Source: Fimbriimonas ginsengisoli Gsoil 348 (GTDB lineage Bacteria; Armatimonadota; Fimbriimonadia; Fimbriimonadales; Fimbriimonadaceae). From it: a stretch of DNA of 64,000 bases. Position numbers and translations under genes: made by a program. The stretch is from NCBI RefSeq assembly GCF_000724625.1, contig NZ_CP007139.1, positions 2,852,001 to 2,916,000 on the forward strand, written 5' to 3'. Positions within the stretch are counted from its first letter, which is position 1; every line of letters begins with the position of its first letter. The notes below the pieces were generated by a model. That model was not told the DNA's origin and searched no databases. It saw nothing but the letters and a program-made list of their open reading frames with translations. Below, in pieces: positions 1-64,000 of the stretch.

Positions 1-840
1 GCATCCATAGATCGAGAGTTCGCGCGTCACCGCAACCTGCAACGGAATCTCCACCTTTGGCGACAAATTGCCGACGAGCGAGACGTTTCCGCCCTTACGC
101 ACGCTCCGAATCGCCATATCGACCGTCGCCGTTATCCCCACGGCTTCAATCGCGGCGTCGAGCTCCATCCCGATCGAAGAGCCTTGGGCGGAGTCGGCCC
201 CCAGAGCGATCGCAAGCTCCAGTTTTCGAGCGTCGATATCGACGGCGACGATCTCGCCGGCTCCCTTTGCCTTTAGGACCTGGACAACCAAGAGGCCGAT
301 CATGCCGACGCCAACCACGACTACTCGTTCGCCCACCTGCACTCGCGCCCGGTGGACTCCGTGGAGGGCGACCGACACCGGTTCAACCATCGCCGCCTGT
401 TCGTAGCCAAGGCCGTTGGGCAGGCGGCAAAGGACTCGGGAGGGGACCGCCACGAACTCCGCGAACGCCCCTTGCCGCCGGTACTCCGCGCATGAAACCC
501 CCAGCACCTGGCGGTTATCGCAGAGATTGACCTCGCCCCGAAGACAGTAGGGGCAGTGCCCGCAGTAGATTGTGGAATCGAACGTCACCCGGTCCCCGAT
601 TTGCCACCCGGCGACGTCGGCGCCGACCTTAACGATGTCGCCCGACGCCTCATGCCCCATCACGATCGGCGGGATTCTTCGGCCGGTGCTGCCATCCATG
701 CCATGCACGTCGCTGCCACAAATCCCGCACGCGCGCACTCGAATGAGAACTTCGTCGGGGGCTGGCTCCGGTACCGGCAGGTCGACCAACTGGAACCGGC
801 CGTATTCAACTAGCTCTAGGGCCCTCACGCCTCGAATCAT
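1..840 (-). CDS. Zinc-dependent medium-chain dehydrogenase (sorbitol/threonine dehydrogenase type), 3' end outside window
   Basis: NAD(P)-dependent oxidation of a sugar alcohol or similar polyol is the likely reaction, in the cytoplasm. The first 280 codons are visible and remain open to base 1. Catalytic zinc motifs are seen as GICGSD (Cys41) and GHE (His63-Glu64). The structural zinc lobe has Cys93, Cys96, Cys99 and Cys107. A Rossmann glycine motif GVGMIG lies near residue 180. The ATG at 840-838 is preceded by a purine-rich GAGGGGGAT stretch. The exact substrate cannot be read. The C-terminal 60-80 residues are missing only because the window ends. Confidence 0.9.
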   Translation of the reverse strand, partial: MIRGVRALELVEYGRFQLVDLPVPEPAPDEVLIRVRACGICGSDVHGMDGSTGRRIPPIVMGHEASGDIVKVGADVAGWQIGDRVTFDSTIYCGHCPYCLRGEVNLCDNRQVLGVSCAEYRRQGAFAEFVAVPSRVLCRLPNGLGYEQAAMVEPVSVALHGVHRARVQVGERVVVVGVGMIGLLVVQVLKAKGAGEIVAVDIDARKLELAIALGADSAQGSSIGMELDAAIEAVGITATVDMAIRSVRKGGNVSLVGNLSPKVEIPLQVAVTRELSIYGC

Positions 841-901
841 AGCCGCTAGATCCCCCTCGCCTCGCTTGGCTGGCGAACGTTTTCAAAAACATGTGACCAA
901 C

Positions 902-1034
902 AAAGGTGACGCCTTTCAAGAAGACCGCTTTCAGGTTGATTACACGGTAATCCCCGGGGCCTGAAAAGGGCTCGTGGACATAGCATATTTACCGGTCCAG
1001 TTTCAACGGTGGGTATTTAGACCCACTGGGCCGG
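902..1034. other. Cluster of three nested hairpins in the 841-1424 intergenic region
   Basis: Three inverted repeats occur in a row. AAAGG/CCTTT lies at 903-917. TTTCAGG (929-935) pairs with CCTGAAA (960-966) around an inner GATTAC/GTAATC stem at 938-952. CCGGTCCAG (992-1000) pairs with CTGGGCCGG (1026-1034, one G-U) around an inner GTGGGT/ACCCAC stem. On the minus strand this lies 60-190 bases before the dehydrogenase start, so it could be a structured leader. No known riboswitch class is recognised. The rest of the gap (1035-1424) holds only a small GC hairpin near 1275-1294 and no convincing gene. Confidence 0.4.
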
Positions 1035-1424
1035 TTAGCTCTTGATGCGGGAACTGGCGCAATTACGGCCACTCTTTCGTTAAGCGAGACGAGAGCGACT
1101 TTCTTGACTTCGCTTTGCATTGCGGGCCGTCCCACTGGGTCCTTAGGCTCACGCGGGATAGAGATCGTTTTGGAACGTTCCGCGAACGCCTCTCCGAACC
1201 TGAAAAACGGTTCTTGAGGGAGCAATTTTCGACTACTTTCAAGTTTTGGCTAGAAGGCGTATCCTCACTCTCCGGCGGGCCTTAGCCGCCGCAGCGAATT
1301 CACGTGAGCACCTATCGCTCATTTGTATGGCGCTTTCTTTGGATGATCCGGATGAGACAGACAAATCCTGGTCCTGGGAGCATCGATGCCACACACTGAA
1401 CAAATATCCAAACCTCGGAAGATC

Positions 1425-4400
1425 ATGAGATCTCCGATACGCCTACTTTTCTTGATACTGGCTTTGCTGGTCCCATGCTTTGGGGCCGCGCAAACGGTTA
1501 AGTCAGTCACACTCAACCCCAGTCTTGTCCTTGCCGGAGATCCTTCGACCGGCACGGTGACCCTGAATTCAGCGGCTCCGGCCGGCGGAACGGTCGTCAC
1601 CCTGGCCTCGAACAACGCAACGGCAAGCACAGGTGCGTCGGTTACGGTTGCGGCGGGAGCTACCACCGCGACCTTTCCCATCACGACGACCCAGACGAGT
1701 AACGCGGACGCCGTTGCCACCATCACCGGTTCGGCAAACGCTTCCTCCGCGACGGCTAATCTGACCGTTCGAGCCGCCCACCTCAACAGCCTCACGGTTC
1801 TTCCGAGCCCGGCTTACGGTGGTTCGACGATCACCGGTACGGTTACGATCAGCACGCCGGCTTCGGCCGCTGGCTTTACCGTAGCCCTGGCCTCGGACCT
1901 CGCGCCGACCGTCACGGTCCCCGCGACGGTTACCGTTCCGGCCGGGTCCACCACCGGTACCTTCGCGATCACCGCTCAGACGGTTACGAGCAAGGTCACG
2001 GCCAACCTTTCGGCGACCGCCTTCGGCGTCACCGCGAAGTTCGCCCTTCCGATCATTCCGCCGGTCGCCCTGTCCGTCACCTACGCCTCGTCCACGGTTG
2101 TGGGCGGCGTCGGCACGGTTGGCACCGTCACTCTTACCGGCAAGGCGCCCGCGGGCGGCATGGCCGTCGCGCTTGCGTCGGATAACGCGAACGCGACCGT
2201 CCCCGGCAGCGTTACCGTTGCCGCCGGTTCAAGCTCGGCCACGTTCAACGTTACGACCAAAGCGGTTCCGACCGACCAGGTCGCCAACGTCTCGGCCACC
2301 ACGGGCGCGACCACGGTCAAGGGTGCTCTCAGCATCAAGGCTCCGGTCGTCTCCTCGGTCGTTCTTAATCCGACGACCCTCCTCGGCGGAGCAAGCTCCA
2401 CCGCAACGCTTACGATCGCAACTCCGGCTCCGACCGGCGGCTACACCGTCGCCCTGTCGTCCGACCAGGCCGCGGCCACCGTCCCCGCAACCGTAGTGGT
2501 TGCCGCGGGCGCGACCACCGCGACCTTCACCGTTACCACTGTCGCCGTCGGCGCTAACACGACCGCGAACATCAAGGCGACCGGAGCATCCACTTCGGCG
2601 AGCGCTCCGCTCACGATCAACGGCCCGACCGTGGTCAGCGTTGTTCTGAACCCCACGACCGTCGTTGGCGGCGTTGGTTCGGTTGGCACCGTTACGATCA
2701 GTTCGGCGGCGCCGGCTGGCGGACTTTCCGTCGCGATCTCCTCTAACAATGCGGCGGCCGGCGTGCCTGCCACCGCCACGATCGCTGCAGGCGCCACTTC
2801 CGGCACCTTCAACATCTCCACCTCGCCGGTTCAGACGAACGCGACGGCGACGATCACCGCCTCCTCCAACGGCAGCTCGGCCAACGCCCCGCTGTCGATC
2901 AGCGCCCCGACGCTCAGCTCCCTGAGCCTCGATACGGCAACCGTAGTTGGCGGCGGAACCGCCACCGCAACCGTTACCATCAGCAGCGCGGCTCCGGCCG
3001 GCGGCTTCGTGGTTTCGGCTTCTTCCGATAAGGCCGCGGCCACCGTCCCCGCGACGATGACCGTCCCTGCGGGCGCGACCACCGGTACCTTCACGGTTAC
3101 CACGTCGGCCGTTGGGTCCGACACGACGGCGACGATCACGACCTCGGTCAACGGCGTCACCAAGACGGCTCCTCTCACGATCACGGCTGGAGGCCTCACC
3201 GGCGTCACCATCTCCCCGAACTCCGTCAACGGCGGAACCGGTGCGACGGCGACGGTAACCCTGGCAAGCCCGGCTCCTGCGGGCGGCGCTTCGGTATCCC
3301 TCTCGTCCAATAACGCGGCGATGCAGACTCCGGCTACCGTCACCGTGGCCGCGGGCAGCACCACCGGAACGGCGGCGCTCACGACCACTGCGGTCGGAAC
3401 GAACGTGACGGCGACCCTGACCGCGACCTACAACGGCGCGACTCAGACGGCGACCCTCGCAATCGGCGCTCCGAAGGTGAGCACGGTCACCGCCAACCCG
3501 GCGACGGTCGCGGGCGGCAACAACTCAGTCGGTACGGTCACTCTCACGAGCCCGGCGCCCACCGGCGGATACGTGGTTAATCTGGCTTCGGATTCGGCAA
3601 GCGCCACCGTGGCCGCACACGCGACGGTTCCTGCCGGCGCCACCTCCGTCAACTTCCTGATCTCCACGTCGGTCGTCAGCTCGACCACGACGGCGAACAT
3701 CACGGTAAGTGTGAACGGCAGCTCGGCAAGCGTTCCGATTACCCTGACGGCTCAGTCTCTTCTGAGCGTGGTGCCCACCCCGGCCAGCGTGGTCGGCGGC
3801 ACTCCTTCGACAGGTAAGGTCACGATCAGCAGCCCGGCTGCTGCGGGCGGCGTTACGGTAACGCTGTCGTCCAACAACGCTGCGATCACGGTGCCGGCAT
3901 CGGTCACCATCGCCGCCGGCGCTTCCAACGCGACCTTCACCATCAACACGGTGGCGGTTGCTACGAACACGACGGGCACGATCACGGCGACTTCTAACGG
4001 CGTCTCCAAGACTGCCAACGTCACCGCAACCGCCCCGACGGTCACGTCGGTCGCGCTTGCTCCTTCCACCGTTCAGGGTGGTAGCAGCTCCACGGCAACG
4101 GTCACGATCAGCAGCGCCGCTCCGGCCGCGGGCTTGGTCGTTCACCTCGCCTCCGACAACGCAGCCGCGACCGTTCCGGCTACCTTCACCATCGCCGCCG
4201 GCGCAACGACCGGGACCGCCACGGTCTCGACCGTCTCCGGCGCAAACGCGACCGCGAAGATCACGGCAACCGTAAACGCCTCCTCGGCGAATGCGAACGT
4301 GACCGTTATCCCCGCGATCGTCACGGGTCTCTCGTTCAGCCCGACCTCCCTGATCGGCGGCGGCTCCTCCACCGGAACCCTTACCCTCGCGGGTGCGGCT

Positions 4401-7400
4401 CCGGCCGGCGGCGCTTCGGTGGCGCTCTCCACGGCGAGCACCCACGCGATCATTCCGACGACCGTGGTCGTGCCTGCTGGCGCTTCCTCGGTTACGTTCA
4501 ACGTCGGAGCCCAGGCCGTCTCGGCCGACGAGGTTGCGACCATCACCGGAACCGCGAATGGTACGACGGCATCCGGCAACGTCACGATCAAGGCGCCGAC
4601 CGTCACCGGTCTCTCGCTCAACCCGACCACGGTAGCCGGCGGTAGCCCGTCGACTGCAACGGTAACCCTTAGCAGCGCTGCTCCGGCGGCCGGCTTCGTG
4701 GTGAACCTCACCTCGAGCAACACCTCGGCGGCCACCGTGCCGGCGACGGTTACGGTTGCCGCGGGTGCGACGACCGCAACGTTCACCGTCACCTCCAAGG
4801 TTGTCGGCACGAACTCGACCTCGACGATCACGGCAGCTCAGAACGGCGTATCCGCAACCGCGGTGCTTTCCGTTACCGCTTCCAGCTCGATCACGCTGAC
4901 GGTTAGCCCGGGCAGCGTTACCGGCGCAACTTCGACTCAGGGAACGCTCAAGGTTCCTTCGGCCGCTCCGGCCGGTGGCTACGTGGTCACCCTCTCGTCC
5001 AATAACCCGGCCGTAGTCGTGCCGGCATCGGCCACGATCAAGCAGCTCGCGACGTCGGCTGCCTTCGCGATCACCACGCTGCCCGTTACCGCGGACACGA
5101 CGGCGACCGTTACGGCAACCCTGAACGGCGCCACCAGCACCTACCCGGTGAAGGTTCTCGCGCCCGTCATCAAGACGGTCGCCGCCAGCCCCGCTTCGGT
5201 AGCGGGCGGAACTTCCTCGACCGGCACCGCGACCCTCACCGGTCCCGTTGCTTCGGGTAGCTCGGTAACCGTAACCCTCGCTTCGAACCGGGCTTCGGCC
5301 TCCATCCCGTCGACGGTCACCGTCGCCGCGGGTGCAAGCGCGGCTACGTTCACCATCACCACGACTCCGGTCGCGGCAAACGACACCGCTACGATCACGG
5401 CGACCACGGGCGCCAAGTCCGCCAGCACGACTCTGGGCATCACCGCTCCGGGCGTTGCATCGGTAACGACGAGCCCCTCGACGGTCATCGGCGGAACCGG
5501 TTCCACCGGCACCGTGACCCTCACGAGCCCGGCAGCGACGGGAGGCCAAGTGGTCACCCTGAGCTCCGATACGTCCTCGGCCACCGTACCGGCTTCGGTA
5601 ACGGTTGCGGCGGGCGGAACGACGGCGACCTTCGCCATCGGAACGAGCCCGGTTACGGCTAACAAGACGGCTACCATCACCGGTACCGCCAACGCGATCG
5701 CCAAGACTGGAACCCTCGCCATCACCGCTCCGGCGGTAACGGCCGTGTCGGTAAATCCGGCGTCAGTCCTCGGCGGTTCGCCCTCGACGGGCACCGTGAC
5801 GGTTAACGGACCCGCGCCCGCTGGCGGCTCCGTGGTGAACCTCACTTCCGACAGCGCTTCCGCAACGGTACCGGCGACGGTAACGGTTGCCGCGGGCGCC
5901 ACCTCGGCCACGTTCACCATCACCACCACTGGTGTTGCCTCGAACACCACCGCGAACATCGGCGCCTCCGCCAACGGCGGATCGGCGACGGCTCCTCTGA
6001 CGATCACGACGGCTCCTCCGGGCGCTCTGTCGCTGAGCCCGGTCACCGTCATCGGCGGAAACACTTCCACCGCGACGGTAACCCTCGCCGGACCGGCTCC
6101 TGCCGGTGGCCAGGTAGTGACCCTGTCGTCCGACAACGCAGCGGCAACCGTACCGGCTTCGGTAACGGTCGCGGCCGGCGCCACCTCGGCGACCTTCACG
6201 GTCACCACGACTCCGGTTGCATCGCAGGTCGTTGCAACGATCACCGCGGCCGCTAACGGCGGCACGGCGACCGCGACCGTCACGGTCAAGGTGCCGACGG
6301 TCACGACGGTGACGCTCAACCCGACCTCCGTCATCGGTGGAACCTCCTCGACCGCGACCCTCACCCTGAGCGGTAAGGCTCCGGCGGGCGGCCTGGTCGT
6401 CAACCTCAGCTCCGGCAACGCCGCAGCGACGGTTCCGGCAACGGTAACCGTGGCGGCGGGCGCTACGACGGCGACCTTCACGGTCACCACGACTCCGGTG
6501 GGAGCCGACGTCTCCGCGGTCATCTCCGCGTCGGCGAACAGCTCGACTGGAACGGGCGCCTTGGCGATCGCGGCTCCGGGAGTTACCGGCGTCTCGCTCA
6601 ACCCGACCTCTCTGGTCGGCGGCAACCCCTCGACCGGAACGGTCACCATCAACGGTCCGGCTCCGACGGGCGGCACCGTGGTTACCCTCTCCTCCGACAA
6701 GGCTGCGGCCACGGTACCGGCAACGGTCACCGTAGCGGCAGGCGCGACGACGGCTACCTTCACGGTAACCACCGTCGCCGTCGGCTCGGCCACGACGGCC
6801 AACATCTCGGGTTCGGCAAATGGCAAGTCGGCTTCGGCTCCTCTTGCGATTAGCGCCCCGACCGTCACCGGCCTCTCGTTCAACCCGACTACGGTCATCG
6901 GTGGAACGAGCACCACGGGAACGGTAACGATCTCCAGCCCGGCTCCGGCCGGCGGATTCGTGGTCACCCTTGCGGCGGATAACGCCGCGGGAACGCCTCC
7001 GGCAACGGTTACCGTTGCAGCGGGCGCGACCACCGCAACCTTCACTCTGGCCACGACTCCGGTACAGACGGCTCAGACGGTAAACGTCACCGCCTCTGCT
7101 AACGGAACCTCGGCTCAGGCGGCGGTTTCGGTAACTGCTCCGACCGCTCTGACCCTCACGTTCGCTCCGGCGAACGTACCGGGTGGTCAGGCGACCACTG
7201 CTACGCTTACGATCAGCGGCCCGGCGCCTGCCGGTGGATATGTTGTAAACATCTCCTCCGACAACGCGCACTCGACGCCGCCTGCGACGGTTACCGTACC
7301 GGCGGGAGCGACGGTCGTAACCTTCTCGATTCCTTCGACCGCAGTGACGGTGAGAACGGTCATCCATATCACGGCCGCCGTGAATGGTTCGAGCGTTACC

Positions 7401-7427
7401 TCTGCCTACGCACTGACGATCGCTTAG
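1425..7427 (+). CDS. Giant secreted protein of 21 tandem Ig-like (Big-type) repeats, 2000 aa
   Basis: A signal peptide (MRSPIRLLFLILALLVPC, then cleavage near GAAQ) is followed directly by about 21 repeats of 93-95 residues running to the C-terminus. Each repeat has the pattern xVxLNPxxVxGGxxSTxTVT, then APAGG, SSDNAAATVPA, TVTVAAGATTATFTVTT and a final NGxSxxAxLxI. Composition is extremely rich in Ala, Thr, Val, Gly and Ser, and Cys is almost absent. No sortase motif, PEP-CTERM or transmembrane anchor is seen. ATG at 1425 is preferred over 1386 because it gives a clean signal peptide and has GGAAG six bases upstream. A surface fibre or adhesin is the natural reading; no enzymatic domain is visible. 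Confidence 0.9.
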   Translation: MRSPIRLLFLILALLVPCFGAAQTVKSVTLNPSLVLAGDPSTGTVTLNSAAPAGGTVVTLASNNATASTGASVTVAAGATTATFPITTTQTSNADAVATITGSANASSATANLTVRAAHLNSLTVLPSPAYGGSTITGTVTISTPASAAGFTVALASDLAPTVTVPATVTVPAGSTTGTFAITAQTVTSKVTANLSATAFGVTAKFALPIIPPVALSVTYASSTVVGGVGTVGTVTLTGKAPAGGMAVALASDNANATVPGSVTVAAGSSSATFNVTTKAVPTDQVANVSATTGATTVKGALSIKAPVVSSVVLNPTTLLGGASSTATLTIATPAPTGGYTVALSSDQAAATVPATVVVAAGATTATFTVTTVAVGANTTANIKATGASTSASAPLTINGPTVVSVVLNPTTVVGGVGSVGTVTISSAAPAGGLSVAISSNNAAAGVPATATIAAGATSGTFNISTSPVQTNATATITASSNGSSANAPLSISAPTLSSLSLDTATVVGGGTATATVTISSAAPAGGFVVSASSDKAAATVPATMTVPAGATTGTFTVTTSAVGSDTTATITTSVNGVTKTAPLTITAGGLTGVTISPNSVNGGTGATATVTLASPAPAGGASVSLSSNNAAMQTPATVTVAAGSTTGTAALTTTAVGTNVTATLTATYNGATQTATLAIGAPKVSTVTANPATVAGGNNSVGTVTLTSPAPTGGYVVNLASDSASATVAAHATVPAGATSVNFLISTSVVSSTTTANITVSVNGSSASVPITLTAQSLLSVVPTPASVVGGTPSTGKVTISSPAAAGGVTVTLSSNNAAITVPASVTIAAGASNATFTINTVAVATNTTGTITATSNGVSKTANVTATAPTVTSVALAPSTVQGGSSSTATVTISSAAPAAGLVVHLASDNAAATVPATFTIAAGATTGTATVSTVSGANATAKITATVNASSANANVTVIPAIVTGLSFSPTSLIGGGSSTGTLTLAGAAPAGGASVALSTASTHAIIPTTVVVPAGASSVTFNVGAQAVSADEVATITGTANGTTASGNVTIKAPTVTGLSLNPTTVAGGSPSTATVTLSSAAPAAGFVVNLTSSNTSAATVPATVTVAAGATTATFTVTSKVVGTNSTSTITAAQNGVSATAVLSVTASSSITLTVSPGSVTGATSTQGTLKVPSAAPAGGYVVTLSSNNPAVVVPASATIKQLATSAAFAITTLPVTADTTATVTATLNGATSTYPVKVLAPVIKTVAASPASVAGGTSSTGTATLTGPVASGSSVTVTLASNRASASIPSTVTVAAGASAATFTITTTPVAANDTATITATTGAKSASTTLGITAPGVASVTTSPSTVIGGTGSTGTVTLTSPAATGGQVVTLSSDTSSATVPASVTVAAGGTTATFAIGTSPVTANKTATITGTANAIAKTGTLAITAPAVTAVSVNPASVLGGSPSTGTVTVNGPAPAGGSVVNLTSDSASATVPATVTVAAGATSATFTITTTGVASNTTANIGASANGGSATAPLTITTAPPGALSLSPVTVIGGNTSTATVTLAGPAPAGGQVVTLSSDNAAATVPASVTVAAGATSATFTVTTTPVASQVVATITAAANGGTATATVTVKVPTVTTVTLNPTSVIGGTSSTATLTLSGKAPAGGLVVNLSSGNAAATVPATVTVAAGATTATFTVTTTPVGADVSAVISASANSSTGTGALAIAAPGVTGVSLNPTSLVGGNPSTGTVTINGPAPTGGTVVTLSSDKAAATVPATVTVAAGATTATFTVTTVAVGSATTANISGSANGKSASAPLAISAPTVTGLSFNPTTVIGGTSTTGTVTISSPAPAGGFVVTLAADNAAGTPPATVTVAAGATTATFTLATTPVQTAQTVNVTASANGTSAQAAVSVTAPTALTLTFAPANVPGGQATTATLTISGPAPAGGYVVNISSDNAHSTPPATVTVPAGATVVTFSIPSTAVTVRTVIHITAAVNGSSVTSAYALTIA

Positions 7428-7439
7428 GATCGGATCTTG

Positions 7440-7467
7440 CCCGGGCTGCGGTTCTCCGCAGCCCGGG
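7440..7467 (+). terminator. Perfect GC hairpin after the Ig-repeat gene
   Basis: CCCGGGCTGCGG (7440-7451), a TTCT loop and CCGCAGCCCGGG (7456-7467) form a perfect 12-bp stem 12 bases after the stop codon. No T-run follows, so it may act as a transcript-end stabiliser or a Rho-assisted stop. The remaining bases to 7662 form the leader of the next gene and include a GGAAG/CTTCC hairpin near 7600-7618. Confidence 0.7.
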
Positions 7468-7662
7468 TAAGGAGAAAGGACTCCGGTAGAACCGAAAGGA
7501 GAAAACCGGGGTTATCTTAAAGAAGGAAGAATTGTCGATTGAATGGTTTAGCGAAATAGCAACGAAGCCATCGAGATTAAATCAACCCGTAGCGTGCGGA
7601 AGGGCGAAGCGCTTCCCATCGCCATCGTCTCAACTCCAGCAGAAATCGTAGGATCGCCCCCC

Positions 7663-8475
7663 ATGAGAAAAGCCTTTACACTGATTGAACTTCTAGTAGT
7701 GATTGCAATCATCGCAATCCTTGCCGCCATCTTATTCCCGGTCTTCGCTCGCGCTAAGGCCGCCGCAAAGAAAACCCAAGCTCTGAGCAACGTCAAGCAG
7801 CTTGTTACCGGTTACATCCTTTACATTCAGGATACGGATGGCGTCTATTACGAACATGCCCAGGGAATGTCGGTCGGAACGCAAGGCCCGACCTCGCTCA
7901 TCTGGTCCGGTTACATCTATCCGTATACGAAGAACGTAGCCATCGCAAACGACCCGGCGGCCAGCAACCCGACGCAGTCGTTCGGCGGCTTTAATTTCAC
8001 CGGTATGAACTACGTGCCGGTCGATTACAAGCAGCTTTCGCTTGGTTACAACCAGAACTTCACGTCGCAGTTCGGCTATGCCTGTTCCCAGGACTTCAGC
8101 GCGAACGCGGCGAGCTGCGCAACCTTCTACTCTGAAGGCCAGTTCACCTATCCGTCGCAGTCGCTCGTGTTCGCGAGTAGCACTCAGCGAGCGCCCAGCG
8201 CGGCCGGAAACGGATTCTGGGTAAGCCCGAAGCACGACCTCAACGCAAACGACGGAATGTCTGACCGCCACAGCGGCTTTGCCGTGGTCAGCTTCATGGA
8301 TGGGCATGCCAAGGGGATCAACGCCCGATCCATGCTCGTCAGCGACCAGGTAACGGAAATCGATCCGAATACCACCGGTCAGTGCGTCAACTACAACTCG
8401 GCCAAGGTCTATTGGGATCCTTCGGCTCCGTTGCCGGACGACGCTCCGCTTTGCGAGGGTCACGGAATCCGGTAA
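7663..8475 (+). CDS. Type IV prepilin-like / pseudopilin protein with H-X9-DG C-terminal signature
   Basis: The protein has 270 residues. It begins [20 protein letters not shown], a class III signal with prepilin peptidase cleavage expected after Ala4 and Glu at mature position 5. A hydrophobic helix and the typical KKTQxLSNxKQ linker follow. The C-terminal segment has His, nine residues, then Asp-Gly ([19 protein letters not shown]), the pattern of prepilin-associated H-X9-DG proteins common in Planctomycetes and Armatimonadetes. The ATG at 7663 is chosen over an upstream extension from 7594 because the signal must start here. Its job, minor pilin or substrate presented by a type II/IV machine, is unknown. 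No assembly genes are nearby. Confidence 0.92.
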
Positions 8476-8476
8476 A

Positions 8477-8558
8477 AGCGTTCGCATAGAGGTTTCCAGC
8501 CCGGTGAGGGCAAGGGGGCTAATGCCAACGCTGAGCCGGAAAGTGTCTGTGCGAAGCT
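8477..8558 (+). ncRNA. Candidate structured RNA between prepilin and sugar transporter
   Basis: Starting one base after the stop codon, AGC-(G)-TTCGCATAGA (8477-8490) pairs with TCTGTGCGAA-GCT (8546-8558), giving 13 bp with one bulge and one G-U. Inside, TTTCC (8493-8497) pairs with GGAAA (8538-8542). It encloses two small hairpins, GCCC/GGGC (8499-8511) and GGC/GCC (8517-8526). A further hairpin (AGTTCCT/AGGAACT, 8563-8580) and a strong terminator follow at once. The arrangement fits a riboswitch or attenuator for the downstream transporter, or a stable 3' UTR RNA. It does not match any class I can name with confidence. Confidence 0.4.
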
Positions 8559-8589
8559 AAAGAGTTCCTCTCAAGGAACTTCCTTAGCG

Positions 8590-8622
8590 AAAGAGCCGGC
8601 GACGAAAGTCGCCGGCTCTTTT
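8590..8622 (+). terminator. Strong intrinsic terminator
   Basis: AAAGAGCCGGCGAC (8590-8603), GAAA tetraloop, GTCGCCGGCTCTTT (8608-8621), then T. This is a perfect 14-bp stem with a GNRA-like loop ending in four T residues. It lies between the structured RNA and the sugar transporter, so transcription of 8699 onward needs readthrough or its own promoter. Confidence 0.85.
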
Positions 8623-8698
8623 CGTGTTTCGGGCCTCTCGAATTCGGAGAACTTTGCAAGATAGGCGGCGATACGCGATACTGCGTTTCCTAGTCGCG

Positions 8699-9616
8699 AT
8701 GCAAACTTCATCCGCCGCCCATAAACCGAGTCCCGGCCTTAGGCGATGGATTCGGAAGAATAAGACTGGGTTTCTATTTATCAGCCCCTGGCTAATCGGC
8801 TTCCTCGTTTTTACGCTGGGACCGTTCCTAAGCAGCATCGCCCTCTCCTTTCACAGCTACGACCTGGCGAGTGCTCCCAAATGGGTCGGCAATCTGAACT
8901 ACCAGACCCTGCTGCACGACGACCCGATGTTTTGGTCGTCACTGTGGGTAACCGTCCGCTACGCTGCGGCCTCGGTACCACTTGGAATCGTGGCAGGCGT
9001 TGCTCTGGCCCTGCTTCTCAACGCGAAGGTCAAAGGGCAAACGATCTTCCGGACGATCTTTTATTTGCCGTCGATCGTGCCGGCCGTGGCGAACGCGATC
9101 GTGTTTAGCTGGATATTAAATCCGGAAATCGGACTTCTGAACGGCATTTTGCGAGCCGTGGGGATCGAGGGGCCGGCATGGTTGAACGACACCGCCTGGG
9201 CCCCGTGGAGCCTCGTTCTGATGTCGCTCTGGTCGGTCGGCGGGAGCATGGTGATTTACCTCGCCGGGCTCCAAGATATTCCAATCCATCTCTACGAAGC
9301 CGCAACGCTGGATGGAGCCTCCGCCTTCCAGCGAATGCGCCGAATCACCATTCCGTTGCTGACCCCGGTGATCTTCTTCAATCTCGTGATGGGGATCATT
9401 GGATCGTTCCAGTACTTCACCGAAGCGTTCATCATGACCAAGGGTGGACCCGAGGGAAGCACCACGTTCTACGCCCTCTATCTGTTCAACCGGGCCTGGC
9501 AATACCTGGACATGGGCTACGCCTGCGCCATGGCTTGGATCGTGTTTATCGTCGTCATGGTGATCACGGGACTGGTGTTCCGCAGCCAGAGAAGGTGGGT
9601 GCACTTTGGAGATTAA
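8699..9616 (+). CDS. Sugar ABC transporter permease (MalF/UgpA type)
   Basis: Inner-membrane permease of a carbohydrate uptake system, 305 residues with six predicted membrane helices. The cytoplasmic EAA loop is clear (EAATLDGASAFQRMRRITIP, about 60 residues before the end), which contacts the ATPase. The N-terminal FISPWLIGFLVFTLGP helix is typical of the family. ATG at 8699 is chosen because the longer alternative from 8624 would begin inside the terminator. The 3' end overlaps the binding-protein gene by 11 bases. Two permeases and a binding protein are present, but no ATP-binding subunit, so a shared ATPase elsewhere is likely. Confidence 0.92.
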   Translation: MQTSSAAHKPSPGLRRWIRKNKTGFLFISPWLIGFLVFTLGPFLSSIALSFHSYDLASAPKWVGNLNYQTLLHDDPMFWSSLWVTVRYAAASVPLGIVAGVALALLLNAKVKGQTIFRTIFYLPSIVPAVANAIVFSWILNPEIGLLNGILRAVGIEGPAWLNDTAWAPWSLVLMSLWSVGGSMVIYLAGLQDIPIHLYEAATLDGASAFQRMRRITIPLLTPVIFFNLVMGIIGSFQYFTEAFIMTKGGPEGSTTFYALYLFNRAWQYLDMGYACAMAWIVFIVVMVITGLVFRSQRRWVHFGD

Positions 9617-10961
9617 CGTTCCCAAGATTGCAAAGGCGGGGATGGCCGCCCTTTTCCTGCTGGGTGGGCTCGCATTTCTAGCTCCCGGAGACCCCTCGGA
9701 GCGGCACTATCCGCAGCGGATCCCCGTCACCTTCTGGCACACCTTCGCCGGCGAGTGGCAGCCGATCTTCGAGGGGATGGTGGACCGCTTCAACGCGTCG
9801 CAAACGAAATACGAGGTCGTCCCGGTCTCCGTCCCGGAGGATGCTTGCAGCATGAAGTTCCTCCTCTCCGCGAGCGGAGGCGACACCCCCGATCTGCTGA
9901 TGACCTGGGCGCCGATCCTCGGGACCTGGTCCGACAAGCGCCTGATCCAGCCGTACGACGGGATCATGACCCCGGCCGAAAAGCGAGAATTCCTCGCCCG
10001 GACCTATCCGATCGTGAAGCGCCACTCCACCTACGCCGGGAAGATCATGGCGCTGGTCGACGGCCTCGACCTGTACGCGATGTACTACCGCCCGGATCAC
10101 CTTAAAGAGATCGGCGTCGACAAGGCTCACCTTCCGAAGACGCTGGAGGAGCTCGTGGCGATGGGGGTCAAACTCGACCGGTACGACGCTCAACACCATC
10201 TGCGCCGGGTCGGCTATTTGCCCAAGACGTTTTCTAACTATGTGCCGGTCTTCGGCGGCAAATTCAACGAGGGTGGCCGGATCGTGGTCGATACGCCGGA
10301 GAACTTGCGTGCCATGGAGTTCATCGCCGAGAACACCAAACGCCTCGGTTACGACAACGCCACCCGGTTTGCCTCATCCTTAGCCGCCGATGCCGGTCCG
10401 ACGATGCCGCTGATCGCCGGCAACTACTCGATGATGTTCGACGGCGAATGGCGGGTTAAACAGGTGGAGCAGTACTCGCCCGGACTGCCGTACCTCCTCG
10501 CTCCGATTCCGCCGCCGAAAGGAGGGAAGGCGAACGCTTGCATGTCGTCCCCGAACTACTTGGTCATTCCCACCGCCGCCAAGCAGCCGCAAGGGGCGTG
10601 GGAGTTCGCCAAGTTTTGCGTCGGCTTCCTGCACCCCGAAGAGGGAGGGCGAAACATGGGTGACATGGGTTGGCTTCCCGATGACCCGGTAATTGCGAAG
10701 TCGAGCTCATACCTCGCGTATCTGAAGCGATACCCCCAATACAAGGTCTTCGTGGACCTGATGACGAGCCCCAATCTGGAGATACCGCCTCAGGGGCCGA
10801 TGCAGAACTTTGTCATGGACGAGCTATCGAAGGCGGAGGACGCGGTAACGAGAGGAAGCCAGACGCCGGCGGAATCGCTACGCCTGGTGCAGAAGCATCT
10901 GACGGAAGAAGAGGCCCGATTAAGGCGACTTGGACAAATCCGCGGCGGGGATCGCCCATGA
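9606..10961 (+). CDS. Extracellular sugar-binding protein of ABC transporter (family 1)
   Basis: Periplasmic solute receptor for the flanking permeases. A hydrophobic leader (MAALFLLGGLAFLAPG) is followed by a family 1 binding-protein fold: VTFWHTFAGEW near the start, a GGDTPDLLMTW segment, and MMFDGEWRVKQ later. There is no lipobox Cys, so it is probably free or N-terminally anchored. The longest frame starts with TTG at 9606. An ATG at 9642 behind a G-rich stretch would also keep the leader and may be the true start. The gene overlaps the permease before and after it, so translation is coupled. The substrate is unknown. Confidence 0.88.
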   Translation: MEINVPKIAKAGMAALFLLGGLAFLAPGDPSERHYPQRIPVTFWHTFAGEWQPIFEGMVDRFNASQTKYEVVPVSVPEDACSMKFLLSASGGDTPDLLMTWAPILGTWSDKRLIQPYDGIMTPAEKREFLARTYPIVKRHSTYAGKIMALVDGLDLYAMYYRPDHLKEIGVDKAHLPKTLEELVAMGVKLDRYDAQHHLRRVGYLPKTFSNYVPVFGGKFNEGGRIVVDTPENLRAMEFIAENTKRLGYDNATRFASSLAADAGPTMPLIAGNYSMMFDGEWRVKQVEQYSPGLPYLLAPIPPPKGGKANACMSSPNYLVIPTAAKQPQGAWEFAKFCVGFLHPEEGGRNMGDMGWLPDDPVIAKSSSYLAYLKRYPQYKVFVDLMTSPNLEIPPQGPMQNFVMDELSKAEDAVTRGSQTPAESLRLVQKHLTEEEARLRRLGQIRGGDRP

Positions 10962-11806
10962 ACCTGTTCCAGCGAATCTCGATCTACTTCGTGCTAGTAA
11001 TCCTCGCCATTCCGGCCCTGCTGCCGATGGCATGGATGACTTCGACCTCCCTCAAGAGCGATAAGCAGATTTTCGCCACCGAAGGGAAGGCGGCTCCCAC
11101 CGTTTCGCTTCGAAGCCTGGTCCCGAGCCCGGTCCAGTGGAAGAACTACCCGGACGCACTCAGTAAGGTCCCGTTCCGCACCTACTTGCGAAATACCGTG
11201 ATGCTCTGTGCGGTCACCGTGTTCGGAGTCGTCCTCTCCAGCGCCATCGTCGCCTATGGGTTTGCCCGTTGTACATTTGCCGGCAAGCCGCTTTTCTTTA
11301 TCGCGATGATCTCCACAATGGCCGTGCCGCCCCAGGTAACGATGGTGCCCATCTTCGTGCTTTTCAAGTGGCTCGGCTGGTACGGCACCTACTTGCCACT
11401 GATTGTCCCCGCCTTCTTCGGCGGCCCGTTCTACATCTTCCTGCTCACCCAGTTCTTCCGTAAGCTTCCGGAAGACATGGCGGAGGCGGCCCGCCTCGAC
11501 GGCGCCGGCGACTGGGGAATCTTCACCCGAATCGTGTTGCCCTTGGCCAAGCCGGCCCTGGCCACATGCGCCATTTTCCAATTCATCGGAACCTGGAACG
11601 ACTTCCTAGGCCCCCTTCTTTACTTGAACAAGCCATCCAACTACACCGTCGCGTACGGCTTGCAGCAATTCATGTCCAAGAACGGAGGCCAGTGGAGTCT
11701 CTTGATGGCCGGGGCGACGATTTTCACCCTGCCCCTCATCATCCTCTTCTTCTTCGCTCAAAAGACCTTTATCCAAGGGATCGCCACCACGGGAGCCCGG
11801 AACTAG
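10958..11806 (+). CDS. Sugar ABC transporter permease (MalG/UgpE type)
   Basis: Second membrane subunit, 282 residues and six helices, with the EAA loop EAARLDGAGDWGIFTRIVLP. It starts with ATG overlapping the stop of the binding-protein gene by 4 bases (ATGA), which fixes the start and shows operon coupling. The N-terminal IPALLPMAWMTSTSLKSD segment is typical of MalG-type permeases. It ends the transporter operon; no ATPase gene follows. Confidence 0.92.
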   Translation: MNLFQRISIYFVLVILAIPALLPMAWMTSTSLKSDKQIFATEGKAAPTVSLRSLVPSPVQWKNYPDALSKVPFRTYLRNTVMLCAVTVFGVVLSSAIVAYGFARCTFAGKPLFFIAMISTMAVPPQVTMVPIFVLFKWLGWYGTYLPLIVPAFFGGPFYIFLLTQFFRKLPEDMAEAARLDGAGDWGIFTRIVLPLAKPALATCAIFQFIGTWNDFLGPLLYLNKPSNYTVAYGLQQFMSKNGGQWSLLMAGATIFTLPLIILFFFAQKTFIQGIATTGARN

Positions 11807-11951
11807 AAGGCTAGTGCGTTCGCCCTCGTCCGCGCCCCGGCGTACCCACGATCGCCATCGGCGTCGTCTGGTGTAGACGGGCTCCATGGCTAAAGCAATT
11901 AATGGCATTTATGCGGGGTTCGGCCCGGCCCAGGCCCGTTATGCTGGTGCT

Positions 11952-14795
11952 ATGCGAGTGTTCGCCTTTGTTTGTTTTGCAAGCGTTGTGGCCATGACAG
12001 TTGCCGGGTGCGGAGGTGGCGGGCAGAGCTCGTCGAATAATCGACCTGGGCCGGGCGCGGATCCGGTTCCGACCGGTACGGCCAAGTTCACCGTTGATGT
12101 GAAGACCGGCAAGGTGACGGTGACGCCGCTCGGCAAAGCATCCGCCGAAGCCCGGGCGATCTTTTCCGGAGCGGCCGTCTCCTTCTCGACCGGAGACCTC
12201 ACGATCGACTCCGGGGAATTGACGCGACGCGTCCTTGCCGTGGCTTTGCGCAACAACCGGAACGAGCCGATCAATGGGCCGTTCCGACTTTTGTTCGGGC
12301 CGTTCAAGACACTCGCCAACCCCAACCTCGATCAAAGGCTGAACACGACGGTAACCACGGTCGCCGGCTCGGGAAGCCTCGGCTATGCCGATGGCTTTGG
12401 GACATCGGCCGCGATCAAGCAGCCCAGCAACTCGATCTATGACCCCAACTCCGGCGCCCTCTACTTCGGCACCTCCGATGGCAAGATCCGCCGCGTAAAG
12501 AACGGCACCGTTTCCACTATTGCGACCGGCTTCAGCAAGCCCTCCGCAATGTGCTTTCCCCCTAGCCGCGATGGTGGTCTGAACTTTACGACCCTTGCCG
12601 TCGTGGATTCGGGCACCAACAAACTCTCGACGGTCGACATATTCACGGGCGCCGTCCGTCCGGTTCTCGGCACAGGAACGAACGCATCGACGGATGGCTT
12701 CACCGGAACCGCAAGCTTCGCGACCCCGATGGGAATCATGCCGGTTACCGTTTACGAAACCGATTCGGGCCCGATGGCCACCTACCTGATTACCGATTCG
12801 GTCACCGGAAAAGTCCGCTTTGTCAGTCCAGGAATTAATCCCGCCACCAACCAACTGGAGTTGGGCGTGTCCACGGTTGCGACCGGACTGAACAAACCGA
12901 TGGCGATCGGGGGACTCAGCGCCTACTGGCAAGGGCACGTGGCCATTGCGGAATCGGGAGCCAATCGCATCAACATCATGGTTATCCCCAACGGGGGACC
13001 GGGCGTTTCGGTAGGCACGATTGGAACTGGCGTCGCCGGATCCGCGGATGGATCCGGAGCGACCGCCACCTTTAACGGCGTTCAAGGAATGGTGTGCGTC
13101 CCAGGTTCCGCCATCTACGTGGCGGACACCGTGAATAACAAGATCCGTCAGATCCTCCTCTCACCCGATGGCACGATCGGCACCCCTGCGAACTGGACGG
13201 TCGCGACACTTGCCGGTTCCGGCGCTCTCGGCTCTGCCGACGGCGCGGGTAATGTGGCCACGTTCAACGTTCCCGCTGGCATCTCGGTCACGCCCAGCGG
13301 GCATCTGCTCGTCAGCGACACCGGCGCAAACAAGATTCGCGATCTTGCCTACAACACGGGAAGTTTGCCAATCCAAGTCGGCTCAGGGGGAGGGACGGTG
13401 CCACCGGATCCGGTTCGGCTCGCCAACCCGAGCGGCTTCGCGCCGGGAACGATAGCCCAGCCGTATATTCTGGCGCAGAACTTCGTCGGCCCGGGTCAGC
13501 AGATCAACCTCGAACCCTGGTCGTTGATCGTTCCGAACGGCGTGAATTACTTCGAATTCACGGTGACGGTGGAGAGCATCACGTCCACCGAGGCGCCCCC
13601 GAACGCGGTCAATAACCCTGGTCCCGCCGTAGCTCCCGGCTCTCCCGCCGTGCTTGTGCGCACCTATTCCGGCGGCGCTGCTCCGTCGTTCAACAATGGA
13701 AGTCTCGCCGAGGCCGGGTTTGGCGCGATCTCCTCCTCTGTGGTCGACAACAACGGCACCATCTGGATTGCGGATACGGCGAACAATGCGATTCGTAGAA
13801 TCGGCGACGCCTATCGAAACACCGGCGGCTCCACGGGAGGGGGAACGGGAGGCGGAGGCGACGGGACGATCCGTGACCTCGTAACCACGATCGCCGGCGT
13901 GGTCGGCATCCCTGGCACCACCGACGGCGCCGGCCCCGCCGCGCAATTCAACGCCCCGACGGGCATCGCCTGCTCACCCGACGGCACCGTTATTTACGTG
14001 GCGGATTCCGGCAATCACACGATCAGGCGGATCGTCCATCCCCCGCTCAACACGGTCACGGATCCGTCCGATCCGGCTTACTACTCGGTGACTACCGTCG
14101 CCGGCGTCGCCGGAACGGCGGGCTTCGCCGATGGCCTCGGCTCCGTGGCGAAGTTCAACAAACCGTATGCGCTCACTATGAGCCAGTTTGGGGACCTCTT
14201 CATTACCGAGTCGGTCGGCAACCGGGTTCGAAGGCTGTCAGTGGCCGGCGCCGATCCGTTCGTGCCAAGCGTGTACACGGTTACGACCGTGGCGGGAGAC
14301 ACCAGCACTGCCGCGCCCGTGGCAGGCAGCGCGGATGGGACTGGCGCAATCGCCCGCTTCAGCGATCCGAGGGGGATTGGTATCGCCAACACCGGTGACC
14401 TTTATGTCGCCGATCGTGGCAACCATCGCGTGCGGCGCATCGCGGTTGGGGGCGTTGTCACCACCCTCGCCGGTAGCGTGGCGGGTTACGGTGACTCGGA
14501 CACCGGTTCGGCGGCGAAATTCACCGCTCCCACCGGGGTCTCGGTGGTCCCCTCCGGCTACATCTTCGTCGCCGACTCCGGAAACAAGCTCATTCGACGC
14601 ATCAGCCAGGCCGGTACCGTGAGGACGGTGGCCGGAACCGGGGTTGCGGGCAACTTGGACGGCACCGGCAACAGCGCCCAGTTCTCCGCTAACCTCGCGA
14701 CCCTCCTGGCACTTCCTTCTGGGGACCTCCTCGTTCCCGACGGCCCGCGTCTACGCGTCGTCGAACGGATCATCAGTACGGGTGATAGCCACTGA
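11952..14795 (+). CDS. NHL-repeat lipoprotein (beta-propeller)
   Basis: A lipoprotein signal (MRVFAFVCFASVVAMTVAGC, lipobox VAGC) leads into 947 residues dominated by NHL-type repeats. Recurrent blocks read VTTVAGxxGxxGxxDGxGxxAxFxxPxGI, then IYVADxxNNxIRRI. At least eight such blades are visible, enough for more than one six-bladed propeller. An interrupting non-NHL domain lies around residues 490-600. NHL propellers are binding scaffolds, so the role is likely cell-surface ligand or polysaccharide binding. The Met at 11952 is used because it makes the lipobox fit; the frame opens earlier at 11886. Confidence 0.85.
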   Translation: MRVFAFVCFASVVAMTVAGCGGGGQSSSNNRPGPGADPVPTGTAKFTVDVKTGKVTVTPLGKASAEARAIFSGAAVSFSTGDLTIDSGELTRRVLAVALRNNRNEPINGPFRLLFGPFKTLANPNLDQRLNTTVTTVAGSGSLGYADGFGTSAAIKQPSNSIYDPNSGALYFGTSDGKIRRVKNGTVSTIATGFSKPSAMCFPPSRDGGLNFTTLAVVDSGTNKLSTVDIFTGAVRPVLGTGTNASTDGFTGTASFATPMGIMPVTVYETDSGPMATYLITDSVTGKVRFVSPGINPATNQLELGVSTVATGLNKPMAIGGLSAYWQGHVAIAESGANRINIMVIPNGGPGVSVGTIGTGVAGSADGSGATATFNGVQGMVCVPGSAIYVADTVNNKIRQILLSPDGTIGTPANWTVATLAGSGALGSADGAGNVATFNVPAGISVTPSGHLLVSDTGANKIRDLAYNTGSLPIQVGSGGGTVPPDPVRLANPSGFAPGTIAQPYILAQNFVGPGQQINLEPWSLIVPNGVNYFEFTVTVESITSTEAPPNAVNNPGPAVAPGSPAVLVRTYSGGAAPSFNNGSLAEAGFGAISSSVVDNNGTIWIADTANNAIRRIGDAYRNTGGSTGGGTGGGGDGTIRDLVTTIAGVVGIPGTTDGAGPAAQFNAPTGIACSPDGTVIYVADSGNHTIRRIVHPPLNTVTDPSDPAYYSVTTVAGVAGTAGFADGLGSVAKFNKPYALTMSQFGDLFITESVGNRVRRLSVAGADPFVPSVYTVTTVAGDTSTAAPVAGSADGTGAIARFSDPRGIGIANTGDLYVADRGNHRVRRIAVGGVVTTLAGSVAGYGDSDTGSAAKFTAPTGVSVVPSGYIFVADSGNKLIRRISQAGTVRTVAGTGVAGNLDGTGNSAQFSANLATLLALPSGDLLVPDGPRLRVVERIISTGDSH

Positions 14796-14799
14796 CATG

Positions 14800-14824
14800 G
14801 ATGGCCAAGCTAGACTTGGCCATC
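14800..14824. terminator. Bidirectional hairpin between convergent genes
   Basis: GATGGCCAAG (14800-14809), loop CTAGA, CTTGGCCATC (14815-14824): a perfect 10-bp stem exactly between the NHL lipoprotein stop and the convergent HD-GYP gene stop. No long T-run flanks it, so strength is uncertain. Confidence 0.6.
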
Positions 14825-14832
14825 TTCCGCCT

Positions 14833-15915
14833 TTACGAGAACGGGAAAAAGGTTTGGCCCTTGGGCATGTGTTGGATTCGCCCCGGAAGCTCGGTAGGGA
14901 AGTTGACCAGATGCTCGTGCGAAAGGCTAAGGAACGCTTCCACCGCCCGCGGGTCAAACTGCTTTCCGCTCTGGGAGCGAATCTCTTCTAGCGCCACCAC
15001 GCACGGGAAAGCTTCCTTGTATGGTCGCTGGTGGGTCATCGCGTCGAATACGTCGGCCACCGAGACGATCCGTCCGGAGAGCGGAATCTCCTCGCCCTTT
15101 AACCCCCAGTACCCGGTGCCATCCCATCGCTCGTGGTGAGAAAGCGCAATCCCTTCCGCCAACTTCAGCACCGGAGAAGTGCTGCCGGAAAGGATTCGCG
15201 CCCCGATCTTGGTGTGCTCCTTCATGACCTCAAATTCCTCGGTCGTAAGCTTTCCCGGCTTCCTCAGGATCACGTCTGAGATCCCGATCTTTCCCACGTC
15301 GTGAAGGGCCGCCGCCTGAACCATGACTTCGACTTCCGAGGGTGTAAAGCCCATCGTCTGGGCAATCAGGCCGCTCACAATCCCAACCCGGTTGGCGTGC
15401 ATGCCGGTCTGGTCGTCCCGGTATTCGGCGGCGATGGCGAGCCGCTGAACCGTCTCGAGCTGGGCCAGTTCCAAGTCCTTCGTCCGCTCCTGAACGGTTT
15501 GCTCCAGCAGCACGTTGTAAAACCGGGCCCGGAGCATGTTTCCGATCCGAAGCAGCACCTCGCGGGCGTCGAACGGCTTCGTTAGGAAGTCGGTCGCCCC
15601 CTCTTCGAGCGCCTGATACTTTGCCGCCGAAGTGGCGTCGGCGGTGAGAACGAGAATCGGAACCGCGGAGATGGCAAGCTGCTCCTTGAGACCCCGGATA
15701 ACGGCGATGCCGTCCAGATGCGGCATGTTGAGGTCCAAGAGGAGAAGGTCGGGCTTAATACCCTCAAAGAGACTCACGGTCTCCCGAGGGTCGGAGATCC
15801 CAAACACGTTGGTGTATCCCGCCTCGTGAAGCGTCAGTTCCAAGAGGCGGATGTTCGAGATCTCATCGTCCACGACGAGAATCTTTGCCTGCCTCAGCGT
15901 CGAATGGGTGGTCAT
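14833..15915 (-). CDS. Response regulator with HD-GYP-type phosphodiesterase domain
   Basis: 360 residues. The N-terminal receiver domain has the acidic DDE cluster (16-18), phospho-acceptor Asp61 in LLLLDLNMP, and Lys113 in LTKPF. A short coiled linker leads to an HD-GYP domain with HD at 205-206 (ALHDVGK), a downstream EHT near 233, HH at 260-261 and DG at 265-266. The diagnostic GYP is replaced by Gly-Tyr-Trp and one residue is missing before GLKGEEIP. The family hydrolyses cyclic di-GMP; activity here is inferred. The gene starts just after the kinase stop, so the two form a coupled pair. Output could be motility or pilus control. Confidence 0.92.
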
Positions 15916-15916
15916 C

Positions 15917-18900
15917 TCACTTCAAGAAGCGGTCGAGCGTCGCCAAGAATGCGGCCACGTCAAGCGGTTTGGTCAGGTAAGCGTCGGCGCCGCCGCCGAG
16001 CAGACGTTCGATTTGGACCGGCGTGGCGTCGGCGCTAATGACGACGATGGGAATCTCTTTCGTATCGCTCGACTCACGCAACCGAGCCATCACATCTTTG
16101 CCCGACATGTCGGGCAAGTTCAGATCTAAGAGAATGAGATCCGGCTTAAGCTGTCGCGCTAGATCGAGGCCGACGTTTCCTTGCATCGCCGACAGCAGCT
16201 CGATTCCTGGGCGGCTGCCCAGCAGGACCTCCACCAACCTAAGATTCGAAAGATTGTCTTCGATGCAAAGGACCGAATAGCTCCCCATCGGGCCAGGCGT
16301 TTGTTCCACGAACTCGGCGGGGATCGCCGTCAGCTTCTTCTCGGGCGACTCGGACAGAGGAAGGGTGATTGAGAACCTGCTCCCAACGCCGACCGTACTC
16401 TGAACTTCCAACTCGCCATTCATCAAATTGATCAACCGCTTTGAGAGCGCCAACCCGAGACCGGTTCCTTCCACATTCGTGTTATTGGCGGTTAGCCGCT
16501 CAAAAGGCCTGAACAGCTTGTCGAGGTCGCCCGCGGCAATGCCGTGCCCGGTGTCTTGCACATCGATTCGCAAGCGGTCTCCCTCCGTCGAGCAATCGAC
16601 TTGGACGCTGCCTCCGGAACGGTTGTACTTGATCCCATTAGATAGCAGGTTAATTAGAACCTGCTTAAGGCGCTGTTGGTCCGCTAACGCGTAGTATGGC
16701 GTAAATTTCGTAACATCGACGTCCAGGCGCACATTGTGCTCCGATCCCAGCGATTGCACCAAATCTAGCGACTCCCGAACAACCGTGGCGACCGAAACCG
16801 GCTCGATAGATACGTCGGTTCGTCCCGCTTCCACCCTCGCCAAGTCGAGAACTTCGTTGATCAGACCGAGAAGGTGACGCCCGCCCTTGAGGATGTGCTG
16901 CACGCTCTCCTTCTGGACCTCATCCAATTCGTTCCGATCCAGAAGCTGTCCGAATCCGAGGATTGCGTTCAGAGGCGTACGCAGTTCGTGGCTCATCCTC
17001 GAGAGAAATTCGCTCTTGGCAAGATTGGCCCGCTCGGCTTCTTCCTTTGCCAAGAGGAGCGCTTCCTCGGTTTTCTTGCGGGCGGTGATGTCTCGGCCCA
17101 CCGATTGGAAGCAGACGAATTCCCCTTCTTCGTCCCAGATGCAACGGTCGGTCCAGTGCTGCCACCGGATCTCGCCGTCTCGCGAGAGGGTGCTGATCTC
17201 GTACGAACCAACCGGATTGCGTGGGCCGAGGCTTGCCAAATGATTCCGAATTCGCGTTGCGTCCTCCGGGGGAAGGAAGTCGATGAAGCTCCGCCCGAGC
17301 AAGTCCTCTGGAAGCGCCTCGTAGTAGCGGCAGTGGGCGTCGTTGACAAAGGTGAAGGTACCGTCGGCCAAGAATCGGCAGATCATCTCGGTCTGATCCT
17401 CGACGATCGCCCGGTAGCGCATCTCGCTCTCCTTCAGCTCCTCCTGGGCTTGCTTGCGCTCCAAGATCTCGTTCTGCAGGGCGACGTTGGCGTGCCTTAA
17501 ATCTCGCGTCCTGTCGTGAAAGCGGTCCTGCAATTCGTCTTGGGACCGCTTCATCTCGGCCTCCATATTTTTCCGCGCCGTTGCATCCATCAGAAGGCAG
17601 TCCCAAAGGATGTCGCCGTTAGGTTGCAGTTCGGGACGGGAGATTGCTTCGAGCCAGCGCACCTCACCGCCCTTCGCGTAGTAACGCCCCTCCCATTTCC
17701 ACGGTGAGAGAGTTGAAGCGGCGGCCGAAAAAGATTCGATAAAGCTCCGCCGGTCATCGGAGTAGACGGTTGCCAGGACCAGGCTCGCGTCCTGTTCAAA
17801 CTCTGCGGGCTCCCGGCCAAACATCTCCCGACAGGCGGCGTTGAGATAGAGGCACTGGTAGCTCCCGTCGGGATGTAAGAGGAGTTGGGAGACGACTCCC
17901 GGGACGTTTGCGACGATACGTTGATAACTTGCCTCGCTACGGCGCAACGCCTCTTCGGCCATCTTGCGAGCGGAGATGTCGCGAGCGAGCAAGCAGACCG
18001 TCTGACAGGAGCCGTCGGACCCAAGAATCGGACTAATGCGGGCAAGGAACCAGTGCTTTCCATCCGGCAAATCGAGGGAGTACTCCAAACTCTCCGGCTC
18101 TAGGTTGGCCATAACGCGGCCGAACGCTTCTATAAACGGCCTTGACCACTCCTCGCCAAGGACAGCGGCCACGCGCTGACCGATCAATTCGGAACGCGGC
18201 TTCGCCAGCAACTTCTCGTTGGCCGTCCAAATCTCGACGTATGTTCCTTCGGCGTCGAACTCGAAGGCGATTTCATCGACCGATTCGATAACCGCGCGGA
18301 GCCGGATCTCGCTCTCGCTAAGGGCGATCTCCGCCCGCTTTCGCTCCGTAATGTCGGTGCAAACTCCGGTGAGGCGCCACTCCCTCGGTCCCTTTGGCTC
18401 AATCGTCACGTCTTCGGAGATCCAATAGATCTCCCCTTCTTTGGATCGCACGCGATACTCGTGGCGATAGCCGCTCTGACCGGTTCGAAGCGCTCGGTCG
18501 CTGACTTCGTCCATCCGCTTCGCGTCCTCTGGAAGCCTTTCCCCCAAGAAGACTTGGGTATCGGCGTCAATTTCGGATGCACCGTCCGCGGCTGGCTGTA
18601 TGCCGAGCTCGTTCTTCGGAGTGCCAGGGTTATACAGGTCCGGCCCCCACTCGAATATCCCGTCGCGCTCGGTAACGTCGGCCTGCCAGAGCAGGCAGCG
18701 TGCGCTATTGACGACCAGCTTTACTTCCTCTTCTGCCCGCCTGCGTTCCGTGACGTCGACGCAGACTCCTGTTAAGCGCCATTGCCCCTCTCCGTCAGGT
18801 TCGACACTCACCGACTCGTCCAGCCACCGAATTTCGCCCCCGGCAACCTTGATTCGGTATTCCTGTTGATAGCTGTCCTGGCCAGAGCGCAAAGCCGCCG

Positions 18901-21463
18901 TGCTCACCGTGTTCATGCGCGGCAGGTCCTCGGGCAGTTTCGCGAGATTGAAGGCGTCGGTGTAGTTGCCTCCCGGCATGACTTCCATCGCAAGAAGCTG
19001 CTGGGCCGCGTCCGGGTTTATGATCCCGATCGTCCAACTGAGGAAGCCGTCGAGATCGACAACCGTCGCTTCCCACAGCAGGCACCGGGCGGTGGCCTGA
19101 ACCTTGGACATCGAGTCCTCGACCCGCTTCCGTTCGGTAATGTCGGTGCAGACCCCCGTGAGTCGCCAGCGACCCTCCCCGCTTTGCTCAATGTGAACGT
19201 CCTCCGAGAGCCATCGGAGGTCGCCGTTTGCCGTTCGAACGGAGAATTCCTGCTGGTAACCGCTCTGTCCGGAGCTCAACGCCATCGAGCTTAATCGGTT
19301 GATCGATTCGGAATGTTCCTGCGGCCTGGCCCGATAGAATCCATCCGTATAAGAGCCGCCGTTTGGAATTTCCACTGGCAAGAACTGTTGGGCCGCTTCG
19401 GGATTTCGAAACTCTAAATTCCAGTCGAAGTCGGTAGCGGTTTCCGTAACCTCTGCCTGCCAGAGGAGGCAGTGAGCGCTGGAGAGAACCTGGGACGTTT
19501 CTTCCTGAGCTTTCTTCTGCTCGGTGACGTCGGTGCAGACCCCAGTGAGTCTCCAATGTCCCGGTTCCAACGGCTCGATGGTGACGTCCTCCGCCAGCCA
19601 CCGGATTTCACCGGAGGCGATTCGGATTCTGAATTCCTGTTGGTATCCGCTTTTGCCCTCCGGTATTTCCGATGCGTGGTGTAGCCGCATTTGAGCGGCT
19701 TCCTCCGGCAAGCGCGCCGCGTCGAACGCCTGGGTGTAGGAGCATCCGGGCGGAATATCGACCGGCAGGAAGGCTTGGGCGGCTCCCGGGTTTCTAAATT
19801 CGGTGTACCACTCGAGTTCGCCGTCTCGGTCGAAGATATCCGCTTGCCAAAGGAGGCATCGGGCGCTCTGGAGGACCTGTGAAATCTCCTCTTGGCTCTC
19901 TTTCCTCTCGGTGATGTCGGTGCACACGCCCGTAAGGCGCCACTGGCCATCCCCTTGAGACTTGATGGTGACGTCCTCGGCGAGCCATCGATATTCACCG
20001 TTAGACGACCGAACGCGAAACTCTTGCCGGTAACCGTCGGCCCCGGATAGGATTGCCCCTTCGCTCGTCGCGTGCATCCCAGCGGTGTCGTCCGGGTGCC
20101 AGCTCGCTTCGAAGGCATCCAGGTAGGTTGCGCCCTCTGGAATTGTCAGCGGCAGAAATTGCTGGGCGGCGGCTTCATTGTGAAACTCCATTTCCCAGAA
20201 CGGTTTTTCGCCGCGATCGGTAACCTGCGCCTGCCATAGAAGGCAGTTCGCTCCGGTTAGGATCTGAGACATCGCCTCTTCGGCGAGCTTTCGCTCCGTG
20301 ATATCGGTACAAACGCTGGTGACGTACCACCGGCCTTCATCAAGGTGCTCGACGTGGACGTCTTCCGCAAGCCATCGGATTTCGCCGTCCATCCGGCGGA
20401 CCCTGAATTCCTGCTGATAGCCGGATTCACCGTTTCGGAGCGCCATGGTGCTGCGCTGGTTCATCCTCGCGGAGTCCCCGCGCAACTTGGCACGATGAAA
20501 GGCGTTACCGTACGTCTCGCCCTCCGATATGTGAATCGGAAAGAATTGTTGGGCCCCCTCCAAGTTCCGGACCTGTGATACCCACACGAGAGCGCCATCA
20601 CGGTCGCGCACATCCGCCTGAATGAGCAGGCACCTCGCGGTGGTGAGCACCCGCGACATCTCTTCGTTCGCCTTCTTTTGCTCCGTGACGTCCGTGCAAA
20701 CGCCGTTGAGCAACCAACGACCGGCTGCCGAGGGGGTGATGCTTACATCTTCGAAGATCCACCGGATCTCGCCACTCGCCAAGCGCATCCGAAACTCTTG
20801 CTGGTAGCCGCTATCTCCGTTCCGAAGCGCTGCGTCGCACGTCTGCTTCATCCGGCCGGTGTCCTCGTCCAGCTTGGCTAGGTGGAAGGCTATCGAATAG
20901 TCGCAGTCGGGTGGAATTTCTATCTGAAGGAAGTGTTCCGCCCCGGCCGGATTGCGAATCTCGGTTTGCCAAATAAATTCTTCGCCTTCAACCCAGACCT
21001 CGGCTTGCCACAGTAGGCACCGAACGTGGGTGAGGAGGTGGGTCATCTCCGCTTCGGCATGCTGCCGGCTACTCTCGAGACGCTCCTTTAGATCGTTCAC
21101 CTCGGTGAGGTCGCTTCCGGCGAAGTAAACGCGGTCTCCCGCTAAATCGACCGTGCATGTCCAATGGATCCACTTGTATTCGCCGCTTTTAGAAAGGCAA
21201 CGGCAATCCCAAGAGGTAGTTCCGCCGGTTTTCAATAGCGATTCGATCCCTCGGAGGCGCGCTGCGCGATCTTCTGGATGCACGAGCGCCGGCAGATCCA
21301 TCGCGGTTGCTTCGTCCGGGGTCCAACCCAGAATGCGCTCGATGGCGGGATTGATGGCAAGCAGTTTGCCCTCGAGCGTGCGAACGATCATTAGTTCGCG
21401 CGCAAGTTCGAAGAATGCTTCAGCCTCCGAATGCAACCTGGGCTCCATCTGTAGGTGGCTCAT
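15917..21463 (-). CDS. Giant cytoplasmic hybrid histidine kinase with about 11 PAS domains and a receiver
   Basis: About 1848 residues with no membrane segment. In order: one ordinary PAS; seven tandem units of about 129 residues (roughly residues 150-1060), each opening with LLWQA and ending [16 protein letters not shown]; three more PAS domains; the histidine kinase core with H-box [12 protein letters not shown]-box [12 protein letters not shown] and G-boxes DTGHGIA and GTGLGLAL; and a C-terminal receiver with [12 protein letters not shown] at 21463 is preferred; a TTG at 21484 in frame is possible. The next gene, the HD-GYP regulator, starts one base after the stop and is the obvious partner. 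The ligand sensed by the repeated PAS array is unknown. Confidence 0.9.
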
Positions 21464-21717
21464 GTACTCAAGGCCCGACGGCAAGCCCGGCGTTTTTTGT
21501 GAGCCTGTGACACAGCATAGTTATTGGTGCCTCATCTGCGATTCTTACCGGTGAAATTGGGCTTTACACCGCAAGCAATCCGGACTTTTTCCGTTAATTC
21601 TTCCCCGCCGCAGGACACACCTCTCTCACGGGAACCCAGGGTCAAGGAACCCAGCCCGCCCGATGACGCGACCACTTTGCATAACTTTCAAGGACATCCG
21701 CTCCAAATCGTCGTGGC

Positions 21718-21734
21718 CGTATTGCAACAATACG
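21718..21734. promoter_or_regulatory. 17-bp palindrome upstream of 2-hydroxyacid dehydrogenase
   Basis: CGTATTG-CAA-CAATACG is a perfect 7+7 inverted repeat 62 bases before the dehydrogenase start. It sits in the 21464-21795 divergent intergenic region between that gene and the kinase. Its size and AT content suit an operator for a dimeric regulator. The gap also holds two GGAACCCAG direct repeats (21629-21656 region) and no supported gene. Confidence 0.45.
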
Positions 21735-21795
21735 AGTTCATTTAGGCGCCGTGCGGATGGTGTAGGCTCGCTCCCGTGCAGATTGGAGAGAACTG

Positions 21796-22782
21796 ATGGC
21801 GTTTAAGGTGCTTGTAACGGCTCGCGCGTTTTGGTCGAGCGGGGAAGCGGCGAACGATCTGTTGGTCACCGCGGGTTGCGACGTGGTTCGGTCTGCCACG
21901 TTCGGACCATTAACGGAAAGCGAGGTGATCGCGCAACTGAGAGGTTGCGATGCGGTCATCGCGTCGAGCGACGCCTATACGGAAGCGGTCTTCGCCGTTC
22001 ACCCCGGCCTCAAAGTCGTGTCCCGCTGGGGAGTGGGCATCGACAGCGTCGATCTCGAAGCCGCCACCCAAGCCGGGGTCATAGCTACCAATACGCCGGG
22101 AGCGATGGTCGAGGCGGTTGCGGACTACACGTTTGGGTTGTTGCTGGCGACGGCGCGGCGAATCGTGGAGGGCGACCGGTTGATGCGATCCGGAGGATGG
22201 GATGAGATGCCCGGCACGCTCGTGTACGGGAAGACCCTCGGCCTGGTGGGAGCCGGAAGAATTGGGCAGGCGGTGGCACGCCGCGCCGCCGGCTTCGGGA
22301 TGCGGGTTCTTGCGTTCGACCCTCCGCTACAGGCCGGCGGTGGAAAGGTCGAGATCGAGTTCGTCGATCTCGACGAGCTACTCGAGCGAAGCGATTTCGT
22401 CTGCCTTCACGCGCCGAGCTTGCCCGAGACGAAGGGGATGTTCGACGCGAAGCGGTTTGCCCAAATGAAGCGGTCGGCCTACTTCATCAACACCGCGAGG
22501 GGAGCGCTCGTCGACGAAACGGATCTCCTCGCGGCCTTGGAAACCGGACGGATCGCGGGCGCCGCGATCGACGTTTACCAACAAGAGCCGCTGCCCGCCG
22601 ATCACCCGCTTAGAAACGCTCCCCGTTGCGTTCTTTCCCCCCACAACTCCTCGAACGCTCTGGAATCGACGGCGACCATGAGCCTGATGGCCGCCGAGAA
22701 CGTCCTCGCCGTCATGCAAGGCGAACGCCCCCAACATCTTTGCAACCCAGAAGTCTGGGACTCGCCGAAACGAAGGGTCTAA
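21796..22782 (+). CDS. D-2-hydroxyacid dehydrogenase (phosphoglycerate dehydrogenase-like)
   Basis: NAD-dependent reduction or oxidation of a 2-hydroxy/2-keto acid in the cytoplasm. The 328-residue protein has the NAD motif GAGRIG (152-157), Asp175 after strand 2 favouring NAD, and the catalytic triad Arg235 (NTARGALVD), Glu264 (DVYQQEP) and His283 (LSPHNS). No regulatory ACT domain is present, so it is shorter than biosynthetic SerA. GGAGAGAACTG before the ATG is a good ribosome site. The substrate is undetermined; nearby sugar-acid genes suggest a glycerate- or sugar-acid-related role. Confidence 0.9.
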   Translation: MAFKVLVTARAFWSSGEAANDLLVTAGCDVVRSATFGPLTESEVIAQLRGCDAVIASSDAYTEAVFAVHPGLKVVSRWGVGIDSVDLEAATQAGVIATNTPGAMVEAVADYTFGLLLATARRIVEGDRLMRSGGWDEMPGTLVYGKTLGLVGAGRIGQAVARRAAGFGMRVLAFDPPLQAGGGKVEIEFVDLDELLERSDFVCLHAPSLPETKGMFDAKRFAQMKRSAYFINTARGALVDETDLLAALETGRIAGAAIDVYQQEPLPADHPLRNAPRCVLSPHNSSNALESTATMSLMAAENVLAVMQGERPQHLCNPEVWDSPKRRV

Positions 22783-22891
22783 CGTCGCACGGGCGCGTTT
22801 GGTGGGAAACGACTCGCCGTCTGTCGCCCTCACACGGATGCGGAGAAGATTTGCCCACTAATACGTAGACAAACGGTGTATATTCCAACCT

Positions 22892-23380
22892 ATGGGACTG
22901 ACCGAAGCTCTGCTCGACTCATGGGATCGTCAATGCCACATCGTGGATGCCGTGGCTGGTTTGGTAACCGAAGAAACCCGCAAAGCGCTTCCGTCTCCCG
23001 ACGGCTGGCCGCTCGACCACCAGCTCGCTCACATTCACCTCGTGCGGCGATACTGGCTCTCCCAGGTCTCGCCGGAGCGTGGTAAGGCCCTCGGTGAAAC
23101 CTACACGGATGGTTGGGAAACCCCCATCGAAGACCTGGATCGGATCAAAGAGCTCCTCCGAGACAGCGCCGTCGCCGTGCGTGAGGCGATGCAAGAGCTG
23201 CTGACGAACGGAACCGGCGCCATCGGCGGCTACGACCACCCGGTCCTCTTCCTTCAACACATGATCTGGCACGAGGGTTGGCACGTCGGCCTCATCTTCC
23301 TCGGCCTCCGCCTCGCAGGCCACGAGCCCACCGAAGAATGGGAAGAGCCCAACGTCTGGGGTCAGTGGCGTACCGAATAG
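22892..23380 (+). CDS. DinB-fold protein
   Basis: 162 residues with the four-helix DinB/YfiT architecture. His residues suited to metal binding occur in DHQLAHIHLVRRYW (about residues 47-60) and in the HMIWHEGWHVGLI helix (about 127-139). DinB-fold proteins often bind a divalent metal and some act as thiol-dependent transferases, but no reaction can be assigned. It is one of three such genes in this window, none closely similar to the others. Confidence 0.8.
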   Translation: MGLTEALLDSWDRQCHIVDAVAGLVTEETRKALPSPDGWPLDHQLAHIHLVRRYWLSQVSPERGKALGETYTDGWETPIEDLDRIKELLRDSAVAVREAMQELLTNGTGAIGGYDHPVLFLQHMIWHEGWHVGLIFLGLRLAGHEPTEEWEEPNVWGQWRTE

Positions 23381-23426
23381 GGCCGAACTCGGAACCCACG
23401 CGCTTGGCGTCATATACTTTAAGCAT

Positions 23427-23666
23427 ATGAAGAGTGTGATAGAAGGCACTTGGGCGGAAGTTTCTCGAAAGGCCGCTGGGCTCGATGCATCGAGCCGTGT
23501 GCGGTTAGAGGTTGATCTGGACTCTCCCGCTGCTCCGGGCGCGCGAGAAGAAACTATCGAACAACGGCTTCAGAAATTTGACCGCCTGACGCGGTGGATC
23601 GATGAGAACGTTCCCAAAGACCTTCCCTCTCTTTCGGATGAGGCGCTTCGCAGAGAGTGGATGTAA
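23427..23666 (+). CDS. Small protein, likely antitoxin-like partner of a decayed PIN toxin
   Basis: 79 residues, charged and largely helical. It ends where a PIN-domain fragment begins in another frame. The position, size and overlap with a PIN remnant suggest the antitoxin half of a former VapBC-type module. No clear DNA-binding motif is seen at the N-terminus, so this call rests on context. Confidence 0.5.
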   Translation: MKSVIEGTWAEVSRKAAGLDASSRVRLEVDLDSPAAPGAREETIEQRLQKFDRLTRWIDENVPKDLPSLSDEALRREWM

Positions 23667-23785
23667 AGCAAACCCATGATGCCAGGCTGGTTGCCGCTAT
23701 GATCGTAAGCGGAATCGACAGGATCTTAACTTTCAACGGTCAAGACTTCGTGCGCTATCCCGAGATTGCCGTGTTGACTCCCTGA
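23657..23785 (+). pseudogene. Truncated PIN-domain toxin (C-terminal third only)
   Basis: Reading from 23657 gives a GTG-initiated frame of 42 residues ending at 23785. It contains KQTHDARLVAAM, then RILTFNGQDFVRYPEI and VLTP. This matches the end of VapC-like PIN ribonucleases, including the late active-site Asp in HDA and the conserved TFN..DF strand. The first two acidic residues and about 90 N-terminal residues are absent. The frame overlaps the last codons of the upstream small gene, so an internal deletion seems to have fused the two. It should be inactive. Confidence 0.65.
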
Positions 23786-23821
23786 TTCAAGGGAGGAGAA
23801 AAGGGATAGATTGGGACGCAG

Positions 23822-24616
23822 ATGCGAAACAACTCGGTTAAGGCGGCGCTGAAGGAAGGGCGGGCTCAGGTGGGGACTTGGCTATCGCTAGCCAGCCCGA
23901 TCGCCGCGCGATACATGGCAAGAACCGGCTTCCACTGGCTGACTCTCGACATCGAGCACAGCCCGGTCAATTGGGAGTCGGCGTCGTTGATTTTCGGGGC
24001 CATCGCCGACGCCGGCGGCGTTCCGCTCGCCCGAGTACCCGGTATCACGGTGGAAAACGTGAAACGCTGCCTGGACGCCGGAGCCTACGGAATCGTCTTC
24101 CCCATGTGCAACTCGGTGGAAGAGGCTGAGCTGGCGGTCGCCGCTTGCAAATATCCGCCCAATGGGCAGCGCAGCGTTGGCGGCGGATTCCACGCCCTCA
24201 ACTTCGGCGCCAGCCCGGCCGAGTACTACCGCCGCGCCAACGATGAGATCTTGGTCGTGATCCAGGCCGAGCATGTGTTGGCGGTGGAGAGAGCCGATCA
24301 AATCCTCGCCGTCCCCGGCATCGACGCCGTCTTCGTCGGCCCGAACGATCTCCTCTCCTCCATGGCCAAAACCCCCGCCATGGACTCCGACGACCCCGCC
24401 TTCGTCGACGCCCTCCGCCACGTCCGAGAAACCGCCGTCAAACACGGCGTCGCCCCCGGCCTTCACACTGCTAGCGCCGCCGTCGCCAACCAACGAATCG
24501 CCGAAGGCTGGCAATTCGTCGCCATCAGCAGCGAACTCGGCTTCATGCTCCATTCCGCCGCCGACACCGTCTCCACCACCATCGGTCAGCAGCACACCGC
24601 CGCCGCCCGCTACTAA
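23822..24616 (+). CDS. HpcH/HpaI-family class II aldolase
   Basis: 264 residues of the HpaI/RhmA aldolase family, which cleave 2-keto-3-deoxy acids to pyruvate plus an aldehyde with a divalent metal. Recognisable blocks are GTWLSLASPIAARYMA near the start, DIEHSP, the metal-ligand Glu in VVIQAEH, and Asp in FVGPNDL. The C-terminus (VAISSELGFMLH) also fits. The neighbourhood of sugar dehydrogenases and a fucosidase makes a 2-keto-3-deoxy-L-fuconate or rhamnonate substrate attractive, but that is inference. Confidence 0.88.
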   Translation: MRNNSVKAALKEGRAQVGTWLSLASPIAARYMARTGFHWLTLDIEHSPVNWESASLIFGAIADAGGVPLARVPGITVENVKRCLDAGAYGIVFPMCNSVEEAELAVAACKYPPNGQRSVGGGFHALNFGASPAEYYRRANDEILVVIQAEHVLAVERADQILAVPGIDAVFVGPNDLLSSMAKTPAMDSDDPAFVDALRHVRETAVKHGVAPGLHTASAAVANQRIAEGWQFVAISSELGFMLHSAADTVSTTIGQQHTAAARY

Positions 24617-24628
24617 CCCTTCCGGAGC

Positions 24629-24718
24629 CCCCTCTCCCTCCTTCGGATGTATGTGCCGAACGAGCGAGAGGGACTTGGGGGTGAGGGAGTCCGGAGGACC
24701 GCTGCTCTCCAGAGCGGC
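24629..24718. repeat. REP-like palindromic intergenic repeat
   Basis: CCCTCTCCCTC (24630-24640) is followed about 25 bases later by GAGAGGGACTTGGGGGTGAGGG (24667-24686 region) and then a CCGCT/AGCGG hairpin (24699-24717). The pairing of CCCTCTCCC with GAGAGGG plus a GGGGTGAGGG tail is the familiar form of dispersed intergenic palindromes in many bacterial genomes. Copy number in this genome cannot be seen here. Confidence 0.5.
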
Positions 24719-25144
24719 CCTCCCGCCCTAATGCCACAGCCGTCGCCTACGCCGCAGGCGTGTAGTAGGCACCTACGTGTGCCGCCTGCCGTCCTGGGTT
24801 GGTTATCCCACGAAAAGCTCGCCACAAAATGTCCGCGAGAACGAATATCTGACATCCAAAATAGTAGACATTTGAACACATATCTGTGTTATTATCACGG
24901 TGACTGAATGCATCTGACTTCGTAATGCAATTATCGAGACCTCGCGCCGCGCCTCCTGTGCAGAAAACAAAAAATATGGAACGAACCCAGATTTGAACCT
25001 GAGCGGCAAGGAAACGAACCCAGCGGCGCCCTTTACGCGGGGCAGTCTGAAGAAAAATCGGGGTTACCTGTCGATTTCGGGCCAGGTCATTCGACTATTT
25101 GATGAGGGCGGGGCTGGGAGCCTCGCGGTTTAGGAGAAAACGAT
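24719..25144. other. Non-coding stretch, AT-rich segment and leader of DinB gene
   Basis: No supported gene. It contains small GC hairpins (24733-24765), then an unusually AT-rich block around 24850-24900 that may hold promoters. Two ACGAACCCAG direct repeats about 35 bases apart follow (24979-25022). The last bases, TTTAGGAGAAAACGAT, give a strong ribosome site for the ATG at 25145. Confidence 0.5.
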
Positions 25145-25630
25145 ATGTCTACAACACTGACGACGGAATCGAAGACGGTTCCCGCGAAAAGCCTGAGGGG
25201 GGCTTGCAATCTGTTTTTGAAGGATCTTCAAGCGTTGCCCGAAGAGGCGTTTAAGAAGGACTTCGGGGGCAAGACCCGCACCGTCGCCGACATCGTTTAC
25301 GAGGTTAACCTCGTAAACGACCACGTCGGTATGGTGATCCGAGGCGAGGAGCCGTTCGTATGGCCGGAAGGCGCCGCCTGGATCAAAGCGCCCGAAGGGT
25401 TTGGCGCCAAAGACGACGTGATCGCGGCCTTCCAAAAGTCGTCCGAAAAGATCATCTCCACGGTCGACGCCTACTCCGTCGAAGAGCTCGAAGCCCCACT
25501 TCAGACCGAAGACGGCGAGACCAACCGAGCCGAACGCTGCCGCTTCATGACCCTCCACGTCTGGTACCACGGCGGCCAACTCAACTTCATCCAAACCCTG
25601 CTCGGCGACGACGCCTGGCATTGGAAGTAA
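25145..25630 (+). CDS. DinB-fold protein
   Basis: 161 residues, four-helix DinB type. Candidate metal ligands are the His in VNDHVGMVIRGEE (near residue 59) and those in the helix HVWYHGGQLNFIQTLLGD near the C-terminus. The start has an excellent Shine-Dalgarno (AGGAG). Members of this superfamily include thiol-dependent transferases and uncharacterised stress proteins; no substrate can be named. Confidence 0.8.
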   Translation: MSTTLTTESKTVPAKSLRGACNLFLKDLQALPEEAFKKDFGGKTRTVADIVYEVNLVNDHVGMVIRGEEPFVWPEGAAWIKAPEGFGAKDDVIAAFQKSSEKIISTVDAYSVEELEAPLQTEDGETNRAERCRFMTLHVWYHGGQLNFIQTLLGDDAWHWK

Positions 25631-25648
25631 GCACCCCGCGCAACCACA

Positions 25649-25668
25649 GGGGCGGCCTACGCCGCCCC
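25649..25668. terminator. Hairpin between convergent DinB and LacI genes
   Basis: GGGGCGGC (25649-25656), loop CTAC, GCCGCCCC (25661-25668). Perfect 8-bp stem 18 bases after the DinB stop and before the convergent regulator's stop. No T-run. Confidence 0.55.
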
Positions 25669-25742
25669 GACTCCCGACGCCGGCACGGCCCGCAGAGGCT
25701 TTTAAACAAGGGTCGAGCGAGTGCACCCCTTAAGTTCGACTG

Positions 25743-26756
25743 TTACCGATCCGCCAATCGCGCGGTCGATCTTCTAACCAACAGCCGGGTTGGCAGGATC
25801 TTTTCGACGATCGCGGCGGCGGGATTGTCGATGGCCTGGAGGACGACCTCGACCGCCGTGGAGCCCATCTCGTACGCAGGCTGCGATACCACGGTGAGGA
25901 AAGGATCGACCATCATTGAGGCCGGAAGGTCGTCGAAGCCGACGATCGACATGTCTTCGGGCACGCGGACGCCTTGCTCGTGGAGTACCTGCAGAGCGCC
26001 GATCGCGATAAAATTGTTCAACGCGAACAGTGCCGTTGGTCGAGGTTTCGACGCCAATGCGATCGCGGCCGCTTCCCGCCCCCAGTCGGTTGAAAACCGT
26101 CCGTGCAAGACATCGATAAGGTTCTGGTCGCCTTGAAAACCGCCAAGGAATGAGGAGACCCGATCGTCCGAGGTCGGCACGCCGACCGGGCCGGCCAAGA
26201 TTGCAATCCTTCGGTGGCCAAGTTCTCGAAGGTGCTCGGCCGCCGAGACCGAACCGGAACTCGAGTCGCATCGCACGAAAGAGACCGGTTCGCCCTCGAC
26301 GCGTCGATCGAGAATGACGAGGGGAAGGCTCCTAGATGCCGCCAGTTTCCGCGCTTCGTATCCGTTTTTCGCCGGGACAAAGAGTATGCCGTCGACCCCT
26401 TGGCCCGCCAGGAGCTCGATGTAGCGGAGCTCCTCGGCTTCCGATTCGTCCGTGTTGCAGAGCAAAAGGAGTTGGTTCCGATCGCTGGCAGCGTCTTCGG
26501 CGCCCCGGGCTACCGTTGTAAAAAACGGGTTGGTCACGTCGGTAACGACGAGGGCCAGGGTGTTGGTTCGGTTCGAGCGTAAGCCGCGGGCCACGCGGTT
26601 CGGAATGTATCCGAGCTCACGTATCGCGGCTTCAACTCGGACCCGAACCGAGTTAGATACCGGTCCGGATCCGGTGAGCGTTCGGGAAACCGTCATCGAC
26701 GTCACGCCCGCCCGCTTGGCGACATCCTCGATCGTTACCCGCTTTCGTTCACGCAA
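25743..26756 (-). CDS. LacI-family transcriptional regulator
   Basis: 337 residues. The N-terminal helix-turn-helix and hinge are canonical (VTIEDVAKRAGVTSMTVSRTL, then PNRVARGLRSNRTNT). The rest is a periplasmic-binding-protein fold for a sugar effector (VVTDVTNPFF, GVDGILFVPA, VGFDDLPASMM). It is the last gene of the fucosidase-dehydrogenase-reductase run on the same strand, 45 bases after the reductase. The LacI-type palindrome at 30790-30803 upstream of the fucosidase is its most likely operator, which would make it autoregulated. Confidence 0.93.
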   Translation of the reverse strand: MRERKRVTIEDVAKRAGVTSMTVSRTLTGSGPVSNSVRVRVEAAIRELGYIPNRVARGLRSNRTNTLALVVTDVTNPFFTTVARGAEDAASDRNQLLLLCNTDESEAEELRYIELLAGQGVDGILFVPAKNGYEARKLAASRSLPLVILDRRVEGEPVSFVRCDSSSGSVSAAEHLRELGHRRIAILAGPVGVPTSDDRVSSFLGGFQGDQNLIDVLHGRFSTDWGREAAAIALASKPRPTALFALNNFIAIGALQVLHEQGVRVPEDMSIVGFDDLPASMMVDPFLTVVSQPAYEMGSTAVEVVLQAIDNPAAAIVEKILPTRLLVRRSTARLADR

Positions 26757-26801
26757 GGCTCAGCATGACACCATTGTTGCGTTCGTCCTCGCGGCAGTTT
26801 C

Positions 26802-27761
26802 TCAGACGGGTTGTTCGTCCCATAGGTCTCGCCAGTCCGCGGCGCCGGGCCAGAGAAAGACCTGCCCCTTTATCAATCGACAGTTGCGGTCGATCTTGGC
26901 GATTTGGTCCATTTCTGCCGGCGTGAGCGGCTCCGATGTTGCCGCCCGAAGGCTCGATTCGTATTGCGAGCGCTTGACCGAAAAAGGAATCGGAATTTGC
27001 CCGCGGGTAACCGCCCACTTGATGCAGACGTCGGCGGGATGAATGTTGTGCGCCCGCGCAATCTCAACGATCACCGGATCGTCTAGATCCGAAGTATCGT
27101 CCGACGTCCGGTCGCGCTCGGGGCGGCTCGGCGAGCCAAGAGGCGAATACCCGATCGGGAGGATGCCATTGGCGGTGACGAACTCGAATAATTCCCGCTG
27201 TTGGAAGTGCGGATGCAATTCCATCTCGTTCGCGGCCGGTTGCACCTCCGCGTCCCGCAGCAGCAACTGGAGCTTTCGAACGGTCATATTCGAAGTTCCC
27301 GTGTATCGAACCAAGCCGCGATCGACGAGCTTTCGCATGGAGGCCCAAGTCCTCAGAAAGTTCTCGTGAATATAGGGCACGGCGTGAGGATCGCGGGAGT
27401 CCACCGCGACGCCGGACGCATGATGGTTAGGGAAGGGCCAATGGATCAAGAATAGGTCCAGGTAGTCCAAGCCCAAATCCCGGAGAGAATCTTCGCACGC
27501 GGCAACAACCTCGTGATGGCGATTATTCCAAACCTTACCGGTGACCCAATAGTCCTCCCGCGCGAGACCTGACTCTCGTAGGGCCGCGCCAACTTCCCGT
27601 TCGTTCCCGTAGACGGCTGCGCAATCGAAGTGGCGGTAGCCGACTTCAATCGCGCCCCTTACGGCATCGGCCACCTGCGGTGGGCCATATTTGTCCGAGC
27701 CGAATGTTCCCAGGCCGATTCTAGGAATAGGTTTTCCGGATAGCGGCGTTACGCTGATCAT
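26802..27761 (-). CDS. Aldo/keto reductase
   Basis: 319 residues, NADPH-type AKR barrel. Visible parts are [13 protein letters not shown], the Asp-Tyr pair of the active site in [11 protein letters not shown], Lys in WVTGKVW, His in FLIHWPF, and IGYSPLGS. The start is set by the ATGA overlap with the preceding dehydrogenase stop (27761-27758); a longer frame from 27785 is unlikely. Within a fucosidase operon a role as L-fucose or aldose dehydrogenase/reductase is plausible, since bacterial fucose dehydrogenases include AKR members. Confidence 0.9.
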
Positions 27762-28837
27762 GCCACCAACTCCTCGTCGAAGCAAATCGCGACCTTGCCG
27801 CTCCGGCCCTCGGCCATAAGGGCGTAGGCGTCACCGACTTTTTCCAATGGGAACCGATTGGTGACCAAATCTGCCGGGTGAAGATTCCATCGGACAAGCC
27901 GTTCGACGAGCTCCTCCATAAGCCAAATACTTGTGACCCACGAGCCGTAGATCGTCTTTTGATCGTGGATGATGTCGGCCGAAGGCTGAAAGCAGCAACT
28001 GCCTCCCTCGCCGATAAATGCGATGCGGCCCCACTTGCGAGTGCCCTGGATGGCCGTGAGCCTTCCTTTGTCGCTGGCGGAGCAATCGAAAGCCCGCTCG
28101 CAGCCGTTTCCGGACGTCAAAGCTCTGATTTGGGACACCGCCTCCGGCCCAGCCGGAATAACGACATCGGCCAACCCGAGCGACTTGGCGAGTTGCAGCC
28201 TTTCCGGTACGGCGTCCGTTCCGATCGTCAGATTGGCCCCCTTGGCCTTGGCTAACATCAGCGCCGCCAAGCCCACCGGCCCGAGGCCGGTAACCAATAC
28301 GGCGTCGTCGCCCGATACGCCGACTTTTTGGATTGCTTCATAGACCGTGCCAAAGCCGCAAGCGACTTGGGCGCCATCCGTGTAGCTAAGCTCTTCTGGC
28401 AAAGCGACGAGATCCTTTTCCTCGGCCAATAGATACTCGGCCATTCCGCCGTCTCGCTGCCAGCCATAGGCGCGGCGATACGAACTTGTGCAGGAGATCA
28501 TGTAGCCGCGACGGCAATCGTTGCACACCCCGCATCCCGAGATGTGATAGACGATTACCCGGTCGCCTTCTGCGAATCGGCGCAATCCCGGGCCGGCGCG
28601 CACGATCTGGCCGCTCGGCTCATGGCCGGCGATCATTCCGACCTGATACCCCTCGGGTCCCTTTCCCAGGTGCTCGCGGTAGATGCAGCGGATATCGCTC
28701 CCGCAGATCGTGGATGCCTTCATCTTGATGAGGACCTCTCCATGACCCGGTTCCGGGACCGCGAACTCTCGCAACTCCGCCGAGCTGTTGCCGGGAAGCA
28801 GCGCTCCAAGCATTGTTTCTTTGGTGGCTAGAGCCAT
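27758..28837 (-). CDS. Zinc-binding alcohol dehydrogenase (MDR family)
   Basis: 359 residues. The catalytic zinc site is Cys in STICGSD and His-Glu in IAGHEPSG. The structural zinc lobe is [15 protein letters not shown]. The cofactor motif is GLGPVG. It lies 4 bases after the fucosidase stop and overlaps the reductase start by 4, so the three are one transcript. It probably oxidises a sugar or sugar alcohol freed by the glycosidases. It resembles the enzyme at the start of the window only at family level. Confidence 0.92.
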
Positions 28838-28841
28838 GAGG

Positions 28842-30776
28842 TCACTTCTCCACCGGTTGTAGAACGACCGATCGCAAGTTGATCGCTTTCCAGGTTGCCG
28901 CGTCTTGCGGGTGCATCGTCACCGTGAATTCTCCGGCACGGTCGAAAGTTAAAGTTCCTAAATCCACATCTACGAATCGATCCCAGGCTCCGGTATTCGG
29001 GGCGGTCCCGGTAAGCGACTGGCCCCCGGTTTTCACGTAGAAGCGAGCGCCGTCATTGACGGTCGCAATGGAAGCTTTGACGGCATAGGCGCCGGGAGCG
29101 GGGACTTTCACGACCCAGGAGACCGATTCGTCGGCGGTGAACCAGTAGCCGACGTTGGGTTTGCCGCCTTTCGATTCCACCTGGAGTCCGTCGCCGTGCA
29201 GCTCTGCCAGTGTCGCATTGAGATCGAGGACTCCGTTCGCCCCGGCCGACACTTTGCGAACTACCTTGGGCAGGGGAACCGGCTTCAGGTTCCGGCCGGT
29301 GATCTTGAGGCATGCAGTAATCGGTGAGGGTCCGGTCGTCGGAACGGTGACCAAAAGACCGTTGCGATCTTGGCTCCAGCGAACCTTCCCCGAGTAACCA
29401 AGCAGCTTCACGCTGCCAATTCCGTTCTGGGTGGGATCTCCGGTAGCCGCCAGCGAGCGGATGAGGACCTTACCGTCTCGCGGATAGTCCAGGGAAAAAG
29501 CGTAAAGCGTGCGTCCCTGCGTCGTAAACCGGATGTCGCGAGAACTGTAAACCATATTCTCGTTGAAGCTTCCGCCACGAGCCGTGACATCCCCTTCGCC
29601 ATAGACCGACCAGGGGCGGGAGCCGTAAATGGCTTCCTTGTGGATGGCCGTCCAGGCTCCCAACTGGCCAAGCATACGCTCGACTTCCGGATCCAGCGTC
29701 CCATCTGGCCGCTGGACCACGTTGAGCAGCAAGTTTCCGTTCTTGCTGACCACGTCGACCAGGGTGTCCACAACCCAGCTTATCGGCCGGTACTGCCAGT
29801 GGCGGTTATAGAACCAGTCGCCGATCGATGTGTCCGTTTGCCAGGGATAAGGGTTGACCTTGCCCATGACGCCGCGCTCGAGGTCTTGCACCCATCTGCC
29901 GCCGGAATCCTGCTTGCAGTTGTAGACGGCTTCAACCTGGCCGCCGTGGCTGGCGGCACTCTGATTGTAAAAGTGGGCGACCATGCTTAGGCCGACTTCG
30001 TTGCCGAACGGGATCGCGCCGTCGCTGTAGAGCAGATCGGGGTGGTAGTTGTCCACCAGCTCCTTGATCTCCGAATACCACTCCTTCTGCCACTTCGGGT
30101 TCGTGCTGTACCACCCGGTATCGCCGGGCTCCGCCTTTTCGTGGTACAGGTCGGCATACTGCGGGTCCGCCCCGTCGTAGGGGACGCCCGCCTTGGGGCC
30201 GGTCTTGTCGGAACCGTGGCTCGCCTGGAACCAGGTAAAGCTGGCGCCGAGGTGTTCGGAGACTCCGAATCGCAAACCGTTCTTCTTAGCCTCTCTCTGC
30301 CAAGTTCCCACGACGTCGCGATGCGGTCCCATTTGAGTGGCGTTCCAGCGATGGAGCTTGCTGTTCCACAAGAAGAAATTGTCATGGTGCGAGCCCATGC
30401 TGACGAAGTACTTGGCTCCGGCCGCCTTGTAAAGCTTCATGAGCCGTGCCGGGTCCCACTTCTCTGCCTTCCAGAGCGGAATGACGTCTTTGTAGCCGAA
30501 CTCCGATGGGTGCCCGTAGTGGGCCAGGTGGTATTGGTTGTGTCCGCTCCCCTGTTCGTACATCCCCCGGGCGTACCAGTCCCCGTCCATCGGCACCGAC
30601 TGAGGACCCCAGTGCGCCCAAATGCCGAACTTCGCGTCCCGGAACCAGGTGGGATACCGGTAGCGGGTGAGCGAGTTCATCGTCGGAGCGAACGCTCCCT
30701 TCGCGACGGGAAGGTCCTGCGAGGAGGCGGGGTTCAACGACAGTCCCAACAAAAGAAAGGGGAATAGCGATAACAC
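28842..30776 (-). CDS. Secreted GH29 alpha-L-fucosidase
   Basis: 644 residues with a signal peptide ([20 protein letters not shown]). The GH29 barrel shows [13 protein letters not shown], the substrate-binding HHDNF (130-134), and the nucleophile Asp252 in [10 protein letters not shown]. After the barrel, a beta domain and a C-terminal carbohydrate-binding-like module ([12 protein letters not shown], then [17 protein letters not shown]) extend it beyond the usual family length. It starts with GTG at 30776. It heads the operon with the dehydrogenase, reductase and LacI genes, and is divergent from the GH31 gene. Confidence 0.9.
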
Positions 30777-30803
30777 GACGTAGAGGATATGTTATCGTTA
30801 ACA
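30764..30803. promoter_or_regulatory. LacI-type operator in the GH29/GH31 divergent promoter
   Basis: TGTTATCGTTAACA (30790-30803) is a CG-centred palindrome with two mismatched positions, the classic LacI/GalR operator form. A second, weaker copy (TGTTATCGCTA on the minus strand, about 30768-30778) abuts or overlaps the GH29 start. The intergenic space is only 83 bases, so one repressor bound here would control both directions. Confidence 0.65.
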
Positions 30804-30821
30804 CCTGAGTCAAGGAGGGTG

Positions 30822-30866
30822 ATGTCAAATTCAGGAGCCGTACCTGGGCGTGGTGCTAAGTGTTGA
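30822..30866 (+). CDS. Possible 14-residue leader peptide coupled to GH31
   Basis: ATG at 30822 follows AGGAGG (30814-30819 region) closely, is read for 14 codons and stops with TGA at 30864-30866. That stop overlaps the GTG start of the GH31 gene (30860). The strongest Shine-Dalgarno in the region belongs to this small frame and not to GH31. Translational coupling is possible; spacing of about 3 bases is short, so it may be chance. Confidence 0.25.
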   Translation: MSNSGAVPGRGAKC

Positions 30867-33430
30867 TTCTCGGACTGGCGATGTTGCAGGCCGTTTTCCA
30901 AATCGAACGCCAAGAGGGAAGCGTCGCGGTTCAGCTTGGTTCGCAGCGGCTAGTCATCGAACCGCTGACCCCGAGCGCCATCCACATCCAGGTCGTGCCG
31001 AACGGCGAGGCGATCCCGCCAAGTCTTGTGCGCCTGCCTGTGGGCAAACCTCCGATCTTCACCGTCCGAAAGAGCGCGAACGAGATCCAAGTGGCGACGA
31101 AGCTGATGCGGGTCGTCCTCAATCGTAAATCGGGGGCCCTGGAGTTCCGCACGAGTGGCAACCGTCCGTTCTTGACGGAGCGAGCCGGAACGCGCCTCCT
31201 CCAGCCGGCGACCGTTGGCGGCGTTCCCCTCTACAAGGTGGGCCAGACCTTCGAATCGCCGCCCCACGAGCGACTGTTCGGTCTCGGCCAATTTCAAAAC
31301 GGACTGTGGAACTGGCGGGGCTTGCCCCTGGAGCTGCGCCAGATGAATTCTCAGATTTCGGTCCCGGTCCTCTTCTCCAGCCGGAATTTCGGACTGCTTT
31401 GGGAAAATGCTTCGCGAACGGACTTCAACCCGGCGGAAACGGCGATTCTGCTGGAAGGCGAGCGCCAGGAGCAGAAGGGGCCAACCGCGACCGAACAGAT
31501 CCGGCGACAAGGCAATCCCCCTTCGGCGGCCGGCCGCCTGGTCGGAACTTTTACTCCGCCCAAGACGGGAGCGTATGCCTTCGCCGTAAGGGGAGGGGAT
31601 CGTCGAGGCGAGCTGACCCTGGAGCTCGACGGAAAGCCGCTGAATTCGTTAGTCAACTTTTGGACGACCAGCGGCATCGAAGCTAAGTCCGTTCTCAGCG
31701 GCGGCAAGCCGGTCACTCTCTCGGTGCGCGGGGGAGGGAAGGGGATAAAGCTCTTCGCCCGCGCGATCGACGATTCCACAACCTTCCGCTCGGATTACGG
31801 CCACGCGGTCGACTACACCGTCTTCCACGGAGCAAAACCGGAAGACGCCATTGCGGCTTATCGGGAAGTGACCGGAAAAGCGCCGATGTTTCCCAAGTGG
31901 GCCTACGGTTTTTGGCAGTGTCGCGAACGATATGCGAGCCAGAAGGAGCTCGTCGATACGGCGGCCGAGTTCCGGCGGCGGCAGATCCCGATGGACCTGA
32001 TCGTCCAGGACTGGCAGTATTGGGGCCCCCACGGTTGGGGCAGCTACGAGTGGGACGAGGCTCACTACCCGGACCCGAAGGAGATGATCGACCAACTCCA
32101 TAAGTTGGGCACCCGATTCATGATCTCGGTCTGGTGCAATCCATCCGGCCGAGCCCAGGCCGAGCTGAAGGCAAACCACGACTGGGTGAACGGATGGCTC
32201 GACGTCTTCTCGAATTCCGGTAGATCGACCCGATGGAAGTACATCGATCAGGCTTTCTTCTCGAAAGGAGCGGATGCTTGGTGGGGCGATGCTACCGAGC
32301 CGGGAGATCCCGGAACCGATTGGCTGGGAACGACCACCAGCGCGGGGCCGGGCGACGTTATTACCAGCGCGTATCCTCTTATGGCGAGTCGCGGCCTTTA
32401 CGAAGGTCAACGGTCGGCATCGAAGGACAAGCGCGTTTGCATTCTCACTCGATCGGCGTTTCCCGGAATCCAACGCTATGCCTCCGCATCGTGGTCGGGA
32501 GATATCAACTCTACGTGGGATGCGTTTCGGCGGCAAGTCCCGGCCGGTTTGAACTTTAGCCTGACGGGTATTCCTTACTGGACGACCGATACCGGCGGGT
32601 TCTTCCGGCCCCGAGACCAGTACGCTTCTCCCGACTTCAACGAGCTTTTGTCGCGGTGGTTCGCGTGGAGCGCCTTCTGCCCGATTTTGAGGATTCACGG
32701 CTACCAGTCGCACACGGAATTCTGGAATTACCTGCCGGAGACGCAGAGGGTCTTGCTTGGATTCGACGAGCTCCGGTACCGCATGCTTCCGTACAACTAC
32801 TCGGTAGCGTGGCAAGTGTGGAAGAACGATGAGAGCATCATGCGGCCGTTGGGCTTGGCGTTTCCCCAAGATCCCCGGTCGTGGGACGAGGGAGCCAGTT
32901 ACCTGTTTGGTCCCTCTCTCCTCGTCTCCCCGGTCACGGAGCCCGGCGCGTCCACATGGCGCGTTTACCTACCCGCTTGCCCGGGCGGCTGGATTAATTT
33001 CTGGACTGGCAAACGGTCGCACGGCGGCCAAGACGTTCAAGTGGCTTCCCCGGTTGACATGATTCCCCTCTTTGTCAAAGCCGGCTCCATCTTGCCCCTC
33101 GGTCCGGTGATTCAAAGCACCGGCATGGCCAGCGAATCGCCCCTCGAGCTCCGAGTCTATCCCGGCGCCAACGGCGCCTTCACCCTCTACGACGACGCCG
33201 GCGACGGCTACGGCTACGAATCGGGAGCCCATTCCGAGATCCCGATTACCTGGCGAGAAGCCAGCCACACCCTAACCCTCGGCGCCCGTAAGGGCACCTT
33301 CTTTGGTATGAAGAGAACGATCAAACTGCGAGTTGTGATGGCCTCCGAGGCGAACGCGATCGGTCCGCGAGAGTCGACGGGCGGGAAGACGGTGAATTAC
33401 TCGGGGCAGCCACTGATCCTAAAACTGTAA
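30860..33430 (+). CDS. GH31 glycoside hydrolase with PA14 insert (alpha-xylosidase type)
   Basis: 856 residues with a short hydrophobic leader. A GH31 N-terminal domain is interrupted by a PA14-like beta domain (about 195-305), then the catalytic barrel follows. The nucleophile is Asp477 in AWWGDATEP and the acid/base is Asp548 in WSGDIN. GH31 enzymes with this PA14 insertion include alpha-xylosidases acting on xyloglucan oligosaccharides. Pairing with a fucosidase under one operator supports attack on fucosylated, xylosylated side chains. An alpha-glucosidase activity remains possible. Start is GTG at 30860; an ATG at 30881 is an alternative. Confidence 0.9.
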   Translation: MLILGLAMLQAVFQIERQEGSVAVQLGSQRLVIEPLTPSAIHIQVVPNGEAIPPSLVRLPVGKPPIFTVRKSANEIQVATKLMRVVLNRKSGALEFRTSGNRPFLTERAGTRLLQPATVGGVPLYKVGQTFESPPHERLFGLGQFQNGLWNWRGLPLELRQMNSQISVPVLFSSRNFGLLWENASRTDFNPAETAILLEGERQEQKGPTATEQIRRQGNPPSAAGRLVGTFTPPKTGAYAFAVRGGDRRGELTLELDGKPLNSLVNFWTTSGIEAKSVLSGGKPVTLSVRGGGKGIKLFARAIDDSTTFRSDYGHAVDYTVFHGAKPEDAIAAYREVTGKAPMFPKWAYGFWQCRERYASQKELVDTAAEFRRRQIPMDLIVQDWQYWGPHGWGSYEWDEAHYPDPKEMIDQLHKLGTRFMISVWCNPSGRAQAELKANHDWVNGWLDVFSNSGRSTRWKYIDQAFFSKGADAWWGDATEPGDPGTDWLGTTTSAGPGDVITSAYPLMASRGLYEGQRSASKDKRVCILTRSAFPGIQRYASASWSGDINSTWDAFRRQVPAGLNFSLTGIPYWTTDTGGFFRPRDQYASPDFNELLSRWFAWSAFCPILRIHGYQSHTEFWNYLPETQRVLLGFDELRYRMLPYNYSVAWQVWKNDESIMRPLGLAFPQDPRSWDEGASYLFGPSLLVSPVTEPGASTWRVYLPACPGGWINFWTGKRSHGGQDVQVASPVDMIPLFVKAGSILPLGPVIQSTGMASESPLELRVYPGANGAFTLYDDAGDGYGYESGAHSEIPITWREASHTLTLGARKGTFFGMKRTIKLRVVMASEANAIGPRESTGGKTVNYSGQPLILKL

Positions 33431-33742
33431 AACCTGTCGAGAAGTCTTCTAGTGCTGCCGGAAACCAGTTCCATGCTCGATTGTTTTAGCTGCAACTTCC
33501 CGATCATGGTCAACAAGGTTGCCTGTAAGGGCTATTACGCTGCCCGGAACACCGCCAAAGTAGTCGGCAAGGGTCGACCCCGCAGGTAACGACTACCTTG
33601 CCCCGGACATCATGTACCCAGCGGGCCGGGCACAGCTGGTCGAGGCAGAGTACTTCAGATGGTCATCAAGCAAGCCAAGGACGAGAATCACCAATGTACG
33701 AGGCCCGATGAGGCATGATTAGTATGAGATGGAGGTCATCCG
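33431..33742. other. Intergenic region with a doubtful 38-codon frame
   Basis: The only item is a short frame 33473-33589 encoding a basic peptide with three Cys (MLDCFSCNF at its start, GKGRPRR at its end). It has a weak ribosome site and no recognisable family. A GTAGTCG/CGACTAC inverted repeat spans about 33559-33596. No other signal is apparent. Confidence 0.3.
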
Positions 33743-34774
33743 ATGACGGCACTTGTGCAACGACTTGGGAGTCTCAGCATCAAGGGTGTCCTGATCACCA
33801 CGCTGAGTTTATGTTTCGTTGGCCATGTTTGTGCTCAAGACCAGCCGAAGGCGGACAAGCCGGTCGGCGTAACCGTTAATGTTCCGAAGCAAGCTCTGCC
33901 TGTCGTTAACGTCCCTGCCGCCCACGATCCACCCTCTTGGCCCGCGAATGTTGGTCTCCTTGTTGCAGTGCTGGGCACGGCTGCGACCGTTTACGCAGCT
34001 GTTGCTGCGATGAGAGCTGCAAAGGCGACAGAGGAAACCGTGAAGCAGATGAGGCGGGCTGAGGAAGGACAAGCACGACCGTACGTTGTGGTCTCGCTCG
34101 AATTGGACCGGAGAGAGCACTGGTTTGATTTGGTAATGCGGAACCTCGGTAAGACACCAGCGCTCACCGTATCTACGAAGGGTTCACCGCTCCAACTCGG
34201 CCTCGGCTCCTTCTCGAGAGATTCGTGCGCATGGCCCAACATAATTCCTTCACTAGCACCTGGGCAGGAGATGCGCATGATGCTCGGCCCGGCCAACCTA
34301 TTCTATGACCGCCGGGACGGTTGGCACCGCGACATTACCGTTGACTTGAGCTACGGGTCTCAGAATGGACAATCGTTTACGGACTCGCTCACCTTCTCAT
34401 TCGCGTCTTTTGAGGCCACGCGTTTCGACAACACAGGAAAATCTGTCGAGCGTTCTCTCGAACAAATCGCCGACAACACGAAGATGTTCCAGCAGTCACC
34501 GGTTGGCGACGGTCTGTTTTGGCGCATCTGGAAGTCGCTTCTGGACAGCGATCTTAAACTTGTGGCGACAGAAGAGAGTGGCAGCTACGAGATCCGATTC
34601 GAGAAGGGTGGTGGCAGCAACAATGGTGGCAGGCGGGGAATGGGACGAGTCGATTTCAGCGGCGGTCGAAATGCTCTTGCCGATGTAGAAGATAACCGCC
34701 AGGTGGAGTCATCGGAGGGAGACTCCAATATTGAGAGTAGTCGTTCGGACATCGAAGACGAGAGCGCTCCTTGA
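33743..34774 (+). CDS. Unrecognised membrane-anchored protein
   Basis: 343 residues of unknown function. An N-terminal signal or first helix (ITTLSLCFVGHVCAQ) is followed by a Pro/Val-rich stretch and a membrane helix (VGLLVAVLGTAATVYAAVAAM). A short coiled segment leads to a soluble domain starting ARPYVVVSLELDRREHWFDLVMRN. The order, helix then KATEETVKQMRRAEEGQARPYV, is common in small bacterial membrane proteins of no known role. The last 60 residues are Gly/Ser/Asp-rich and probably disordered. Confidence 0.7.
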   Translation: MTALVQRLGSLSIKGVLITTLSLCFVGHVCAQDQPKADKPVGVTVNVPKQALPVVNVPAAHDPPSWPANVGLLVAVLGTAATVYAAVAAMRAAKATEETVKQMRRAEEGQARPYVVVSLELDRREHWFDLVMRNLGKTPALTVSTKGSPLQLGLGSFSRDSCAWPNIIPSLAPGQEMRMMLGPANLFYDRRDGWHRDITVDLSYGSQNGQSFTDSLTFSFASFEATRFDNTGKSVERSLEQIADNTKMFQQSPVGDGLFWRIWKSLLDSDLKLVATEESGSYEIRFEKGGGSNNGGRRGMGRVDFSGGRNALADVEDNRQVESSEGDSNIESSRSDIEDESAP

Positions 34775-35010
34775 GTTCTTCGCCAATGGCCCCAACCCTT
34801 ACGAGCCCTGATCATCGGTCGCTCGCGATTCACAACGGTCGACTCGCTGAGTCGTTGGCGCTGCAGTAAGGATATGATGCCCCCACATGAGGTCCCAATG
34901 GTATGCCCGCGTCGGCGGGATCTTGGTGTTCGATGACATCCACTTGAACCCGGAGATGGAACGTCCCCACTTAGGATCATGTCGACTGCCACAACGAGGA
35001 TCCGAATCCG
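34775..35010. other. Gap with possible methyltransferase fragment
   Basis: A frame from 34887 reads RVGGILVFDDIHLNPEM, which resembles the post-motif strand of class I methyltransferases (GGILVFDDI). It has no upstream domain and drifts into unrelated sequence, so at most it is a gene fragment. Nothing else is supported here. Confidence 0.2.
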
Positions 35011-35472
35011 TCAGTCCACGGTGTCGCCGTACAGTCTTTGGATGTAGCAGATCTGGCCGAGGTGGTAGGTGTTGTGGATGGCGACCCAGTGGAGCCAGCT
35101 GAGGATCGGCCTAGATTCTCCCCAAAAAACGGTGAGATTATCCTGTAGGCGTTCGTCGGAGATGTCGCGAAGCACCGAAATGAGACGTGAAGTCTCGTCC
35201 TGAAGGGCTTGGACGACCTGCTCACGGGTTGAGATGGCGCTCATTCGGGAAAAGATTTGGAAGTAGACGTCTTGTGGGGGGCAGGCGCCGGTTTGGAGGA
35301 TTTCTGCCCAATTGCCCGTGACGAGGGCGCACTCGGCGGCGACTTCCAGGGCCGATCTCGCCGTTTCGCACGGTTTCCAGGTGAGCCTATCGTCCGGCGT
35401 TCGGTCGATCGTGTAGAGGAGCACCTTTACCGACTTTTCCGTCGCGAGCGCCGCCGCCTCTTGAACCTTCAT
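35011..35472 (-). CDS. DinB-fold protein
   Basis: 153 residues from the ATG at 35472; a longer frame opens at 35526. The DinB pattern is clear: LYTIDRTPDDRLTWKP near the start, and a final helix WVAIHNTYHLGQICYIQRL with two His for a metal. An early His is not obvious, so the metal site may be incomplete. It is divergent from the LacI gene at 35680. Confidence 0.75.
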   Translation of the reverse strand: MKVQEAAALATEKSVKVLLYTIDRTPDDRLTWKPCETARSALEVAAECALVTGNWAEILQTGACPPQDVYFQIFSRMSAISTREQVVQALQDETSRLISVLRDISDERLQDNLTVFWGESRPILSWLHWVAIHNTYHLGQICYIQRLYGDTVD

Positions 35473-35656
35473 CTCCGGCAGTATAGTCTGCGCTGAACGC
35501 GCCCACGCGACTCTCCGAAGCCGCATCGCATTTACCCATATATAGCCGGGCGACAGCTTTAGGCATCATTCCCGCTCCGTGGGAGAAGGAATGACTCCCT
35601 AGGGCGATCTTTTTGTCCCAATTCTCGAAATCGCGTGCATAATGACATCGACGGGC

Positions 35657-35674
35657 TTATATACCCGTATATAA
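35657..35674. promoter_or_regulatory. Perfect palindrome operator of the LacI gene
   Basis: TTATATAC-CC-GTATATAA is an 8+8 perfect inverted repeat ending 5 bases before the ATG at 35680. Its position suggests autorepression by the LacI product. A possible extended -10 (TGCATAAT, 35634-35641) lies just upstream. The centre differs from the CG of typical LacI sites. Confidence 0.6.
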
Positions 35675-35679
35675 AATAC

Positions 35680-36711
35680 ATGAGAGTGACCATTCGAGAT
35701 GTGGCCGAGAGGGCGGGGGTATCGCCCATGGCGGTTAGCGTGGTGCTGAACGGCACCGGGGGACGAAAGGTAACGGTGGCTCCGGAAAAGGCGGAGCGAA
35801 TCCGGGAGATCGCTCGCGAGCTGCGCTACCAACCCAACCACGTCGCGCGCACTTTTCGTAGCGGCCGGACGGCCCAAGTTGCGGTCGTTTTTCAGAACTT
35901 TGGCCACTTCCGTTCCCATAGCTCTTACCGGGGCGACGTGATGAACGGGGTGATGGATGCGTTGTTTCCCGAAGGATACACGCTGTCGCTCTGTCCCAAG
36001 CTAATGGACGAGCGCCATCCCGACGCCATCTCCGACGGACGTTTCGACGGCGTATTGTGGTGCCGTCCGGACCTCTCGGATGCCTCGGCGACCGCCTTGC
36101 AACACGCCAGAGTGCCGGTGGTGATGATGCATGCTCCCGCCGGTACCGTCCTCGGGGTGCCGACCTTCTGCGCCGACAACGAAGGGGCGATGCGCAGGGT
36201 AGTCGCCCACCTTGTGTCGCTCGGGCACGAAAAGCTCGCCTTCGTCATCGATCCCGTGAGCGAACACAGCATCGAAGGTCAGTCGCGTGCGGAGGCGCTC
36301 AAGTCCGCCGCCCGTCGGGTCGGCCTGCAAGAACCCGACGTGATCGTCCTTGGCCAGGATCACCGCATCCTTTCGCGCTACGCCGAGCCGGACGCGCCGC
36401 ACACGGCGCTGGTCTGCTTCAGCGACGAGCTGGCCGGCTTTGTTCTCAAGTCCTGCGAGCAGTTCGGCATCGACGTACCGGGACATGTTTCCGTCGTGGG
36501 CTTCGATTCCTCTCCGCTGTGCGAAACGACGCGACCGCGGTTAACCTCCGTGGCTCAGCCCGTGGAACGGATGGCCTTCGAGGCTACCACCCATCTTCTT
36601 TCGCTTATCCGCGCCGCCGAAGAGGGCAAGCCCTCCCAGTCCGCGACCTCGACCCTGTACGACTGCGTTCTCGATATTCGCGAGTCCACAGCCCCGCCGC
36701 CGGCTCACTGA
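35680..36711 (+). CDS. LacI-family transcriptional regulator
   Basis: 343 residues. The helix-turn-helix is [21 protein letters not shown], and the hinge is [18 protein letters not shown]. The effector domain has [21 protein letters not shown] and [15 protein letters not shown]. The start at 35680 matches the family N-terminus; no Shine-Dalgarno precedes it. Only 11 bases separate it from the prepilin gene downstream, so the two are probably co-transcribed, an odd pairing for a sugar-type regulator. Confidence 0.92.
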
Positions 36712-36722
36712 AGAGTGTGATC

Positions 36723-37556
36723 ATGCAACGAAAAGCATTTACCCTTATTGAACTTCTCGTCGTAATCGCCATCATTGCGATCCTCGCCGCCATCCTCTTC
36801 CCGGTCTTCGCTCAGGCTAAGGAAGCCGCGAAGAAAACTCAGTGCCTTTCCAACATGAAGCAGATCGGCACCGGGTTCGCCCTCTATTTGGGCGATGCCG
36901 ACGACATGCTGCCGTGGTCCGCATACTGGGACTATTCGGCCTCGAGCGGCTGGGCGACCTCCGCGGGTGGCATGCACGAGTGGTCGCAGGTCATCTTGCC
37001 TTACATCAAGAACGGAAAGGAGCAGCTTCTTTCCTATGCGGGAGCCGCGGGTGGTCCGGGCACCGTTTTTTCATGCCCAACCAGTAAAGTTCCGGGCCAA
37101 CTGGACACCTACGGCGTTCACGACGACATGTTTCCGAAGTGCCTGAACTGGATGGGCCCCAACCCATCGGTCTGCACATCCCCTCGCTCCGCGACGATCG
37201 TCGACGACCCGGCGTCGAAAGCGATGGTGACCGAGAAGGGCTCGGCGAATGCCGGTCTCGTCGCCACCTTCGCGTTCGATACCCGCGCCATCGACTGGAC
37301 CGGGGTCTGGGACAATAGGGCGTCCACGACCAACGACATCGTCTTCCAAGCGCCGAACTACAACACCGTAACCGGCCAGAAGGCCGACTGCGACGGCGGG
37401 GCGCCCTGGAACTGGCCTCCAGACTGCGAGGCGTTCCCTAGGTTCCGACACAGTGGCGTCGCGAACGTCGCCTTTTTCGATTCCCACGTGAAGGGGATGA
37501 AGAAGGGCCAGCTCAACTACGGCCGCAATATCCGCATCGAAGGAATCACCTTCTAG
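36723..37556 (+). CDS. Type IV prepilin-like / pseudopilin protein
   Basis: 277 residues. [20 protein letters not shown] gives a prepilin signal with cleavage after Ala5. [20 protein letters not shown] follows, as in H-X9-DG proteins. The C-terminal signature is His, nine residues, Asp-Ser ([19 protein letters not shown]), so Gly is replaced by Ser. Four internal Cys may form disulphides. It is preceded by a LacI gene and followed by a long hairpin and a small lipoprotein. Confidence 0.92.
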
Positions 37557-37565
37557 ATTCATCGA

Positions 37566-37601
37566 CCTCGTGCGCGGGGACGCCAGTCCCTGCGCACGAG
37601 G
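37566..37601 (+). terminator. Long two-part hairpin between prepilin and lipoprotein
   Basis: CCTCGTGCGC (37566-37575) pairs with GCGCACGAGG (37592-37601). Within it GGGAC (37577-37581) pairs with GTCCC (37586-37590) around GCCA, leaving a single G-T mismatch. No T-run follows, and the lipoprotein start is 13 bases on, so it may moderate expression and not end it fully. Confidence 0.65.
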
Positions 37602-37613
37602 ATATACGTTCAA

Positions 37614-37874
37614 ATGATCATCAAAACCACATTGGCACTCGCGCTGGCGAGCATTGTGAGCGTTGGCTGCGGTAGCCACGATGGCGGCGACACGTCGCCG
37701 CCGCCCGCCCAGGACACTAAAGCCCGGGTGGATGGCGCTACAAAACGCGTCGACTCCAGCGACATGACGCCGGAACAAAAGAAAGCGGCAACGGATTACC
37801 TGCGGCAGGGGGCCGCGAACGCGGAGCAAATAAAGAAATCTGCCCAAGGAGCCCCTGGCGGGGCGCCTAAGTAG
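37614..37874 (+). CDS. Small lipoprotein paired with prepilin
   Basis: 86 residues. Lipoprotein signal MIIKTTLALALASIVSVGC with lipobox SVGC, then a polar tail (TPEQKKAATDYLRQGAANAEQ). No domain is recognised. It lies just after the prepilin and a hairpin, and faces a second small lipoprotein of similar tail composition on the other strand. A role in the envelope, perhaps linked to the neighbouring prepilin, is inferred. Confidence 0.7.
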   Translation: MIIKTTLALALASIVSVGCGSHDGGDTSPPPAQDTKARVDGATKRVDSSDMTPEQKKAATDYLRQGAANAEQIKKSAQGAPGGAPK

Positions 37875-37897
37875 GCAGATGCTGACAGGCGGAAACG

Positions 37898-38095
37898 CTA
37901 CTTTCCGGCGGAACCGCGAGTCTGCTGCATTCTCGCGTTGGCGTTACCCATCGCTTTGCTGATTTCTTCGGCGGTCGGCTTGCGGCCCAGCAGTTCCTTC
38001 TTAACCTCTGCTGCGGCCTGGGGCGTTGACGATGACTGGCATCCCACCATGAGCAAAGACACGATGGGGATAGCGGCGTACAGGCGAAACTTCAT
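37898..38095 (-). CDS. Small lipoprotein paired with prepilin (mirror copy)
   Basis: 65 residues from the ATG at 38095. Signal MKFRLYAAIPIVSLLMVGC with lipobox LMVGC, then a helical tail (PTAEEISKAMGNANARMQQ). It is convergent with the lipoprotein at 37614 and separated by 23 bases. Like that gene it is downstream of a prepilin gene on its own strand with a hairpin between. Sequence identity between the two is low, so they may be diverged duplicates or only analogous. Confidence 0.65.
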   Translation of the reverse strand: MKFRLYAAIPIVSLLMVGCQSSSTPQAAAEVKKELLGRKPTAEEISKAMGNANARMQQTRGSAGK

Positions 38096-38107
38096 AGCTT
38101 GTTGGCT

Positions 38108-38130
38108 CCGTGCCGGCAGAGCCGGCACGG
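38108..38130 (-). terminator. Hairpin between prepilin and lipoprotein (mirror copy)
   Basis: CCGTGCCGGC (38108-38117), AGA, GCCGGCACGG (38121-38130): a perfect 10-bp stem in the 52-base gap between the prepilin stop and the lipoprotein start on the minus strand. No T-run is present. Confidence 0.65.
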
Positions 38131-38147
38131 AAGATTAGGTCCTTCTT

Positions 38148-38975
38148 CTACCTCTTGGCGTCCCACTGATTCAGATCGGGATGGTTGGCGGGATCAGGGT
38201 TCGTCGCCTCGGGTTTTAGCGACTTGGCGTGTCCGTCTGCATAAACGAAGTTCGACAAGCCACTGAACTTTGCCGAAACCGATCCGGCGGGGCCGTCGGG
38301 GTACGCAGCGGTCTTACTTCGGGTTCCATCCGGAATGGAGTTCGCCCTTGTGTAGAAGTGACCGCTGAAGAAAACGCCGGGGCCGAAATTGGACAGAGGA
38401 GCGTCCCAGTTCGCGGTGTTAGGAATCTTCAGCACGTCTGAGGCATACCGCTCGCCAAGAAGGATCGTCTCGGCGGGCTTGGTCACGGACGTACTGGAGA
38501 CCGCGCCGGTCTGCTGGATCCACCCTTCGCCGGAACAAGAAATCATTCCCATCGTGCCTCGAAGCTCGAAGCCATCGCTTCCCCAGTTGCCGTGGTAGCT
38601 ATTGGCCGCGAACGAAAAGAAAACGCCCGCCCAGTCGCCGTCCGATGACGGCTTGCCCGCTCGGTCGTCGACGGGAGAGAAGAAGACGTTTACGTTCTTA
38701 ATGTAGGGCAGGTTGAACTTGACGAAGTTCACGTTTCCGGCCCAGCCGCAGTTCTCATTGCGGTCGTTCCAACTCGGCGAGGTGTTGTCGTCGCTGTCGC
38801 CGGCGTACATGATGACCGCCAAGCCCAATTGCTTGGCATTCGAGAGTTGTTGAGTCTTCTTGGCGGCAAGCTTAGCTTGAGCGAAGACAGGGAAGAGGAT
38901 GGCTGCCAAGATGGCGATGATCGCGATCACGACGAGAAGTTCGATAAGAGTAAATGCCCGAACGATTTTCTTCAT
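38148..38975 (-). CDS. Type IV prepilin-like / pseudopilin protein
   Basis: 275 residues. The signal [20 protein letters not shown] has cleavage expected after Ala7. The linker [22 protein letters not shown] and the C-terminal [11 protein letters not shown] fit the prepilin-associated H-X9-DG group, though a matching His nine residues before DG is not evident. It ends [10 protein letters not shown] three-way RNA junction lies directly upstream on the same strand. Confidence 0.9.
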
Positions 38976-38991
38976 GGGGTTCCTGCTGCGG

Positions 38992-39061
38992 AGCGGAGGG
39001 GTAGCTCAACGTAGAGCTACGGTATTAGTGCGAAAGCCGAGCGCGATTCGGCCTCCGCTCA
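38992..39061 (-). promoter_or_regulatory. Three-way-junction leader of prepilin mRNA
   Basis: GAGCGGAGG (38992-39000) pairs with CCTCCGCTC (39053-39061) and encloses two hairpins. These are GTAGCTC/GAGCTAC (39002-39008 with 39015-39021) and GCCGA/TCGGC (39037-39041 with 39049-39053), joined by a 15-base linker. It lies 17 bases before the prepilin ATG, so the last stem would sit close to the ribosome site. The fold is riboswitch-like; no known class is recognised. The rest of the gap to 39278 shows no gene. Confidence 0.45.
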
Positions 39062-39278
39062 GAAAGCAGACAACCGGATCGAATCTGATCTCGACCTCCC
39101 TCAAAGTATACGGTGGCCTCCGCAGGCTCCCGCGAAGCTTGAACCTGAGGGCCGAGGATGCTACGGCGGTGGCTTTTGCACTCCCATGATAGAAGTGCTC
39201 CCCCGAAAAAGCTCTCGCAGAGGAAGTTGCGCGGACAAATGTGCTAGTTCGCCGCTCCCCCGAAGGAACAGGGCGTTT

Positions 39279-40085
39279 CTACCGGCGCCGGGTCTTTGCG
39301 ATGGGGAGACTGCCCGGTTCTGCCTCGGCGCCCCTCTGACGGATCTGGCTCGCGGTGGCCCGGTAGGCAGTGCGCAATTTCCGGCCCAGATGGCTTGCCG
39401 AACAGAATCCCGCTCCCTTTGCAACTTCGGCCACGGACAACTCGGAATGCAGTAAGAGGTACACCGCGTGCTTGAGCCGAATCGCATCTAAAACGTCTAC
39501 CGGAGTGCGCCCCAGCACCTGTCGAAAGTAGGCGTACAGCGTGGATCTCGAAATCTGGAGATCAGAAGCAACGTCCCCCATATTTATCGTTGCGTAGAAA
39601 CCCCTTCGAAAGCGGCCACATACCTCGGCAACGACGTTTCTTGCGACTTGCGTCCCCTCCTGCTCGACGGCGCAGCGTTTCATTAGGAGGTCGAGCAGAG
39701 CCGCGCAATGACGGAGGTAGGCCTCACGTTGGATTCTATTGCTGTACCACTCGTTCACGATCATCCGCAAAAGGTCGTGAAGGGGTGAACCCTCGAGGTC
39801 GTGGCCGAACTCGGGCCAACCAAGGGGCTGATCGGAGGTCAGAAGGACGTGATACAGAGAGTATTTGTCGTTCGCTAAATCGCCGTGAGGCACGCCGGGG
39901 GGATGTAGGATGAACATTCCCGGGGTCATTTCAAGCGAGCTTTTCCCTGTTCGCTCGATGACTACGCCCCGGTGTACATAGATCAGCTCCCAGGCTTTCT
40001 CATGCTTGTGAACCGGATAGTCGCCAACGCCCTCGAAGCCTCCGGCAAAAACAATTTTCGGGGGGCAAGCTTCAGTTCGACCCAT
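39279..40085 (-). CDS. AraC-family transcriptional regulator
   Basis: 268 residues. An N-terminal cupin-like sensing domain (HKHEKAWELIYVHRG, LHPPGVPHGD) is followed by the two AraC helix-turn-helix motifs, MGDVASDLQISRSTLYAYFRQ and VAEVAKGAGFCSASHLGRKL. The sensing domain suits a small sugar. The target is not obvious; it could serve the prepilin genes or something outside the cluster. Confidence 0.9.
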   Translation of the reverse strand: MGRTEACPPKIVFAGGFEGVGDYPVHKHEKAWELIYVHRGVVIERTGKSSLEMTPGMFILHPPGVPHGDLANDKYSLYHVLLTSDQPLGWPEFGHDLEGSPLHDLLRMIVNEWYSNRIQREAYLRHCAALLDLLMKRCAVEQEGTQVARNVVAEVCGRFRRGFYATINMGDVASDLQISRSTLYAYFRQVLGRTPVDVLDAIRLKHAVYLLLHSELSVAEVAKGAGFCSASHLGRKLRTAYRATASQIRQRGAEAEPGSLPIAKTRRR

Positions 40086-40528
40086 GCTTCATCGGTTTGC
40101 AGGACTGCCTGCGGATCGCGGCATTCCCGCTTGTCCCCAGTGTCCACTCAAAGACCGTCCTTTCAGTCCAACAGGTTCGCGAAAGTTTCACGTTCGTTGG
40201 GAAAATGCTCCTCCGCCGGCTTCAACGCCGGTGACGTTCGAAGGATGCTTGTCTCCGCGATCCCGCCATTCAGTGCAGCCGCCGCTGCCCATTATTCTGC
40301 CGGTTTTCCTCACCCGAGCCAGTAGCCAATCGTTGCCGGTTGCTCTTGGTCCCTTTCAACCTCGACGGAATCTCGAACGGATCAGACTCATCGTCGAAAC
40401 AAGTGCCTTTACTCGACGGCAGCGGCCATAACGCAAATTGCACCTGACTCAAAAAAACGCCCTTGTAACCCAGAGGATGGAGCTATGAAGTCAAGTAGGA
40501 TTTCAGTAGAGACTGATCGAATTACCTT
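40086..40528. other. Non-coding region between AraC gene and tRNA fragment
   Basis: No convincing gene on either strand. A CCGGC/GCCGG hairpin occurs near 40217-40233. The segment is the upstream region of the AraC gene on the left and abuts the putative attachment site on the right. Confidence 0.4.
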
Positions 40529-40578
40529 GGCGGCCTCGGAGGGACTCGAACCCCCGACGCCCTCCTTAGGACGGAGAA
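40529..40578 (-). tRNA. 3' fragment of tRNA-Arg(CCU), putative integration site
   Basis: On the minus strand this reads from the anticodon arm to an encoded CCA. The loop GTCCTAA has anticodon CCT (40571-40569) and stem TCTCC/GGAGG. Then come a variable loop, a T arm GGGGG-TTCGAGT-CCCTC, acceptor strand CGAGGCC, discriminator G and CCA (40531-40529). The matching 5' half is missing: the bases where the acceptor 5' strand should be (around 40598-40604) do not pair with CGAGGCC, and no D arm is found. This is the usual scar of an element integrated in a tRNA 3' end. The element side is to the right. Confidence 0.7.
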
Positions 40579-40856
40579 AATGCGCGTCGAGTTAGAACCT
40601 TTTTGAAGCTAACAGAGTCTCTAGATCCGTGCCAAATATGCCCTAATGACGACGTGTCTGCCTAAACTTCAGGCAGACAATCGAAGCCTAATATTGTTGC
40701 ATTGGAGTTCTCAATGGTTACTGCCTTCGTGGTCGGACGGCATATTAATGCCAGGAAAGCTTGGATTTGAATTTGATGTCTGCGGGCTTTTCTCTCACTC
40801 CGTCCTTTGAATGCTTCTGGGTGTCCTACCATCTGCCAGGGGAACATACGGATCTT
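40579..40856. other. Non-coding boundary segment
   Basis: About 280 bases between the tRNA fragment and an aldo/keto reductase remnant. It is more AT-rich than its surroundings and shows no supported gene on either strand. Confidence 0.35.
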
Positions 40857-40988
40857 CTAGAGAAGGACATATCCGAGAGCGACGCTCGCGTTACGAGATT
40901 CAACAGCCCCGTTCAGGCTTGAAACACTCATCGTACCGATGATCGGCGCAGCCACAGGTTCATTATGAAGCAGCCAACTCGCCACCAT
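40857..40988 (-). pseudogene. C-terminal fragment of an aldo/keto reductase
   Basis: Reading back from 40988 gives VASWLLHNEPVAAPIIGTMS, then a short helix and YVLL before TAG. This is the end of an AKR barrel (ALAWLLxxPxVxxPIIG followed by the last helix). An in-frame stop sits directly before the first Met and the frames further upstream are broken, so the rest of the gene is lost or decayed. It is unrelated in detail to the intact reductase at 26802. Confidence 0.55.
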
Positions 40989-41040
40989 CTAAATTCCCGA
41001 TACCACCCGCTATTTCCTGAAAATTGCGAGGTACTCGTGG

Positions 41041-43427
41041 TTATAGTCGAACGACCAAGCCATCTGAGTTGGCTTTGGCATTGAACGGAAACCGGCCGTG
41101 GTAGACGCTTTGGACGTCGGCGACGTATTTGCGTAGCCACTGCGGGGCGTCTTGGGCGTCTCCCCAGCTTAGGCCTTCTCCCTCGGCCCAGGCTTGGTCG
41201 AAAGTCGCCCTTTCCGGCGAGCGGGCGAGGTGGTCGGCCAGTCCTAGGATGGTGGACAGATTACCGAGGGCCGCGCGGGCCGCGGGGCTGCCGCCCGTCG
41301 AGTCCGGTTGGGCCAGCATGAGGAGGGAATACAGTTGCAGCAGTAGGATCGAGACCGGGACCGTTTGGCTGAGACCTCTCTGGTCGCGTTGCGCGTCCAT
41401 CGCCAAATAGAGATCGTTCAGCCTGCCCATTTGGCGCTTCACCTGAGCGAGCCGGTCGCGAAGTTCGCCGATGCTCTCCACCCGCGATTTGAGGACGCCG
41501 GGTTGAAGGGATTCGTCGGGCGAGACGCCGAGGCTCGCCCCGACAGACGCCAACTCGCGCTTCACCGCTTCGAGCGATTCGAGGCTTTCCCGCAGAGAAC
41601 GAATCGCGTCGGCGACCGCCGCGTCCCCGATTCCCACGAGGTCCGCAGGCTCGCCCGGGAGCTCGCGCACTGCGCGCTTGAGGGCCTTGAGCTGCGCTTC
41701 GCTGTCTTTCCAGTTCCCAATCCTCACCAACGCGGCATCGAACGCTTGCAGAGTCGCGGGCTGACTCACATCGAGCGCCGAGAGGAGCTCGCTAAGTTGG
41801 CTATAGACGTCTTGGACCGCCGCCACGAGATCGGATTCCGACTCGGCGGGCAACGCTAGCGCCGTCTTAAGTCTCTGAACCAGCTCCCTGTGTCCGCCTT
41901 CGGCCTGCACGACCTTATCCATGAAGCGCTTGGCCAAGCGCGTGTGCTCGTTAAAGAGCACTTCGTCGGCGAAGCTGCTCGAAAAGGTGAGCTGATCTAC
42001 CATTGCTCGCCTGTTTTCGAGGGCCTCCTTTAGGAGTCCATTGTTGGACTCAAGTTGGTTTCGCAAGCGGGTTGCCCGTTCTTCCGTGTTCTGCATCTCG
42101 GTTTTCAGTCTTTCGACTTCCTCCCGATGTTTGCCTTGCCGGTCGATTAACTCATCGACGACCCGTTTCGGAAGGTCTTTCAACTGCTCTCTCGCGACCA
42201 TTTCGTCGGCGACGAGTTTGGGTAAGTCGGTTAACCGTTGGGGAATCGACTTTTCGGGAGCCTGCCCATCCACCACGCCTACGGCCTTGGAGATCGTGGT
42301 GAGTTCGGATAGGTTGGCGATGGTTACGGTCGCCGGCGGCGCCGGCGTTGTCACCATCGCGGACTGGAGATTGGAAGGAGAGACACTCGCGCCATTGGCG
42401 GCCGATCCGCCACTCCCGCCCACGAGACCTAGCTGCTTCCTCCCCAGGGCAGAGGCAAGAGTATCGATGAACCCAGGTTCGCCCATAAGCCTGGTTTGAA
42501 TCTCGTTGAGCTTGCCGTTATTGCCAAGGTTCTTGATCTTCAGGTAGTCCTGCCCGGTCTTGAAGACGCATTCGGCCACCTCTCTTGCCTGATCTTGGGT
42601 CGTGGTCGCTCCTGCCGCATCATCGGCGACCTTGCTCGGATCGAAACCTTGACCAGCCGCATGTACCGTCTGGGTCGAAGCGATCCCGCCTTCCTGTTTT
42701 TGCCGACTCCTCCAGTACCACGCTGCGGCCGTCAGCCCCGCGCCCAGCAAGAGGCCAAGCACCGCTCCTTGCACCATCGCAAGCCATGGGATGCCTTCCT
42801 TCTTTGCGGGCGGTGGCCCCGGTTTACCCTCCACCATGTTCGCGGGTCTCGGCAATCCCCGAATCTCCACCGCCGTTTTGGGAGCACCTCCTTGGAGTCC
42901 GTTGACGAACACCACATTCGGGCTCGCGTCACCCTTGGGCAGAGTAATTTCAAGCGACCTGTCGTTCGTCGGAGGTGGAATCTGCCACAGGCTTCGTATC
43001 ACCGCAGCGAGGTCCGTCGGGCTAATCGCGGCTTCCCCCACCTCCTTCTGAACGCCTGCGATATCGAGCGAACCATTTCCGTTGAGAAGCGGGGTTCTTG
43101 CTCCACTAAAGCCGGGCGATGTACCTAAGTCGAGCTGGCCCGATACTTCGGTGCGTCGCCAAGAGCCCAAACTATTCTTCGCACTGGCCGCTTGGAACAA
43201 CTGGCCCCCCCGCTCACGTTCGCATCAGCCATCAGCGAGGAAAGGAAAGCCGCATCCGCGCCCGAACTAAGCGTCCTGCCATCCGGCAAGAGCACCAAGT
43301 GCGCCTTGGTCTCCGTATCCTCGAAGACGGCAAACGACCGGTCCTTCCCGGTGACCACGGCGTAGACCTTTTCGGCGAACGCCGCCGCGGTCAAAGCGAA
43401 TAGGAAGAGGATGACGGCAACTCTCAT
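41041..43427 (-). CDS. Membrane-anchored coiled-coil protein of the tubulin operon (frameshift in a G7 run)
   Basis: The product would be about 795 residues. It starts MRVAVILFLFALTAAAFAEK (signal peptide) at 43427. The first frame runs to a run of seven G (43211-43205). Reading must shift by one base there (equivalent to one extra G) to continue as GGGQLFQAASAKNSLG in the long downstream frame to 41041. Further on are a Pro-rich linker, one membrane helix (AMVQGAVLGLLLGAGLTAAAW), a long coiled coil (KHREEVERLKTEMQNTEERA region) and a helical C-terminal domain. Last gene of the six-gene operon. Without a shift the signal peptide is lost from the 719-residue part. Confidence 0.75.
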
Positions 43428-43432
43428 GTTCT

Positions 43433-45757
43433 TTACCCTCGGCGGAGCCGCTCGGGCCATACCTTGTCCCAGATCGCGCCTGGGAGGTTTCCAAAGGCGA
43501 CCGTGTCTACGACGGCCGTTCCTATCACGAATTTTCGACAACCGTCGGCGGGATCGCGGAAGTACTTGATGGGAAGTTGAACGCTTGTCCCCGCGGGGCC
43601 AAGGGGCGCTTCCTGAATCGGGATCCACTTAATGCGGCTGATCTCCTCCTCCCGCAAAGGTTGTGTATCCTTCACGACTCGGGTCGAGAAGCAGAAATCG
43701 TACGCGGTCGAAACGACGCCGATTCCGGGATGCGAGTCTCCGCTCACATTCAGCAAACGCAAGTTGAGCGAGTAACGCCGGCGGCCATCCGGCAGCGGCG
43801 TGTCTGCATTCGCGGGAGCAAGGAAGTAACTGCCGAACAGCGCCTCGCGGTTGACGATCCGGTGGCCCGCCGTAAAGTATCCGTACGCGCCCCGGCAGCA
43901 CGCGGTCTTCAGCGCTTCCGAGCCGATCTCCTCGATGTGGGCAAGGTCCTGCAGAAATCGCCACGCTACGTCGCCACGAGCCTCGTGGACGGCGAAGAGC
44001 GAACGCAGCCGGCTGTACAGCGGCCGAAACTGCGAGGCTTGCCCCGCCACGATCACCGTGGTCGCGCGAGGAACCACCAGAGCGTCAACCGAGGCCTGCG
44101 GCGTCCCTCCCAACTGCTGAGCATCGGACACGGGAAAGTTCGTGTCGTTCGATTGATTGGTGCTGACCATGCGTGCAAGGTCGTGGATCAGACGGTCGGC
44201 ATTTCGCTCGACGTAGTCGCTGATGTCCTTTCCCAGTTGCCCTAAACGGTCGCGCCGCGAAAGCATCACGACTCGGAGCTCGCCTTCGCTAAACGGCCTC
44301 GTACGAGGGGAGCCTTCCTCCGGAAGCACTCTTAAGGTGTCTTGGTCCTCGACGGACTCGGGAGGCTGCCAAGCCTTCAGCGACAGCTTGCTTTCGCGTA
44401 CCACTGGGGCATCCATTGGGGGAAGCGGCTTTGCCTTTCGTCGGCTCCATAAATTCCATCCCTTGCGTTCCGCCTCGGGCGCGGGGGCAAGCGTCAGGTC
44501 GCTCGCTAGCCGGACGTCTCCGAAGAATAGGGCTTCGGCAATCGCATTCCGTAACCTGCGGAGCGGTTCGAGGTCTCCTCGCTCTTCGTCCGGGAGATCC
44601 TCGTAGACGTATCTCGTTAGGCCGTCGGCGATCGACTGGACGAGCCGCTCGGTCTCCTTGCTCTCCGGAACCTCGATGTGCAGCGAATCGGAGCAAGCCG
44701 CCTTCGTTACGTTACATAATTTCTCCAACTGGTTTAGAAGCCGATTGAATACTTCACCCCGTTGGCGGGAGCTCGTACGACCGTCCTGGGCCATGCCTAA
44801 AAAGCTGACCGGGGGCCGCGCGTACTGCATCTTCGACCCGACCACGGCGAAGACCCGCCGGATCTCTTCGTCGAAGAACCGGGCGAACAAAAACGTGAGT
44901 TCGCTGCCACCCGAGCTCGTACCGGCTCTTCCCAAAATCACGGTTTTCGGCGCACGGCCACTCGGCGGAGATTGGGTGTGCAGAACGCTAAGGTCGGTGG
45001 TCCCTTTGCCGACATCGATGGTGATGTACCGTCGATGCTCCAAATTCGGATCGAGGTTCTCGGCGAACTGATGCTGCGCCCCGTAGCGAGACCAGAAAAA
45101 AGCAATCGCGTCGGACTCGGAAAGCCATTCGACGCGGCCCACGTCCACGAGCTCGCGAATCTTTTGGGTAAGCCGTTGCGCGTGGGTCACGCTGTAGACG
45201 TTCGGCACGGTCAGCACGACCATCACCCTCTTAAGGTCAACCCCTCGTAGCGGTGAGGAACGAAGCACCAGGTTTTGGATAATTTGCGCGGCGAGGTGGG
45301 TAAGGGTCTTCTCCGCCTCGAGCTGACGCCCGTCCAGATCGAGGGCCAGATTTGCGTTGTACTGAAAGAAGAGTTTGGGATTTGGAAGAAGCTCCCGATG
45401 GTTAGGAGCGGCATCGAACTTTCTGAAAAGTAGGAAGCACGTCTCCTGGTACTTATCGAGATCGATCTTGCCATCCGGTTTGACGAAGACGATCCTGCCT
45501 TCTTCATCTTCAAACTTATATTCGAGCCGGCGAAACTGAACTTTCGACTCCATTCGACAACTCGGCTGGCCCTCCTCATCGCGCAACACGAAAGCCGCGT
45601 CACCGCTGCTCGGATGGAGAGAATCGGCGTACTCCTGCAAAGGAATCATTGCCGGCAGCCCGGGAATGTCTGGCCGCCCCCAGCAGGCGGCCATGGAGTC
45701 GGAGCCTAGGTCCAAGGCCACTAGGTAGTCGTACAGAGCCGGGTCGAACAGTTCCAT
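43433..45757 (-). CDS. Hsp70/actin-fold ATPase (SrfB-like)
   Basis: 774 residues. Actin-superfamily signatures are in order: phosphate-1 loop ALDLGSDSMA (14-23); a segment VVLTVPNVYSVTHAQRLT (180-197), matching Hsp70's VPAYFNDxQR; SESDAIAFF; phosphate-2 YITIDVGKGTTDLSVL (244-259); and an adenosine-type TVIVAGQASQFRPLYSRL near 600. A long insertion and a beta-rich C-terminal region resemble SrfB-type proteins more than chaperones. No peptide-binding domain is evident. It follows the VWA membrane gene by 6 bases and precedes the coiled-coil gene by 5. It could be a filament former or a regulator of the tubulin-like partner. Confidence 0.8.
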   Translation of the reverse strand: MELFDPALYDYLVALDLGSDSMAACWGRPDIPGLPAMIPLQEYADSLHPSSGDAAFVLRDEEGQPSCRMESKVQFRRLEYKFEDEEGRIVFVKPDGKIDLDKYQETCFLLFRKFDAAPNHRELLPNPKLFFQYNANLALDLDGRQLEAEKTLTHLAAQIIQNLVLRSSPLRGVDLKRVMVVLTVPNVYSVTHAQRLTQKIRELVDVGRVEWLSESDAIAFFWSRYGAQHQFAENLDPNLEHRRYITIDVGKGTTDLSVLHTQSPPSGRAPKTVILGRAGTSSGGSELTFLFARFFDEEIRRVFAVVGSKMQYARPPVSFLGMAQDGRTSSRQRGEVFNRLLNQLEKLCNVTKAACSDSLHIEVPESKETERLVQSIADGLTRYVYEDLPDEERGDLEPLRRLRNAIAEALFFGDVRLASDLTLAPAPEAERKGWNLWSRRKAKPLPPMDAPVVRESKLSLKAWQPPESVEDQDTLRVLPEEGSPRTRPFSEGELRVVMLSRRDRLGQLGKDISDYVERNADRLIHDLARMVSTNQSNDTNFPVSDAQQLGGTPQASVDALVVPRATTVIVAGQASQFRPLYSRLRSLFAVHEARGDVAWRFLQDLAHIEEIGSEALKTACCRGAYGYFTAGHRIVNREALFGSYFLAPANADTPLPDGRRRYSLNLRLLNVSGDSHPGIGVVSTAYDFCFSTRVVKDTQPLREEEISRIKWIPIQEAPLGPAGTSVQLPIKYFRDPADGCRKFVIGTAVVDTVAFGNLPGAIWDKVWPERLRRG

Positions 45758-45763
45758 GGTTGG

Positions 45764-47416
45764 TTACGCGTTTGCGGTGAAGACGACCTGGAGTCCCGAT
45801 GACAGCGGGCCCGATCGGCAAGTGAGGTTCGCCGTTGTGGGGTTTTCGGAGGTCTGCTCCCAGACGGCGCAAATCGTTCGGCCTTTCACCCGCCGAAGCA
45901 GGGGGACTTCCTCGTCTCCGTCGATGCGCCACTTCATCGTCGCGCCGCTCGAGCATTCGAGCGATAGCCGGGCGTTTCGGTTGACGAGTTGGCGCACAAT
46001 GCGGTTGGGCAGCAAGACGGTGAGCGCCACCGTATTGGGCTCGGGAGGGAGCCAAACATGTTCGGTCGCGGAGAATCCTTGCTTTGCCAAATGTGGCAGC
46101 AGCACCGGCTGGTTCGGATACTGATCCAGCAACACCTGGACTTGCCACGCCTCAACGATCCGTCGGGTACTCCACCAAGTGCCTAGGGTGAGGATCACGA
46201 CTCCCAAGCCCCATATCCACGGGTTCTCCGTCGCCGGCACTTCGGGCAGTTGAGCGAGGTCGAACTGCTGCGGCGTAAATTGGTACGTCGTCCGCCGCAT
46301 GCCCAGTTGAGGGTCGCTTCGCGAGACGGAGACCGTCAGCCGGAGGTCCCCCAAGAACCCCCAGGGAGGGCGATTCGGGAATTGCAGACGAACGTGATCG
46401 AAAGGGCGATCAAGGTCCAGCGGCAGCGTCTGCCGTCGATCGCCGGCTTCGACTTCAACCGAGCCTTCGAACGAGTCGGCCGAGGCGAGCCAAGACGTAA
46501 ACTCCGGAGCGAGTCGGAAAGCCACTTCCGCTTCCGGGCGGTCGCTCTTGGACGAGAACCAGCGGGCGGCGGCGCTCTTGAACGGGAGCAAGGACTCCCC
46601 TTTTTGCTCCAAGGCGCTGCGCTCGCGCGCCACCACCTCTTGCAGGCTAGCCCAGACCACCGGATCCCCCTTCGTCGGGTATGCCTGCTCGTAGATCACC
46701 CCATCCGACCCGGTTCCGTCGGTAAGGCGGTATCGGTCGGCGAATCTCCGGCGCTTGGCGGCGGGGTCTTCGTTAGTCTCGCGGACGAGTCGGTCCAGCG
46801 TAACGGCTTCGGTGCTGAGGGTCGAATCGTTGACCTGGTCGTCGCTGATCAGCAGGAGGTAGGTGCGCTGAATCTCGCGCGCCTTACCCGCCCGGGCTTC
46901 CAACAGCCCATAGGTCCGCGCCCAGCTTTGGGGGCCGTACCAATAGGGAGCCAGATCGCTATTGCCAACGTAAGGCAACGACGCACGGAGCCGGAAAGGG
47001 TCGAACTTCAGGGAAAGGCGGACGTCGGCATGAATGAAGTCGTGGGGCAGCTTCGACCTTCGAAGCTGCGCCGCTAGCTCGTTTTGGTTCGGACTCGCCT
47101 TGGAATTGGTGACGACCCCGTAGCGAATGAGCGAGACATAGTCGACCCCCTTCCGGTAAGGCGGGACAGTGGGCCGCCCCTTGGCGGCCGGGAATCCATG
47201 GCGCGCGAGGTGCGCGAACACCTCCCCCTCCATCGCGTCGCGCGACGCGTTCCGCCGGCGAACAGCATCTTCGGCAGTCCCGTGGTGCATCGAGCGGGAT
47301 GCATCCACGAGGACGATGAAGTGCCGGGGTCCGGTATCGCTTTGGCCCACAGCAAGCGTCGCGGTGAGGAACACCGCGGCGACAGTCGAGGACATCCTGG
47401 ACAGGATCGATCTCAT
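45764..47416 (-). CDS. VWA-domain membrane protein of the tubulin operon
   Basis: 550 residues from the ATG at 47416, giving the signal MSSTVAAVFLTATLAVGQ. A von Willebrand A domain has the MIDAS sequence VLVDASRSM near residue 40 and a later ISDDQVNDS. After it come a beta domain, a membrane helix (PWIWGLGVVILTLGTWW) and a cytoplasmic tail of about 130 residues. The topology puts the VWA domain outside and the tail inside, next to the tubulin- and actin-like products. Start chosen to exclude overlap with the tubulin-like gene, 19 bases upstream. Confidence 0.85.
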   Translation of the reverse strand: MRSILSRMSSTVAAVFLTATLAVGQSDTGPRHFIVLVDASRSMHHGTAEDAVRRRNASRDAMEGEVFAHLARHGFPAAKGRPTVPPYRKGVDYVSLIRYGVVTNSKASPNQNELAAQLRRSKLPHDFIHADVRLSLKFDPFRLRASLPYVGNSDLAPYWYGPQSWARTYGLLEARAGKAREIQRTYLLLISDDQVNDSTLSTEAVTLDRLVRETNEDPAAKRRRFADRYRLTDGTGSDGVIYEQAYPTKGDPVVWASLQEVVARERSALEQKGESLLPFKSAAARWFSSKSDRPEAEVAFRLAPEFTSWLASADSFEGSVEVEAGDRRQTLPLDLDRPFDHVRLQFPNRPPWGFLGDLRLTVSVSRSDPQLGMRRTTYQFTPQQFDLAQLPEVPATENPWIWGLGVVILTLGTWWSTRRIVEAWQVQVLLDQYPNQPVLLPHLAKQGFSATEHVWLPPEPNTVALTVLLPNRIVRQLVNRNARLSLECSSGATMKWRIDGDEEVPLLRRVKGRTICAVWEQTSENPTTANLTCRSGPLSSGLQVVFTANA

Positions 47417-47435
47417 TAACGTAAAGCGGGATCCG

Positions 47436-50400
47436 TCAGATGGTCGGTCCGTAGTAGTGCTCGCTGAATTGGCGGCACTGCCAAAGCTGCTCCGCGGCCT
47501 CATCCTCGGTAGCGCCGATCAGCTCCTCACACTTCGGACAGTAGTAGCCGTCCTGCTCGAAGACGTCACCCTCGTCGCGCAGCCGTCCTTTCGCCCGGAA
47601 AAGCATGTGCTTTCGTTCGGGAGTGATCTGGACGACCTTCACGAGGGCGCGCTTTAGCCGCTCATCGGATCGCAGGTAATCGGTAAGGTACTTGCCGATC
47701 TGGTCGTTGTCGGTGAGCGCGCGGCCGAGCTTCTTCGTGCCGTAAGCGTCGACGAGACCCTGAACGAACTCGACGTCGTTCGACTCCGCCCGCTTGCTTT
47801 CGATCTTCTCCCGCAGCCTCGTCTCCATATCGACGGGCATCTGCTTGCCCGTCACGTCGCGCTGGTCGCGCCCGTATTTGCGGCTTGCCAGCTCGATGCT
47901 CGTGGGGAGTTGGAATGTGATCGGCTCGCGGAACCCTTCGGCGGGCGTCTCGACCTCGAGGAAGCTGTTTCGGATCTTCGCGAAGTTCAGCATCACCGCC
48001 ATCGCGAGTGTCGGCGCCAGCCGGAGGTCCGACGGGCTCGGCGGAACCGGCGGAAGCCGCCACGCGATGTCCTTGCGGGTGTGGAACGTGGGGAAGTCGT
48101 TGCTCTGGGCTTCGGCCAGGCTGCCGGGACCGCTGATCTCCGTGCATGCGCTCAGGGGGAATCCGAGCGAGTGGCGGATGAGGATCACGCGGTACTTCTC
48201 CGGCGAATCCTGTTCCTTCCACTCTCCCGCGCCTAGGGATTGCAGCGTGCCGGCAAAATCCTGGCGCCGGGGGCTCTGCGGCAGGAGCACGGAGAGCTTT
48301 TCGACCAGGGCTTCGCGCGCCCCGGCGTTGGCATAGTCCATGCTCACGTCCAAGTACGAGGAGCACAGCGAGACGAGCTGCGCGATGCTCGTGCGTCGCG
48401 AGTCGTTCGAGTGGTGCTGCCGATACCAGCGGTCGAGCACGTTTTCCTGAAGGATCGGCTCGAAGATGGCCCGGGAGACGCTGGTGAGCGCCTGCTCGTA
48501 AACCTCGGGGACTTGCGCCTCGTCGTTCGTTTGCCGGTTCCGGCGTAGCCAATCCTCTTGGACGCTCGCCCCTTCCAGGTTCACGTCCGCCACGAGCTGG
48601 GTGCGCAGCTCTCCGTTGTCCAGGGCGGCGACGATGTCCCTAAAGCACTCGGCCTCACCGATGGTCCAACCCCGTTGGTTTACGCGATCGTCCAGGACCT
48701 TGGTGTACTCCTCGAAGACGGTACCGTTTCCGCCTGCGTCCGCCTCCGGGTCGAACAGGACGATCCCTTGAGTGGAGACCGGCTGGCGCGAGATCTGGCG
48801 CTGTTTGGAGTCGAGTTCCTCGGCAAGAGCTTGTAATCGCGTGGACGCCGCCTCCAGCTTACGGACCGGGCCGTCCAATTTGGACGCGAGTAGCTTCGCG
48901 AGCCCATCCGCCTTCGTGCCGTCCGGCCGCTGGCTATCCACGAAGTGGCGCATCACCTCCATGTCGAGGCGGCTCTTGAACTCCTCGACCAGCGCCTGCG
49001 TGAGCTGCGCGATCAACGACTCCTTGTTGGAGCTCTTCACGCCCAGGAACCTCGAGAGCGTCGTGGGCTCGGCCTTCGTCAGTTCGTCAAGCACCTTTTC
49101 GGCGGTGCTCGCCTTAAGCTGCCCCAGCGAGGCGCCGGCCATCGCGTAGAGCGCCTTCTGGCTTTCCAGCAGGGCGCGGTGGCATGCGACGGGGCCGGCG
49201 TCCATGCTCATGAGGTTGCGCTTGACCCACTCCTTGATCCCGTCGCCGAATCCCGCGCCGAACGACTGGGCGGCCTTCCCCAACAGCGCCGGCACGCTGC
49301 CCGCGCCGGGCCAGTCGGCAGCAGTGGGTAACACGACGAACGACTCCCGAAGGTTCCGAATGTCCTGCCGCGCCTGCGTCGGATTCGTGCGGGCCATCTC
49401 GGCGATCTGGCGGATCCGCGTCTCGACGAGATTCCACAAGCCACCGGATTGCGATCCCGCGATCCGTGCGTAGATCGACTCCCAAGTGATCCCAAGATCG
49501 GCCTGAAGTTTGGCTACCTGCGTCTCGTCGGTCATGCACCAAGCTTTCAGCGCCTTGGCGGCCAGCCGTTTGGAACAAGCCTCGACGATGCGGATGGCCG
49601 GGAACTCCAAGTACGCGAGTCCCACCGTTGAAAACTCGTAGGCCGAGTTCCCACTCGCCAACGGCGCGATGTCCGCCCGGGTGCCCGCTGTCCCGGTTTG
49701 CGGGGCGACGATGTTCAGGAAGACGACGTCCGCGATGGAGGAGTTCAGCGCTTCGAGGTTGTTGCGCTCCTGCCGGGGCATCAACAAGTAGATTTGGCTA
49801 TAGGGGCGGTCCCCGCTCCGTTGAACCGACTTATCCGCGTAGTAGATCGGCGGATCGTTCGGGTCCATGAGCGAGTAGTGATTCAGCTCGACGAGGCTGG
49901 TGTAAGCGTTCTTCTTGAGCCTTTGGCTCCCCAGGCTAGGCCTGGGAAGGGAGAACATTGCGATCATATCGTCGCCGCTGTGCCCCGAAAGCTTCTTGAT
50001 GAGCAGCCCGAAATCGGGCGAGATACCGCCGGAGGTTCCGCCGCAGAGCGAGCCGACGACGAAGAAGTTAATGTTGTCCTGACGGCCGGACCGGCTAGCG
50101 TTTTGGAAGGTGATGGACGGCGCGGTTCCGTCTCGAAGTTGCCCCAAAACGCTCTCCGCTTGCGTCGCGGAAAGGGGCCGGATTTGGTTCACAAGGTCCG
50201 AGAGCTTTGCCTTTACCCGCTCGAAGTTGCGCGAGTACATCAGAGCGACCCGGCCGACCATTCGGATGTTGCCGGCGCCGGCGGAGATTTGCGAGTTGGG
50301 GAGCTTTTGAAGCGTGCCCTTGTGCGACCACTCGCTCAGGCGGATCGTCTCGTCGTGCCGCTCGGGCGTCTTCGCGAGCGAATCCCAATCCGAGGACTCG

Positions 50401-50612
50401 ATCGCCAGATGAATCTGAGCACCGGCCTGATCGATCGTCATCGGTTCGTTGACGTCGGTCTCGATGCACAGGAATTTCACCCATGGCACTTGGTCCAGGG
50501 AGCCGTATTCCCATCGGAGGCGATCCGCGATCTCGTTGCAAATCTGCGTTCCAGTGCTGCCCAGGCCGACGACGATGGTTTTGTTAACGGTGATTGGAGT
50601 TGGGGATGGCAT
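47436..50612 (-). CDS. Tubulin/FtsZ-superfamily GTPase (Tubulin_2-like) with zinc-ribbon tail
   Basis: 1058 residues. The N-terminal nucleotide loop is IVVGLGSTGTQICNEIADR (13-31), and the tubulin signature appears as SLCGGTSGGISPDFG (188-202), the counterpart of GGGTGSG. An Asn-rich loop and a long helical C-terminal region (about 400-1000) follow, far longer than FtsZ. Near the end CPKCEELIG and a single later Cys suggest half of a zinc ribbon. Families of this type (FtsZl, described by Makarova and Koonin) are linked to VWA membrane proteins and predicted to act in membrane remodelling. Third gene of the operon, 4 bases after a small membrane protein. Confidence 0.88.
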   Translation of the reverse strand: MPSPTPITVNKTIVVGLGSTGTQICNEIADRLRWEYGSLDQVPWVKFLCIETDVNEPMTIDQAGAQIHLAIESSDWDSLAKTPERHDETIRLSEWSHKGTLQKLPNSQISAGAGNIRMVGRVALMYSRNFERVKAKLSDLVNQIRPLSATQAESVLGQLRDGTAPSITFQNASRSGRQDNINFFVVGSLCGGTSGGISPDFGLLIKKLSGHSGDDMIAMFSLPRPSLGSQRLKKNAYTSLVELNHYSLMDPNDPPIYYADKSVQRSGDRPYSQIYLLMPRQERNNLEALNSSIADVVFLNIVAPQTGTAGTRADIAPLASGNSAYEFSTVGLAYLEFPAIRIVEACSKRLAAKALKAWCMTDETQVAKLQADLGITWESIYARIAGSQSGGLWNLVETRIRQIAEMARTNPTQARQDIRNLRESFVVLPTAADWPGAGSVPALLGKAAQSFGAGFGDGIKEWVKRNLMSMDAGPVACHRALLESQKALYAMAGASLGQLKASTAEKVLDELTKAEPTTLSRFLGVKSSNKESLIAQLTQALVEEFKSRLDMEVMRHFVDSQRPDGTKADGLAKLLASKLDGPVRKLEAASTRLQALAEELDSKQRQISRQPVSTQGIVLFDPEADAGGNGTVFEEYTKVLDDRVNQRGWTIGEAECFRDIVAALDNGELRTQLVADVNLEGASVQEDWLRRNRQTNDEAQVPEVYEQALTSVSRAIFEPILQENVLDRWYRQHHSNDSRRTSIAQLVSLCSSYLDVSMDYANAGAREALVEKLSVLLPQSPRRQDFAGTLQSLGAGEWKEQDSPEKYRVILIRHSLGFPLSACTEISGPGSLAEAQSNDFPTFHTRKDIAWRLPPVPPSPSDLRLAPTLAMAVMLNFAKIRNSFLEVETPAEGFREPITFQLPTSIELASRKYGRDQRDVTGKQMPVDMETRLREKIESKRAESNDVEFVQGLVDAYGTKKLGRALTDNDQIGKYLTDYLRSDERLKRALVKVVQITPERKHMLFRAKGRLRDEGDVFEQDGYYCPKCEELIGATEDEAAEQLWQCRQFSEHYYGPTI

Positions 50613-50616
50613 GGAC

Positions 50617-50925
50617 CTAACCTCGCGAGGACTTAATCAACATGAACGCGCCCGGTAAGATCGCGGAAGCGGAGACCGAGGCGGCGAAGAACCCGAGATC
50701 GGGGAGGCAAAGAAGCAGAGCGAAGAGGATCGTGAGCGCGAGGGTCACAAAAAGGCCCGTGACCGAGGCCTTTCGCGCAGCCGGGCCCTCGTAACTTCCT
50801 CCGTCCACCATCGCGTTCGCGATAAGCCCTGCGCTAAGCCTCCAAATAATCAGGCCCAGAACCGCAAAGACGATGACGATGGCCGATTTGGGAACCGACG
50901 ATAAGAAGTTCTTGTAAACGTCCAT
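50617..50925 (-). CDS. Small membrane protein of the tubulin operon
   Basis: 102 residues with two strong membrane helices: AIVIVFAVLGLIIWRLSAGLIA (15-36) and VTGLFVTLALTILFALLLCL (about 55-74), then a third weaker hydrophobic stretch. The short loop NAMVDGGSYEGPAARK carries charges. No family is recognised. It is 3 bases after the upstream VWA-like gene and 4 before the tubulin-like gene, so expression is tightly linked; it may anchor the filament to the membrane. Confidence 0.75.
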   Translation of the reverse strand: MDVYKNFLSSVPKSAIVIVFAVLGLIIWRLSAGLIANAMVDGGSYEGPAARKASVTGLFVTLALTILFALLLCLPDLGFFAASVSASAILPGAFMLIKSSRG

Positions 50926-50928
50926 TAG

Positions 50929-52287
50929 CTAGCTACTCAGGATCTCGACCTTTATCGGTACTTCCACGTTGGTGGGAGGCAGCAACGGCTGGGGTCGGTG
51001 TTCGACCTCGAACACGATCTCCCCGACGAATCCAACTTCGAGAGAGATATCGCCGGCAACGGTCTCGAGCGACTTACGGATAATCCGGGACTGTTCTGCG
51101 GTGATTCGAATTTCATTTCCTTCGTACAGGAACGTCGCCACCTTCAGCGGAGGAATGCCGACGATCTGCACCAGATTGGGAGAATCACCCGGATATCCTT
51201 GTCCGACGATCGTACAAACCGCATCTGCTTCTTGCTTGTTCACGAGATCGAAGGTGATATCCTTCACCTTAAGGTACCGAGGCTTCTTGATGGGCCTCGT
51301 CCTCAGCAATGTCCAAGCAATTGCGGCGACGACCGCAAGAGACGCGATTACGGTCGCGATGATCGCCGCTTTGTTGTCTGGCTCAGGCGGCGTCCGCATC
51401 TGGGGTCCTGGCCCCGGCCCTGGGTTTGGGTCACCCGGTTTCGTAGGAGTCTGAACAGGGTAATCGGCTTGCTTGACTCGCTCGAACGCCTCCTGAATTG
51501 CCGGACGTGGCGAAGCGAGCGGCTCCCCCGAGAAATCGCCTCTCACGAGGAGCAGCGCATCCAGCGTGCGGTCGAAGGATCTGCCTTTCTCGGTAAAGCG
51601 AAAAGGTAGTTTGAGGGAGGCTTGTCCCGGATCGACCCGCTCGATAGGGAAGGCCCGGATCGCCTCCACATATGCCGCGTCTTTCTCCCCCACGAAAGGA
51701 GCGGCCAAACCCGCTCCTTCTCCGACCTGGCTCTTGATCTCCGGAGCGATCAAGACGACGATGCTGTTCCGGCCCGGGGATGCCAATTGGCATAAGTCGA
51801 TAACCGCGCGTTCCGTATCGTGTCCAAGGTTCTGGCGGTTGTCCGGCGTGCCGGGCATCATCGTCCAGATATCTCCGACCGACGAGTCCTTCCCGGGTTT
51901 GACCTCGACCGACTGAGGTGCTCCGTTCACTGACCAAACGTTCGCCTGGAACCCACGGATCGAAACGGTGTCGCCGGGCTCCAGAAGCCCCTCGCAGAGT
52001 GTCCAAACGATCTCTTGCGCGGCGTTGCGGTTGACCGCGTCGGTATTGAAATGGCCCGTACTCAACCCGATGACCAGGTTGATCCGTGTCCGGCCGAGGT
52101 CGCTCCTCCGCCGGCGAACGGCCGTGTCGATCGCCGACGCGATCTTATGTGCCGATCCCTTGCAAGAATCGAAGTCCGTGACCGTTTGCGCACGTGATCG
52201 GGCGGGGGCCCCAAAAAAGATGGCGAGAACTGCGCCGAAAAGGATTGCACCGCGGAGGGTACAGAAGGAGCGGTCAGAATCGGTCAC
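50929..52287 (-). CDS. VWA-like secreted/membrane protein, first gene of the tubulin operon
   Basis: 452 residues beginning with GTG at 52287. Signal region GAILFGAVLAIFFGAPARSRAQ. The extracytoplasmic domain has a VWA-like order (INLVIGLSTGHF for the MIDAS strand, but with Leu-Ser-Thr instead of Asp-x-Ser-x-Ser, and SIVVLIAPEIKSQ for a later strand), so metal binding is doubtful. A Pro/Gly linker (PGPGPGPQ) leads to a membrane helix (ATVIASLAVVAAIAWTLL) and a beta-rich cytoplasmic domain. It is the promoter-proximal gene, with a TATAAT box 7 bases upstream. Confidence 0.8.
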   Translation of the reverse strand: MTDSDRSFCTLRGAILFGAVLAIFFGAPARSRAQTVTDFDSCKGSAHKIASAIDTAVRRRRSDLGRTRINLVIGLSTGHFNTDAVNRNAAQEIVWTLCEGLLEPGDTVSIRGFQANVWSVNGAPQSVEVKPGKDSSVGDIWTMMPGTPDNRQNLGHDTERAVIDLCQLASPGRNSIVVLIAPEIKSQVGEGAGLAAPFVGEKDAAYVEAIRAFPIERVDPGQASLKLPFRFTEKGRSFDRTLDALLLVRGDFSGEPLASPRPAIQEAFERVKQADYPVQTPTKPGDPNPGPGPGPQMRTPPEPDNKAAIIATVIASLAVVAAIAWTLLRTRPIKKPRYLKVKDITFDLVNKQEADAVCTIVGQGYPGDSPNLVQIVGIPPLKVATFLYEGNEIRITAEQSRIIRKSLETVAGDISLEVGFVGEIVFEVEHRPQPLLPPTNVEVPIKVEILSS

Positions 52288-52293
52288 CCGATC

Positions 52294-52299
52294 ATTATA
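52294..52299 (-). promoter_or_regulatory. -10 box (TATAAT) giving a leaderless start
   Basis: A perfect TATAAT on the minus strand ends 6 bases before the GTG codon at 52287. Transcription would then start at or next to the start codon, so the operon mRNA is probably leaderless. A clear -35 is not seen at 17 bases, although TTGAAG occurs at 20 bases. Confidence 0.5.
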
Positions 52300-52801
52300 G
52301 ACAATGGACGGACAACATCCTTCAACTGTACACTTTAACCAAGTAACAGAAGAAAGAGCCTGCAGAAGACATCAACCCCCCTTTCCTTTGAGCCGTCTTT
52401 GGTCAAGGTAATCGCGGGAGGGGCCACCGAAGCGGCAAATTCCAAGACATCCTTCGGTGAGCGTTTCCCCGGATGGCCCGCAACCAAATGATTGCGGGAG
52501 ATGTTGTCAGATGCCCCGTCAAGGATGCTTCCCAAGTTCCCTTGAAGGGCCTGACGGAGCGATCAAAACCTACGAAGACTTGCCGCTGATGCGTCGGCCT
52601 GAACCGCGGAGAGCTACAGCCTTGAGAGTCGCCATCGGCGAAGATGCTTCTAACAAGCGTCACATGCGAGCCCCCAATCGAGACCGGGATTGAATGATTG
52701 GTCAAGCTCAACGACCAGACAGGGACGTCGCAGCGAGGGAATCGTCCGCGGATGGGACTGGCCAAAGGTTTCCGGTCCAAGTCAGACTGGGTTGGGCCCT
52801 C
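52300..52801. other. Divergent intergenic region without a supported gene
   Basis: About 500 bases between the tubulin operon and the Crp/Fnr gene. It includes a CCCGCAA/TTGCGGG hairpin (52478-52499) and TTGA-N8-TCAA around 52692-52707, too wide for a standard Fnr box. Short frames on both strands lack family features or ribosome sites. Confidence 0.4.
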
Positions 52802-53467
52802 ATGGAAATCAAAGCTGCTCTCCAACATGTTTCCGTCTTCGCCAAGCTGAATGACCAAAGTCTTGCTGGGCTCGCGGAACATTCCGAGGTGCGCGGATAC
52901 GAAACAGGAGATTTCATTCTGACGGAGCGCGCGAAGGGATCATCGCTGGTGGTGCTCCTGAGCGGACGGGTAGGAGTTCAGCGACAGACGGGGACAGGGC
53001 GTACGGTCCTGATCACCCTCCGAAAAGCGGGAGATCACTTAGGAGAAATGAGCCTGCTAGATGGCCAAGGCCACTCGGCGGACGTGGTTGCGCTGGAGTA
53101 TTGCCTAGTCGTTCTGGTCCCTCGGGAAGCGTTCCTAGAAGTGCTCCACCAAAACACGGACGTGGCGGTCGAGGTCATCAAGGCGCTCACGGCGCGACTG
53201 CGCGAGCAGACGGGCGACCTTACCCGCGCGAAGAGCCTTGACGTAATGGGGCGTGTCTGCTCGGCGCTTGTGGAACTTGCCGACGGTAAGGGCGAAATTC
53301 GCGGCGTGACCCAGCAGCACCTTGCCAACCAAACCGGCGCTACCCGGGAGTCCGTCAACCGAACTCTCCAATTGCTAAAGGAGGCGGGTCATATCGAGCA
53401 AGACAGAGGTTTCATTCGAGTGCTTCACGCTCGCGCTTTGCGCGAAAGGGCCGAAGACTTTGGCTAG
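52802..53467 (+). CDS. Crp/Fnr-family transcriptional regulator
   Basis: 221 residues from the ATG at 52802; an in-frame ATG at 52694 adds 36 residues of no recognisable domain. The cyclic-nucleotide-binding-like barrel shows GDFILTERAKGSSLVVLLSGRVGV and GDHLGEMSLLDG. The C-terminal winged helix is VTQQHLANQTGATRESVNRTL. The barrel has no FNR-type Cys cluster, and the cAMP-contacting Arg is not evident, so the effector is unknown. It is divergent from the tubulin operon and could control it. Confidence 0.9.
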   Translation: MEIKAALQHVSVFAKLNDQSLAGLAEHSEVRGYETGDFILTERAKGSSLVVLLSGRVGVQRQTGTGRTVLITLRKAGDHLGEMSLLDGQGHSADVVALEYCLVVLVPREAFLEVLHQNTDVAVEVIKALTARLREQTGDLTRAKSLDVMGRVCSALVELADGKGEIRGVTQQHLANQTGATRESVNRTLQLLKEAGHIEQDRGFIRVLHARALRERAEDFG

Positions 53468-53566
53468 GCAAGCAGGAACGGCCGGACTTTTCCTCCGCTG
53501 AACGAGGTTCTCAGTACAAGATTAGAACTTCTGCCTGTATAGCGACATCGATGGTGAAAGCCTGGG

Positions 53567-56500
53567 TCATCGCCGCCAAATATGAACCTCGCCCGAAATC
53601 GTGGTGCCGACGAGACATCGATTGTCCAGCGTGAAGTGAACGTCGATGTAAGGCGATGTGGCTTCGCCAATGCTGGTTATCTCACGCCCGGTCGCGAAGT
53701 CCCATAGCTTAACGGTTTTATCGTAGCTACCGGTCGCGATCCGGCGTCCGTCGGGTGAAAGATCGATGCTCGCCACCGTTTGGCCGTGCCCGACCAAACG
53801 GGAAACGGTCCGGCCCGTACCGGCCTCAAGCACGCTCCCGGTATCGTCGTCGGCGGCGGTCAGCAGCCACCGGTCATTGGATGCGAAGCGGAGTTGGTAG
53901 ACACTCCAATAGTGAATGGTCGAAGACCATTGGATTTTCCAGGTATTCGTGTCGAACACCGTGACCGTCCCATCGATAAATCCCACCGCCAGGCTCCGCC
54001 GATCGTGACTGAGGGCGAAGGCGGAGGATTGAAGATCGAAGCGCACAGTCTTTACGAAAGCCTTGACCCGATCGTCCCAGATCCGCAGCCGGCGGAGGTC
54101 GGAAGCGATCAGAAGTCTGTTGCGATCCAGCCGCTTGACAACGGTTTGCGTTATCGATTCGTCTTTTGCTCGCAAAAGTTCACGGCCCGAAGCGACGTCA
54201 AGGATCTTGAACTCTTGTCGGCCGACCTGGCAAAACGCCAAGGCGCCATCCGAGTCGATTTTTGCCGGCCCGGGCGCTGGCGCGATAGGTAGTGCCTGAA
54301 AACCTGTGAGAACGGGAGCCCCGACGATCTTTCCACCCGTGAAGGCGGTCAGCCGGTCGCCACTCCACCCTATCGGTGACGTCTCCCACGGGGCGCTGCC
54401 GCCTATGGAGAAAGGCTGCTCGGCATCCGGCATTGCGAGATCGACAAGTCTTAATCGATCGTAGGAAAACGCGAGGTGACGCGAATCGGGAAAGAACAGG
54501 CAAGAGTTTGCGCCTCGGTAGATTCGGTACGAGTTCGGCCTGATCCCGTCCATCCGATCGACCCGGAGGATCCTGTTGTTGGCAACAGAAGACATCAATC
54601 GGCCATCAGGCGAAAACTTAATGATCGTTCCCACGCCCTGCTTGCCCGATTGACGCAGTCTTTTCCTTCCGCTCGGAAGGTCGTACGTGACCAAGTCGCC
54701 TGATAGCAGCACAGCAATCATAAAGCGACCGGAAGGGTGGACTCTGACGATATTCGTCCGATAGTCGCAATCCACCGTATGCAGAAGCTTCCATGTCTTG
54801 ACATCGATAAACAGAACGTGCCGGGGCTCCTTGTCCCCGGGGTGAACGGACGGGTACCGGCAAAGCCACACAAGCTGGCGGCCGTCTTGCGAAAACTCGA
54901 CATCCCACCAGTTGCCCGTCGATATCGCCGGTAATGCCAGCCGTCGAATTCTCCCTGTGTTCACGTCGAGAACTGAGAGCTTTCCGTCAAGACCCTCGCT
55001 TGCCATCCATCTACCATTCGGGGAGATCGCCTCGCCGTTCGGACTGAGCACATTCCAACCTAGAGACCGGACCAGATGGCCGTCTCGGGCATCCCTCAGT
55101 TGAGTCGAGGCGGGCTTCCCGCGCTCTTGAACGACAAACCTATCGTTACCGGCAAACTGAGCTATGGTGTCGTGACCAGGAACCTTGAAAGAGCGCATCT
55201 CGTGGAGGTCGCTTCCATCCAATAAGTGCACTCGGTCTCCCGTGCGGCTCAGAATCGTTTTTCCGTCGGGCGAGAGTTGGGGCCAATACGATCCGCGCGT
55301 CACGTCTGTGTGTGGCCCATTTCCAGTGACGCGTCGCGACCAAAAATCCCACTCCCAGCCTCTGGCCGGATTGAGAGAAATCCGCTGAAGGGTATGGGCC
55401 ATGCGCTCGGTTTGCCCTTCCGACCACAGCATCGGCATCAACTGCATTGAGGCGAGGTATGCCTCGTACTGCTCCCGGTTTCCGGCGAGCTTGGCGTCGC
55501 GAGCCAAACGGGCGTTGCTCCAGGCGAGGAACGCGAACCCGCCCACAACCGAGGCGGCCACGACGGTTGTTCGTAAGGCGCCCTTCCAGAACGCTCTCTT
55601 CTGTCTTCGGAGCTCCTGCCCGGGCATATTCTCTTTGATCCAGCCGGGGCCGAAGATCTGACGGTAGATTTCGTTGCGGACGGTGAGATGGCCGCTATCG
55701 AGCCGCGCGACGCCGCTCATTTTGATCCGCGCCGCGTGTGGGTTGCTCTCGTCGTCTTGGATTCCGCTCTTTAGGAGCTTGGCGTAAAGCGAAAGTGTGT
55801 CGGCTCTTTCTGCGTCTCCTACATTGGGGTCTCCACGGCCGAGGAGGCGGTTCCCCACGTCGGCGAGGTTGGTATCGGTCTCCCTGGCTCTTGCGTCCAA
55901 GTACCGCTCTCTGACTAGCTGGTCCACATCGACGCTCTTATGAGCCAGATCCGCACCAAGGGTCTGAGTGAGGAACGGGTGACCGCCCGTCCAGTGGAGG
56001 ATTCGTCGAATCAACTGCTCGGCCCCTCCTGTCGCGAGACCCTTGGTGAGCGCGCTTGCTTCCTCCTGCGTGAAGTCTCTGAGCTCCACTCTCCTCCCCA
56101 CGTTGAAAGGAGTGCTTCTGGGATCCCGGATGAGATCGCTCGGGAGCGCCGCACCCAGGAGACAGAACGTGAGGCGCGTAAGTGAAGCTTCGGAGGCTCT
56201 GCCGTTATGGAGCTGCCGAATCCCGGCGAACAGCTCATCGGTGGAGAAGGCAAGGGAGCGCACCGCGTCGATCTCGTCCAGCAGTACCACCAAGGGAGTT
56301 TCCTGAAGCGGAAGCGCCACTTCCTGCAGGAAAGAGAGGTAGCGCTGAGCCGGACCAAGCTCCTTGTGCTCTCTTAGAAACGCAACCGCCTGCGCCCTAA
56401 GATCCAGCACCCTTCCCGTTTCCGCCAGTAGCCCCGCGTACCACTGCTCCGCCGATACGTTAGCGCCCCCGATACGGGTGAGGTCCACAAAAGCCGTTCT

Positions 56501-56722
56501 AACTCCCCTTTCTTGCAGCCGAGCCACCGTTCGAACGGCCAGGGAAGACTTGCCCATCTGGCGGGAGTTCAGGACGTAGCAATACTCACCTGAAAGCAGC
56601 GCCTCGTAAAGCTCGCGGTCCGCCGACCGTTCCACGTAAGACGGAGACCCTGAGGGCACCGTCCCGCCCGAGACGAAAAACCCCCGCCCCGGATACGTCG
56701 ACGTGGCCGGCTCCAAGCTCAT
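53567..56722 (-). CDS. AAA-like ATPase with membrane helix and C-terminal WD40 propeller
   Basis: 1051 residues. The N-terminal P-loop domain (AAA-like, as found in cyanobacterial signalling proteins) has LNSRQMGKSSLAVRT (51-65) and Walker B PLVVLLDEIDAV (143-154). HWTGGHPFLTQTL is the typical sensor/winged-helix junction. One membrane helix (TVVAASVVGGFAFLAW, near 385) separates this from a WD40-like propeller ending with IDLSPDGRRIATGSYDKTVKLWDF. The start overlaps the stop of the decayed upstream paralog by 4 bases (ATGA). Such proteins are thought to be signalling or effector NTPases; the trigger is unknown. Confidence 0.85.
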   Translation of the reverse strand: MSLEPATSTYPGRGFFVSGGTVPSGSPSYVERSADRELYEALLSGEYCYVLNSRQMGKSSLAVRTVARLQERGVRTAFVDLTRIGGANVSAEQWYAGLLAETGRVLDLRAQAVAFLREHKELGPAQRYLSFLQEVALPLQETPLVVLLDEIDAVRSLAFSTDELFAGIRQLHNGRASEASLTRLTFCLLGAALPSDLIRDPRSTPFNVGRRVELRDFTQEEASALTKGLATGGAEQLIRRILHWTGGHPFLTQTLGADLAHKSVDVDQLVRERYLDARARETDTNLADVGNRLLGRGDPNVGDAERADTLSLYAKLLKSGIQDDESNPHAARIKMSGVARLDSGHLTVRNEIYRQIFGPGWIKENMPGQELRRQKRAFWKGALRTTVVAASVVGGFAFLAWSNARLARDAKLAGNREQYEAYLASMQLMPMLWSEGQTERMAHTLQRISLNPARGWEWDFWSRRVTGNGPHTDVTRGSYWPQLSPDGKTILSRTGDRVHLLDGSDLHEMRSFKVPGHDTIAQFAGNDRFVVQERGKPASTQLRDARDGHLVRSLGWNVLSPNGEAISPNGRWMASEGLDGKLSVLDVNTGRIRRLALPAISTGNWWDVEFSQDGRQLVWLCRYPSVHPGDKEPRHVLFIDVKTWKLLHTVDCDYRTNIVRVHPSGRFMIAVLLSGDLVTYDLPSGRKRLRQSGKQGVGTIIKFSPDGRLMSSVANNRILRVDRMDGIRPNSYRIYRGANSCLFFPDSRHLAFSYDRLRLVDLAMPDAEQPFSIGGSAPWETSPIGWSGDRLTAFTGGKIVGAPVLTGFQALPIAPAPGPAKIDSDGALAFCQVGRQEFKILDVASGRELLRAKDESITQTVVKRLDRNRLLIASDLRRLRIWDDRVKAFVKTVRFDLQSSAFALSHDRRSLAVGFIDGTVTVFDTNTWKIQWSSTIHYWSVYQLRFASNDRWLLTAADDDTGSVLEAGTGRTVSRLVGHGQTVASIDLSPDGRRIATGSYDKTVKLWDFATGREITSIGEATSPYIDVHFTLDNRCLVGTTISGEVHIWRR

Positions 56723-59468
56723 CGGACCCTCTTAGCAGCTGTCCAGGTGTAGACCCGTCCATCTCGTGCGATTCCGTACAGAGATCGGCCATCTGCCGAA
56801 TAGTGAAGTTGCTTTACATCTACTTTCGTTTCCAAAGTCGTCAACTCACGTCCGGTTTGGAAATCCCAGAGGCGAACGGTTCCGTCATCTCCGCAGGTGG
56901 CCGCTCGACGCAAATCGGGGGACGCGACGGTACAGAACACGGTTTGTCCGTGCCCGACCAAGTGGCTGATCGGTTGGCCGTTTCGGGCGTCGAGTACGGC
57001 GCCTGTATCGTCATCGGATGAGGAACTGACGATCCGACCATCGCGGCTGAACTCCAGGTGATTGATCAACATGAAGTGGGCGGGCTGGCTCCATTCGACA
57101 GTGAGATCGACGGTTCGACGCATCTCCAATCTGCCATCGTAGCGACCAAGGGCCAGGTGACGACCATCCGGTGAGAAAGCCATCGCCGTGAAGTCCCCAC
57201 CCGTGTCCTCGCGAAGCAACCTGCGTCGAGAAATGTCCCACGTGGCAATCTTCCCAACCTCACGAACCGCGGCATACTTCCGGTCCGAAGAGACGATTGC
57301 CGACACACCCGCAAGTGCGGACGGTATTTGGAGGCGGCTCTTTTGGCTGATCGGATCTCTCAGTATCCGTTGGTTGCCATCACCGATTACTAGCGTGCCG
57401 TCTTCCGACATTACGGAGTGACCCGACGCGCGGTCCACTCTCTGCGGAGGCCTCTCGGTTTTTGGATCAAAAGCGAGGACCGAGTTTTCAGCACCCCTTT
57501 GATAGATCCCAATCGCCAGGTCGCCTCGCCACCCTGTGGCGAAGGGACCGGGAGGTAATCCACGAACCGTTTTCCTCGTGACTTCTCCTTCTTCGATAAG
57601 CCGAATCAGCCCGTAGGAAGCAACCAACCGATGGGTGCCGGGAACAAACCACACCACGTTCGTGGAAGAAATCTCACCCAGGGGATGGACCCAATGCGAA
57701 TCCACGGCGTACAGCAAGGCGAGCCGATTGGCGCAGGCCGCGACCAGGCGCGTTCCGTCCGTACTGAACTGGAGCATCCCCACCCGCTCCTTTGTGGTGA
57801 GATCGTTGATGAGTCGTCGGTGCGGCAAATCGTAAACGCGGATGCTATTGGAGTCGGTTGCGACGGCAAGATATCTTCCATCGCGGGAGGCAGCAATCGT
57901 GCCCACCGCGGCATTCCCGCCAATCGGTTTCGCCACTTCTTGACCCGTGGCACGGTCAATAAACGCGACCGAGAACTGCTGACCTCCCTTATATCGTGGG
58001 ACGTACAGTACAACCGTCTTCCCGTCGGGAAGGAAGAACCCCAGCGTTGTGAGCCGCGCCGCCGGGATCCTTCGACCATTCCCTGTGGCGAGGTCAAAGA
58101 AACTTGTCTCCCCTTGTACGCCGACCTCAAAGGTCCAGAGTCCGTCCGGAGAGAACGAGTCAGGGTGCCACGATAGGAATCGATGTCCAAAGTCGCGGAT
58201 CACCCCGCCGCGAAAGGGATCTAACTCCAAGTCGCGGCCCCGGCCTTCCAAATCCTCTTCGATGAGGGTTCCTTTGGGCGTCCACCAGATGTTAAACCCG
58301 TGACCTGGTATCCGAAACTTTCGGACTAATCGAAGGGTTGAGGCGTCAAGGAGCTTTGCCCATTGGCCGATGCGATACACCAGTAGCTTTCCATCGGGAG
58401 ATACGCGCGGCATCGGGCTTCCATCGGGTTCGAAGACGGAGCGAGATTCACTGATTCTTCCATTCCAGAAATCCCATTCCCATCCGCGGTCAGGGCTGCT
58501 TACGAACCGGTCTAGGGTGCGACGGATCTCCTCGTGGTTGCGACGATCCCAGAGCGTGGACATATTGCTCATGGCCGAGGCATAGGCCTCGTACCGGGCT
58601 TGGTTTCGCTCGTGCTCGCGAGTATTGGCGAGCCGTTGATTTTGCCATGCGAGAAAGGAGATCGTGCCGACAACGGCGGCGGCAATCCCACCGGTACGCA
58701 TGGCGCCTTTCCAGAAAGCTCGTTTCTGCCTTCGAAACTCCTGGCCGGGCATGTTCTCGCGAATCCAGGTTTTGTCAAAGACCTTTGCGTAGATTCGATT
58801 GCGGATCGAGAGCCTGCCGCTTTCCAGGCTAGCAACTCCGCTCATCTTAATTCGGGCGGCGCTGGGATTCGACTCATCGTCTTGGATACTGCCCTGAAGC
58901 AGCTTTGTGTACTGGCTCAGCGCATCGGCCCTGATTCGCTCGTCCACGTTCGGATCTCCCGTTCCCAGAAGGCGGTTTCCGACGTCGGCGAGATTGGTGT
59001 CCGTCTCTCGCGCGCGGGCGTCGAGATAACGTTCGCGGACGTGTTCGTCAACCGTCGATAGCGGTCCGTTTTGAGATGATTCCGGACTTGTCAGTCCCGC
59101 GCACAGAGTCTGGGTAAGAAATGGATGCCCGCCGGTCCAGAAAAAGACTCTCTCTAAGCGTTCAGCGCCGTTAGCGCCCAAGACGGGAGTGAAGGCTCTT
59201 GCTTCCTCCAGAGTGAAATCTCTAAGCTCGATTCGCTTGCCGACGTTGAAGGGGGTGGTCCTTACATCGCGGATCAGGTCCGAGGGCAGAGCCGCCCCAA
59301 GAAGGCAGAAGGTCAATCGTTTGAGCGAAGGGTCAGAGGCTCGACCGTTGTGAAGCTAACGAATGCCCGCGAAAAGCTCGTCCGTGGAGAACGAGAGCGA
59401 CCGGACAGCGTCAACTTCATCGATCATTAGAACGAGAGCCGACATGTCCCTAACCAGCGACACGAATC
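56719..59468 (-). pseudogene. Decayed paralog of the AAA-WD40 ATPase
   Basis: From the Walker B region on, this reads like the intact neighbour: LVLMIDEVDAVRSLSFSTD, then DELFAGIR, an amber codon (59358-59356) where the paralog has Gln, then LHNGRASDPSLKR. An 865-residue open frame follows from 59316, with the membrane helix and WD40 propeller preserved. The first roughly 130 residues, including Walker A, are absent; homology stops at about 59468, six bases from the metallopeptidase stop. The remaining frame is long and intact, so truncation is recent or the propeller part is still translated from an internal TTG. Confidence 0.75.
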
Positions 59469-59473
59469 AACCG

Positions 59474-60172
59474 CTATGCAAGAAGTCTTTCGAGTCTTGT
59501 TTTGCGTTCCCGCCAGTCGGGCATGTGGCCGTCTAGAAGGCGGAAGAAGGCCCGCGAATGATCCGGGACGAGCAGGTGGCAGAGTTCGTGCAGCACCACA
59601 TATTCGATGCATGACCGTGGAGCTCGGATCAAATCTACGTTCAAGCTAATCCGACCGTCCGGATGACAGGTGCCCCATCGATGCGAGAATTGTCTGATTT
59701 CGATCGCCACTTCGACTGGCAGTTTCCGATGAAACTCTTTCTGCACTTTTGCAAGGACAAACTCGAAATGTCGCTCTGCTTGGCATCGATACCACTTCCA
59801 AAGCGCCTTTCTAACTGAATCGGGAGAAGCTATTTTGAGCGTGACCTCGATATAGCCTGCCCACACCCGGATCGGTGGCCCCGAGCCTTCGATAGTTTTC
59901 AGCCGGTATTGCCGACCCAGATACAAGTGCGTTTCACCCGAGACGTATTGGCGCGGCGGGGTACGCGGCTTGAACTGAGCGAAGAAGTCCTTCTGTCTTC
60001 GGATCCACGCACGTCTCCGTCGCACTCGTGCGGCAACTTCTTCGTCTGTTGCAGTTAGTGGCGCGCGGACTTCGACCTCACCACCCGGATGTACGGTGAT
60101 GGCCAGAGTCTTTCGCTCTAACCGATGAAGCGTTATTTGCAGGCGATCGTCAGGGCCAAGCTCGACCGTCAT
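59474..60172 (-). CDS. YgjP/DUF45-type zinc metallopeptidase linked to type I restriction
   Basis: 232 residues. HELCH (195-199) with His205 makes a gluzincin-like zinc site, in the usual VVLHELCHLLVPDHSRAFF context. QFSHRWGTCHPDGRISLN is the YgjP signature. Its ATG overlaps the HsdR stop by 4 bases. Genes of this family commonly sit next to hsdR, but their job in restriction is not established. Confidence 0.9.
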   Translation of the reverse strand: MTVELGPDDRLQITLHRLERKTLAITVHPGGEVEVRAPLTATDEEVAARVRRRRAWIRRQKDFFAQFKPRTPPRQYVSGETHLYLGRQYRLKTIEGSGPPIRVWAGYIEVTLKIASPDSVRKALWKWYRCQAERHFEFVLAKVQKEFHRKLPVEVAIEIRQFSHRWGTCHPDGRISLNVDLIRAPRSCIEYVVLHELCHLLVPDHSRAFFRLLDGHMPDWRERKTRLERLLA

Positions 60173-63100
60173 GCTAACCGACTCTTAGCGATCCTCATCA
60201 ACTCGCCAGCAAGTTCGTCGATGACACTCCAATCCAGTTTGATTCGTCCGGCTTGGGACTCCTCAAAGAAGACATCGTCGATATCGGCGCGGATGCCCTT
60301 TTGAACGTCTTGTTTGAGGCGCCAGTCCACGACACTTGCTCTCCCCCGGATTGTCGAGTCGAGCCTTAGAGCAAGATTGACTGTCACGTCAGTAGTCGCC
60401 TGCCCGCTGCCTAGTTCCGACCAACGATCCGAAAGCACCCTGTAATAGGCCTGGGCGACTTCGTTCGTCACGAGTTGCTGGGGGACACCCGCCGTAGTGC
60501 CGTTGACAACCTCGTTGCGCAACTCACGCATCTTGTTGAGGTATTCCAGTTCACCAATAAGGTGGTCTCGGAACGAACGAATGGTCTCTTCGATCAGTTC
60601 CGAGAACTTCCGGAACAGGGCTGGATCTTCGTCCATCCGCTCCGTTATTGTGCGCTTCGTTGCGTTGGCGATGGCGTCGGCTCGGGCGGCGGGCGTGCCC
60701 AGCGATTTCAGCGCCTCTTCCATCGCGGTCGTGTCCATGATGTCAATCGGCTCGGAGGTTAGTACCTCGACGGAGTCAGAGGTCACGTAGGTGTCTAGGA
60801 GCTTCTCGATCTGAGGCTCGAGCTTCTTCATGTCAACTACGTCGCCGTATCGCATTTCGACCGCGCGCCGAAGCTTCATGAAGCGCGTTAGGTCAGCCTT
60901 GTAGCGCTCGATAGTGGCCTGGGACTCCAACTCGTAGAAGTATTCAGTCGATAGTCCAAGGTGAAGGGCGCGAGAGAATGCGTTCAGCTTCTCTTTGAAT
61001 TCCTTGCGACGGTCGTCGTCTGCGAGAAGTCGCTCGAACTCCTCTTGATCGTGTGGATTCTGAACTTCGCGGAAGAGGTCTATCAGAGCGGCGTACTTTT
61101 CCGGGATCGAATGAACTTCCTCGCGGATGTTGGCCATCGTGCCTTCGAGGTCGATCTGATCAAAGCCGGCCAGAGCCGCGTATTCGGACAAAGCTCGGTC
61201 CAACTCCCCGAGGATTCCCGCGTAGTCCAGGATGAATCCGAAATCCTTACCCTCATATAGCCGGTTGACTCGGGCGATTGCCTGGAGGAGGGTGTGATTC
61301 TCAAGGCGTCTCGCCAGATACAGAACTGTGTTCCGGGGAACATCGAAACCCGTTATCAGCTTGCTGACCACCACCAGGATTTCAGGCGCATCGGCGGAAT
61401 TGAAGCGGCTGATCGTTTCATCGACGTAGCGGTCCTCGGAGCCGCCGTATTGGGACATCTTAGTGCGCCAGAACTGCTCCACCGTCGCATCTGGAGCTTC
61501 CCCATCGACCTCCTCGTAGCCTTCGCGTTCGTCAGGGGGCGAGATAACGACCTCGGAGGAAACCCTGCCGTCTTCATCATGAGACCGGCCGATCTCGTCG
61601 AGGCACTGCTTCAGGAACACTGCTGACTTCTTGTCGGGTGCCACAAGTTGTGCCTTATAGCCGGTCCCAAGCCAGTTCGCGCGGTAGTGCTCGTAGACGT
61701 CGTAGGCGATCGCTTTCAGTCGCTGCTGGGCTCGGGTTAGCGGTTCTGCCCTGCTGAATTTCTTCTTCAGGTCCTTCTTCTGGTCGGTCGTGAGGCCTTG
61801 GCAAATCCGCTCGAACCAGGTGTCGATGGCGCCTTGCTGGACGATTTGCTCTACATGACGACGCTCATAGAGTAGGGGGACCACGGCTTTGTCGTCCACA
61901 GCCTCCCGCAGAGTGTAGGTGTCGATAAGGCCGCCAAACTTCGCCAGCGTGCTCTTCTCGTTGCGCATTAGCGGAGTTCCGGTGAAGCCCAGGTAGCAAG
62001 CGTTCGGAAAGATCCGGCGCATCTGGACGGCCAGGTCACCATACTGCGTCCGGTGACTCTCGTCGACCAGCACGAAGATGTCCCGCGAGTCATTCTCGAA
62101 TTCCCCGGCGGCAGCCGCCGCCCGGAACTTGTGAACTAGAGTCGTCACTACGTTTGACCGTGTTCCCTCGATTTGTCGGCGAAGGTCGGCGCCGGAGGTG
62201 GCTCGATGAGTGTCCAGACCGCACCGCCTGAAGGTCGCTGAAAGCTGTTTGTCCAAGTCCACGCGATCCGTGACGAGAACGATGCGAGGATTCTCGATGT
62301 CGAAGGACATGGCGATCGCACTCGCCAGCATCACCATTGTCAGCGACTTTCCCGAACCTTGGGTGTGCCAGATGACTCCGCCGGCGCGTGGCCCGAGACA
62401 GGAGCCGTCTTCGATCCGAGCCATGGCGTTCTTCACGGCGTAAAACTGCTGGTACCGGGCAACCTTCTTGACCCCGCCATCGAAGACCACAAACCTCTGA
62501 GCAACCTCCAGGAGGCGCGACGGTCGACACAGTTCGTAAAGGGCACGGTCTTGCTCACTAATTGTTCGACCAGAAGACTCCACGTTGTAAAACGCGCGCT
62601 GTTCGCGGACGAAGTCGCGGCCGACCCTTTCCTTCTGAGATGCCACTAAGGATTCGGTGATGATTGACTGAAGCGTGGAATCAATGTCCTGACGGCTCTT
62701 CCACACGGCCCAGAACTTTGCTTCGGTACCTACGGTTCCGTACTTCGCCTCATTCTTGTTCACCGCGAGGACGAGTTGGATGTACTTGTAGAACTCGGGA
62801 ACGTAGGTCTGGCCTTGGTAAGCGAGAACGTCAGAGATGGCATGCTCCAGGCCGATCCCTGGGGCTTTGCATTCGATGTTGACAAACGGGATGCCGTTAA
62901 CGAAAAGGACAAGGTCGAGATAACAGTGCTTGTCACTTCCAGCCCGCACGAGGTCGTATTCGCTGGTAACGTGGAACACGTTGTTGGCCGGATTGTCCCA
63001 GTCGACGTAGCGAAGGGTGAACGACTTGGCGTGGCCGTCGATCGTCTGATCGAAGCTCTTGCCGAGGCGGAGCAAGTCGTAGGTGAGCTCATTTGCCCGC

Positions 63101-63393
63101 ATCAGTCCCTCGACGAGCGGCACGTCCTCCAGCGCTGCAATGCCCCGCTTGACGTTTGCTGCAGAGAACTTGTGCTCACGGCCCTTGAAATGGATTGTGT
63201 TGATACGATTGAGTTGCGCCTGGACAATGTCGGTAAGAAGCACCTGGCTCGCCTTGCCGCCCCGCAAAGCCAAGGCTTCCTCCTGGGTCAGGTAGTAGAA
63301 CACGGCTCCTCCATCCTCGAGTTTGGAAAGCAGTGAGATAGCAGGAAGCTGCGATTGAACTACCTCATTTGGGTCAAAGTTCGGGCCGAGCAC
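60169..63393 (-). CDS. hsdR: Type I restriction enzyme, R subunit (HsdR)
   Basis: 1074 residues, the DNA translocase-nuclease of a type I system. PD-(D/E)xK nuclease residues are Asp160 in CYLDLVLFVNG and Glu174/Lys176 in VNIECKAPG. Motor motifs are Walker A THTQ-like WHTQGSGKS (342-350), DEAD-box VLVDESHRTQ (441-450), GFTGTPL and motif VI ARVNRLYEGKDFG. A helical C-terminal region for complex binding follows. HsdM and HsdS are not in the window and are presumably to the right, upstream on this strand. The start overlaps the previous gene by 20 bases. Confidence 0.95.
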   Translation of the reverse strand: MLGPNFDPNEVVQSQLPAISLLSKLEDGGAVFYYLTQEEALALRGGKASQVLLTDIVQAQLNRINTIHFKGREHKFSAANVKRGIAALEDVPLVEGLMRANELTYDLLRLGKSFDQTIDGHAKSFTLRYVDWDNPANNVFHVTSEYDLVRAGSDKHCYLDLVLFVNGIPFVNIECKAPGIGLEHAISDVLAYQGQTYVPEFYKYIQLVLAVNKNEAKYGTVGTEAKFWAVWKSRQDIDSTLQSIITESLVASQKERVGRDFVREQRAFYNVESSGRTISEQDRALYELCRPSRLLEVAQRFVVFDGGVKKVARYQQFYAVKNAMARIEDGSCLGPRAGGVIWHTQGSGKSLTMVMLASAIAMSFDIENPRIVLVTDRVDLDKQLSATFRRCGLDTHRATSGADLRRQIEGTRSNVVTTLVHKFRAAAAAGEFENDSRDIFVLVDESHRTQYGDLAVQMRRIFPNACYLGFTGTPLMRNEKSTLAKFGGLIDTYTLREAVDDKAVVPLLYERRHVEQIVQQGAIDTWFERICQGLTTDQKKDLKKKFSRAEPLTRAQQRLKAIAYDVYEHYRANWLGTGYKAQLVAPDKKSAVFLKQCLDEIGRSHDEDGRVSSEVVISPPDEREGYEEVDGEAPDATVEQFWRTKMSQYGGSEDRYVDETISRFNSADAPEILVVVSKLITGFDVPRNTVLYLARRLENHTLLQAIARVNRLYEGKDFGFILDYAGILGELDRALSEYAALAGFDQIDLEGTMANIREEVHSIPEKYAALIDLFREVQNPHDQEEFERLLADDDRRKEFKEKLNAFSRALHLGLSTEYFYELESQATIERYKADLTRFMKLRRAVEMRYGDVVDMKKLEPQIEKLLDTYVTSDSVEVLTSEPIDIMDTTAMEEALKSLGTPAARADAIANATKRTITERMDEDPALFRKFSELIEETIRSFRDHLIGELEYLNKMRELRNEVVNGTTAGVPQQLVTNEVAQAYYRVLSDRWSELGSGQATTDVTVNLALRLDSTIRGRASVVDWRLKQDVQKGIRADIDDVFFEESQAGRIKLDWSVIDELAGELMRIAKSRLA

Positions 63394-64000
63394 TTAGATC
63401 CTCCTCTGATCCACCAAGCACCAGGATGGCGTCGGCCCCGACTTTGACTTGATCGCGCAGAGGTTGGCCGTACCGAATTAAGTCGAGCGCGTTCCTCGGC
63501 GGGGTCCTCCTTACACTCGGAACTCGCCCAGCCACCGCCCGCGAAAAGGCAATGGCGCGGTCGACGACGTCTCCACTCGGTTCGCAGCAAAAGGCGCAAA
63601 CAAGTGGTTTGAGAATGGGCCGAACGTCTTTGCCACCCATAGTTTCGTATCGAACAAGTCGTTGCACCACGTTTGAATCTGCAATCGAAATAGCCCAGTA
63701 GTGGCACGGCGCAGGACAAATGCAGAGTGAACCGCACGTTTCCGCAGCCGACAGGCCAGCAAAAAATAGGTGCATTGCAACCAAACCTTTAGGGGTATTC
63801 GCGAGCAAATTCTCGACTTGCTGACCGGTCCCGCCCGGGTGATCTAGATGCCCATAGCTATCGGAGTTGCCTTGGTGCAGTTTTGCCTGAATTCGGAATC
63901 CGACCCAGCGGTCATTCGCCACAAACCACATTTCAAGGTCCGCGCCATTTCGTGATTCATTGAGCCCTCTCTGCCATGTCCTGACCCGGTCTGGGCATCG
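63374..64000 (-). CDS. DUF6615-like protein, 5' end outside window
   Basis: The frame is open to base 64000, so the N-terminus is missing. The visible 208 residues contain NGADLEMWFVANDRWVGFRI, then QAKLH, and later GTGQQVENLLANTPKG and AMHLFFAG. This matches the pattern of DUF6615 proteins (W.G.RIQAK followed by a Q..NL motif), whose activity is unknown; the E...W...G.R.QAK arrangement hints at a nuclease-like fold. It overlaps hsdR by 20 bases, so it belongs to the restriction operon. Confidence 0.6.
   Translation of the reverse strand, partial: RCPDRVRTWQRGLNESRNGADLEMWFVANDRWVGFRIQAKLHQGNSDSYGHLDHPGGTGQQVENLLANTPKGLVAMHLFFAGLSAAETCGSLCICPAPCHYWAISIADSNVVQRLVRYETMGGKDVRPILKPLVCAFCCEPSGDVVDRAIAFSRAVAGRVPSVRRTPPRNALDLIRYGQPLRDQVKVGADAILVLGGSEEDLSARPEL

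Follow-up and report, generated by a model that had tools for sequence, protein, structure and literature searches.

The operon at positions 41041 to 52287 of the window (the whole analysed stretch of Fimbriimonas ginsengisoli Gsoil 348 DNA, 64,000 nucleotides) raises the question of what kind of machine is built when genes for a tubulin-fold and an actin/Hsp70-fold protein share a locus with those for VWA membrane proteins. The original prediction of this combination was supported. The genes are co-directional, and the following features were annotated in the order of transcription:

50929 to 52287, minus strand: VwaA, with a signal peptide, an extracytoplasmic VWA-like domain, a transmembrane (TM) segment at residues 307-325 and a cytoplasmic tail (from ORF, TM and HMM family)
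50617 to 50925, minus strand: small membrane protein of 102 amino acids with 2-3 TM helices
47436 to 50612, minus strand: Tubulin_2/FtsZl1 predicted GTPase of 1058 amino acids (PF13809, E 1.9e-69)
45764 to 47416, minus strand: VwaB, with a signal peptide, a VWA domain with a MIDAS DxSxS motif, a TM segment near residue 400 and a cytoplasmic tail
43433 to 45757, minus strand: predicted ATPase of the actin/Hsp70 superfamily, 774 amino acids (from motifs, profile chain and a fused paralogue)
43125 to 43427, minus strand: seventh ORF, encoding a signal peptide and a short extracytoplasmic stretch; probably the 5' portion of the coiled-coil gene
43205 to 43211, minus strand: G7 tract (C7 on the plus strand), at which the reading frame shifts by -1
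41041 to 43200, minus strand: TM and coiled-coil protein, with TTG at 43200 as its first in-frame start codon; probably the 3' portion of the gene to which 43125-43427 belongs

The locus had been described as a six-gene operon with gaps of 3-19 bases. The coordinates, the shared direction and the gaps among the first five genes (3, 4, 19 and 6 bases) were reproduced, but seven ORFs are present, and the description of the gaps does not hold for the last one, where ORF 43125-43427, beginning 5 bases past the ATPase stop (43433), intervenes between the ATPase and the coiled-coil ORF. The 19-base gap is the junction from the tubulin to VwaB (47416-47436), and an earlier placement of the VwaB start inside the tubulin gene was not borne out, as the start lies at approximately 47416. 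The operon region was scanned for Rfam families, tRNA and promoters, with no result.

Two modules that are normally separate are joined here in one operon: a front module (VwaA, the small TM protein and the tubulin) and a back module (VwaB, the ATPase and the coiled-coil protein). The co-occurrence check set out with the original prediction gave a mixed result: each half recurs elsewhere, but their junction occurs only once in the sample, and none of the other genomes among the 291 from the phylum has the same six-gene order. A co-operation conserved for precisely this set of genes is thus not demonstrated.

The seventh ORF and the coiled-coil ORF are probably a single gene, judging from the reading frames. 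The G7 tract is the sole homopolymer of at least seven bases in the operon, and the codon-usage scores change frame at this tract (5' frame: +14.7, +11.8, then -5.4, -4.8; 3' frame: -8.5, -1.9, then 0.1, +5.9). In the relatives, a single ORF covers the signal peptide, TM segment and coiled coil, or the split lies further downstream. The gene split at G7 may be broken, and the back module may therefore be inactive here. Searches of Pfam, NCBIfam and PADLOC with this gene gave only coiled-coil noise.

The front module is an FtsZl1 module. The tubulin-like protein matched the complete Tubulin_2 domain PF13809 (model positions 1-356 of 356, 235 bits against a cut-off of 27), in agreement with the original prediction, and is classified from its sequence as a full Tubulin_2/FtsZl1 member. 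A tubulin-like protein of Deinococcus deserti matched it with 99% coverage (E 7e-86). VwaA belongs to a family common to Armatimonadota and Deinococcus (HMM E 1e-57 to 1e-65), which occurs in other FtsZl1 operons and represents the VWA-type membrane protein by which such operons are recognised. Its expected VWA-like domain and TM segment were found, but the domain is without a MIDAS; a conserved STGH..DP motif occupies that place across the family. The small protein, previously taken for a two-helix protein, has two clear TM helices and possibly a third, and is by position the equivalent of a Deinococcus protein of 108-109 amino acids between VwaA and the tubulin. Neither VwaA nor the small protein received an assignment in Pfam, NCBIfam or PADLOC.

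In the tree, the operon tubulin was placed in a seven-member clade (support 97). All six other members carry VwaA, MotA-like and MotB-like genes; three of these closest sampled relatives are Deinococcus plasmids. Their VwaA and tubulin are accompanied by MotA/TolQ-like and OmpA/MotB-like proteins, the former with the MotA signature and the latter with an invariant Asp. This pair is absent from the operon, and the VwaB-ATPase-coiled-coil insertion sits exactly at the MotA/MotB positions, directly behind the tubulin gene. The position of the operon tubulin in the tree thus implies an exchange of modules, in which a proton-channel pair seems to have given way to an ATP-driven, VWA-anchored one. 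No MotA-/MotB-like pair was found in the whole genome with models from the nearest relatives, of which the MotB model was of limited sensitivity. The loss of the pair from the F. ginsengisoli genome is rated as likely and no higher because one congener has a known, divergent MotB that the same model failed to detect.

The 774-amino-acid protein is assigned to the actin/Hsp70 superfamily because it carries five ordered motifs and is linked to DnaK through a chain of profiles. The motifs comprise phosphate 1 (LDLGSDS, 15-21), connect 1 (ESDA, 214-217), phosphate 2 (DVGKGTTDL, 248-256), adenosine (AGQASQF, 571-577) and connect 2 (K617..C620..GA, 623-624), and are mostly invariant across six sequences; the two phosphate loops, both foreseen in the original prediction, are nearly invariant in six relatives. 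The profile of the ATPase family (A1) matched that of a Zn-ribbon Hsp70 family (A2; 96.7%, E 3e-10), and the A2 profile in turn matched DnaK structures (E 2e-24). Compared directly, A1 gave E 3e-4 with DnaK and 6e-4 with MreB of its own genome, against 0.4-0.7 for unrelated controls. The actin fold proposed for 43433-45757 therefore passed the check by motifs and profile chain; the idea of two filament-forming folds was left unsupported, as the similarity of the ATPase to DnaK roughly equals that to MreB. A direct Pfam search with the ATPase was empty, and neither it nor VwaB could be assigned with Pfam, NCBIfam or PADLOC. An AlphaFold2 model from two sequences only (with the Chthonomonas relative added) had a pLDDT of 30. 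A profile scan of viral contigs and a tblastn search of plasmids found no relatives of the ATPase. SrfB is an actin-like protein of SrfABC operons; it was considered as a candidate, and there was no Pfam match.

The predicted coupling of the ATPase to a VWA membrane protein was supported by a natural fusion. VwaB, whose MIDAS proved intact as stated earlier (DASRS), and the ATPase form one protein at a second locus of the same genome (L041:10091-13882), with VwaB residues 30-546 aligning to residues 36-527 of the fused paralogue (E 2e-23) and ATPase residues 11-773 to residues 544-1259 (E 5e-76). Outside the operon, the ATPase family was found at five loci (L041-L045), namely this second locus, three in congeners and one in Chthonomonas. 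In 5/5 of these, a coiled-coil gene follows and then a SEDS-transpeptidase fusion. The operon coiled-coil protein has the same position as the signal-peptide/TM/coiled-coil proteins of these loci, and profile comparison with them gave no significant homology (E 0.1-0.2).

The fusion is classified by its motifs and profiles as a peptidoglycan synthase. Its profile matched structures of RodA and of FtsI/PBP2 in the corresponding parts, and RodA/FtsW of its own genome (E 2.5e-4). The sister locus has the SEDS helices with the conserved Asp and the SxxK and KTG motifs of a wall synthase; the fusion keeps a TD..S...GE-type loop, a GSTIKP-type SxxK and KTGT, and the SxN motif is not conserved. The genome's only copy lies at G000:C1:197278-202239, and none is present in the operon. 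The cassette preceding this fusion elsewhere supports the envelope function originally suggested. As the genome also holds ordinary MreB (2), FtsA, RodA and FtsW, the operon system would be an accessory one.

We tentatively propose, with slightly less than even confidence, that an accessory machine of the cell envelope, built from two exchangeable modules, is encoded here. A cytoplasmic tubulin-like GTPase would be tied to the inner membrane by VwaA. In the relatives, the MotA/TolQ-like and OmpA/MotB-like proteins would form a proton-driven pair that extends to the wall; in the present operon, this pair would be replaced by VwaB, the ATPase on the cytoplasmic side and the signal-peptide/TM/coiled-coil protein. 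An ATP-driven conformational change of the ATPase could be relayed via VwaB to a target outside the cytoplasm, with positioning by the tubulin. Because the back module elsewhere accompanies the SEDS-transpeptidase fusion, its most likely output is a local remodelling of the peptidoglycan or envelope. We infer that the modules co-operate, that force or a signal is transferred and that the wall is the target. The single tight co-directional operon speaks for such a machine; that the joint has been seen once only, and that the operon itself lacks a synthase gene, speak against it. A broader reading, possible but doubtful, is that FtsZl1 has a plug-in architecture, with a VWA/tubulin core driven by a MotA/MotB-type proton unit or by an ATP-driven actin-fold unit, the latter also fitting the SEDS-transpeptidase synthase. 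If true, the operon would be a first case of tubulin- and actin-superfamily proteins working in one transmembrane machine.

The ATPase could instead be a membrane-tethered Hsp70-like chaperone or switch that forms no filament and acts on the tubulin or the VWA proteins by folding, disassembling or regulating them. This is unlikely, but draws on the distinct, DnaK-like Zn-ribbon family A2, homologous to the operon ATPase and present in about 15/72 tubulin loci of the phylum, three of them in the same genus. The pairing of an FtsZl1 tubulin with an Hsp70-fold ATPase is thus not unique to the operon, and FtsZl1 systems may generally require a partner of the Hsp70 type. As evidence against a chaperone, Pfam recognised no substrate-binding domain in either Hsp70-fold family, and the operon ATPase family is linked to wall synthases, like the actin-like MreB and FtsA. 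The same recurrence of Hsp70-fold partners in tubulin operons argues against two independent systems, FtsZl1 and VwaB-ATPase-coiled-coil, that rearrangement placed on one transcript, as does the insertion precisely in place of MotA/MotB with a 19-base gap after the tubulin. Although either half is found without the other and the combination is unique among the 291 genomes, we regard this explanation as distinctly improbable.

Least probable is an anti-phage defence machine with a Zorya-like envelope sensor. It is suggested by the ZorA/ZorB-like MotA/MotB proteins of the relatives (PADLOC ZorB1, E 1e-17), by brxL adjoining the Thermus and Meiothermus relatives and by a type I restriction gene 8 kb from the operon within the window. 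However, no operon gene except the coiled coil had a PADLOC match, no ZorC, ZorD or ZorE was recognised, and the flanks of 33 tubulin loci were not enriched in defence genes relative to random stretches of the phylum (a handful of matches per 110 proteins, for 110 flanking and 110 control proteins), so that the neighbourhood statistics lend the defence reading no support.

The proposed accessory envelope machine can be compared with several known systems. Its sister cassette (L041-L045) resembles the Rod complex (MreB-MreC-RodA-PBP2) and the divisome (FtsA-FtsW-FtsI) in combining an actin-superfamily ATPase with a TM/coiled-coil protein, a SEDS protein and a class B PBP. Unlike in those complexes, the ATPase is coupled to a VWA protein and contains a long insertion, the SEDS and transpeptidase parts of the sister cassette are one polypeptide, and the operon has a tubulin where the synthase would stand. 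The ATPase family and the VWA-ATPase-SEDS/PBP cassette were unrecognised by every family library searched. Zorya (ZorAB) and the MotAB/TolQR/ExbBD motors are comparable through the nearest relatives, whose MotA/OmpA-MotB pair is ZorA/ZorB-like in architecture, whereas the operon has neither such a pair nor Zorya effector genes.

FtsZl1 (FtsZ-like 1, Pfam Tubulin_2) tubulins are widespread in bacteria and archaea, and we found no experimentally shown function for them in the literature searched, since their description in 2010. In the papers searched, Tubulin_2 is treated directly only in PMC2875224 and PMC9871819; the main text of the former (Makarova and Koonin 2010) describes FtsZl1 membrane-remodelling operons and names no actin/Hsp70 ATPase for them. 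The present operon ties these tubulins to an actin/Hsp70-fold module whose sister cassette bears a peptidoglycan synthase, which gives a concrete lead on their function: that exchangeable energy modules work on the wall from across the inner membrane is a hypothesis testable in Deinococcus or Armatimonadota. Like other FtsZl1 operons, it encodes a Tubulin_2 GTPase of about 1050 amino acids, a membrane protein of the VWA type and additional TM proteins. Deinococcus plasmid operons (e.g., NC_012529, 110941-114153) share the order and spacing of VwaA, a 108-amino-acid TM protein and the tubulin, and then continue with a MotA/TolQ-like protein, an OmpA family protein, an 860-amino-acid protein and a beta-helix protein. 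Where the FtsZl1 relatives add OmpA-like proteins, the OmpA/MotA pair is missing from the F. ginsengisoli operon, which carries the VwaB-ATPase-coiled-coil module instead.

The operon occupies the minus strand of the window (G000:C1:2852001-2916000), in a genome (G000) comprised of a single contig of 5.23 Mb and belonging to Armatimonadota, the phylum of Chthonomonas calidirosea. It is real, and represents a new FtsZl1-type variant: its tubulin core comes together with a module, built on an actin/Hsp70-fold ATPase anchored by a VWA protein, that is elsewhere tied to a wall synthase. The predicted open reading frames (ORFs) and their spacing held, the first five genes being separated by 3, 4, 19 and 6 bases, except that the VwaB start was corrected to ~47416 and a seventh ORF (43125-43427, minus strand) had to be added after the ATPase and ahead of the coiled-coil ORF. 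This ORF encodes a signal peptide and lies 5 bases past the ATPase stop.

The coiled-coil ORF can begin no earlier than a TTG at 43200; upstream, a TGA at 43227 closes its frame. Codon-usage scores favoured the short ORF's frame as far as ~43228, and that of the coiled-coil ORF from ~43226 onwards. The sole homopolymer of seven in the operon, a G7 tract at 43205-43211, falls inside the frame-switch interval. At the equivalent position, three related loci (L041, L042 and L044) encode one protein of 386-576 aa with a signal peptide, a transmembrane (TM) segment and a coiled coil, and in L043 and L045 the equivalent is split only downstream of the coiled coil; direct sequence homology of the coiled-coil ORF to these positional equivalents was not significant. 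The simplest reading is that the two ORFs form a single gene whose frame shifts by -1 at the G7 tract, whether through an error of sequencing, a genuine slip or recoding.

The window also encodes, on the plus strand, a secreted 2013-aa protein made up of many similar Ig-like repeats of ~80 aa (1386-7427). A type IV prepilin-like N-terminus of 25 residues is common to three proteins (7594-8475, ~36700-37556 and 38148-38975). Minus-strand genes include a hybrid sensor kinase of 1855 aa in which PAS-like units are repeated in series (15917-21484), tandem WD40-repeat paralogues (53567-56722 and 56719-59316), the first with an AAA_35 ATPase domain (E 8e-29), and, within 59474-63393, a Type I restriction subunit (PADLOC REase_I, E 9e-187) and, after it, a small gene which, on reading its sequence, we take to be a YgjP-like metal-dependent hydrolase.

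The window tubulin matched the whole PF13809 model end to end (235 bits). Genes of this type are present in 84/291 genomes of the phylum, with one copy in G000. A plasmid search with the window tubulin gave a full-length match in Deinococcus (99% coverage, E 7e-86), in the order VwaA, 108-aa TM protein, tubulin, MotA/TolQ/ExbB, OmpA, 860-aa protein and beta-helix protein. In a tree of 62 sequences built by a quick method, the window tubulin fell in a group of seven (support 97), and all six other members had VwaA-, MotA- and MotB-like neighbours; a MotA/MotB-like pair was therefore probably ancestral and lost in the window lineage. The relatives' MotA-like proteins carry a GLLGTV..GL signature, and their MotB-like proteins an invariant Asp within the TM segment. 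Models of the pair found no match in G000; as the MotB model also missed the divergent MotB known at L081, a tubulin locus of genome G080, this absence is not proof.

A Pfam search of the window ATPase returned no match, and structure prediction from two sequences gave no usable model. Six relatives aligned along its length and share with it five conserved motifs of the actin/Hsp70 type, in the expected order. The family profile matched (96.7%, E 3e-10) that of the Zn-ribbon Hsp70 family, a separate ATPase family found at other tubulin loci, which in turn matched DnaK structures (E 2e-24). Against proteins of the same genome, the ATPase profile gave 3e-4 for DnaK, 6e-4 for MreB and 4e-3 for FtsA, compared with 0.4-0.7 for unrelated profiles. 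The motifs and profile matches thus support membership of the actin/Hsp70 superfamily; the more specific identity as a filament-forming actin was unsupported. Five genomes of the phylum yielded full-length members (G000, with two copies, G092, G093, G094 and G035). The family may be spread more widely, because the one collection scan, which used one query sequence and exact peptide patterns, has limited sensitivity.

All five other loci of this family encode a VWA protein, the ATPase, a coiled-coil protein and a protein of ~1670-1790 aa, in that order. In the own-genome paralogue (G000:C1 ~204100-207900), the VWA protein and ATPase form one 1263-aa polypeptide, in which residues 36-527 align with window VwaB 30-546 and residues 544-1259 with window ATPase 11-773. 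This fusion is strong evidence that VwaB and the ATPase act together. The locus, whose wall-synthase cassette was not recognised by Pfam or PADLOC, is as follows:

G000:C1:197278-207900 (L041:3234-13882), second VWA-ATPase module: fused 1263-aa protein, coiled-coil protein, SEDS-transpeptidase fusion

The giant protein of the cassette is a SEDS-transpeptidase fusion. It showed a weak Pfam transpeptidase match (9e-4). Its profile had FtsI (0.0025), RodA (0.003) and PBP2 (0.008) as best solved-structure matches, each in the expected part, and gave 2.5e-4 against RodA and FtsW of G000, compared with 0.3-0.6 for other controls. A SEDS-like D..S...E loop, SxxK (GSTIKP) and KTG are conserved. The fusion is single-copy in G000, which also encodes ordinary RodA and FtsW, two MreB and FtsA. 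In Chthonomonas calidirosea (L042:762-19389), the cassette is longer, with added genes for two kinase-like proteins and for a VWA-Hsp70 fusion of 1492 aa, and thus has two actin/Hsp70-fold proteins within one operon.

The exact window gene order was found at no other locus among 72 tubulin loci. The Zn-ribbon Hsp70 family is present in ~15 of the 72, including three of the same genus (L078, L081 and L088), so FtsZl1 tubulins of this phylum repeatedly have an Hsp70/actin-fold ATPase as a neighbour, drawn from different families:

L067, L068, L071, L072, L078, L081, L082, L085, L086, L088, L089, L091, L093, L095, L100, Zn-ribbon Hsp70-fold ATPase family beside Tubulin_2 genes across Armatimonadota

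No such ATPases are named in the main text of the paper defining FtsZl1 (PMC2875224). Another family recurs beside the tubulin gene (L068, L071, L073, L082, L086 and L100); of these, L086:12518-13426 encodes a trypsin-like protease (PF13365, E 3e-22).

Defence, one of the functions initially proposed for the operon, is possible but not favoured. Coiled-coil noise aside, PADLOC gave no assignment for any gene of the operon. Defence-type matches among 110 proteins flanking 33 tubulin loci (one Septu locus, a nickase and some general matches) were about as many as among 110 control proteins (restriction-modification and mad3). A Tubulin_2 branch adjoins a BREX-type gene on Meiothermus and Thermus plasmids (L137:6306-14383 and L138:8404-16363), where genes for a vWA protein, a tubulin-like protein, an unknown 680-aa protein and brxL lie in a row; these brxL neighbours belong to a distant branch of the tubulin tree, in which L138 was included.

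An envelope role is preferred. Hydropathy analysis identified signal peptides and single TM segments, that of VwaB being read from its sequence near residue 400; these put the VWA domains of both proteins outside the inner membrane, with the tubulin and ATPase inside. In the relatives' FtsZl1 operons, the tubulin core is accompanied by a proton-driven pair able to reach peptidoglycan through an OmpA domain. In the window operon the equivalent place is held by an ATPase that, in its paralogue, is fused to a VWA protein. The pair of the relatives and the window ATPase may both work across the membrane as modules for energy or signalling, with wall or envelope remodelling as the output. Gene content, homology, fusion, linkage and tree position are observed; co-operation within the operon, the direction of action and the target are what we infer.
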